Shown here: positions 1 to 33,866 of the stretch, one piece after another | Position numbering within the stretch: the first letter of the stretch is position 1 | Layout of the letters: every line of letters begins with the position of its first letter | Source: Lachnospiraceae bacterium | GTDB taxonomy: Bacteria > Bacillota > Clostridia > Lachnospirales > Lachnospiraceae | Direction: 5' to 3' | Length of the DNA stretch: 33,866 nucleotides | Assembly: GCA_014804615.1 (NCBI GenBank) | Contig: JAAUZL010000024.1 | Span: 161,989 to 195,854 of the forward strand | Program-made: the position numbers and the translations under genes | The notes under the pieces: model-generated | Databases searched by the model: none | Seen by the model: only the letters and a program-made list of their open reading frames with translations | What the model was told of the DNA's origin: nothing

Positions 1-946
1 CAGCATCCATCTCATCCTGCTGGCAGCCATTGTGCTTGTCATAGGATTTTCGGCTTACCGGCTGTACCGTTGGAATAAGGGAACTGTCGATAACGACTAC
101 GATCCGAATTATCAGACCACGGACTTTGATGTCGAAGCCTTAGACAGCCTCATCCCGCTCGCTCCGGATAAGAGAGAAGGCTATGTAGATGATGGTGTGA
201 CCACTATCCTCTGTCTGGGAGATGATCCTTTCTCTTTAGATCAGGGCCCCGGCGGACTGGCAGAGCAGATCGCCCAGAAGACAGGAGCTACCGTCTACAA
301 CGGCTCCTTCACAGGTACTACCATGGCTGCCCAGTTTGCCTCCTACAACGACGGCTATATTCTGGACGCCTTCTCCTTCTCCTATGTTGCCAAAAGCCTG
401 GCCAGCGGAGATTTTGATTTGATGAAAACCGCAGCCACCTACAGCTACGACGAGAATTTTGCCAAGACTACGCAGATGCTTGCAGATCTTGACCTGAATA
501 CCGTAGATCTGATCTGCGTAATGTACGATGGCAGCGACTACGTCAACAAACGTCCCTGCGATGACCCTAATGCGCCCTACGCGGAGATCACCTACACCGG
601 CGCCCTGCGCTCAGGCGTAAAAGAGATCCAGGAAGCGTACCCGCATATCCGCATCGTATTCATGTCTCACACCTTCTGTCACAGCATCGACGAAGAAGGC
701 AATTTCCAGAACGGCGACCGGGCGGATCTGGGACACGGCACGCTAAGCCACTATCTGCAGAAAGAGCTGGATGCCACCATGGATGTGGGCGTATCTTTCA
801 TTGATAATTTTTATGGTTCTGTCAACGAGGATAACTATCTGGACTACATGACAGACTATATTCACTTTAATGATGCGGGCAGGGAGCTTCTGGCACAGCG
901 ATTCGCGGACTGCCTCTTCCCGGAGCTTTCACCGACAAATGAGTAA
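1..946 (+). CDS. Membrane-anchored SGNH-like protein, catalytically degenerate (5' truncated by window edge)
   Basis: The reading frame is open from base 2 and the first visible codons already encode a hydrophobic membrane segment, so the true start lies upstream; the GTG at 32 is internal. After the anchor the protein follows the SGNH-hydrolase plan, but the block I motif reads LGDD instead of LGDS, with Asp codon 224-226 at the nucleophile position. The block III asparagine is replaced by Ser (codon 533-535, YDGSDY). Block V D-x-x-H is retained (Asp 854-856, His 863-865). The glycine-rich NGSFTGTT segment and the TYTGAL...FCH region match the intact hydrolase encoded at 24851-25948, so the two look like paralogs. 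It is probably a non-catalytic or altered member of the acyl-esterase/transferase group that partners MBOAT enzymes. The fold assignment is fairly sure; the function is unknown. Confidence 0.7.
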   Translation, partial: SIHLILLAAIVLVIGFSAYRLYRWNKGTVDNDYDPNYQTTDFDVEALDSLIPLAPDKREGYVDDGVTTILCLGDDPFSLDQGPGGLAEQIAQKTGATVYNGSFTGTTMAAQFASYNDGYILDAFSFSYVAKSLASGDFDLMKTAATYSYDENFAKTTQMLADLDLNTVDLICVMYDGSDYVNKRPCDDPNAPYAEITYTGALRSGVKEIQEAYPHIRIVFMSHTFCHSIDEEGNFQNGDRADLGHGTLSHYLQKELDATMDVGVSFIDNFYGSVNEDNYLDYMTDYIHFNDAGRELLAQRFADCLFPELSPTNE

Positions 947-962
947 TATAGCAAAATACAAC

Positions 963-992
963 AAAAGAACCGGCTTCCGGCCGGTTCTTTTT
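963..992. terminator. Bidirectional intrinsic terminator
   Basis: An 11-12 bp perfect stem (AAAGAACCGGC pairing with GCCGGTTCTTT) closes a 5-base TTCCG loop. It has a T run on the + side and an A run on the left arm that becomes T on the - strand. It lies between two convergent stop codons (946 and 1006), so it can terminate both the SGNH-like gene and the long BspA-like gene. Confidence 0.85.
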
Positions 993-1005
993 CATGTGCT
1001 TCTGA

Positions 1006-4000
1006 TCAGATCTTATATACATCTTTTTGCAGAATCGTGAATTTCACCGTAACGCTGACACCATACAATCCGGTTCCCACCACAGTGACACTACCCTTAT
1101 TCTTTCCTGCTGCCACATTATTTCCGTAGGTGAGTGTATAATCGCCGGTCCCGTCTGATCGGTACTGCAGCTTCGTCAAACCGTATTCTCCCGCCGGATC
1201 TGTGAGGGCACTCTCCTCCGTTATCTTATCCCGCTTTGCCGCTTTGACAGCAGCTGTATCCCCATAGTACACCACGACGTCAGGTGTCACCTGACTCCCG
1301 GTATAGGTCGTCTGTGCGGCATCTTCCGACACAACGATATAGAGATTGTTCTGAGCCAGCTTATTTTGATAGATATTTACGTCTACCCGAAAACTGCTGC
1401 CCGCCGTATAGCCACTCCCTTCTTTCGCAGTGAGGATCACATAAGGCCTCATGCTCTCCAGTGTTTCCTGCGTGACGGAAGATGTACCCGCCCGCAGATC
1501 AGCCATCGCTTTCAAATATTCCCTGATTTCATCCTGGGTACAGTTATGCGCCTCCGTCTCATAATCCTTCCCCGCTTTCAATACGGCTTTGCCGTCGGTC
1601 ACCTTGATCTTAGGCACATAGACATAGGTATCCGCCTTCCTCTCATCAAAGGCGATGGGCGTGGCATCCGCTTTCAGATTACCGTTTAAGTCCAGAGACC
1701 ATTGCGCCTCCTTGATCCGATAGGTTATCTGCAGGGAACCCGCATAATTCCCTTTCCCTTTGATCGTCATAACGGGAAGATTACCGCCGCTCTCTGTAAC
1801 CGTTTTATTGTTCGCGTAACTGACCGTATAGTCAACACCCTCTTTCAGGACATCCTTGGTGGTACTATTTGTCAGAACGATCTGCCCTGTCAGCTTCGCT
1901 CCCTCTCTTGCATAAGGCACTTCCTTCGGTGCGCTCAACTCTACCGCCGTCTTTAGATCAGCTGCTGCGATCTTAAAGGTCTTTTTGAAATTACCCGAAT
2001 ACCCGGATGCAGCACTTGCCGTAAAGGTCATCGTTGCCGTTCCCTTTTTCCTGTTATTCTTATAGCCGATCGAGTAATCTCTGCCGTAAACCAGTTCCTC
2101 TCCTCCGCCATCCGCCCCTTTTGCCAAGGCGACCCCGTTCTGGGTCAGTGCATTCCCGGTATAGGGCATCACAGTCTGTAGGGTTTCCGCATCCACCGAG
2201 ACATTTTTCGTATTAAAAGCAGTCCCCTTGATCTTAAAGGTGACGCTCTTCGTCCCCATATAATCGCCCTCGCCGTTTATCGTCAACACAGCGGTTCCAA
2301 CATCCCGGTTATTGGTATAGCTCACGGAGAAATCTTTCCCGTATAAAAGGTATTCTTTCCCGAATTTCACAGTGAAAACATCCGCAGCAGCGAGCGTCAC
2401 TCTCCTGTTGATGTTTCCCTCGTTATCCACCTCGTAATACTTCTTTCTTGCCGTGTCATACCACGCCGGCTTCAAAGCGATATCCTCCCCCGTATACTCT
2501 ACATTTTTCAGGTTCTTTCCCAGGGTGATAGAGGCGTTCTTCATTAATTTGCTCTTATCCGACACATAGACGCTCTTGGTAAACGCTCCGCTGTAATTCC
2601 CCTTGCCCGTCACTGTCAGCAGGAAGGTGCCGCGCCAGCCCGCCGGTATCTCAGGAAGCACCGTGCTCCCGCCGGTTTCTCCAATGGCCATGTGGTCACC
2701 CTCCACCACATCGCCTGTCTCGTCATAAGCAGCCACGGCGGTCAGCTTCACATCATAATCCGTCCCGGTCTTCATCGCCTTTTTATATTTCAGAGATGTG
2801 AAAGGCTTCTGTGCTTTCTTCACATTGACTGTCATCTGCTCCGTATATTTGAGGGTAAAGCCCTGCGCAAGATTCTCGCCGTCATCCGCCACGGACGCCG
2901 GAGCAATGTGGAAATTTCTACAGACCGTCCCGATATAATTTCCCTTTCCGGTAATAACAACATAGGGCAGTTCTTTTGTAAATCCGGTGCCGGATTCACT
3001 CTCCGACGCACTCACGCCGCCAGTTTTATTTACCTTGTCCGCCTCAATGTTATTTACATACTTGATCGTGTAGTCTTTGCCCGCCTTGAGGGGCTCGGAA
3101 TCGGCTCCGGCATAGACAACCACCGTTGGTTTGATCTGATTGCCGGTGTATGCCTGATCCTCGATCTCTTTCACGCACAGATCCGCGCCTTCCTCCTGCT
3201 GACTGGCATCCAAAACCCAACATGCATACAGCGTCAGGTTCTCCTGCACCGTATCCGTATCGAAATCCCACGCTTTTTTGTAATCCCGGTCCTTATACCA
3301 CCCCTTAAACAGGTAGCCCGTGTCGGCGGGCTTCGGTTCCCGACCCTTGATCAGGCTGCCCGCTATGATATCCGTAAGCACATATGTTGTCGAACCGCCT
3401 TCTGCCACTTTATGTCCCGCATAGTCAAAGGTGACTGTGTAGGAGATCCGCTCCTGCGCCACGGTGAGCGTGGCTGTCGTTCCGGTGATCTGATAGTTGG
3501 TTCCCGCCTCTGCGCTGCCCGCCACATAACTGATCGTATAGATGCCCGCTTTGCTCATGTCCGTCACATTACACGTAAAGGCTGGCTCTTTTAGCAGCGC
3601 ATCTCCCTGATACAGCCCGGTCACCCGGTATTCAAAATCCCCGCTGCCCGGCAGAGGATCCCCTACTGCGAAAGTCATATCAAGCGGCCGGATCGTCACA
3701 GCCGCCTGTTTGATCGTAAATGTTTTGGTTGCCGTTCCGCTGTAATCATTGATACCGGTAATGGTAACCCTTGCCGTATCTTGTCCGGCATTTACATTAT
3801 TCGTATAGGACGTCTTAAAATCTCTGCCGTAGGCAAGCGTCGTAAGCTTTCCGCCGATCGTCATCCTCACGGTCGGAACCGGCGTCCTGGGAATACCCGC
3901 GTAAACCGCCTCCGGTACAGTGAGGGTCACTGTCTCGTCTGCTATCTTACGGGTAAAGGTCAGTTCCACCTGTGCCGTCAGGTCCTTCTGTGCCGTCAAA

Positions 4001-6885
4001 TCCTGATAGGTCACGACCAGCATCTTTTTCCCCGGTACGGAGGTATCCAGCTCATTGACATTCGTCGTGTAATCTGTGACCTTCTTAACCGTTCCATCGC
4101 CGCCGTAGTACGTGACTGTCAGATCGTTTGTGTTCACTGTCTCCCCACAGGAATAGGCGGTCTTCGTCTTTTTCACCGTGATGGAGGTCTTCGCTGCGGA
4201 CGCTGTCGCCGCAGGTTGCTTTTTCGTGAGCTTCACGCTGTGATCCAGAGAGGGAATCTGTGTGACTCCTGTACCGTCAGTCATGTACCATGTACCGCCC
4301 GGCAGCGCCGCCGGATTCTGCAGATTCGAGGGGATATTGTAAGGCGTGTAGAGCGTTGCAAGCTTCGTGCAGCCGTCAAGCATCTCCTTCATGCCCTGAT
4401 AATAGAAATACGAATCTGTTTCCTGAAGCGCGGCCGCATCAAATCCGCTCAAGTCCAAAGTTGTCAAACTGCTGCAATTCTGGAACATCCATCCCATATC
4501 GACAACGTTGTCCGTCTCAAAATGGCTCATGTCCAATTGCGTCAGTTTGCGGCAGTCCTGGAACATACGTTTCATATTCATTGCATTTCCCGTGTCAAAA
4601 CCGCTCACATCCAGCTTCGTCAGATTGCTGCAGCCTCTGAACATAGAGCCCATTTCATACGCGCCGCTTGTATCAAAGCCCCTTAAATCAAGACTCGTCA
4701 GGCTGCTGCAGTTCTCAAACATACCGCTCGTCCACCCTACACTGCCAGTATCAAAACCTTTCCAGTTTACCTTTTTCAGCTTCTTACAGTCAGCGAAAAA
4801 ATAGCTCATATCATAAATATCATCATAATGAGTAAATACGCCGAAATCAAACTGTTCCAAGCTCTCACAGCCGGAAAACATGCCGCCAATATCAGATGCG
4901 CTTCTCAAGTCAAACCGGTCAATATACAGATTCTTCAGCTTTTTACAGTTAGAAAACATCCACCGAAACTGGTCCACATTTCGAGTATCGAAACTGCTCA
5001 AATCAAGGGTCACCAGACTCTCGCAGTATGAAAACATACCGCCTTCATTAAAACACATAGATGTGACATTACGGGTGTCGAAGCTGCTTAAGTCAAGACT
5101 GGTCAGGCTACTGCAATCCATGAACATAATTTCCATATTCGTCACTTTACTGGTGTCAAAACGACTCAGATCAAGTGATTTCAAGCTTCTGCAGCCCTGA
5201 AACATATCCGACATATTCGTGACGTTTCCAGTACTAAAGCGACTCAGATCAAGACTCGTCAGCGCCGAGCACCCACCGAACATATCACCCATATCCGTCA
5301 CGCTGCTCGTGTCAAATTTACTCAGATCAAGACTGGTCATATTACTGCAGTCCGAGAACATATGGGAGGCGTCCGTCATCCCCTTCACGTCCACCACTGC
5401 CGTCTTGATCTTATCCGCATAAGCGTACCACGGCGCCCTGTCATATTCTGTGGAACTGCTGAAATCCCCGCTCCCTTTTACGGTCAGCTTGCCGTCCGCG
5501 TCAATCCGCCATTGAATCTTCTGCGCCGTCCCGCTGGCGATATCGCTGTCGTCCACAGTCATCTTGGTCAATGTAGCCCTGGATAAAAAGGTGGGAAGTT
5601 CCGTATACTTCGCGCCATTTTCACCAAACCAGTCGCCGCTTGGCAGCGCGATGGACAGGCTGCATGCCTTATCAGGCGTCTGAATGACTTCCAGCCCGTA
5701 ACATCCGCTCAGAAAGTATCTGATGTTCTTCTCATCTGTCACTTTGCTCAGATCAAATCCGCTCAAATCCAGCTCGGTGAGACTGCTGCACCCGGTAAAC
5801 ATTCCCTGTATATTGGTCACCGCACCGGTTTTAAAATTATTGCCCCAGTTGATGGTCTGCAGACTACGACAACCGTTGAACATATCCATCAGGTTTGTCA
5901 CATTCTCTGTAGAAAAACCGCTTAGATCCACGCTCTGCAGATTTTCACAGTTAAAAAATATATACTGTATATTTTTCAGATTTTTTGCGCGGTATTGGCT
6001 AAAATCCACGCGCTTCAAAGCCCTGCATTCCCGAAACATAGACGCCGCATTTGCCACGCTCGAGGTATCCAGTCTGCTAAAATCCAATTCCGTCAGGCTG
6101 CTGCATCCCTCAAACATGCTCGACATGGACTCGACCTTATCCGTGCGGAATTTGCCCAACTCAATACTTTTCAGATTTTTGCAGCCCTGAAACATTCCGG
6201 ACATGTTTGTGACTTCGCTTGTATCAAAGGATTTAAAGGTTATGCTCGTCAAGTTCTCGCAGCCGCTGAACATGTGGGCGGTACTGGTCATACCGGTCAG
6301 CCTGATCTCCGCCGTTTTGATCTGCTTCGCATAGGGTGTCCAGGGTGGATTTGTGTTGAATGCGTTCTCAAAATAATTCCCGGAGCCTTGTACATACAGA
6401 TTCCCGTTGAGAATTGACCAGTAGATATCCCCCACCCATCCCTGCTCGGTAGAATCCGAAAAAAGTGCGGCCTGATCCTCTTCATTCATCACATCCGTAT
6501 TAAGATCCGATCCTGACACAGTCTCCACCTGCTCCATATCAGACTCTTCTGCCTCATCGGCATTCTGGTCTTCGTCGGGATTTTGCTCTGCATCGGAATC
6601 TTCCTGATCTGTATCAGGATCTTGCTCCGTATCGGCATTCTGGTCATCCGTATCTTCTCCGGAAGTTTCATCCTGCCCCGGCCGTTCCTCCTCGGCGATA
6701 TCGTCCTGTAAATCACCTTCCGGCTCCGTTTCCACAGTGTCCGACTCCACCACCTCGCTCTGACTTTCCACGCCCGGCTCCGCCGCCAGAACGGGCAATG
6801 CACTTTGTGACACCATTGTCACAAGCATTGTCACAGTCAGCACATAGGCAAAAAATCGTCTTCCCTTTCTCAAACCGCGTCTCAT
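1006..6885 (-). CDS. BspA-like secreted surface protein with two DUF285 leucine-rich arrays and Ig-like repeats
   Basis: The product is 1959 residues. The start is set at the ATG at 6885 because a GGAGG site lies 7 bases upstream; an in-frame ATG at 6900 would put that site inside the gene. Residues 1-34 form a Sec signal peptide (basic start, hydrophobic core, VLA-AE cleavage). Next come a very acidic Asp/Glu/Gln linker (about 36-140), a first block of about 8 LRR units, a second block of about 13 units (MFxxCxxLxxLDLSxFDT type, as in DUF285/BspA), one Listeria-Bacteroides (Flg_new-like) repeat encoded near 3210-3441, and about eight 80-90 residue Ig-like repeats with a DYTxxYxNN...GKGNYxGT signature. 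No LPXTG, C-terminal membrane helix or SLH domain is visible, so how it is held at the surface is unclear. It is last in the 11459-1006 unit, 18 bases after the SGNH gene. Adhesion is a family-based guess. Confidence 0.9.
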   Translation of the reverse strand: MRRGLRKGRRFFAYVLTVTMLVTMVSQSALPVLAAEPGVESQSEVVESDTVETEPEGDLQDDIAEEERPGQDETSGEDTDDQNADTEQDPDTDQEDSDAEQNPDEDQNADEAEESDMEQVETVSGSDLNTDVMNEEDQAALFSDSTEQGWVGDIYWSILNGNLYVQGSGNYFENAFNTNPPWTPYAKQIKTAEIRLTGMTSTAHMFSGCENLTSITFKSFDTSEVTNMSGMFQGCKNLKSIELGKFRTDKVESMSSMFEGCSSLTELDFSRLDTSSVANAASMFRECRALKRVDFSQYRAKNLKNIQYIFFNCENLQSVDLSGFSTENVTNLMDMFNGCRSLQTINWGNNFKTGAVTNIQGMFTGCSSLTELDLSGFDLSKVTDEKNIRYFLSGCYGLEVIQTPDKACSLSIALPSGDWFGENGAKYTELPTFLSRATLTKMTVDDSDIASGTAQKIQWRIDADGKLTVKGSGDFSSSTEYDRAPWYAYADKIKTAVVDVKGMTDASHMFSDCSNMTSLDLSKFDTSSVTDMGDMFGGCSALTSLDLSRFSTGNVTNMSDMFQGCRSLKSLDLSRFDTSKVTNMEIMFMDCSSLTSLDLSSFDTRNVTSMCFNEGGMFSYCESLVTLDLSSFDTRNVDQFRWMFSNCKKLKNLYIDRFDLRSASDIGGMFSGCESLEQFDFGVFTHYDDIYDMSYFFADCKKLKKVNWKGFDTGSVGWTSGMFENCSSLTSLDLRGFDTSGAYEMGSMFRGCSNLTKLDVSGFDTGNAMNMKRMFQDCRKLTQLDMSHFETDNVVDMGWMFQNCSSLTTLDLSGFDAAALQETDSYFYYQGMKEMLDGCTKLATLYTPYNIPSNLQNPAALPGGTWYMTDGTGVTQIPSLDHSVKLTKKQPAATASAAKTSITVKKTKTAYSCGETVNTNDLTVTYYGGDGTVKKVTDYTTNVNELDTSVPGKKMLVVTYQDLTAQKDLTAQVELTFTRKIADETVTLTVPEAVYAGIPRTPVPTVRMTIGGKLTTLAYGRDFKTSYTNNVNAGQDTARVTITGINDYSGTATKTFTIKQAAVTIRPLDMTFAVGDPLPGSGDFEYRVTGLYQGDALLKEPAFTCNVTDMSKAGIYTISYVAGSAEAGTNYQITGTTATLTVAQERISYTVTFDYAGHKVAEGGSTTYVLTDIIAGSLIKGREPKPADTGYLFKGWYKDRDYKKAWDFDTDTVQENLTLYACWVLDASQQEEGADLCVKEIEDQAYTGNQIKPTVVVYAGADSEPLKAGKDYTIKYVNNIEADKVNKTGGVSASESESGTGFTKELPYVVITGKGNYIGTVCRNFHIAPASVADDGENLAQGFTLKYTEQMTVNVKKAQKPFTSLKYKKAMKTGTDYDVKLTAVAAYDETGDVVEGDHMAIGETGGSTVLPEIPAGWRGTFLLTVTGKGNYSGAFTKSVYVSDKSKLMKNASITLGKNLKNVEYTGEDIALKPAWYDTARKKYYEVDNEGNINRRVTLAAADVFTVKFGKEYLLYGKDFSVSYTNNRDVGTAVLTINGEGDYMGTKSVTFKIKGTAFNTKNVSVDAETLQTVMPYTGNALTQNGVALAKGADGGGEELVYGRDYSIGYKNNRKKGTATMTFTASAASGYSGNFKKTFKIAAADLKTAVELSAPKEVPYAREGAKLTGQIVLTNSTTKDVLKEGVDYTVSYANNKTVTESGGNLPVMTIKGKGNYAGSLQITYRIKEAQWSLDLNGNLKADATPIAFDERKADTYVYVPKIKVTDGKAVLKAGKDYETEAHNCTQDEIREYLKAMADLRAGTSSVTQETLESMRPYVILTAKEGSGYTAGSSFRVDVNIYQNKLAQNNLYIVVSEDAAQTTYTGSQVTPDVVVYYGDTAAVKAAKRDKITEESALTDPAGEYGLTKLQYRSDGTGDYTLTYGNNVAAGKNKGSVTVVGTGLYGVSVTVKFTILQKDVYKI
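4342..5379 (-). repeat. Second DUF285-type LRR coding array (about 13 units)
   Basis: Tandem 23-26 codon units encode the pattern MFxxCxxLxxLDLSxFDTxxVTNM. Most units keep the MF..C core, but a few diverge (for example an insert in the unit near 5050 and an imperfect last unit near 4390). The array is preceded by a W-I...G-L-V-GSG...PW-YA capping module that also precedes the first array. Confidence 0.85.
5675..6291 (-). repeat. First DUF285-type LRR coding array (about 8 units)
   Basis: These are the same 23-26 codon repeats as in the second array but more diverged (for example VANAASMFREC and LKNIQYIFFNC). They follow a capping module containing GSGNY and PWTPYAKQIKTAE, which parallels GSGDF and PWYAYADKIKTAV ahead of the other array. 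This suggests duplication of a whole cap-plus-LRR module. Confidence 0.8.
6806..6823. repeat. Perfect inverted repeat TGTGACA-N4-TGTCACA inside the BspA signal-peptide codons
   Basis: The 7 bp arms are perfect and separated by CCAT. A further half-site TTGTCACA follows about 6 bases later. It belongs to a set with TGACA-N4-TGTCA copies at 8358, 8387 and 11132, all inside genes of the same minus-strand unit. It may be an operator-like site or a chance result of Val-Thr-Met codons. Confidence 0.5.
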
Positions 6886-6903
6886 ATATATTCCTCCCAT
6901 CTC

Positions 6904-7959
6904 CTAATATTCTACCGAAAACAGCGCCTCAAAGTCAAACCGTCCGATCATGGCGCGAGTTTCATCCAGAGCCCGCGTCATTTCTTCCGTACTCTTGACC
7001 TCACAGGTGCCATCTGCAAAGCACTCCGTCATATACCGATTGATATCTCTGTGATAATGGGTGTAATCCGCATAATTGTTCAGATCTGTCACGATCGCTT
7101 CCAGATCCGGAAAATAAAACACCCGTACATTATCGTAGGCAAGCACCGTGTCCGCAATATACTGATATTGCGCTATCGTCGCTTCCAGATGATTCTCCTG
7201 TATCACATCATTCCAGTACAGGATGCTGTAGGGCGGAAAAAAGAGATAGAAAGTCGTATCGGGATTCTGCTCGATATAAGGACAGAGATTGGTACACAGA
7301 TTTCTGTCCGTACTCTCGATATAGGTGTCCCGTTCCGCCTCCTCGCTCACCGGCTCCGACGGTACATAATTGTGCATGACCCACTGAATATTGTAATATT
7401 CGTCCGTCCACCAACTCTGATAGACCGTAGCCAGATCCGTCTTATCAGGATCCGCCAGGGGCCGCAGCACATAATTCAAAAACACATCCTTATTCAGGAC
7501 ATACTGCACATCATTCAGATAATTATCGTCGTAAAGATACGCCGGAATCGGATATTTGGTCTCCTCCACCCTGCCGGTGTAGGTCATCACATCGATTCCC
7601 AGAAAAACCGCCTGCACATCATGGCCGCTCGTAAAAATAATGTCCATGATATTCGCCTGATCTTTGGGATACGCGCCGCTGTAGCTCAATTTGAGCGCAT
7701 CCAGATCCATAAGCTCCTCAAACCAGTTCGTGTTGAAATTCACCGTCATGGAAGAACCCAAGATCACACTGTCGTATTCCATATGCTTTGCCATCCCCGG
7801 ATTCTGAGAGAGCTGGTTGTCCACCAGATAGGGAAAACTCCCAAGGGGCGCATGATACTGAAAAAAGGGATCGACCCAGACCACCGCAGCCGCCGCCAGA
7901 AGAAACAGTATTAAAATGAGGGATACCGTGGCCAGAAGCCACTTTTTACATCTGTTCAT
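6904..7959 (-). CDS. DltD/AlgJ-like SGNH-fold membrane protein, partner of the adjacent MBOAT
   Basis: The product is 351 residues. An N-terminal signal anchor (about 7-29) is followed by an extracytoplasmic domain. Block I is ILGSSMT (residues 66-72) with Ser70 at the nucleophile position, and a C-terminal Asp298-x-x-His301 (DYTH) completes a likely catalytic set. No clear GxND block is visible, which is common in DltD/AlgX-type proteins. The gene starts 14 bases after the MBOAT stop and ends 18 bases before the BspA start, so it is surely cotranscribed with both. In known MBOAT/SGNH pairs the MBOAT moves an acyl group across the membrane and the SGNH protein places it on a glycan. The acyl group and target here are unknown. 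The ribosome site is weak (GAGAG). Confidence 0.75.
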   Translation of the reverse strand: MNRCKKWLLATVSLILILFLLAAAAVVWVDPFFQYHAPLGSFPYLVDNQLSQNPGMAKHMEYDSVILGSSMTVNFNTNWFEELMDLDALKLSYSGAYPKDQANIMDIIFTSGHDVQAVFLGIDVMTYTGRVEETKYPIPAYLYDDNYLNDVQYVLNKDVFLNYVLRPLADPDKTDLATVYQSWWTDEYYNIQWVMHNYVPSEPVSEEAERDTYIESTDRNLCTNLCPYIEQNPDTTFYLFFPPYSILYWNDVIQENHLEATIAQYQYIADTVLAYDNVRVFYFPDLEAIVTDLNNYADYTHYHRDINRYMTECFADGTCEVKSTEEMTRALDETRAMIGRFDFEALFSVEY

Positions 7960-7973
7960 AATTCACTCTCGCA

Positions 7974-9449
7974 TCAGAAATTGAAATACAGGAAGGTACT
8001 TACCCCCGAAAGGCTCAACACACACCACACCGCCAGCACGGCGATCACCACCGCCGATACAGCACGATACCTGAGCCGTGATGCCAGCTGTGCCGCATTT
8101 TTTCCTGCCATAGCCAGATATAGCCCTACCGCCAGGATCAGAGCCATCAGAATATAACGGCTGAAGGAATAGTTGTCCAGATGCAGCACCTTGATGACGT
8201 ACCAGAATTCATCCAACCGGAAACACTCCGCCAAATCCTGTGATATCCTCTGCCATTTTCCCAGACAGGCTGCCCGAAGCAGACTGTTTGCCTGAGCAAT
8301 ATCCGCCGCCCGGAAATATACCCAGGCGACGCTGACATATAGAAACAATAATGTTTGTGACAATAATGTCATAAATTTATTCTTTCTGACACCTTTGTCA
8401 TCTTTTTTTATGCTTCTCTGCCAGAAACGGGTCGCCACATACAGGACACCGTGAAGCATGCCCCAGACTATGAAATTCCATCCGGCCCCGTGCCAGAGAC
8501 CGCTTAAGAAAAACACGATCAAAAGGTTTCCATACATCCGCCCTTGTCCCTTGCGGTTGCCGCCCAGTGGAATATAGACATATTTTGTGAAGAAGCGGTT
8601 CAGCGTGATATGCCAGCGCTTCCAGAAATCCACGATATTTACCGCCTTGTAAGGAGAGTCAAAATTGACAGGGATCTCTATCCCCAACATTTTGCCCAGC
8701 CCCCTCGCCATGTCACAGTAGCCGCTGAAATCAAAGTAGAGCTGCAAGGCATAGAATACAATGACGAGTACGGCATCCGCCCGTCCCAGAGCTGTGAGAT
8801 TCCCATAGCCGTAATCCACGCCCTTTCCGAAAGTATCCGCCAGAAGCACCTTCTTAAACAGCCCCAGCACAAAGAGCGCGAACCCCTCTGCGATCCGTTC
8901 CCAGTCTGCCTTTTCCCGTCCCAGTCTCTCAAACTGTGGCAGCATCTCACTGTGGTTTACGATCGGCCCGGCGATCAGCTGGGGAAAAAAGGCTACAAAC
9001 AGGGCATATTCCAGGAATCGGCAGTCCCGGATCTCACCCCGATAAGTATCCACGATAAAGGAGATCTGTTGAAAGGTGAAAAAACTGATGCCCAGAGGCA
9101 GCAGAATCCCCCGCAGGACAAAGGACGTTCCAAACGCTCCATTCATTGTAGAAAGAAAGAAATCGAAATATTTAAAATAAAACAGCACCCCCAGATTACA
9201 GGCCACCGCAAGCGCCATGAACCGTTTATCCGGGTGCCTTGACAATCCTATATGAAAGAGATAATTGACCGCAATGCTGCCCACCATAATAAGCAGATAA
9301 ACCAGATTGAAATAGCCGTAAAACCACAGGGACATGGCCAGTAGAAAGGCCTTTGCTGCGGACGGGCAGCCAGCCTGCAGCAGGCTATACCACCCCAGAA
9401 GACATATGGGAAAAAACACAAACACAAAGATATACGAATTAAATAACAT
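7974..9449 (-). CDS. MBOAT family O-acyltransferase (DltB/AlgI-like), first of three
   Basis: The product is 491 residues with about 11-12 hydrophobic segments. The family core is intact: FDFSGYCD (240-247), FWKRWHITL (275-283, His280), the catalytic-type GLWHG (His320) and a second conserved His in MLHG (His333). PQLIAGPI (156-163) is also typical. A GAGG site sits 6 bases before the ATG. Enzymes of this group take an acyl donor in the cytoplasm and help pass the acyl group to a glycopolymer outside. It lies between the GT-C-like genes and its SGNH partner in the minus-strand unit. Codons around 8341-8405 (cytoplasmic loop KDDKGVRKNKF and the following helix) are unusually A/T-rich (TTA, TTG, ACA) and hold two TGACA-N4-TGTCA repeats. 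The substrate is unknown. Confidence 0.92.
   Translation of the reverse strand: MLFNSYIFVFVFFPICLLGWYSLLQAGCPSAAKAFLLAMSLWFYGYFNLVYLLIMVGSIAVNYLFHIGLSRHPDKRFMALAVACNLGVLFYFKYFDFFLSTMNGAFGTSFVLRGILLPLGISFFTFQQISFIVDTYRGEIRDCRFLEYALFVAFFPQLIAGPIVNHSEMLPQFERLGREKADWERIAEGFALFVLGLFKKVLLADTFGKGVDYGYGNLTALGRADAVLVIVFYALQLYFDFSGYCDMARGLGKMLGIEIPVNFDSPYKAVNIVDFWKRWHITLNRFFTKYVYIPLGGNRKGQGRMYGNLLIVFFLSGLWHGAGWNFIVWGMLHGVLYVATRFWQRSIKKDDKGVRKNKFMTLLSQTLLFLYVSVAWVYFRAADIAQANSLLRAACLGKWQRISQDLAECFRLDEFWYVIKVLHLDNYSFSRYILMALILAVGLYLAMAGKNAAQLASRLRYRAVSAVVIAVLAVWCVLSLSGVSTFLYFNF
8358..8400. repeat. Two TGACA-N4-TGTCA inverted repeats, centres 29 bp apart, within the MBOAT gene
   Basis: The copies are TGACA-ATAA-TGTCA (8358-8371) and TGACA-CCTT-TGTCA (8387-8400). 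They sit in an A/T-rich stretch whose codons differ from the rest of the gene. Exact matches to a 10-base gapped motif should be rare in 34 kb, and four are seen in this one operon. Confidence 0.5.
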
Positions 9450-9465
9450 AAGTTACCTCACGTTT

Positions 9466-10227
9466 CTACAGCGTCATATCCTGATAGATCACGAAATCTC
9501 CCACTTGACCATAGACGGAAAAACCGTACTCCGTAAGAGGCTCGCTGATCTCACGATCCTCCTTCAGCACTACATAGGCACAAGGGTATGTTCTGGTAAG
9601 CTCCACGAACGCAGGCGTGTCGATCACCTCCGCCTTCTCCATGGCCTCATACATGGCATGATAGTAATCCCAACGCGCGATCAGCATCTCCCGTCCATAA
9701 GGCAGCTCTATATCCGTGCTGTACTGCCGCACATAGTAGATCAGATCCGCGGGCACAAGCACTGTGATCCGCCCCTCCTCCGGCTCAATCATATCCACAA
9801 TATCAATGGCCTCCTGGGGCAGATGGTAGGCATTCTCCGCACGGGAGATATGTTCACTGTCGTAGACATAATCCCCACATGCCACGATCATCAGACAGGC
9901 CACTGCCAGACCGATCCGCCTATGCTTCCCCATCAGTCTGATCAGTCCATAGGCGCTGACGATGCTCATCTGCAAAAGCCACAAAAGCCGGTAATAGGTC
10001 TCAGAGTCCTCTAAAAGCCGCACAAATATCTTCCGAAACAGCGGGCAGAAAAATGCCAGCAAGAGCAGGGTGGGTGCATAGACAAAAATAGCCCGTCTGG
10101 TCTTGTCCTTCTCCGTCAGCCACAGATAGAGCAGGGCAAAGAGATAGATCCCCGCGAGAAAATGATTCTCGTGATAGCCCATATAGTTTTTAAAAATGAC
10201 TACACTCTCTAAAAAAATACCCCACAT
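9466..10227 (-). CDS. C-terminal part of a DUF6077-like GT-C membrane protein (possibly split from the upstream gene)
   Basis: The product is 253 residues from the ATG at 10227, which has a GGAGG 12 bases upstream; a GTG at 10260 is the alternative start (264 residues). The N-terminal half has about four hydrophobic segments, including the YYRLLWLL motif. The second half is a soluble region with LPQEAIDIVDMI and LVPADLIYYVRQYSTDIELPYGR. I recall these features as the C-terminal portion of DUF6077 proteins, which are normally single chains of around 600-700 residues. The upstream gene lacks exactly this part, and the two frames differ, with 17 bases between the stop and the GTG. It may be a genuine separate subunit or the product of a frameshift. 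The likely role is in sugar transfer to a surface polymer (inference). Confidence 0.6.
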   Translation of the reverse strand: MWGIFLESVVIFKNYMGYHENHFLAGIYLFALLYLWLTEKDKTRRAIFVYAPTLLLLAFFCPLFRKIFVRLLEDSETYYRLLWLLQMSIVSAYGLIRLMGKHRRIGLAVACLMIVACGDYVYDSEHISRAENAYHLPQEAIDIVDMIEPEEGRITVLVPADLIYYVRQYSTDIELPYGREMLIARWDYYHAMYEAMEKAEVIDTPAFVELTRTYPCAYVVLKEDREISEPLTEYGFSVYGQVGDFVIYQDMTL

Positions 10228-10277
10228 ATATCGAATATTCCTCCGAATTACGTTCAGCACACACCCATTCGCAAACG

Positions 10278-11459
10278 CTATTGCAGTAAATAACTATATC
10301 CCATCACCACATAAATCCCCATGTAGATCACATTCGGTATACAGGCGGCGCCAAACCGTAAAAGAAGTCTGAAATCTTTCTTCGTGATCATAAGTACAAA
10401 GGCTGTCAGCGCCGTCAGGATAGATACCAGAAATACCGCAATGGAGCTGCAGATGCCCGCCGTCATCTGTACGCAGACAAAAAGCAGCCACAATCCCGCA
10501 TCCGCCCTCTTCTCCTGCCCCCTCTCCTCACACAAAAGCAGAAACAGCCAGAGAACGGCAGGGATCACCAGAGATCCCGCCACCGCCTTTCCCTGCCAGG
10601 TGCGGGTCAGGAAAAAGGTCTCATTTGTATAGATGGAGACGTTTCCAAATATCTGAAACATTGCCATGATGATCATAAAGACAGGCAGATTCTCTCTGTG
10701 AAGCAGTTTCCCGGAGGCGGCGCTTTTTTTCGGCTCGCCCGTTTTTTCAACGCCCAGCAGATTCTTGCCCATCTCATAATACAAAAGGTAGGGCAGCGGG
10801 ATCAGCACAAAGGGCATCACCACATGAGACACAATGGTCGCGTGGATTCCCGCCTTCACCGAAACAAACGCCACCCACATAGGGAAAACCGCCAGCACAT
10901 GCCTCACGTCAAGCCCTGTAGAGCCACCCGTGTAAGGCAGAATACGGTACATGGTGTCCGCCTCCTGGGCAAGCAGGGATTCCACCACATAGTAGGCATC
11001 ATCGCCGTCAAATGATGTGAAAGCCGCCGCCTTATATAATTGAAAGCCAAGCAGCAGGAAAAACAGCAGCCACTCGATCCGGTCCGCCCGCAGCATGCTT
11101 TTCAGCAGGTTTTTCAGCCCCGCCCTCATTATGACACCAATGTCATTTCTTGTTCTTACACCCAGAAGGCTCTCTTCCCCGGATGCCCGGTTTCGATACC
11201 ACAAAACCAATCCCAAAATAGCGCAGAGAATCGACAGCACCGTAAATACTGCGGACGCCACCTTAAAATTATCATATTCCACCCACAAAACCGCCGGAAT
11301 CGCCGCCAGTGCAAAAAGGGCCCACATACAAAAATATCCCGCAAGAAACAGGAGTCCCGGGGTTCTCCTGCGGGGCGATATAAAGTTTACCGGGATCAGC
11401 CCGATACAAAACGGGATGACCACGAGCCAGAAAAGCAGGCTGATGATCGCTGTCAGCAT
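10278..11459 (-). CDS. N-terminal part of a DUF6077-like GT-C membrane protein
   Basis: The product is 393 residues with about nine hydrophobic segments. After a helix near 128-146 the chain continues FDGDDAYYV (150-158). This acidic Asp pair just outside a membrane helix is typical of GT-C glycosyltransferases that use polyprenyl-phosphate sugars. It is the first gene of the 11459-1006 minus-strand unit, with AGGAG 7 bases before the ATG. The protein stops abruptly after a helix (MGYSYLLQ) and the expected C-terminal half is found in another frame just downstream. A TGACA-N4-TGTCA repeat lies within the gene at 11132-11145. The family assignment is from memory and only moderately sure; a membrane-embedded role in glycopolymer assembly fits the context. 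Confidence 0.65.
   Translation of the reverse strand: MLTAIISLLFWLVVIPFCIGLIPVNFISPRRRTPGLLFLAGYFCMWALFALAAIPAVLWVEYDNFKVASAVFTVLSILCAILGLVLWYRNRASGEESLLGVRTRNDIGVIMRAGLKNLLKSMLRADRIEWLLFFLLLGFQLYKAAAFTSFDGDDAYYVVESLLAQEADTMYRILPYTGGSTGLDVRHVLAVFPMWVAFVSVKAGIHATIVSHVVMPFVLIPLPYLLYYEMGKNLLGVEKTGEPKKSAASGKLLHRENLPVFMIIMAMFQIFGNVSIYTNETFFLTRTWQGKAVAGSLVIPAVLWLFLLLCEERGQEKRADAGLWLLFVCVQMTAGICSSIAVFLVSILTALTAFVLMITKKDFRLLLRFGAACIPNVIYMGIYVVMGYSYLLQ
11132..11145. repeat. TGACA-N4-TGTCA inverted repeat within the DUF6077-like gene
   Basis: The arms extend to 6 bp (ATGACA-CCAA-TGTCAT, 11131-11146). It shares the motif with copies at 6808, 8358 and 8387 in the same transcription unit. Confidence 0.5.
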
Positions 11460-11494
11460 CCCCTATCTCCTTTTTCAAAATGATATTCAGTAAT

Positions 11495-11503
11495 ACTATA
11501 GCA
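11495..11503 (-). promoter_or_regulatory. Candidate extended -10 promoter for the 11459-1006 unit
   Basis: On the minus strand the sequence reads TGC-TATAGT, an extended -10 element, 36 bases before the ATG at 11459. No good -35 hexamer is present at 17 bases. It is the best candidate in the 154-base divergent gap. Confidence 0.4.
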
Positions 11504-11544
11504 TACACAACCCTGTTTTTCCAGATTCGTCAACCAGTTTTTTG

Positions 11545-11573
11545 TGTACAACCTTGTCCAAACATGGTAAACT
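11545..11573 (+). promoter_or_regulatory. Candidate promoter for the FAD-dependent oxidoreductase gene
   Basis: TGTACA (11545-11550), a 17-base spacer and TAAACT (11568-11573) preceded by TGG form a plausible sigma-A promoter with an extended -10. An imperfect palindrome TTATCT-N6-AGATAA (11578-11595) starts 4 bases downstream, around the expected transcription start. Confidence 0.45.
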
Positions 11574-11613
11574 AATTTTATCTATGTACAGATAACAAGA
11601 AGTGAGGTATTGC

Positions 11614-13209
11614 ATGAAAAAAGTATTTGTGATCGGTGCGGGCCCGGCAGGTCTCACCGCCGCTTACGAACTGCTCAGACAGAGCAAAGAGTACGAGGTC
11701 ACGGTGTTGGAGGAATCAGATGCCATGGGCGGCATCTCCAAAACCGTCAACTATAAAGGCAACCGCATGGACATGGGCGGCCACCGTTTCTTCTCCAAGG
11801 TGCCGGAAGTCAATGCATGGTGGGAGCATATGCTCCCCACACAAGGTTCTCCCACCTACGACGATATCGTGCTGCGCCGCGAGATGACACTCTCTCCCGG
11901 CGGCCCCGACCCGGAGAAGGAAGACCGGGTAATGCTCCGCAGACACCGCGTATCACGCATTTTTTATAATCGAAAATTTTATGACTATCCGATCTCCTTA
12001 AAACCGGAGACCTTTATCAATATGGGCTTTCTTGCCACCGTGCAGGCGGGCTTCAGCTATCTTGCCTCCATGATACACAAAAGGCCGGAAAATTCCCTGG
12101 AAGATTTTTATGTAAACCGATTCGGCAAAAAGCTCTACTCCATGTTCTTTGAAAATTACACGGAAAATCTCTGGGGGCGGCATCCTTCCGAGATTGCTCC
12201 CGACTGGGGCGCCCAGCGGGCAAAGGGTCTGTCCGTCGCCGCGGTCATAAAGGACGCTCTCTCAAAAATGCTGCCAGGAAAGAAGAACCGAGAGGTAGAA
12301 ACTTCCCTGATAGAGGAATTCAGCTATCCCAAGCTTGGCCCCGGGCAGCTCTGGGAAGTGACCGCAGACCGAATCAGAGAGATGGGCGGAAAAATTCTCT
12401 GCCACAGCAGAGCAGTCAAACTCCATAAGGACGAGAACGGCCGTATTACTTCCATCACCTACGAAACGCCAGAGAGCGAAATCACCGCCGAGGGCGACAT
12501 TTTCATTTCCTCCATGCCCGTGAAAGATCTGGTGGCAGGCATCAATGATGTACCGAAAGACATGGCGGCCATCGCCGCAGGACTTCCCTACCGCGATTAC
12601 ATGACCGTAGGACTCCTGCTGCCGAAACTGAATCTGAAAAACAAGACAAAATTAAAGACCATCGGCAATATCGTTCCCGACTGCTGGATCTATGTGCATG
12701 ACAGAACCGTCAAGCTGGGACGCTTCCAGATCTACAATAACTGGTCGCCCTATATGGTGCGTGATTTAGAGCACACGGTATGGATCGGTCTGGAATATTT
12801 TGTTTCCGAGGGGGACAAGTACTGGACAATGACGGAAGAGGATTTCACGCGCTTCGCCGTGAATGAGATCGTCAGCATGGGGCTGATCGACAAGGCTTCC
12901 GATGTGATTGACTCTCATGTGGAATGGGTGAAAAAAGCCTATCCCGCCTACTTTGACACCTACAAGGATATGGATAAGCTGACCGAATACTTGAAATCCA
13001 TCGAAAATCTGTATTGTGTGGGCAGGAACGGGCAGCACCGTTACAACAATATCGACCACTCCATGATGACCTCCTTTGAGACCGTAAAGAATATCTTAGG
13101 CGGTATTTCCTCCAAAGACAACATCTGGAACGTCAACACAGAAAAAGCCTACCACGAGGAAGTAGAGAAAAAAAGCGTTTCCTCGTCAGACCAGATCGAA
13201 GTCGACTGA
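11614..13209 (+). CDS. FAD-dependent amine-oxidase / UDP-galactopyranose-mutase-like oxidoreductase
   Basis: The product is 531 residues. The ATG at 11614 is preferred because GTGAGG lies 6 bases upstream, which places the dinucleotide-binding GAGPAG motif at residues 8-13 right after the first strand; a GTG at 11602 is in frame but lacks support. Other family marks are GGHRFFSK, the [18 protein letters not shown] segment, and a C-terminal [18 protein letters not shown] that closes the FAD site. It belongs to the COG1232-like group that includes UDP-galactopyranose mutases and unassigned oxidoreductases often found in polysaccharide loci. It stands alone between two minus-strand units and its stop is 7 bases from the convergent permease stop. 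It may make or modify a nucleotide- or lipid-linked sugar. Family confidence is good; the substrate is unknown. Confidence 0.8.
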
Positions 13210-13216
13210 ATATTTC

Positions 13217-14335
13217 TCAGCCGGCGCGGTTTTGCAGCCGCTGCACCAGGGCGCTTATCAAAATCAATACCGCCGTGTAGACGGCCATCTCATATAAGTA
13301 ACGCGTGTTATGAATAGATTGCAGATAGTACCAGGGCGGGAGAAGCATTTTTCCCGCCCTGAAATATTGCAGATTCAGGAACACAGGGCAGAGCGCCAGC
13401 ATGACCGCCCCCAGAGGCAGCAAAAGCATTCCCATTCTCTGGGGCGTGCAGCACAGGAGCCTTAACAGATTCACAAAGGCAAGCACACAACAGGCAAAAA
13501 CCACACAGCTTATCACTTCTCGTTTCCAATCCGTAAACACGCCTGCCAGTCTGCAGGCCAGCAGTAAAACGACACCCGCATCCACAAGAAACACGGCACA
13601 GGCACCGTAAGAGACAAAAAGCCGCTTCGCCACAGGTATCCGCCCATAGACACCCCGGCTCTCATCCTGCATGAAGACAAGCGTGGCCGAAAATCCCACA
13701 AAAGTAAACCATATCGCCAAAATCCCCCGCAGCGGAGCCTGTACATAGGTAAAATCCTCATTCTCTCCCGGCGTTCCATCAGGATAAACCATCTGAAAAA
13801 GACTGCCCTCCACTGCAACACTCTCATAGGTCTGCCGCAGCCTTTCTTCGGTAATCTCTTCCAACCCTAAATCTTTTCTCACATAGCTTTCATAGACCGC
13901 ATAGGAAAAAGCCGGATAGATCGCCCCCGAAAGAATTTCCCTGCCAAGGGTCAGGGATACACTGTCCTGCCGCTCCACCACCGTCACCAACGGCCGGACC
14001 CGACGTTTCTCCGCCAGCTTCTGCATCTCCTCTTCCATATCCCCGGAAAAGATCCAGGCAGCATCCGCTTCCCCCGATTCTACCAGCGCTCTCGCCTCCG
14101 CTTCCTCCTCACAGGAAAGATAGCAAAACACGCCTTCTCCGGCGAGAAGCCGATCCGCCACCTCCCCAGCCACAGGATCTTCCTCCGGCACGCACAGAGC
14201 GATGGTCGCGATCCCGCTCTGTTCCTTCGCAAGACCATTTATCCCAGCCGCAAAAAGAGGAGCAAGGCACAACATAACAAGAAAGCTGTATTTTTTGAGC
14301 AGCCGCTTTTGCAGCAGAAACAACCTCACAAACAT
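13217..14335 (-). CDS. ABC-2 type transporter permease (subunit 2)
   Basis: The product is 372 residues. One N-terminal helix (about 14-35) is followed by a 160-residue extracytoplasmic domain containing ALVESGEADAAW, then five or six helices from about residue 205. This is the ABC2_membrane_3 (YhgE/DrrB-like) plan rather than the short Wzm/TagG plan of classic polysaccharide exporters. GGAGG lies 6 bases before the ATG. It is the last gene of the 22139-13217 unit, 38 bases after a second permease of the same type, which suggests a heterodimeric membrane part served by the ATPase at 15616-16284. The cargo is not evident. Confidence 0.8.
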   Translation of the reverse strand: MFVRLFLLQKRLLKKYSFLVMLCLAPLFAAGINGLAKEQSGIATIALCVPEEDPVAGEVADRLLAGEGVFCYLSCEEEAEARALVESGEADAAWIFSGDMEEEMQKLAEKRRVRPLVTVVERQDSVSLTLGREILSGAIYPAFSYAVYESYVRKDLGLEEITEERLRQTYESVAVEGSLFQMVYPDGTPGENEDFTYVQAPLRGILAIWFTFVGFSATLVFMQDESRGVYGRIPVAKRLFVSYGACAVFLVDAGVVLLLACRLAGVFTDWKREVISCVVFACCVLAFVNLLRLLCCTPQRMGMLLLPLGAVMLALCPVFLNLQYFRAGKMLLPPWYYLQSIHNTRYLYEMAVYTAVLILISALVQRLQNRAG

Positions 14336-14373
14336 TCCAATCCTCCGTAACCGCCCTCGCTTCTCATCCTACG

Positions 14374-15615
14374 CTAAACCGTCAGGATCTTTCTATGTCT
14401 GAGCGCTATCGCCAAGACCAAAAAAAACACCAGATAAAGAAATACTGCCATGCCTGCATACCGGGCAGATTCCCCCAAAATCCCATTCTCCACGAAACGC
14501 TGCGCCACGCCGGAGGGAAGATTTTCCCCGACCAGACGCATCCGCTCCGGGAAAAAGGCGGAAGGATAAAAATAACCCGAAAGATACCCCATTCCTACTC
14601 CGCAAAGCATCTGCAGCAAAATGCCCCCTACGATCCCCTCCGCCGCCTCGTACAGGAAAAACTGCAGGGCCGCAAACATAGCCGCCACCGGAAGCAAAGA
14701 AAGCAAAAAGCCCCGGAAGGGCTCTGCACCCATTCCCTCCCACTCGGGCACGCTGATCAGTTTCTGTTCCAGTCCCAAAGCGATGGGACAAGCCAGACAG
14801 AACAGATCCAAAAGCAAAAGAAGCAGATAGGTCAGATATTCGCACAGGATCTGCCACACCGCCCCCACGCCCCGGGCTCTGACGAAACCCGAAAGCGCCG
14901 CCGGCCTGCGTGCAAAAAAGGCGCTGTTTAACAGCCCCGAAAGCAATAACATAAGTAGAATGATCGCGGAAAGATAATATAGCTCCATAGAAAGCCCCTG
15001 AGAATAGCCCAGGACTTCCACCTCACTGAAACCGCTCCGGGAAAGCACCAGATTGATCAACATCAGATTCAGACGGTCTGTCTCCCACGCGATCTCCTCT
15101 CCTCTTCCCTCTTCGGCAAGCACCCGCTGCACGCCATAGATGGCACTCTGGGATCTGGTCACCAGCGTAGAAGCCAGATCAACGATCTCCCCCATCACCA
15201 TCGTTCCCAGTCCTTTCTGTCCCTGACCAGCCGTGTAGGTGATCAACCGGTCGTTTTCTCCGCTCACAATAGATTCCATCAAGTCATCCGGCACCCGCAC
15301 AACGGCATAGAGATCCCCCCGTGAAAATGCTTCCTCGGCCTCTTCCTCCGTCATCCCGACCAGCTCTATCATCAGCCGGGAGTCATCCATGGTCTGCAGG
15401 GCCTGAATGCCGAATCCCAAATAGGAATCTGACAGATCTCCCACCATACCGATGCGGTATCTTGTCCCGCCTGCCGCAAGGGCTCCCTGCGTCACCAGCA
15501 GATACGCCAGAGCGCCCACACAGGCGCAGACACAGAGATTGACGATAAGCAGACCGGGCAGCAGCCTGCCGGCCCGCTTGATCTGAGCGAAAAAATAAGC
15601 ACCTGCCTGTCTCAT
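14374..15615 (-). CDS. ABC-2 type transporter permease (subunit 1)
   Basis: The product is 413 residues with the same layout as its neighbour: an N-terminal helix (about 17-40), an extracytoplasmic domain with EEAEEAFSRGDLYAVV, then six helices. The ATG follows the ATPase stop codon directly (TAG-ATG) with GGAGG 8 bases upstream, so translation is coupled. It carries an extra C-terminal membrane segment compared with the second permease. It is very likely an exporter for a lipid-linked or small surface molecule, working with the ATPase and perhaps the SGNH lipoprotein encoded just upstream. Confidence 0.8.
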   Translation of the reverse strand: MRQAGAYFFAQIKRAGRLLPGLLIVNLCVCACVGALAYLLVTQGALAAGGTRYRIGMVGDLSDSYLGFGIQALQTMDDSRLMIELVGMTEEEAEEAFSRGDLYAVVRVPDDLMESIVSGENDRLITYTAGQGQKGLGTMVMGEIVDLASTLVTRSQSAIYGVQRVLAEEGRGEEIAWETDRLNLMLINLVLSRSGFSEVEVLGYSQGLSMELYYLSAIILLMLLLSGLLNSAFFARRPAALSGFVRARGVGAVWQILCEYLTYLLLLLLDLFCLACPIALGLEQKLISVPEWEGMGAEPFRGFLLSLLPVAAMFAALQFFLYEAAEGIVGGILLQMLCGVGMGYLSGYFYPSAFFPERMRLVGENLPSGVAQRFVENGILGESARYAGMAVFLYLVFFLVLAIALRHRKILTV

Positions 15616-16284
15616 CTACAATTCCTCCGCCAGTTTGTGAAAATCGCCGTCGTACTGATAAGACTGCAGTTTACCGTTCTTTAAAACATAACATGCGTTA
15701 CACATTTCCAGATCCTGCACATCGTGTGTCGTGAGCAGCACCATGCCGCCTGCCGCCTTATAAGCCTGCAGATAGCGATATATGCTCTCCTTGCAGACCA
15801 AATCCAGAGCCGCCGACGGTTCGTCAAGCACCAGGATCTCCGGGTGAGATGCCACCGCACAACCGATGGAGAGACGCTTTTTCATGCCCCCCGACATGCG
15901 GTGCACCGGCGTTTTCAGAAAACTGTCGATCCCCAGCATCCCCAGCGCTCCATCTTTCAGCTCTCTTTGCAGAGTTTTTCTGTCGTGCCACAGCCGCAGA
16001 TTATCCCAGGCGTTTAATTCCTCTATCAGCGGATCACCCTGCGGCACGTAACCCAGCACCTTCGGAATCTGTCCCGGATGACGCAGCAGATCTGCCCCCT
16101 GATAAAAAAAGGAGCCGCCGTCCGCCCTGCGCACGCCCGCCAAAATAGAGAGCAGTGTGGACTTCCCGCTGCCGTTACTGCCAAGGATTCCCACACAGCT
16201 TCCTCTCTCCACAGAAAAAGAAATATCTTCCAACACCGTCTTTTTAGAATAGGATTTTCGTATCCCGCTCACTTCCACTTCCAT
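15616..16284 (-). CDS. ABC transporter ATP-binding protein
   Basis: The product is 222 residues from the ATG at 16284, which has a GGCGGGG site 5 bases upstream. A GTG at 16314 overlaps the previous stop but has no usable site. Motifs are complete: Walker A GSNGSGKS (35-42), Q-loop YVPQGD, signature MSGGMKKR, Walker B ILVLDEPS and switch His in LLTTHD. It powers the two ABC-2 permeases that follow without a gap. The small size and lack of a C-terminal sugar-binding domain argue against a Wzt-type polysaccharide exporter ATPase. Confidence 0.92.
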   Translation of the reverse strand: MEVEVSGIRKSYSKKTVLEDISFSVERGSCVGILGSNGSGKSTLLSILAGVRRADGGSFFYQGADLLRHPGQIPKVLGYVPQGDPLIEELNAWDNLRLWHDRKTLQRELKDGALGMLGIDSFLKTPVHRMSGGMKKRLSIGCAVASHPEILVLDEPSAALDLVCKESIYRYLQAYKAAGGMVLLTTHDVQDLEMCNACYVLKNGKLQSYQYDGDFHKLAEEL

Positions 16285-16310
16285 AGGCACCCCGCCTTTC
16301 TCACCGCCGG

Positions 16311-17318
16311 TCACTTCTCTCCGGCAAGCGCCTCCTCGACTGCTGCCGCGATCATGCGCATCCCTGCCGCCGTAGGGTGCACGCCGTCACTGGACATCTC
16401 CTTCAGATTCTTTATCGTAACCCCGCAGTTGTAGAGGTCGATCACAGAAAGTCCTTTATTTTTGGCAATTCGAGTAATCACCTCTCCATAGTCCGCCGAT
16501 GTCAGCTGTTCCCCGTTGACCATCTCCACATAAGGGGTCTGTGTGCCGTAAGTCCCTATCTGCAGCAGGGTACAGCAATAGATCTTGGCCGACGGATAAT
16601 TGGCCTGCAGCTTATCAAGCATCAGGGTATAGGCATCACTGAACGTATTTATCTCTCCAGCCGCCACCGCGCCCGTGCCATCGTTATCTCCCAACGGCAC
16701 TGCCTCCAGCAGATCATTGGTTCCCAGATACACAATGATCCTGTCCGGACAGGCTCCCGCTGATCCCGCCAGACCGCCGGTCCGAAATTCATTGCAGGCA
16801 CACTGGGGATTCTCCGTTCCGGTAGAGTCCCCTGCCACGGTGGCTCCGGAGCTGGATCCATTCACATAAAGAGCAAGCTCCAGATCCCCTGCAACAATCT
16901 GCCACCAGGTATCCTCCACCGCATTTACTTCGCCATTTCCCGGGAAAAAGTCATAGTATCCCGCAGGAATGTATCCCTGAAAAGTAGAAATACTGTCTCC
17001 CAGAATAGAAAAGCTGGTGCCGGCAAGCTGCTCCGGTTCCTGTGTCTGCACGACTTCCTCCTCTATCTCCGGGGGAACCTCCTCATCCTCTCCGCTCTCT
17101 TCCTGCCCGCTCTCTACCATCTCAACCTGCTGCGTTTCTTCAACTATATTTTCATCTATATTTTTATCTATATTTTCGTCCTGTATATCCTCAGCCTGCA
17201 CTGCCGCATCGTCCTCTGTTTTGCCCTGTTCTACCGCTTCGCCCTCCACAGCGCCGCAGCCGCACAGAAACAGAGAAGCCGCCAGAATACCGACAGCAAT
17301 GATATGTGTTCTTCTCAT
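16311..17318 (-). CDS. SGNH/GDSL hydrolase lipoprotein
   Basis: The product is 335 residues. The signal peptide ends in a lipobox L-C-G-C with lipidated Cys21. An acidic, Glu-rich linker (about 23-98) leads to a complete SGNH domain: LGDS (Ser109), a glycine block near 154-163, LGTND (Asn201) and DGVH (Asp311, His314). It should be an active esterase or acyl-transfer enzyme on the outer face of the membrane. GGAGG lies 8 bases before the ATG. It sits between the radical SAM gene and the ABC exporter genes. A role as a glycan deacylase/acyltransferase, or in processing the ABC cargo, is inferred from context. Confidence 0.85.
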   Translation of the reverse strand: MRRTHIIAVGILAASLFLCGCGAVEGEAVEQGKTEDDAAVQAEDIQDENIDKNIDENIVEETQQVEMVESGQEESGEDEEVPPEIEEEVVQTQEPEQLAGTSFSILGDSISTFQGYIPAGYYDFFPGNGEVNAVEDTWWQIVAGDLELALYVNGSSSGATVAGDSTGTENPQCACNEFRTGGLAGSAGACPDRIIVYLGTNDLLEAVPLGDNDGTGAVAAGEINTFSDAYTLMLDKLQANYPSAKIYCCTLLQIGTYGTQTPYVEMVNGEQLTSADYGEVITRIAKNKGLSVIDLYNCGVTIKNLKEMSSDGVHPTAAGMRMIAAAVEEALAGEK

Positions 17319-17355
17319 CTATCCAACCTCCGCCCATTTCATAACTGTCGCTATT

Positions 17356-18339
17356 TTACTTCTGTTTTTTAAACATGGACTGTCTCGCCCCATGCATGGC
17401 TCTGTGCTTCAGCACATCCTCCACTGCATCCATGCGAAGCCCTGCATCGATAAAATCACAATATTGACAGAAAGGATAGTTCTGCCTGCCCGCAGCGATA
17501 GCCTCCCGCAGCTTTTTATATTTCTCACTGTTCCATCCCTCACGCAGAGAGATCTGATTCAGATCTGCAAGCTCCGTCACCTCAAAATTATCACAACAGC
17601 AGATGCCCAGCTTGCCGAAAGGAGTGATCCACAAATCGGTAAAAGGCATCAGACAGGTTTCCTTAATGATCTTTCCCTTAGACTGCTTATTCGGGGCACT
17701 GCCCGCACGATTCGTCAGCACTTCCTTCAGATACCGAATCTGCACCAGAATATCCACATCTTTAAACTCTTCAGGATGCGCTTTCACATAGTCGTGGATA
17801 ACCTGCACATTATCATGCATTTTCATATCCAGAGAGTAATTGTTAATAATGAGCTGATCCACATAAGGCACGATCGCCTTCACCTTGTCCACAGTAAGCA
17901 GAAGCCCATTGGTGGACATGAAGATAAACGCATCCGGCAGCTTTTCTCTGGCATATTTATGAAACTCCACGATCCGGGTATCCAGCCAGGGTTCATTGTT
18001 GCCATAGAGCGTCAGATGTCCCTTGTAATCCCAATCGTGAAGCTGATCGATGACAGAGTAGTAGAGCGCATCGTCCATCTTCTTATAGGGGCGCTTCTCC
18101 GCGTGAATGTTTGCCGTACAAAACTCACAGGTGCTGTTGCAGCGGTTCACCGTCTCCAGGTTCACCACCAGCGGATGAGGCGCCTCCTCGTGGCTCAGGA
18201 AATATTCGATATAATTTTTCTGAGACCTCCTGCGGCTTAGAAACTGCAGCTTTAAATAACTCTCACTGGAAATCCGGGGCAGATATTTTTTCGCGTTCCA
18301 CCCGATGATCCCTCCGAAATTGTGTACTCTGATCGACAT
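17356..18339 (-). CDS. Radical SAM protein with SPASM/twitch-like C-terminal cysteines
   Basis: The product is 327 residues. The radical SAM motif CNSTCEFC (Cys67, Cys71, Cys74) binds the [4Fe-4S]-SAM cluster, followed by LTLYGNNEPW and MSTNG, which match the GGE-like and later barrel motifs. A second cysteine set (Cys229, a Cys247-Cys248-Cys249 triplet, Cys291 and Cys294) suggests one auxiliary cluster, as in twitch/SPASM enzymes. The N-terminus has a basic region with a possible RNA-, membrane- or substrate-binding role. It lies 23 bases after the DUF6044-like gene and 37 bases before the SGNH lipoprotein, so it is part of a surface-glycan unit with no visible precursor peptide. It may alter a sugar, lipid or protein partner; the reaction is unknown. 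Confidence 0.8.
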   Translation of the reverse strand: MSIRVHNFGGIIGWNAKKYLPRISSESYLKLQFLSRRRSQKNYIEYFLSHEEAPHPLVVNLETVNRCNSTCEFCTANIHAEKRPYKKMDDALYYSVIDQLHDWDYKGHLTLYGNNEPWLDTRIVEFHKYAREKLPDAFIFMSTNGLLLTVDKVKAIVPYVDQLIINNYSLDMKMHDNVQVIHDYVKAHPEEFKDVDILVQIRYLKEVLTNRAGSAPNKQSKGKIIKETCLMPFTDLWITPFGKLGICCCDNFEVTELADLNQISLREGWNSEKYKKLREAIAAGRQNYPFCQYCDFIDAGLRMDAVEDVLKHRAMHGARQSMFKKQK

Positions 18340-18362
18340 ATCATGATTCCTTTCTATATCAT

Positions 18363-20132
18363 TTATGTATCTTTAGTGTAGTATACATATATCGTTATAC
18401 TCCCATCATCCGCCATGTACTCTCCAAGCAGGGCAAGTCCCGTCTCCTCGGCATTGGTGAGCTTAAGTCTGGAAAAAAGATATCGTCCGCCCAGCCCCCT
18501 GAAAGCCGCCGCATCCATATAGATATCATAATCCGTAGCATACACTGTCTTGGTGGCATTTACAATACTTAAATCCGTCCCCGAATACAAATAAGCCCTG
18601 GCACCCCAGTCATCATAATAGATCCGCGTTGCCTCCACTCTCTCCAGCGCAGGCGCGATGATCTCCCGGAAGTCCTCCTTATACTGCTGGGAATAAAATC
18701 CCAGATAACCATCCAGGGTGGCGATCCCATTGTATTCAAGCACCGCCGGGTGAAACCCGTAGGCCGCCGACCACTCTCCCTGATAGCCGATGTCCTCTTT
18801 AATCTCCGCAAACAGCTCTGTAGCATAAAATTGTTCGTAGGAAAGCTCGTCAACCTCTGCGCCATGAAAATACTCGTAAGCCCTGTTATAACAGGTGTTA
18901 TATAAATCATTGTAGCGGGTGGGCGTCAAAATAATCGTAAGCACCGCCACACAGACAATGCCGTTTGCAAGCCACATCTGCCACACGCCCGCATCGTAAA
19001 GCCGGATCAGAATCAGAAACAGCGCTCCATACCAGAGAAAGGGATTGAAAAAGATCGTCCGGTTAAACTGCCACCCCTCCAGAGGCGGAACCAGCCTCTC
19101 CACCAGCGACCGCAGCGGCTCCAGATCATAGAGCCCGTACACCACGCAGTTGAACAAAATAAAGAGCATGACCAGATTAAAGGGATCGCTGCCGATTCGC
19201 TTCCATTGCCGTCTCCACACATAGAAACCATTATTTACCAGAAAATACACTGCGCAGACCGGCAGCACCACCTTCCCGTGCACACTGTCCGCATGGAAGA
19301 TCCCCTCCCGGAAAACCTGACCGATCTCCTGCAGGATCTCAGGCACCGAAAGACTGGCATTCACGATGGAAGAACGGATCGTCACCTCATCACTGAACAG
19401 CATCTGCCCAAACAGCCGGTACTCACAGGCCACAAACCCAAAAGCCAGCACAAAAAGCGCTGCGATCAGCCGCCAGGCAGGCTTCCTGTTCCTTATGGAC
19501 AGCCACAGTACCGCCAGTACCAGATAGCCCAGCAGAAAAATGCCATGATACGAAAAATAGGATACCAGCGGATAGGAAAAAAGCGCCGCATACCAACCGT
19601 ACCATCTTTTCCCCTGCCCCCTGTATATCTTAACAAGCAGCCATACACACAGCGGGATCGAGGCAAAGGCAAACCCAAATGCCGGAAAAAACCATAGAAT
19701 ACCGTAGGCAAAGCCCGTCATATAAACGACAGGCCGGTAAAGCATATACTTCTCCGGGAATAGCTCCGCCGCAAGCAGCCGAAAGGAAAACATCCCCAGG
19801 AGAATCTTACCCAAAAGTCCCAGCACATATGCCATATAAGCAGGAAAGAGCATATAGAGCACACTGTACAGCGACAGCTCTGAGGGCAGATTGTCCCGGC
19901 TGACGCCGCCTAAAAAGGGCACATCCACGCCATGCTTCCAGAAGGAATCCGTGTTTTTAAGCATCTGAAACTGGGCCAGAAACAGATCCATATTATCATG
20001 GACGCCGATATAACTGCGCTCCCCGAAGCCAAAGAGCACGCCTGCCAGGAGCAGCAAAAAGCCCATGATCGGAAACAGAAACCAATATTTCGTTAGCCAT
20101 AGAAACCATTTTTGCTCTGTCAGCCGCCTCAT
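18363..20132 (-). CDS. DUF6044-like GT-C membrane protein
   Basis: The product is 589 residues from the ATG at 20132, whose A overlaps the GtrA stop (TGATG), with AGGA sites just upstream; the frame extends to 20222 but only into the GtrA gene. There are about 11-12 membrane segments, then a soluble C-terminal region from about residue 430. Just after the first helix the chain reads HDNMD (45-49), acidic residues in the first outer loop where GT-C enzymes hold their catalytic Asp. I relate it to DUF6044 from memory. Coupling to a GtrA-like protein supports use of a polyprenyl-phosphate sugar. It is probably an extracytoplasmic sugar transferase. Confidence 0.65.
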   Translation of the reverse strand: MRRLTEQKWFLWLTKYWFLFPIMGFLLLLAGVLFGFGERSYIGVHDNMDLFLAQFQMLKNTDSFWKHGVDVPFLGGVSRDNLPSELSLYSVLYMLFPAYMAYVLGLLGKILLGMFSFRLLAAELFPEKYMLYRPVVYMTGFAYGILWFFPAFGFAFASIPLCVWLLVKIYRGQGKRWYGWYAALFSYPLVSYFSYHGIFLLGYLVLAVLWLSIRNRKPAWRLIAALFVLAFGFVACEYRLFGQMLFSDEVTIRSSIVNASLSVPEILQEIGQVFREGIFHADSVHGKVVLPVCAVYFLVNNGFYVWRRQWKRIGSDPFNLVMLFILFNCVVYGLYDLEPLRSLVERLVPPLEGWQFNRTIFFNPFLWYGALFLILIRLYDAGVWQMWLANGIVCVAVLTIILTPTRYNDLYNTCYNRAYEYFHGAEVDELSYEQFYATELFAEIKEDIGYQGEWSAAYGFHPAVLEYNGIATLDGYLGFYSQQYKEDFREIIAPALERVEATRIYYDDWGARAYLYSGTDLSIVNATKTVYATDYDIYMDAAAFRGLGGRYLFSRLKLTNAEETGLALLGEYMADDGSITIYVYYTKDT

Positions 20133-20608
20133 CAGTCCTTTTCCTTCGTCTCCTTCGTCTTTCGGAACACAAACAGCTTCTGCCCGAAAAAGTTCATCAC
20201 AATAAAGATACACATACCACATATCATGGCTATATTCTCAAGAAGCGCCGTGGAGATCCTGCCTCCCGAGGATAAGCCGATCGCATCCAAAGCCCGGGCT
20301 GTAACCGGTTTCGCCACACTGAAAGCGATCAAATAACACACGATGATATTGAGGGCAAACCGCCAGGGCAGCCACTTATCTCTCTCCTCCACCTTAAACG
20401 TCAGCTTGGCGTTGGCATGGTAGGAGAACACACTGCCGATAAAATAGGAGATTCCGCTGGACAGCCAGTAATTCATGTGGATCAGGTTATACAGAACCGC
20501 CATGATCCCCCATCCCATCAATGTATTGATCACGCCCACCATCCCAAAATGGATGACCTCCATGATAAAATCCTTATACCGCATATATAAATCTCTTATT
20601 TTTTTCAT
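20132..20608 (-). CDS. GtrA-like membrane protein (putative polyprenyl-phosphate-sugar flippase)
   Basis: The product is 158 residues with four hydrophobic helices and the GtrA-family signature: FGMVGVINTLMGW near the N-terminus, SSGISYFIGSVFSYHANAKLTF in the middle, and a basic C-terminus with QKLFVFRK. The family is associated with moving undecaprenyl-phosphate sugars across the membrane for extracytoplasmic glycosylation. GGAGG lies 4 bases before the ATG. It overlaps the DUF6044-like gene by one base, and a GtrB-like synthase is encoded 7 kb away at 27976-28908. Confidence 0.88.
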   Translation of the reverse strand: MKKIRDLYMRYKDFIMEVIHFGMVGVINTLMGWGIMAVLYNLIHMNYWLSSGISYFIGSVFSYHANAKLTFKVEERDKWLPWRFALNIIVCYLIAFSVAKPVTARALDAIGLSSGGRISTALLENIAMICGMCIFIVMNFFGQKLFVFRKTKETKEKD

Positions 20609-20639
20609 GCTGCCTCCATGCTGCCACCTCGCAGCAATA

Positions 20640-22139
20640 CTAATCTCCGTACATTTCCATCCATGTAGGGCGCTCTATAGCAATCACGCTGCGTTTACCG
20701 TAAAAACCCGCCGTCACTGTATTGGTCCATGCCTCTGCATCGGCAGTGACCGGCATATGCATCAACGGTCCCTGCACATCATTGATCCCGGGAACCACCA
20801 CATCTTCTTCATCGCCTTCCATGAGCCTCGTCTGCAGATCCATCTGCTGCTTATAATCGGCTGCCTGTCCACTGGTTATATAAGTAAGCGCTGTCCAGGA
20901 CGTACAGGCCTTAATATTGCTCCGGTTCCACAACGCCAGTATCATGCACAGCAAAACCCCAGGAAAGATCAAAAACCGCAGCGCTTTCTTATCGGTCTCC
21001 CCTCTCCATCTTCTCTTTAGGTTACTCACCAGCTTATCCGCAGCCACCAGCAGCATTCCCGAAGCCGTCAGCAAAAACACCTGATAATTCGTATTCGGCA
21101 CTCCCTGGGAAACCGAAACCGCCGCATAGATAGCCGGCGCCTGCATCGCGCTGTACAGGCAAAAAAGCATCAGGATGATCCAGATCGAATACGGAATCTT
21201 TCTTTCTTCCTTGCGGACGCACAGCGCCGTGATCAGGAGCAGAAAGAGAAACAGAAGCCCCACCAGAGCCAGCGGCCTCTCCCTCATATAATCGCCTATA
21301 TCCCTGACTGCATACAAAAAGGAGTACCCGACTGTTCTGAGACCTTGTGTAACAGAAAAGCCAAAATCCTCTCCGGCACGCCTGCTGTTGCCGGGTGCTT
21401 TCATACTCACCACAAGACCGATCGACTCTGTTATTATGGGGATACAAAGAATAAAAATATGCCTGTCCCGTTTCAAAAACCATGTAAAAATGCATACATA
21501 GCATGCTGCGATCAGTGCGAACAATGCCGCCTGATAATTGGAGCCGCCGAGTAACGTCATGAAGATCAGGATTCCGGCAAATGTACTTTTCCTGTATTCT
21601 GTACTGTATTTCAGCAGCCACGCCACTACCATCTGACACATGGCAAAAGGAAGCATATAGTGGGCGCATCCGTTGAACCAGTAGATGGAAGACTTACTCC
21701 CGGGAATAAATTCTATACTGATGATCAGAAACCATACCGTAACGGGCAGGTAACTCCATACGGAGAATCCCATGATCTTGCACAGGATCCTTCTAAACAG
21801 GTAAAAGGTACTTCCGATCCACAAAAACAACATCAGCACCGCTACTATGACATACGCCCCATCAGAAAACACTTCAGGTTGAAGAGAAAACACCGCAATA
21901 CTGAACCAGGTTCCCTGCCATGAGCCATAGTAGCTTTTGACCGTTTGGCACATTGCCTGAAATACCTTGAACAGAGAGTGCGACCCCACCCACGCCGCTC
22001 TGGTATAGAGGCCGTATCCATAATCATCCCCGGATGCTCTGTTTACAAAAGTAAGGTACACAACCGGCAAAAGAAGAATACAAAAAACCAGAATGCTTAC
22101 GAAAGCGGTAATTTTCAGTTTCTTTTCTGTTATCTGCAT
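20640..22139 (-). CDS. DUF6056-like GT-C membrane protein
   Basis: The product is 499 residues from the ATG at 22139, chosen because GGAGG lies 5 bases upstream; the frame could start 27 bases earlier. A first helix (about 10-32) is followed by GDDYGYG (37-43), an acidic pair in the first outer loop, then about ten more helices and a short outer C-terminal domain. The start matches the DUF6056 family as I remember it, which is a presumed GT-C glycosyltransferase. It is the first gene of the 22139-13217 unit and lies 31 bases ahead of the GtrA-like gene, so it may be the acceptor enzyme for the flipped sugar. Confidence 0.7.
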   Translation of the reverse strand: MQITEKKLKITAFVSILVFCILLLPVVYLTFVNRASGDDYGYGLYTRAAWVGSHSLFKVFQAMCQTVKSYYGSWQGTWFSIAVFSLQPEVFSDGAYVIVAVLMLFLWIGSTFYLFRRILCKIMGFSVWSYLPVTVWFLIISIEFIPGSKSSIYWFNGCAHYMLPFAMCQMVVAWLLKYSTEYRKSTFAGILIFMTLLGGSNYQAALFALIAACYVCIFTWFLKRDRHIFILCIPIITESIGLVVSMKAPGNSRRAGEDFGFSVTQGLRTVGYSFLYAVRDIGDYMRERPLALVGLLFLFLLLITALCVRKEERKIPYSIWIILMLFCLYSAMQAPAIYAAVSVSQGVPNTNYQVFLLTASGMLLVAADKLVSNLKRRWRGETDKKALRFLIFPGVLLCMILALWNRSNIKACTSWTALTYITSGQAADYKQQMDLQTRLMEGDEEDVVVPGINDVQGPLMHMPVTADAEAWTNTVTAGFYGKRSVIAIERPTWMEMYGD

Positions 22140-22152
22140 CCTATCCTCCGTC

Positions 22153-22181
22153 TTGTCAAAACACAACCGTTTCTATATAAT
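22153..22181 (+). promoter_or_regulatory. Strong sigma-A promoter for the VOC gene
   Basis: TTGTCA (22153-22158), a 17-base spacer and a perfect TATAAT (22176-22181) give a near-consensus promoter, with about 70 bases of leader before the ATG at 22259. Its -10 overlaps the -10 of the opposing promoter. Confidence 0.75.
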
Positions 22182-22199
22182 AAAACAGCAGGGAAACAA
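22172..22199 (-). promoter_or_regulatory. Candidate promoter for the 22139-13217 unit
   Basis: On the minus strand TTGTTT (22199-22194), a 16-base spacer and TATAGA (22177-22172) lie 33 bases before the ATG at 22139. It overlaps the + strand promoter, so the two are likely to compete. Confidence 0.5.
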
Positions 22200-22258
22200 G
22201 TCTACATTTTGTTTCAGTATATACACTCCTGACTTATTCATCAATAAGGAGCCATTCT

Positions 22259-22657
22259 ATGCCTACACTTAAAATACATCATATCGGATATCTGGTAAAA
22301 AAAATAGAAGCCGCCATCCATACTTTTGAAACCCTTGGATACCAAGTGGTACAGGCTTCCATGTATGACGACATCCGCAAAGTGAATATCTGCTTTATGC
22401 AAAAGGATAACTACTGTATAGAATTAGTTTCCCCGGCAGCCGAAGATTCCCTTGTATCCGGGCTGCTGAAAAAATACAAAAACTGTCCCTATCATATCTG
22501 TTATGAAACAGCAGATTTTGACAGGGATTATCAGATGTTGCTTTCAAACGGATTTATCTCCATTGATACCCCTACGCCCGCCCCTGCCCTTCAGGGCAGA
22601 GACGTTGTATTCTTAACGAGCGCATCCATGGGAATGATCGAATTATTAAGGTCATGA
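22259..22657 (+). CDS. VOC (glyoxalase / methylmalonyl-CoA-epimerase-like) family protein
   Basis: The product is 132 residues with two beta-alpha-beta-beta-beta modules. Candidate metal ligands are in family positions: His8 in HHIGYLV, Glu55 in IELVSP, His79 in PYHICYE and Glu128 in MIELL. TAAGGAG sits 7-8 bases before the ATG. It resembles methylmalonyl-CoA epimerase-like VOC proteins, but the length and context do not fix the substrate. Its stop is 27 bases from the convergent stop of the acyl carrier protein gene, so an acyl thioester substrate is an attractive but unproven idea. Confidence 0.8.
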   Translation: MPTLKIHHIGYLVKKIEAAIHTFETLGYQVVQASMYDDIRKVNICFMQKDNYCIELVSPAAEDSLVSGLLKKYKNCPYHICYETADFDRDYQMLLSNGFISIDTPTPAPALQGRDVVFLTSASMGMIELLRS

Positions 22658-22684
22658 TCCACATCCATATGACCCGCTATCGCA

Positions 22685-22927
22685 TCATCCGATCTGACTG
22701 AGAATGATATCTGCCATCTCTCCCACGTTTTTCATGGATACCACCTGGCCCATGTTAAATTTCATGCCAAACTCCTGCTCCACTGCTGCCAGCAGATTGA
22801 TATGCTCCAGAGAATCCCACTCCTCGATATCGTCCGCTGTCGTTACATCCGTCACAGTGATCTCCTCATCGTCGAACACATCCCGGAACACTTCATTTAA
22901 CTTTTCAAACACTTCTTCTCTGCTCAT
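22685..22927 (-). CDS. Acyl carrier protein
   Basis: The product is 80 residues, acidic, with the phosphopantetheine site DSLEHI (Ser39) preceded by EEWDS. Size and helix pattern are those of a stand-alone carrier protein. The AAGGA site is 7 bases before the ATG, and the gene begins 23 bases after the FkbH-like stop, so the two are cotranscribed. The neighbour suggests it carries a glyceryl or related short acyl group rather than serving fatty acid synthesis, where the usual fab genes would be expected nearby. It would play the part of DltC in a Dlt-like scheme. Confidence 0.92.
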   Translation of the reverse strand: MSREEVFEKLNEVFRDVFDDEEITVTDVTTADDIEEWDSLEHINLLAAVEQEFGMKFNMGQVVSMKNVGEMADIILSQIG

Positions 22928-22950
22928 ACGCCTGTCCTTCCTCTCTGTAT

Positions 22951-24747
22951 TTATCCTTCCACCCGGATCACCGTATTTTTCGCTTCATACGCATCGGGAA
23001 TCACAAAACGCCATATTGTGACGCCCGTGTCATCTTCTTCTATCTTTTCAAACCCCATGGTTTTATAGAAATCCTTCACCATAGCGTTCTTGGCCGTAGG
23101 ATAATAATACCCCAGGATCGTTCCGATCCCGCAGTCCCTGCACGACTCTACCACACTGTCCATCATGGCATATTCCATATCCCGCTTCAGGACGCGGCAG
23201 CTCATAAGCCACAGATCCAGATGCAGCACACCGCCCTTTGTATCCGCCTCTGTTTCCTTCCTGCCGATCACTACAGAAACGACACCATTGTCACCAAACT
23301 TGTCCACAAGCTTACCATAGCGGGTAATATATTTCTCGTCCGCCGCAAAGGCCTCAATCTCTCCCTGCGTATATCTTCTTGTGGTCAGATTAAACTGGTT
23401 GCTCTTGTTCGTGAGCTGTGCGATCCTGGCCATATAGATCCCCTCAAAAGGTCCGATCGTCCCCTGCATCTCCAAAGAGAGCAGGTATTCCCGATAATCC
23501 CCGAAAAGCGCCTCCTGCTGCTTTCTGACCAGATTGGCCTTGTACATCTCATTTCGCTTTCGGTCATCTTCTGACAGGTTTGTCACTTCAAAAAAGCCTG
23601 CATGATCCAACACTCGAATATACTGCTCCGGCGTACCAATCGCCGGCGCCGCCACGCCCGCCTGCGCACTCACGATCTCCCGCTCTGCCGGGTTATCGTC
23701 TACGAACACCAGACTGTCCGGTAAAATGTTCAGTTCCTGTGCGATCTCAACGATATTCTTACTCTTAGGTTCCCAGTTGGCCTTAATAACGAGAAAATCC
23801 TCCGGCTTCAGGATGCCGTCCGGGTGATTTAAGCCTGCCATCGCATTATCATACTCATTTTTGGAATTGACGGTAAGCATCACGCCGACATCCTTCTGTG
23901 ATTTGACGTAGCTCTGGAATTCCGAATAGACCTGCCCCATGGACGTCTCCTGCCCGATCTCCAGATTCTCCGGTCCGTCGTCTCCCACGATGCCGCCCCA
24001 GAGTGTGTTGTCCAGATCCAGAACAAGGGCCTTCTTATTCCTGCCAAACACTGCCTTTATAATATTCGCCAGATTGTGCGCGAAGTCCGGGATCGCCTGC
24101 ATACACATGGCGTACTTGTACATATGCCAGTACAGGGGATCCGCCCAACGGTCCAGCCCGTACGCCGCCGACAGATACTGGATATCGTGAATATAGAAAT
24201 TCTCATGAGTTCCCGCATACTGATAAAACATCTCGTTGAGCCGGTTCAGAAACCGGATCCGCCCCTGCGGATACACCGCCTCCTGATTCCCCAGGATCCT
24301 ATAAAAAGGATACTCGAAATTATTCTGAATCACGGGACAATGATAGGTGTCCGCAATCTTATCCCACATCACTTTAAAATGCCCATACTGTTCTGCCAGA
24401 AGCTCCTCCACCCGCTCCGCGCTGTCTCGCGGTGTCGGATAAACGGCAATATTACGGTTTGTGGTATGAATAAAAATCAGATCCGGGGCAAACGCTGTAA
24501 GCTCCGGATTATCAAACATAACGTCCTGCCAGTACTGTGCATACTCCGATTCATAGAAAACAGGCCGTATTCCCTGCTGTAACAAAAACAGCTCCAACAC
24601 ACGAATGATGTCATGGGTCGTGCTGCCTCCCAGGACCGCGATCCGCTTCTCTATAAAATCCGACCGCTCCTCTAAAAGCGTCCGTTTCAGTCTCTTGGAT
24701 TTCTTTAAGATGACCTCCCCGTCAAAGGGATATTCCAGTTCACGCAT
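22951..24747 (-). CDS. FkbH-like HAD-IIIC family protein (putative glyceryl-ACP loading enzyme)
   Basis: The product is 598 residues from the ATG at 24747, which has GAGG 6 bases upstream; the GTG at 24759 is less likely. The domains run as an N-terminal SGNH-like BF1531/FkbH_N region with LGGSTTH (39-45) and WADPLYWHMYKYA (201-213), a HAD domain with LDLDNTLWGG (243-252) and FVDDNPAERE (348-357), and a GNAT-like C-terminal domain from about 440 with TNKSNQFNLTTRRY. This is the complete FkbH plan. Characterised members (OzmB, FkbH types) take 1,3-bisphosphoglycerate and load D-glyceryl on a carrier protein. The ACP gene directly downstream fits that. No polyketide synthase is nearby, so the product probably goes to an MBOAT instead (inference). 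Confidence 0.85.
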   Translation of the reverse strand: MRELEYPFDGEVILKKSKRLKRTLLEERSDFIEKRIAVLGGSTTHDIIRVLELFLLQQGIRPVFYESEYAQYWQDVMFDNPELTAFAPDLIFIHTTNRNIAVYPTPRDSAERVEELLAEQYGHFKVMWDKIADTYHCPVIQNNFEYPFYRILGNQEAVYPQGRIRFLNRLNEMFYQYAGTHENFYIHDIQYLSAAYGLDRWADPLYWHMYKYAMCMQAIPDFAHNLANIIKAVFGRNKKALVLDLDNTLWGGIVGDDGPENLEIGQETSMGQVYSEFQSYVKSQKDVGVMLTVNSKNEYDNAMAGLNHPDGILKPEDFLVIKANWEPKSKNIVEIAQELNILPDSLVFVDDNPAEREIVSAQAGVAAPAIGTPEQYIRVLDHAGFFEVTNLSEDDRKRNEMYKANLVRKQQEALFGDYREYLLSLEMQGTIGPFEGIYMARIAQLTNKSNQFNLTTRRYTQGEIEAFAADEKYITRYGKLVDKFGDNGVVSVVIGRKETEADTKGGVLHLDLWLMSCRVLKRDMEYAMMDSVVESCRDCGIGTILGYYYPTAKNAMVKDFYKTMGFEKIEEDDTGVTIWRFVIPDAYEAKNTVIRVEG

Positions 24748-24793
24748 AGTCTTCCTCACCGCCCGCCTTTCTGTACAGAAAACTCATATAAAC

Positions 24794-24820
24794 AAAAGAC
24801 AGGCTTTTCACCTGTCTTTT
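24794..24820 (-). terminator. Intrinsic terminator between the SGNH and FkbH genes
   Basis: A 10 bp perfect stem AAAAGACAGG / CCTGTCTTTT with a 7-base loop is followed by T-rich sequence on the minus strand. It lies 31 bases after the SGNH stop (24851) and 47 bases before the FkbH ATG. It should reduce but need not abolish reading into FkbH-ACP. The stem is symmetrical enough to act on the + strand too, but no + gene ends here. Confidence 0.75.
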
Positions 24821-24850
24821 ATTCTACCATATTCTGTCTGCTCTATGCAA

Positions 24851-25948
24851 TCACTCTTCCGGATAGAAATCCTTGCGGATCTTGTCAGCCAGCTTCTCCG
24901 CATACACTCTGGCGCCCAGGGGCGTCATGTGAATACCGTCCTCCAGATAATCATCCGCAGTCTCTGCATCAATACCGCTCACCTCAAAGGCGTTGAAGAA
25001 GAGCACCCCCTCTTCTTTATTTTGTTCCGCCACATAACCGGCACCTCTGGCAAAATTGATAAGAGGTCCATACCCATAATCCAGCGAATACCCGTCGCCA
25101 ATAAAAGCATTGCCGTTAAAGACCTGGCAGTAATGGGGCGCACACACCATGATACGCGCATCCGGGAAATGATTCTGCAACTCGCTGATCGCATCCTGCA
25201 AAGCCCCCGTATAGGTATGCGTACTGTCTACCGCAAGGGTATCTCCTCCCTCCAGATATCTGCTGTTGGGAATCTGCCCTGTGAGGAAATCATTGACGCC
25301 ATACTCTATGATAAAATAGTCTGTCTTATCAAAATCACAGGTTTCCAGGACATCCCCGGCAGCATATCCCTCAAAGATATCCGCGTTGATATTCCCCACG
25401 ATAGCATTCACTACTCCTAACAGACCGCGGGAGTCCCATTTCGAAAAATTATACTGTTCATCAGGCAGAAGTGCCGCTGTGGTGCCGCCCATAGACATAT
25501 TGTAGACCTTCGCATTCAGCTGCTTGCTGATAATATCCGCCGCACCGCTCTCCGTTCGGTCTCCGTCCATGATACTGTCTCCCAGAATAACGATCTGCAT
25601 ATCGTAGTTCCTGTTGTCTTCCTCCTGCACCTTCGGTTCCTGCTGAACATCCTGTGTCTTTTTCTGCTCCACCACCTTAGCGGGCTGTTCCGTCTGACCC
25701 TGACTGCTGCCTGCAGGCGCTGCTTCTTCCTGAGCCGTCACCACACTGGTGCCATCCTGGAGCTTTCTCCACTCCTCTTTCAGCTCCTCCACCGTCTGTC
25801 GATTCTGCTCCTCCAGCACAAGCCGTTCCCGCTCCACCTTCATCTGTGCCTGTCCATATACGATCTCTATAATCGCCAGAATACAGAATCCGATCAAAAC
25901 CACGAGCAACATATTGATATTCTGTCTGCCTCTCCTTGTATTTGCCAT
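24851..25948 (-). CDS. Membrane-anchored SGNH/GDSL hydrolase
   Basis: The product is 365 residues. A single N-terminal helix (about 12-31), a charged coiled-coil-like stretch (36-64) and a Gln/Glu/Pro-rich linker (70-115) carry an outside SGNH domain. All four blocks are present: LGDS (Ser125), MGGTT (153-157), YGVND (Asn219) and DGIH (Asp337, His340). The gene resembles the degenerate protein at 1-946 in the TYTGAL and CAPHYC regions. It lies upstream of FkbH-ACP across a terminator, in the same direction. It could be the transfer or trimming enzyme for the acyl group handled by the MBOAT at 28993-30528, by analogy with DltD/AlgX-type partners. Confidence 0.85.
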   Translation of the reverse strand: MANTRRGRQNINMLLVVLIGFCILAIIEIVYGQAQMKVERERLVLEEQNRQTVEELKEEWRKLQDGTSVVTAQEEAAPAGSSQGQTEQPAKVVEQKKTQDVQQEPKVQEEDNRNYDMQIVILGDSIMDGDRTESGAADIISKQLNAKVYNMSMGGTTAALLPDEQYNFSKWDSRGLLGVVNAIVGNINADIFEGYAAGDVLETCDFDKTDYFIIEYGVNDFLTGQIPNSRYLEGGDTLAVDSTHTYTGALQDAISELQNHFPDARIMVCAPHYCQVFNGNAFIGDGYSLDYGYGPLINFARGAGYVAEQNKEEGVLFFNAFEVSGIDAETADDYLEDGIHMTPLGARVYAEKLADKIRKDFYPEE

Positions 25949-26005
25949 TCTATTCCCGACCTTTCTATACTAAAAATAACTGTTGCCTGTTTTTCCTTTG
26001 CGACG

Positions 26006-26034
26006 ATTTTACCACATTTTCTCCCATTTTTACA
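26006..26034 (-). promoter_or_regulatory. Candidate promoter for the SGNH gene at 24851-25948
   Basis: On the minus strand TGG-TAAAAT (26014-26006) is a good extended -10, with a weak TGTAAA 17 bases upstream (26034-26029), about 57 bases before the ATG. The longer string ATGTGGTAAAAT also occurs on the minus strand in the 28949-28974 repeat. Confidence 0.4.
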
Positions 26035-26073
26035 CACCCCTCACAAGGAATTAAAGAAAACTTTCGGAAATCT

Positions 26074-26092
26074 TAACATTATATGTTATATT
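26074..26092 (+). promoter_or_regulatory. Candidate extended -10 promoter and overlapping inverted repeat
   Basis: TGT-TATATT (26084-26092) is an extended -10 with only a poor -35. A perfect 6 bp inverted repeat TAACAT-TAT-ATGTTA (26074-26088) overlaps it and could be an operator. It lies about 60 bases before the ATG at 26151. Confidence 0.35.
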
Positions 26093-26150
26093 ATAATAAT
26101 AAAGTTAAAAAAATATGAGCAGTAATTCACTTTCGCGAAAGGATGATCCG

Positions 26151-27959
26151 ATGTCATTGATCAATTCGAGGATACAACCCACATTCGGATATAAAAACAA
26201 CAGAAACCGCCATCAGGAACCCTCTTCCCCATTACAGTGGGCGCTCCTTTTTCTTTTGCTCCTCATCGCCTTCTATGCCATCGAGCTTCTTTTGATCAAG
26301 CCGGTGGACGGCATCAATGACGACTGGGGAATGTACAGCATACTTTCCGGAGCCTATACGGGAACACCTGACGCTCATGTCATGTTTTTTCTCTACCCTC
26401 TCGCATGGCTGCTCTCAAAGCTTTATTCCCTCTACAGCCGCATACCCTGGTACGGCCTTTTTCAGCACGGCGTGCAGATTGCCGGGCTCTTCGCCGTATA
26501 TCAGCGCAGTATGCGGATCCGTGTCAGACACAATCCGAAAGAACCTTTTTATAAATCTGCATTGCTCTGTTTTCTGTTCCTGTTTTTCATCGTAGATCTG
26601 AACGTCCTGTCGGAGGCTCAGTATACCACCACGGCCGGACTCGCTGCCGCCACGGCTCTGTTCTGCTTTGCCACTGCGCGGGTCAACCAGTCGAAGATCG
26701 GATTTTTTCTGGACAATGTACCCACCCTCCTGTTTGCATGGATCTCCTTTTGTATGCGCCAGAATATCTTTTATCTCATGGTGCCCATGGCCGGTATGCT
26801 CTGGCTTGCAAAATGGATCTTATCCCGCAAAAACGAACATGAGGATGTGGCTGTCAAGCTCCTTGGCTTTGCCCTGCTCCTTCTTCTGGGCATGGGGATT
26901 CTCTGGGGCATAAACGCTGCCGCCTACTCTTCTCCGGAGTGGTCTGATTTCCGAAAGATCAATCACTACAGAGAGCGGGTTGGGGATTTCTATGGCTGGC
27001 CTGAATACGAAGAATGTCAGGAAGAACTGAAAGCCATCGGTCTGGACGAGGAAGCTTATATGTACCGCCGAAGCGGCGCGCCTTACATCGGCTACAACAT
27101 GTCCGTGTCGGACTGGAAAAAAATGCATGACATTGCCAAAAGCTGTTATCAGGCCCGCACCAGTCTGAAAGATCGACTGAAAAATATGGCGATCTCCTCC
27201 GTGAACGTTTTCTTCTACGAGGATGGCATGCAGCCCGCCAATCTGCTTGCAGGTATTCTGCTGCTTCTGACTCCGGTGCTGATCTTTTGGCATCGCAACG
27301 CACACGCTCTATTTGTCTACCTGATGTATCTGTTCGGGCGCAGTGTCAGCTGGGGCTACGTTCTGTATGAAGGCCGGTTCCCCAAGCGCATTGCACAGCC
27401 CCTCATCACAGCAGATTTCCTGATTCTGTCTGCCATTCTTCTGGCCTTTGATCTGTTGGAACTGGAGAAGACCAGAAAATACTATATCGCACTTCCTGTC
27501 GTTTTGATGCTCAGTCTTCTCTCTCTCCACCTCACACGCGTGAATGTGGAGGAAAACTATCGGATCCATGAAGAGACCTGGCAAGGATTGAAGGAGTACT
27601 GCCGCTCCCACCCGGATAATTTCTATATATGGACCTATGCTTCCGGAACGCTGGAGCATTTCTGCGAAACGTCCTTTGCCCTCGATCAGGATACCTACCT
27701 CAATTTCATCTACACAAACTGGGGGGTGGTATGTAATCCCAACACCCAAAAAAAGCTCGCCGCCCACGGGATCGGCGACTTCGGCCGGGATCTTGTAGAC
27801 AACGAGCATGTATTTTTTATCCTGCAGGAGGCAACCTTCAACAAAGAGCACCCTGTCCTCATGTATTTCCGTCACACCTATCAAGCCGAGCTTACAACTG
27901 CCGACACCTTTACCTTAGGAGATACGGTCTATTACGTATATCACTTAACGCCCCAGTGA
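26151..27959 (+). CDS. GT-C-like multi-pass membrane protein, putative glycosyltransferase
   Basis: The product is 602 residues from the ATG at 26151, which has AAAGGA 7 bases upstream; the ATG at 26115 has no site. A cytoplasmic basic tail of about 28 residues precedes the first helix (30-49), then VDGINDDWGMYS carries an acidic pair at 57-58 in the first outer loop. About 11-12 helices in all are followed by an outer C-terminal domain from about residue 470. I do not recognise the exact family; the layout is that of GT-C enzymes using polyprenyl-phosphate sugars and resembles the GtrII- and DUF6056-like neighbours. It is monocistronic, convergent with the GtrB-like gene 16 bases away. Confidence 0.65.
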   Translation: MSLINSRIQPTFGYKNNRNRHQEPSSPLQWALLFLLLLIAFYAIELLLIKPVDGINDDWGMYSILSGAYTGTPDAHVMFFLYPLAWLLSKLYSLYSRIPWYGLFQHGVQIAGLFAVYQRSMRIRVRHNPKEPFYKSALLCFLFLFFIVDLNVLSEAQYTTTAGLAAATALFCFATARVNQSKIGFFLDNVPTLLFAWISFCMRQNIFYLMVPMAGMLWLAKWILSRKNEHEDVAVKLLGFALLLLLGMGILWGINAAAYSSPEWSDFRKINHYRERVGDFYGWPEYEECQEELKAIGLDEEAYMYRRSGAPYIGYNMSVSDWKKMHDIAKSCYQARTSLKDRLKNMAISSVNVFFYEDGMQPANLLAGILLLLTPVLIFWHRNAHALFVYLMYLFGRSVSWGYVLYEGRFPKRIAQPLITADFLILSAILLAFDLLELEKTRKYYIALPVVLMLSLLSLHLTRVNVEENYRIHEETWQGLKEYCRSHPDNFYIWTYASGTLEHFCETSFALDQDTYLNFIYTNWGVVCNPNTQKKLAAHGIGDFGRDLVDNEHVFFILQEATFNKEHPVLMYFRHTYQAELTTADTFTLGDTVYYVYHLTPQ

Positions 27960-27975
27960 GTGCTTGTCATTCCGC

Positions 27976-28908
27976 CTATTCATGCCGGACTCTCCTCGTC
28001 ACAAGGGTCAGCCTGTACTCAAAATCGCGTCTGTTTTTAAGTGCCATATTGGATAGTATCAATCCTGCAAACAGAGACTGGATCGCCGCCAGACCAATAA
28101 ACCCACAGACAAAGAGCGTAGGGAAACGATCCACCAGACCTGTCTCGATGTAAGTGATCAGAATGGGAATAAAAAGTACCACGGCAATCAACGAAAGAAC
28201 CGCTGAGCAAAGTCCGAAAAAGCCAAAGGGCTTATAATCCCGGTAGAGCTTCAGGATCGTGTGAAGCACCTTAAAACCATCCGAAAAGGTATTAAGCTTG
28301 GACTCGCTTCCCTCGGGCCTGTCCCGATAGTCCACGATCACATTTTCAATCTGCATATTGTTATAGACCGCATGGATGGTCATCTCTGTCTCAATCTCAA
28401 AGCCTGTAGAGAGCACAGGAAAGGTCTTCACAAAGCCATAGCTGAACGCCCGGTATCCTGTCATGATATCCTTGATATCACAACGAAAAAGCCGATTGAT
28501 ACTGCCACGCACAATGGAATTACCGAAATTGTGAAATGGTCTCTTATTCTCCGTAAAATATGTGGATGACAGCCTGTCGCCCACTACCATGTCCGCACTG
28601 TGAAGAAGCACCTTGTCCGCCATCTCTCTGGCGTACTCCATGGGATAGGTGTCGTCACCATCTACCATGATATAACACTCCGCCTCCACCTCACGGAACA
28701 TCCTGCGGATCACATTCCCTTTTCCCTGCATATACTCATAGCGGATCACCGCCCCCGCATCCCTTGCCAGTTCCACGGTACGATCGCTGGAATTATTGTC
28801 ATAAACATAGATCACCGCCTCGGGAAGCGCCTCTCTGGCGTCTTTTACCACTTTTGCAATGGTTTTTTCTTCATTATAACAGGGAATAAGTACCGCAATC
28901 TTATCCAT
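27976..28908 (-). CDS. GtrB/DPM1-like family 2 glycosyltransferase (polyprenyl-phosphate sugar synthase)
   Basis: The product is 310 residues. The GT-A domain has IPCYNEE (8-14), the D-x-D region VDGDDTYP (82-89), GDRLSSTYF and the MTGYRAF segment, all typical of dolichyl/undecaprenyl-phosphate hexose synthases. Two hydrophobic helices at about 228-290 anchor it, as in GtrB. It would transfer a hexose from a nucleotide sugar to undecaprenyl phosphate on the inner face. GGGAG lies 7 bases before the ATG. It follows the MBOAT gene by 84 bases. The GtrA-like protein (20132-20608) and GtrII-like transferase (30672-32189) supply the other two parts of a Gtr system. Confidence 0.88.
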   Translation of the reverse strand: MDKIAVLIPCYNEEKTIAKVVKDAREALPEAVIYVYDNNSSDRTVELARDAGAVIRYEYMQGKGNVIRRMFREVEAECYIMVDGDDTYPMEYAREMADKVLLHSADMVVGDRLSSTYFTENKRPFHNFGNSIVRGSINRLFRCDIKDIMTGYRAFSYGFVKTFPVLSTGFEIETEMTIHAVYNNMQIENVIVDYRDRPEGSESKLNTFSDGFKVLHTILKLYRDYKPFGFFGLCSAVLSLIAVVLFIPILITYIETGLVDRFPTLFVCGFIGLAAIQSLFAGLILSNMALKNRRDFEYRLTLVTRRVRHE

Positions 28909-28948
28909 TTTGTATCTCCCGCATCCTCGAATATAGTTGTTTCATTCA

Positions 28949-28974
28949 CCACATATTTTACCACATATTTTACC
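28949..28974. repeat. 12-bp tandem repeat, about 2.2 copies, between MBOAT and GtrB-like genes
   Basis: The unit CCACATATTTTA is repeated exactly twice plus CC. On the minus strand each unit contains GGTAAAAT, resembling an extended -10, so it may hold duplicated promoter or operator elements for the GtrB-like gene. Confidence 0.6.
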
Positions 28975-28992
28975 GCTTTACTATCGGATTTT

Positions 28993-30528
28993 CTAAAAGC
29001 CCTGATAGATAAACTCCGCCGCGCTGTATCCGGGGCCGTAATACCCCAGCAAAATGACGGCAAACAGAAGCGCATACCACAGAACCCACCGCAAAGGAAG
29101 CGGTCTTTTTGCCACCGCATCCCGCATCGAACCTTTTCTCTGCGCCAGAGATACCGCCCACAGAAGCAGCAGGGAAAGAACCGCCACCGCCGTCTCGATC
29201 CCATCAAGTCCCAGCTGCAGCAAAGACCCGTCCCAGAGGATCTGGGGATTCCATACGCCCACCGCGCCCTTCAGCATCGCCAGCGCATCCCCCACCGAAG
29301 CGGCCCGAAAAAACAGGTCTCCGATACACACCAGAAAAAAGGTGCGCAGGATCCGGATCCCGGCAACAAACTTCCCCTCGGCAGAGAGAGATATTCTCTC
29401 CATGATACGAACGCAGGGCGGGGCAAGAAGCTCCTCCATCACGATATAGAACCAGTGTAAAAGCCCCGACCCGATCACAAATTTCCAGTCACCGCCATGC
29501 CAGATACCCACCGTCAGCCACAGCACAAACATCGCCAGAAAGGTTGCGTACTGCTTGCCCCGTTTTTTCCCGAATTTCTTTTTAAAAGACTTGTTGATAT
29601 CTGTAAAAAGCTTCGTGCGCAGAAGCGGATAAAACACATAGTCCTTCATCCACACGCCCAGTGTGATGTGCCATCTGCGCCAATACTCCGTCACGCTTTT
29701 GGCGAAAAAGGGTGTCCGAAAATTTTCCGGCAGCGCTATGCCCAGGCTCTCCGACATTCCCAACACAATATCCATGCACCCCGAAAAATCCGTATAGAGC
29801 TGGAAGGCATAGCAGGCGGTGGCTATCCAGATGTAGGCACCGGCATAAGCCTCATAACTCCCGTAAACGGTATTCACCAAAACGCCCAGCCGCTCGGCGA
29901 TCACCAGCTTCTTAAAAAAGCCCCAGACCATACGCTGCAGCCCTCTTGTCACCTGTCGGTAATCAAAGGGATGCGGCGCAAAAAAGGAATCCGCATGCTC
30001 TCTGTACTGCAGGATCGGCCCGGAGATCAGATTCGGAAAATACAGTCCGTAGAGCATAAGCTTCCCGAAATTTGTCTGCGCCGGGGCAAGCCCGTAATAC
30101 ACGTCGATCACATAGCCCAGCAGAGAGAAGGTGTAAAAAGATACCCCCAGCGGCACCAGAAAATCCACTCCGGAAAGCACATCCCCGGAGCCGCCAAACA
30201 GACCTGCGATACCATTTACTGTATTGATCACGAAATTGACATATTTCAGTACGAAAAGAATCCCAATGTTGACCAGTATAGTCAGTAGAAGGATCCCTCC
30301 GCGCTTTTTCTCTTTCTCTGCAGAAGTCTTTCCCAGAAGTTCCGCACCCAGAAAACAGGTAAACGACGACACCAGCGGGTAGACAAGCAACACCCCCTGC
30401 CCTGCAAGCAGGCAGTAGCAAAAACTGCACAGCAAAAGGAATCCCCACTGAAATTTTTGGGGAATACTATAGTACAACAGTAGTAAAACTGCAAAAAAGC
30501 ACAAAAAATAAAAAGAGGTGATTCCCAT
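28993..30528 (-). CDS. MBOAT family O-acyltransferase, second of three
   Basis: The product is 511 residues from the ATG at 30528, which matches the usual family start (MGITSFYFL); an ATG at 30543 is the alternative. It has about 12 helices and an intact core: LYTDFSGCMD (244-253), YWRRWHITLG (282-291), IWHGGDW with catalytic-type His344, and LLHW with His358. It differs from the other two MBOATs in using a YPLLRTK segment in place of IPLGGNR and an extra basic loop KSFKKKFGKKRGK (313-325). No SGNH gene is directly attached; the nearest is 24851-25948. With the FkbH-ACP pair in the same neighbourhood this is the best candidate to use an ACP-bound acyl group. Confidence 0.92.
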   Translation of the reverse strand: MGITSFYFLCFFAVLLLLYYSIPQKFQWGFLLLCSFCYCLLAGQGVLLVYPLVSSFTCFLGAELLGKTSAEKEKKRGGILLLTILVNIGILFVLKYVNFVINTVNGIAGLFGGSGDVLSGVDFLVPLGVSFYTFSLLGYVIDVYYGLAPAQTNFGKLMLYGLYFPNLISGPILQYREHADSFFAPHPFDYRQVTRGLQRMVWGFFKKLVIAERLGVLVNTVYGSYEAYAGAYIWIATACYAFQLYTDFSGCMDIVLGMSESLGIALPENFRTPFFAKSVTEYWRRWHITLGVWMKDYVFYPLLRTKLFTDINKSFKKKFGKKRGKQYATFLAMFVLWLTVGIWHGGDWKFVIGSGLLHWFYIVMEELLAPPCVRIMERISLSAEGKFVAGIRILRTFFLVCIGDLFFRAASVGDALAMLKGAVGVWNPQILWDGSLLQLGLDGIETAVAVLSLLLLWAVSLAQRKGSMRDAVAKRPLPLRWVLWYALLFAVILLGYYGPGYSAAEFIYQGF

Positions 30529-30566
30529 ACCGTTCGTTCCCATGCCTGTATTATTATTCCTATCTT

Positions 30567-30594
30567 ATCATAAAAATAACGCGAAAGAAACCAA
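30567..30594 (-). promoter_or_regulatory. Candidate promoter for the MBOAT-GtrB unit
   Basis: On the minus strand TTGGTT (30594-30589), a 16-base spacer and TATGAT (30572-30567) lie about 40 bases before the ATG at 30528. Confidence 0.5.
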
Positions 30595-30598
30595 CAGG

Positions 30599-30627
30599 TT
30601 GTAATAATCTTTGCAATACAGTAAAAT
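30599..30627 (+). promoter_or_regulatory. Candidate promoter for the GtrII-MBOAT-SGNH unit
   Basis: TTGTAA (30599-30604), exactly 17 bases, then TAAAAT (30622-30627) form a good sigma-A promoter 45 bases before the ATG at 30672. Its -35 is only 5 bases from the -35 of the opposing promoter, so the pair is back to back. Confidence 0.6.
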
Positions 30628-30671
30628 AAGACTGAAATCAATACATTTTAATTTATGGAGACAAAAATCCC

Positions 30672-32189
30672 ATGAAAAGCAAAAATTTCCCCGCTTGGTT
30701 AACCATAGAAGCAGCCGATAAACGCCTCTTCTTTTCGTTGACGGCTCTATACGTCATTTATACTCTGCCCATTTTTCTGGCAAACCGCCTTTATCAGGAC
30801 GATCTCTCCAGAAGTCTCTATGGTGTCACCGGCTGGATGAACGATGCAAGACCTCTCACGGAGCTCTTGCTGCGCTGGCTGGGCGGCGGCCGGCCTCTTG
30901 GCAATGTGTCGCCTCTGCCGCTTCTATTATCCGTACTGCTTTTGGCCTACACCCTCACTCTGTACGGAAAACGATATCTGTCTGCAGGACAGTTTCTGCC
31001 TGCGCTTGTCATCGGCTTTTGTGTGATCGCAAACCCTTTTTTCCTGTCCAATCTTTCCTACAAGTTTGACTGTGTGACCATGGTTCTGGCTCTCTGCGCT
31101 GCGATCTTACCCTATGTTGTGCCGGAAGAAGAGGTCCTTTATAAAATATTTTTCTTTTCCTTTTTCCTGTGCATGGTCACCCTTACCACTTATCAGCCCT
31201 GCTGCGGCGTCTACATCAGTCTCTGGTTTTTAGAACTGTTTTTCATGCTGTTTTCAGCGCACATCGACTTGCCGAGGCTCATTGTCCGGGCGGCAGCCTG
31301 CGGTGTGAGTGTGATCGTTTATAGATATGCGATCCTGAACCGCAGCATCCTCCCCGCAAACGGCGGCTGGCAGCCTTCTGCCTATCAGTTCTCCTGGCAA
31401 TCAGAGAATGGAATCATCGACAGCATCGCCCAGAATTTTCAAGTCTTTCTGACGCTGTCCGGTGAATATATCGCAGGGCTTCCCAATGTCCTTTTGCTGT
31501 TTGCGGGTATCCTCCTGCTTTTAAGTATCGCCTTTACAGCACTGGAGCTTTTCCATCTGGAAAAACCAATGTATCAGAGGATCCTTACTCTTTTCTATCT
31601 GATCCTTCTTCCCTTCTTTTTGTTATTCAGCACCCTTGCGCCGCTCCTGATCCTGACTGCTTCCGGCGCCAACATAAGCGTCCACGCTCTGATCTGTCTT
31701 TGCAGCCTCGGATTGTGGATCGGCATCATGTTCTCGGCTCTCTACCGCAGGCTGCCGCGGCTTGGCGTCCTCCTTCTCCTGCCCTGCCTGCTCTTCGCCT
31801 TTACCTTTTCTTACACTTATGGTAATGCCCTGACAAGCCAGAAACAATATGAGACATACCTGACCTACAGCATTGCCCATGACGTGGAGAGTCTGAACGC
31901 AGACGATACCTGCCGTGCCCTCACGGTATCCGGCAGAGCGCCACGCTCTCCTGAGGTTTCCCGGCTGGTGGAAAAATATCCTCTCTTTGCCCGGTTAGTG
32001 CCCACCTATCTCACAAACGCCTCCTACATGGGCGGAGCGCAGCTTTTACATTACACGCAAACTCCTTTCAACTATGAAGCCCTGACCGAAGAAGATCAGA
32101 ATCTGATCAAAAACGCCGCTCCCCTTCTCTCAAACAGTGTCTATGCCTGCTACAAGAACGGGAATAAGATAATCATCGTATTTAAATAA
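30672..32189 (+). CDS. GtrII-like glucosyltransferase-domain membrane protein
   Basis: The product is 505 residues. The first helix (about 18-37) leads to YQDDLSRSLYGVTGW with an acidic pair at 43-44, then DARPLTELLLRWLG and PLPLLLSVLLLA, which match the GtrII (PF14264) glucosyltransferase domain as I remember it. About ten helices follow, with an outer C-terminal domain near 400-505. These enzymes add glucose from undecaprenyl-phosphate-glucose to a surface polymer and need GtrA and GtrB partners, both encoded in this window. A GGAG lies 11 bases before the ATG. It is followed after 37 bases by the third MBOAT, so glucosylation and acylation are probably co-expressed. Confidence 0.8.
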   Translation: MKSKNFPAWLTIEAADKRLFFSLTALYVIYTLPIFLANRLYQDDLSRSLYGVTGWMNDARPLTELLLRWLGGGRPLGNVSPLPLLLSVLLLAYTLTLYGKRYLSAGQFLPALVIGFCVIANPFFLSNLSYKFDCVTMVLALCAAILPYVVPEEEVLYKIFFFSFFLCMVTLTTYQPCCGVYISLWFLELFFMLFSAHIDLPRLIVRAAACGVSVIVYRYAILNRSILPANGGWQPSAYQFSWQSENGIIDSIAQNFQVFLTLSGEYIAGLPNVLLLFAGILLLLSIAFTALELFHLEKPMYQRILTLFYLILLPFFLLFSTLAPLLILTASGANISVHALICLCSLGLWIGIMFSALYRRLPRLGVLLLLPCLLFAFTFSYTYGNALTSQKQYETYLTYSIAHDVESLNADDTCRALTVSGRAPRSPEVSRLVEKYPLFARLVPTYLTNASYMGGAQLLHYTQTPFNYEALTEEDQNLIKNAAPLLSNSVYACYKNGNKIIIVFK

Positions 32190-32226
32190 TCACCTCATCA
32201 TACATGCAACAGGAACGGAGAACAGA

Positions 32227-33678
32227 ATGCTTTTTAATTCCATGACCTTCGCTGTCTTTTTGACAGTGGTATTTATCTTGTATCATATCGTGCCTGCCAG
32301 ATTCCGCTGGATCTTCCTGCTGGCGGCAAGCTACGCTTTCTACATGAATCTTCATGTGGCCTATGGGCTTTTGCTCTTCGCCTCCACCGCTCTGACCTAT
32401 TTCATGGGTCTGAGTCTGGAAAAAGCACCTGACAAAAAAGCAAAAAATCGCTGTCTGCTCAGTGGTATTCTGCCCCTGATCGGTATCCTCCTTATCTTTA
32501 AGCTGGGGGGACCTGCTATCGACAGGCTGAACGCCCTGATCGACGCGGGACGGCTTACCATACATCCTGTGACCCTGCGGATCCTTCTTCCGGCGGGTGT
32601 CTCTTTCTACTTTTTTCAGTCCATGGGATATCTCATCGATGTCTATAAGGGAAAAATCCATGCAGAGCGCCATTTCGGCTACTACGCCCTGTTCGTCTCC
32701 TTCTTTCCACAGCTGCTGGCAGGCCCCATCGGACGGGCAGACGCTCTTCTTCCACAGTTAAAAAAGGAGCGGACTTTTGATTATGATAAGGTAACCTACG
32801 GCCTGAAACTGATGGCCTGGGGATATTTTAAAAAGCTGGTGATCGCGGACATCTTTGCCGTCGTGGTGGACAAGGTATACAACAATCCTTACAGCTATGT
32901 GGGGCTTGTCTTTATCATCGTTACCGTCATGTTTGCCATCGAGATCTACTGTGATTTTTCCGGCTATTCGGACATCGCCATCGGCTGTGCCAAGCTTTTT
33001 GGCATCGACCTGATGACCAACTTTAAGAGTCCCTACTTTTCCTTCTCCATCCGGGAATTCTGGAGCAGATGGCATATCTCTCTGTCCACCTGGTTTCGGG
33101 ACTATGTCTACATCCCCCTAGGCGGCAACCGGGTGAAGAAATGGCGGCACTGCGCTAACCTGTTTCTCACTTTTTTAGTCAGCGGTTTTTGGCACGGCAG
33201 TTCTCTGACCTACCTTGTCTGGGGCGGTCTTCACGGCCTTCTGCAGATCCTTGAGGTACTGCTGCATCCGAAGAAGCCTGCTGACAGTGCAAAGAAGAAT
33301 GCACCGCGAAAATGGTTCTGGCAGCTTCCCCTTACTTTTATTCTGGTCTGCCTCACCTGGATCTTTTTCCGGGCAAACACCATACAGGATGCTTTCTGGA
33401 TCCTCTCCCGGCTGTTCTGGGATGCAGCCAGACCTCTGAACTACTTAAAAACTGCCGCGATCTGTCTGGATATGCCCTATATCTCCATGTTTGGCATGGC
33501 ACTGTCCGTAATCGTCCTCTTTGTTTATGATCTGGTTTCCCTAAAACGGGATGTGATCGAACTGGTATCCGCCCAAAACTGTCTGGTTCGCTGGGCAGTG
33601 TATGTGCTGCTGCTTACAGTGATCGCTCTCTTCTCCAGCAAAGGGATTGCAACGGAGTTCATTTATATGGCATTCTAA
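32227..33678 (+). CDS. MBOAT family O-acyltransferase (DltB/AlgI-like), third of three
   Basis: The product is 483 residues. GGAG lies 6 bases before the ATG. Family motifs are intact: PQLLAGPIGR (161-170), YCDFSGYSD (241-249), FWSRWHISLSTWFRDYVYIPLGGNR (278-302 region), GFWHGSS with His323 and LHG with His336. It is closer in type to the 7974-9449 enzyme than to the 28993-30528 one. The next gene starts 15 bases downstream and encodes a membrane-anchored protein that is probably its SGNH partner, repeating the MBOAT-SGNH order of the other unit. The acyl group and acceptor are unknown. Confidence 0.93.
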   Translation: MLFNSMTFAVFLTVVFILYHIVPARFRWIFLLAASYAFYMNLHVAYGLLLFASTALTYFMGLSLEKAPDKKAKNRCLLSGILPLIGILLIFKLGGPAIDRLNALIDAGRLTIHPVTLRILLPAGVSFYFFQSMGYLIDVYKGKIHAERHFGYYALFVSFFPQLLAGPIGRADALLPQLKKERTFDYDKVTYGLKLMAWGYFKKLVIADIFAVVVDKVYNNPYSYVGLVFIIVTVMFAIEIYCDFSGYSDIAIGCAKLFGIDLMTNFKSPYFSFSIREFWSRWHISLSTWFRDYVYIPLGGNRVKKWRHCANLFLTFLVSGFWHGSSLTYLVWGGLHGLLQILEVLLHPKKPADSAKKNAPRKWFWQLPLTFILVCLTWIFFRANTIQDAFWILSRLFWDAARPLNYLKTAAICLDMPYISMFGMALSVIVLFVYDLVSLKRDVIELVSAQNCLVRWAVYVLLLTVIALFSSKGIATEFIYMAF

Positions 33679-33693
33679 ATAAAAAGAGGTAAA

Positions 33694-33866
33694 ATGATGA
33701 AAAGAAATAAAACATTCCTGATATTTGTTATCAAGTGTATCACCATCCCGGCGATGGCAATTCTGCTTATCTTTCTGTTAAATATACCGTATCGGAAAAT
33801 AGATGATGAGAAATATATGGATCTGTGGGATCTGCAGTCACTGGGTATTCACATCGATGATGTGAA
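33694..33866 (+). CDS. Membrane-anchored protein, probable SGNH/DltD-like partner (3' truncated by window edge)
   Basis: Only about 57 residues are visible. Two ATGs in a row (33694, 33697) follow an AGAGG site; the second gives the better spacing. The product starts with a basic tail and one hydrophobic helix (about 8-28), then LNIPYRKIDDEKY. It directly follows an MBOAT gene, where SGNH or DltD-like proteins usually lie, but the catalytic part is outside the window, so the family is inferred from position only. Confidence 0.55.
   Translation, partial: MMKRNKTFLIFVIKCITIPAMAILLIFLLNIPYRKIDDEKYMDLWDLQSLGIHIDDV

Follow-up and report, generated by a model that had tools for sequence, protein, structure and literature searches.

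A putative Dlt-type acyl relay with an FkbH-type loader at a glycan locus of a Lachnospiraceae bacterium

We propose that a locus of a gut Lachnospiraceae bacterium probably encodes an acyl relay of the Dlt type in which the loader has been exchanged, such that a glyceryl group loaded onto an acyl carrier protein (ACP) by an FkbH-type protein would be exported by a membrane-bound O-acyltransferase (MBOAT) to a surface glycan. Read from sequence, the set of parts, their catalytic residues, their conserved linkage and the relatedness of the MBOAT to those linked to DltA all suggest this arrangement. The preliminary description of a Dlt-like set with FkbH in the place of DltA was supported by the linkage in relatives and by the nearest kin of the MBOAT, which are FkbH- or DltA-linked.

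Table 1. Features of the locus. The window is the whole stretch of DNA analysed, 33,866 nt of Lachnospiraceae bacterium GCA_014804615.1 (JAAUZL010000024.1, positions 161,989-195,854); coordinates are window positions.
Feature	Coordinates	Strand	Remarks
VOC metalloenzyme, methylmalonyl-CoA epimerase / glyoxalase I like	22259..22657	+	Convergent with the ACP gene; Glyoxalase_4
ACP, stand-alone, 80 aa	22685..22927	-	Phosphopantetheine site Ser39 (WDSL)
FkbH-type HAD-IIIC loader, 602 aa	22951..24759	-	FkbH_N, HAD domain and C-terminal domain with Cys521
Membrane-anchored SGNH hydrolase/transferase, 365 aa	24851..25948	-	PF13472, PF00657
Large membrane protein, unknown family	26115..27959	+	Without Pfam match above cut-off
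GT2 glycosyltransferase, AglJ / dolichyl-phosphate-hexose-transferase-like	27976..28908	-	PF00535 E 2.8e-18
DltB-like MBOAT, 516 aa	28993..30543	-	PF03062; long basic segment flanked by the invariant His292 and His349

The four minus-strand open reading frames previously assigned to FkbH, ACP, SGNH and MBOAT were confirmed, each reaching curated cut-offs. The loader carries an FkbH domain well over its threshold (TIGR01686, 265.9 bits vs 146.65, E 4.6e-79) together with FkbH_N (43.7 vs 27). Its residues D248, D250, K332, D354 and D355, which we take to be the HAD catalytic residues, were conserved in 158/158 FkbH proteins, and Cys521, presumably functional as well, in all 156 proteins covering that position; the PKS-linked FkbH of Streptomyces has the same HAD residues and Cys motif. 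The predicted structure of the loader (mean pLDDT 69, pTM 0.44) was too weak for use. The ACP gene, which follows that of FkbH after 23 bp, matched PP-binding (23.3 vs 20.8), and W37-D38-S39-L40 was conserved in 20/20 sequences, in agreement with the phosphopantetheine serine first described. The MBOAT (PF03062, 52.8 vs 27) had DltB (6bug/8jem) as its only solved match at E<=1 (E 9e-25). The SGNH protein (Lipase_GDSL_2, 50 vs 32.9) retained S125, N219, D337 and H340 in 35/35 sequences; its predicted model consists of a long N-terminal helix (9-66) and an SGNH domain (about 115-365). The VOC protein matched Glyoxalase_4 (E 1.9e-16) and fell under the TIGR03081 cut-off (55.2 bits vs 114.95), and H8, E55, H79 and E128, presumably the four metal-ligand positions of the fold, were invariant in 77/77 sequences. 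It was linked to FkbH-ACP pairs in both MBOAT and N-acyltransferase loci, which is consistent with the earlier idea of a donor-side enzyme, and may be regarded as a candidate acyl-ACP epimerase.

The four parts do share one strand, as had been described, but they do not form an uninterrupted run: the GT2 gene and the oppositely oriented membrane protein gene split the MBOAT from the SGNH gene. The order MBOAT-GT2-SGNH-FkbH-ACP was found on a single strand, judged by gene positions, in at least 5/80 relatives (L055, L062, L063, L077 and L089), and the membrane protein, which was not detected in these five, is an inserted neighbour between two gene groups and not a part of the system. The GT2 protein scored 199 bits against TIGR04182, under its cut-off of 325, and is a candidate producer of a polyprenyl-phosphate sugar. 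Glycan genes, including GT2/GtrA/GT-C-like genes, surround the locus, and no ketosynthase was found nearby, the only ketosynthase (PF00109) match of the genome being on a different contig.

Two sets of relatives were surveyed: the 80 FkbH loci nearest to that of the window, and a family-wide set of 71 FkbH loci (72 matches over the cut-off minus the window's own, with four weaker partial matches left out). Of the 80 nearest loci, 76 had an ACP at no more than 600 bp and 69 a window-type MBOAT at no more than 7.5 kb (60/65 of the loci with 5 kb flanks had this MBOAT); an SGNH gene was linked in 68 and a VOC gene in 59. Searches for ketosynthases (one FabF seed), AMP-ligases, N-acyltransferases, MaoC and SDR proteins used one or a few seed proteins, which can miss distant members; with these, neither a ketosynthase nor an AMP-ligase was found near any of the 80. 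In this near set, the neighbourhood survey first suggested, for FkbH-ACP pairs with MBOAT and SGNH genes and without polyketide synthases, agreed with the Dlt-like reading. The opposite outcome, in which FkbH-ACP pairs are tied to other acceptors instead of MBOATs, did not occur in this near set but was partly seen family-wide. There, a same-strand MBOAT occurred within 2.5 kb in 29/71 loci. An MBOAT lay within 7.5 kb in 31/71, whereas random placement of 6-15 MBOATs per genome would give 2.5-6.0 such loci (a null that ignores the clustering of glycan genes), and no MBOAT was found within 7.5 kb in 27 of the 54 fully flanked loci. The MBOAT linkage is recurrent, requiring 16 changes on a quick FkbH tree (79 rows; FkbH reading frames <450 aa left out and loci cut by contig ends scored as without MBOAT). 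ACP, FkbH, MBOAT and VOC also occur together in another phylum, on pSymB of Sinorhizobium meliloti and in Rhodobacteraceae SC52, both alphaproteobacterial and with MBOATs on the AlgI-like side of the tree, and 13/71 family-wide loci have the AlgI-like MBOAT type only. Since AlgI-like MBOATs are thus also found near FkbH-ACP pairs, adjacency alone is no proof of carrier use.

We ranked MBOATs from 299 Lachnospiraceae genomes by the window protein alone, independently of the window-type profile (which was built from FkbH-linked rows), and among the 32 most similar ones FkbH was found at up to ~5 kb from 12 and a DltA-like ligase near 16 (the match being weak in one case, L275); the remaining 4 had no loader, a 3.5-kb contig holding one of them. 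Gene lists were also drawn up for every MBOAT neighbourhood in G207, G257 and the genome of the window, where loci were not chosen by profile and only the MBOAT type was assigned by it. In a separate per-genome count of MBOATs, no more than about six candidates were scored for each genome, which makes those counts minimum values. A loader lay within 4.5 kb at 4 of the 10 MBOATs of the window's genome, exactly the four of the window/Dlt-like type; three of these, beyond that of the window, belong to DltA-like cassettes, and a formyltransferase accompanies two of the three. The six AlgI-like MBOATs of this genome have 39 residues between the histidines, and no ACP was found within 4.5 kb of them. 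In G257, no loader or ACP was found near four window-like MBOATs, whose long inter-histidine segment is likewise present. In a tree with two added genomes (nine further rows left out and, as for the other trees, very long open frames trimmed), a 22-row FkbH-linked clade stands (99/86), the wider carrier-linked group being without resolution.

The MBOAT histidines described as His344 and His358 are His349 and His363 when counted from the first ATG; the former proved invariant, but the latter did not (H in 16/27). Together with His349 (GIWHG), it is His292 (RRWHITL) that is invariant, both being present in 24/24 FkbH-linked window-type, 19/19 DltA-linked and 5/5 canonical DltB proteins. Between them lie 56 residues with a charge of +9 in the window MBOAT, 55-102 residues in the FkbH-linked window type (n=24), 53-56 in DltA-linked MBOATs (n=19) and 39 in those without loader (20/20), as measured by an alignment with both histidines in 99/101 rows (exceptions, Smel_L235 and one L196 row); the long-branched L158 and L163 MBOATs were left out of this alignment and of the MBOAT trees. 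Segment charge was +8.5, +5.2 and +4.2 for these three groups, so that DltA-linked MBOATs are not clearly apart from loader-free ones and only the FkbH-linked type is strongly basic.

In the mechanism that we propose, the substrate of FkbH would be an acyl phosphate from glycolysis, 1,3-bisphosphoglycerate being the likeliest; the HAD site of FkbH would remove the phosphate, and no ATP-dependent ligase would be required because the acyl phosphate is already activated. The glyceryl, or a related hydroxyacyl, group would pass to the phosphopantetheine of ACP Ser39, probably via Cys521, and the VOC protein may epimerise C2 of the bound group. The acyl-ACP may then dock at the cytoplasmic face of the MBOAT, perhaps on the long basic inter-histidine segment, and the MBOAT would carry the acyl group through the membrane, where an extracytoplasmic hydroxyl would receive it either straight from the MBOAT or possibly via the anchored SGNH protein. 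The acceptor is probably a surface glycan made by the neighbouring GT2/GtrA/GT-C-like genes.

Other readings of these parts were considered. Founding FkbH proteins work in polyketide clusters, and FkbH has PKS neighbours on Streptomyces and Methylosinus plasmids; that FkbH and ACP here belong to such a small-molecule (polyketide or peptide) pathway, with an unrelated MBOAT, is nevertheless very improbable given the glycan genes around the locus and the rarity of ketosynthases near FkbH (0/80 and, with the same seed, 2/71 family-wide). We also think it unlikely that FkbH-ACP feeds a cytosolic acyltransferase that makes a sugar with an N- or O-acyl group ahead of export, while the MBOAT is an independent O-acetylase located nearby because both serve one glycan. 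GNAT/PglD-type N-acyltransferases within 2.5 kb at 14/71 family-wide loci, NeuB at 6/71, the AlgI-like MBOATs near some FkbH-ACP pairs and the suomilide clusters, where the accessible parts of the reports propose different roles for an FkbH domain and an MBOAT of the same cluster, would all agree with it. However, an N-acyltransferase and an MBOAT occurred together within 2.5 kb in 0/71 loci (Fisher p 4e-4 for the exclusion, without kinship correction), no N-acyltransferase was matched within 2.5 kb in the 80 nearest loci (three seeds, by which distant members can be missed), and DltA-like ligases are found near MBOATs of the window's type.

The cargo and the last step could also differ from our proposal. 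MaoC (12/71) and SDR (9/71) genes at family-wide loci, the VOC linkage and the methylation and sulfonation on the carrier proposed, in the accessible suomilide text, for FkbH-loaded glycerate would suit the same relay with another hydroxyacyl group loaded, or with glyceryl remodelled on the ACP before export; with MaoC and SDR each found within 2.5 kb at only 1 of the 80 nearest loci, we give this a low probability. It is plausible, though less likely than not, that the SGNH protein is an acyl-removing esterase and not a DltD counterpart, the MBOAT finishing the transfer, which would be compatible with the main explanation. The model has a generic SGNH fold nearest to lipases and carbohydrate esterases, and DltD was not among the VIA or Foldseek matches listed, an absence that excludes nothing; against the esterase reading are the SGNH linkage to FkbH and the presence of PatB (7tjb, rank 31) among the fold matches.

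If the glyceryl relay is real, Dlt-type envelope modification would not be limited to amino acids but would include a hydroxyacid derived from glycolysis, and the sugars on the surface of a gut bacterium may carry glycerate rather than alanine. More tentatively, and on balance less likely to be right, carrier and DltB-like MBOAT may be a general chassis for the export of acyl groups, with an interchangeable loader deciding what is carried, namely a DltA-like ligase, such a ligase with a formyltransferase (N-formyl-aminoacyl) or FkbH (glyceryl), with VOC converting D- to L-glyceryl-ACP before export and L-glycerate esters like those of gellan gum as the outcome. This suggests that gut Lachnospiraceae could write several chemically different surface acyl marks with one chassis. 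For glycerate esters on bacterial polysaccharides, gellan L-glycerate (PMC9104527) being a known example, the locus offers a set of genes that can be tested; the accessible text of the gellan papers names no gene for glyceryl transfer. In the literature as far as it was accessible, we found no description of FkbH as an MBOAT donor, matches for FkbH with MBOAT being aeruginosin/suomilide peptides only and those for glyceryl, acyl carrier protein and membrane-bound O-acyltransferase a plant enzyme only; nothing was found for HAD-IIIC with MBOAT, or for HAD-IIIC with acyl carrier protein and O-acyltransferase.

Among known systems, the closest solved sequence to the window ACP is 2lml (E 3.2e-18), which we take to be the Geobacter carrier GmACP3, with a proposed role in LPS. 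FkbH-like enzymes have been proposed, in the accessible parts of the sources, to load glycerate from 1,3-bisphosphoglycerate (PMC7489565, PMC13122637), the pathways that form glyceryl-ACP being those of polyketides, tetronates and suomilides. The window shares with these an FkbH domain and a carrier, whereas no ketosynthase was found near and FkbH is partnered, among glycan genes, by an MBOAT. As in O-acetylation by AlgI with AlgX/AlgJ or by PatA/PatB, an MBOAT is accompanied by a candidate extracytoplasmic SGNH partner, but the longer inter-histidine segment and the dedicated ACP set the window apart from the AlgI/PatA type, which we define, by a criterion of our own, by a short segment and no dedicated carrier. 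With Dlt D-alanylation the locus shares the presence of a loader, a small acidic dedicated carrier with a phosphopantetheine serine and a DltB-like MBOAT with both histidines, together with an anchored SGNH-type protein as a candidate counterpart of DltD. Unlike in Dlt, the ACP is nearest to 2lml, DltC not being among the NCBIfam models listed for it, and the MBOAT scores 144.8 bits against a DltB (TIGR04091) cut-off of 375 that none of the 10 MBOAT matches of the genome reached. The Dlt loader is the AMP-forming D-alanine ligase DltA, and none of the six PF00501 matches of the genome lies within the window; the locus appears to be a Dlt variant with an FkbH loader in place of the amino-acid loader.

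The genes that the preliminary description had recognized as encoding FkbH, ACP, SGNH and MBOAT proteins do lie together on one strand, each matching its family above the curated cut-off, on contig C24 of a genome of 3.63 Mb. The neighbouring genes, among them GtrA, GtrII, DUF6044, DUF6077 and two AlgI-like MBOATs, fit a surface-glycan region.

Features of the window and of two related loci of the same genome (positions are those of the window unless a locus is named)
Feature	Position	Strand	Remarks
Large surface protein	1006-6900		1964 aa; DUF285, BspA-type leucine-rich repeats, List_Bact_rpt domain
Partner gene	6904-7959		351 aa; partner of the next gene
AlgI-like MBOAT	7974-9449
DUF6077	10278-11459
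ABC transporter set	13217-16314
ABC-2 membrane protein	13217-14335		part of the set
ABC-2 membrane protein	14374-15615		part of the set
ABC ATPase	15616-16314		part of the set
DUF6044	18363-20222
GtrA	20132-20608
VOC	22259-22657	+	convergent with ACP gene (end to end)
ACP	22685-22927	-
FkbH	22951-24759	-	23 bp to ACP
SGNH	24851-25948	-	91 bp to FkbH
Membrane protein	26115-27959	+	opposite strand, between GT2 and SGNH
GT2	27976-28908	-	84 bp from MBOAT gene
MBOAT	28993-30543	-
GtrII	30672-32189
AlgI-like MBOAT	32227-33678		same cluster as FkbH locus
Cassette in L127	8329-12656 (L127)		formyltransferase gene between ligase and ACP
Cassette in L128	8053-12124 (L128)		formyltransferase gene between ligase and ACP

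FkbH residues D248, D250, K332, D354 and D355 were kept in 158/158 proteins, in an alignment that included a PKS-linked Streptomyces copy, and Cys521 in all 156 proteins covering that position. The ACP motif W-D-S39-L (20/20), the SGNH motif residues (35/35) and the four ligand positions of VOC (77/77) were likewise kept, and His292 and His349 of the MBOAT align with the RWH and WHG motifs of DltB (6bug, 8jem). FkbH-like enzymes have been proposed, in excerpts from two sources, to load carriers with glycerate from 1,3-bisphosphoglycerate (PMC7489565, PMC13122637). As the window FkbH has the same catalytic residues, the simplest assumption is that it would perform the same loading; the acyl group would then be exported by DltB-type transfer.

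The survey proposed in the preliminary description, for MBOAT and SGNH genes linked to FkbH-ACP pairs without polyketide synthase genes, bore out the linkage in the 80 FkbH loci nearest that of the window (the best 80 of 433 confirmed), which belong for the most part to Lachnospiraceae. An ACP gene lay within 600 bp of FkbH in 76 of these; within 7.5 kb, a window-type MBOAT (DltB-like, with a long segment between the two histidines) was present in 69, the other, AlgI-like type only in one, SGNH in 68 and VOC in 59, and neither a ketosynthase nor an AMP-ligase was found in any. A same-strand MBOAT follows within 400 bp in 17 loci (16 window-type, one other type). Among the 11 loci lacking a window-type MBOAT, five (L040, L051, L066, L084 and L105) are cut off no more than 4 kb upstream by the end of their contig, one (L074) has an MBOAT farther away, one (L102) has the other type, and four (L058, L064, L068 and L112) had no MBOAT within 7.5 kb of FkbH.

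A second survey picked FkbH by family cut-off in 299 Lachnospiraceae genomes and not by likeness to the window; 63 genomes had an FkbH above it, with 71 copies outside the window genome. An ACP gene lay within 600 bp of 56 copies. Within 7.5 kb, 31 of the 71 loci had an MBOAT, of window type in 18 and of the other type alone in 13 (among the 54 loci with full flanks, 27 had one), and just two had a ketosynthase. Random placement of 6–15 MBOATs per genome would give 2.5–6.0 of 71 compared with the 31 observed, under a null that ignores clustering of glycan genes. VOC was found within 7.5 kb of 17 copies, 15 of them on the same strand. Counting only same-strand neighbours up to 2.5 kb away, FkbH was accompanied by an MBOAT (29/71), a GNAT/PglD-type N-acyltransferase (14/71), MaoC (12/71), SDR (9/71) or NeuB (6/71), which argues that the FkbH-ACP pair serves different terminal enzymes according to locus. 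MBOAT and N-acyltransferase were never found together in that span (0/71; Fisher P = 4e-4, uncorrected for kinship). Since FkbH-MBOAT linkage required 16 changes on a quick FkbH tree, it has apparently arisen or disappeared time and again, within the limits of that tree and of cut contigs.

In six loci (L162, L183, L193, L201, L202 and L221) FkbH-ACP adjoins a GNAT-type enzyme and NeuB, which suggests N-glyceroylated nonulosonic acids. In ten (L190, L198, L200, L208, L210, L211, L213, L217, L222 and L227) it adjoins a MaoC dehydratase, with SDR too in 6/10 and no MBOAT within 2.5 kb; here remodelling of the ACP-bound acyl group is possible. Plasmid records place FkbH loci beyond Bacillota too. 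Rhodobacteraceae SC52 and Sinorhizobium meliloti pSymB have ACP, FkbH, MBOAT and VOC in one place, their MBOATs falling in the AlgI-like part of the MBOAT tree; Tistrella pTM1 has ACP, FkbH and a divergent MBOAT, and Paroceanicella ACP, FkbH and VOC without MBOAT. FkbH-ACP is partnered with a WcbI-type enzyme in Niveispirillum, FkbH stands beside pseB and an N-acetylneuraminate-synthase-family gene in Maritalea, and the Streptomyces and Methylosinus copies are inside polyketide clusters. Elsewhere, a Subdoligranulum match (51% identity) has FkbH and ACP, with no MBOAT found.

The VOC protein is similar to methylmalonyl-CoA epimerase and to glyoxalase I. It occurs with FkbH-ACP in MBOAT loci (L185, L195, L207, L219 and L223) and N-acyltransferase loci (L167, L169, L193, L194, L201 and L221) alike, a distribution that would suit an enzyme of the donor thioester. 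1,3-Bisphosphoglycerate is the D form. Gellan, according to an excerpt from one source, bears L-glycerate (PMC9104527), and we hypothesize that an epimerase such as VOC would bridge the two.

MBOATs of the 299 genomes were also ranked by likeness to that of the window. In the top 32, 12 have FkbH within about 5 kb and 16 have a DltA-like ligase close by (matched strongly in 15, weakly at L275), with a DltC-like ACP recognized in 12 of the 16; three (genomes G190, G165 and G087) had no loader seen nearby, and the locus of one (G233) stops at a 3.5-kb contig. In the window genome, a loader lies within 4.5 kb of four of ten MBOATs, exactly its window/Dlt-like ones, whereas the search over the same span around the other six, including the AlgI-like MBOAT at 32227-33678 in the FkbH cluster, found no loader and no ACP. 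The MBOAT tree contained a 29-row group (98/97) of 25 FkbH-linked members, three DltA-linked members and L229 of genome G257, which is without loader. When the MBOATs of G207 and G257 were added, a 22-row FkbH-linked clade held (99/86) but the wider carrier-linked group did not resolve. All ten MBOATs of G207 are of the other type, one being near FkbH-ACP-VOC; G257 has four window-like MBOATs (L229, L262, L263 and L264), with no loader or ACP gene found nearby.

The segment between the two invariant histidines was compared by length and charge. It spans 55–102 residues (mean 58.4, charge +8.5) in FkbH-linked window-type MBOATs (n=24), 53–56 (+5.2) in DltA-linked ones (n=19), 56 (+7.5) in the four loader-less members of the top 32, 46–47 (+6.4) in canonical DltB (n=5) and 39 in 20/20 MBOATs without loader (+4.2). 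Other-type MBOATs near FkbH (n=16) have 39–56 residues (mean 45.8, +5.0), opposite-strand neighbours of FkbH (n=6) 39–43, and four of five G257 MBOATs 55–56. Length thus marks the window type, and strong positive charge the FkbH-linked members. A basic segment would suit an acidic carrier protein, and we infer that it may be the docking site.

Three other cassettes in the window genome combine a DltA-like ligase, a small ACP and a window-like MBOAT. Two of the three, those of L127 and L128, also hold a formyltransferase gene and have counterparts in L243, L244 and L271, where ligase, formyltransferase and MBOAT share one cassette and an ACP was recognized in L243 and L271; across all five, a DltC-like ACP was recognized in four. 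Their composition suggests export of an N-formyl-aminoacyl group. Given these extra cassettes, several export systems that depend on a carrier and differ in cargo seem to operate in this genome.

The Dlt-like reading of the preliminary description is, at the level of sequence, well supported for parts and kinship. None of the ten MBOATs of the window genome reached the DltB cut-off. Without the Dlt-defining loader, and with an MBOAT below that cut-off, the window set falls outside the definition of a Dlt system, although most likely it would function like one.
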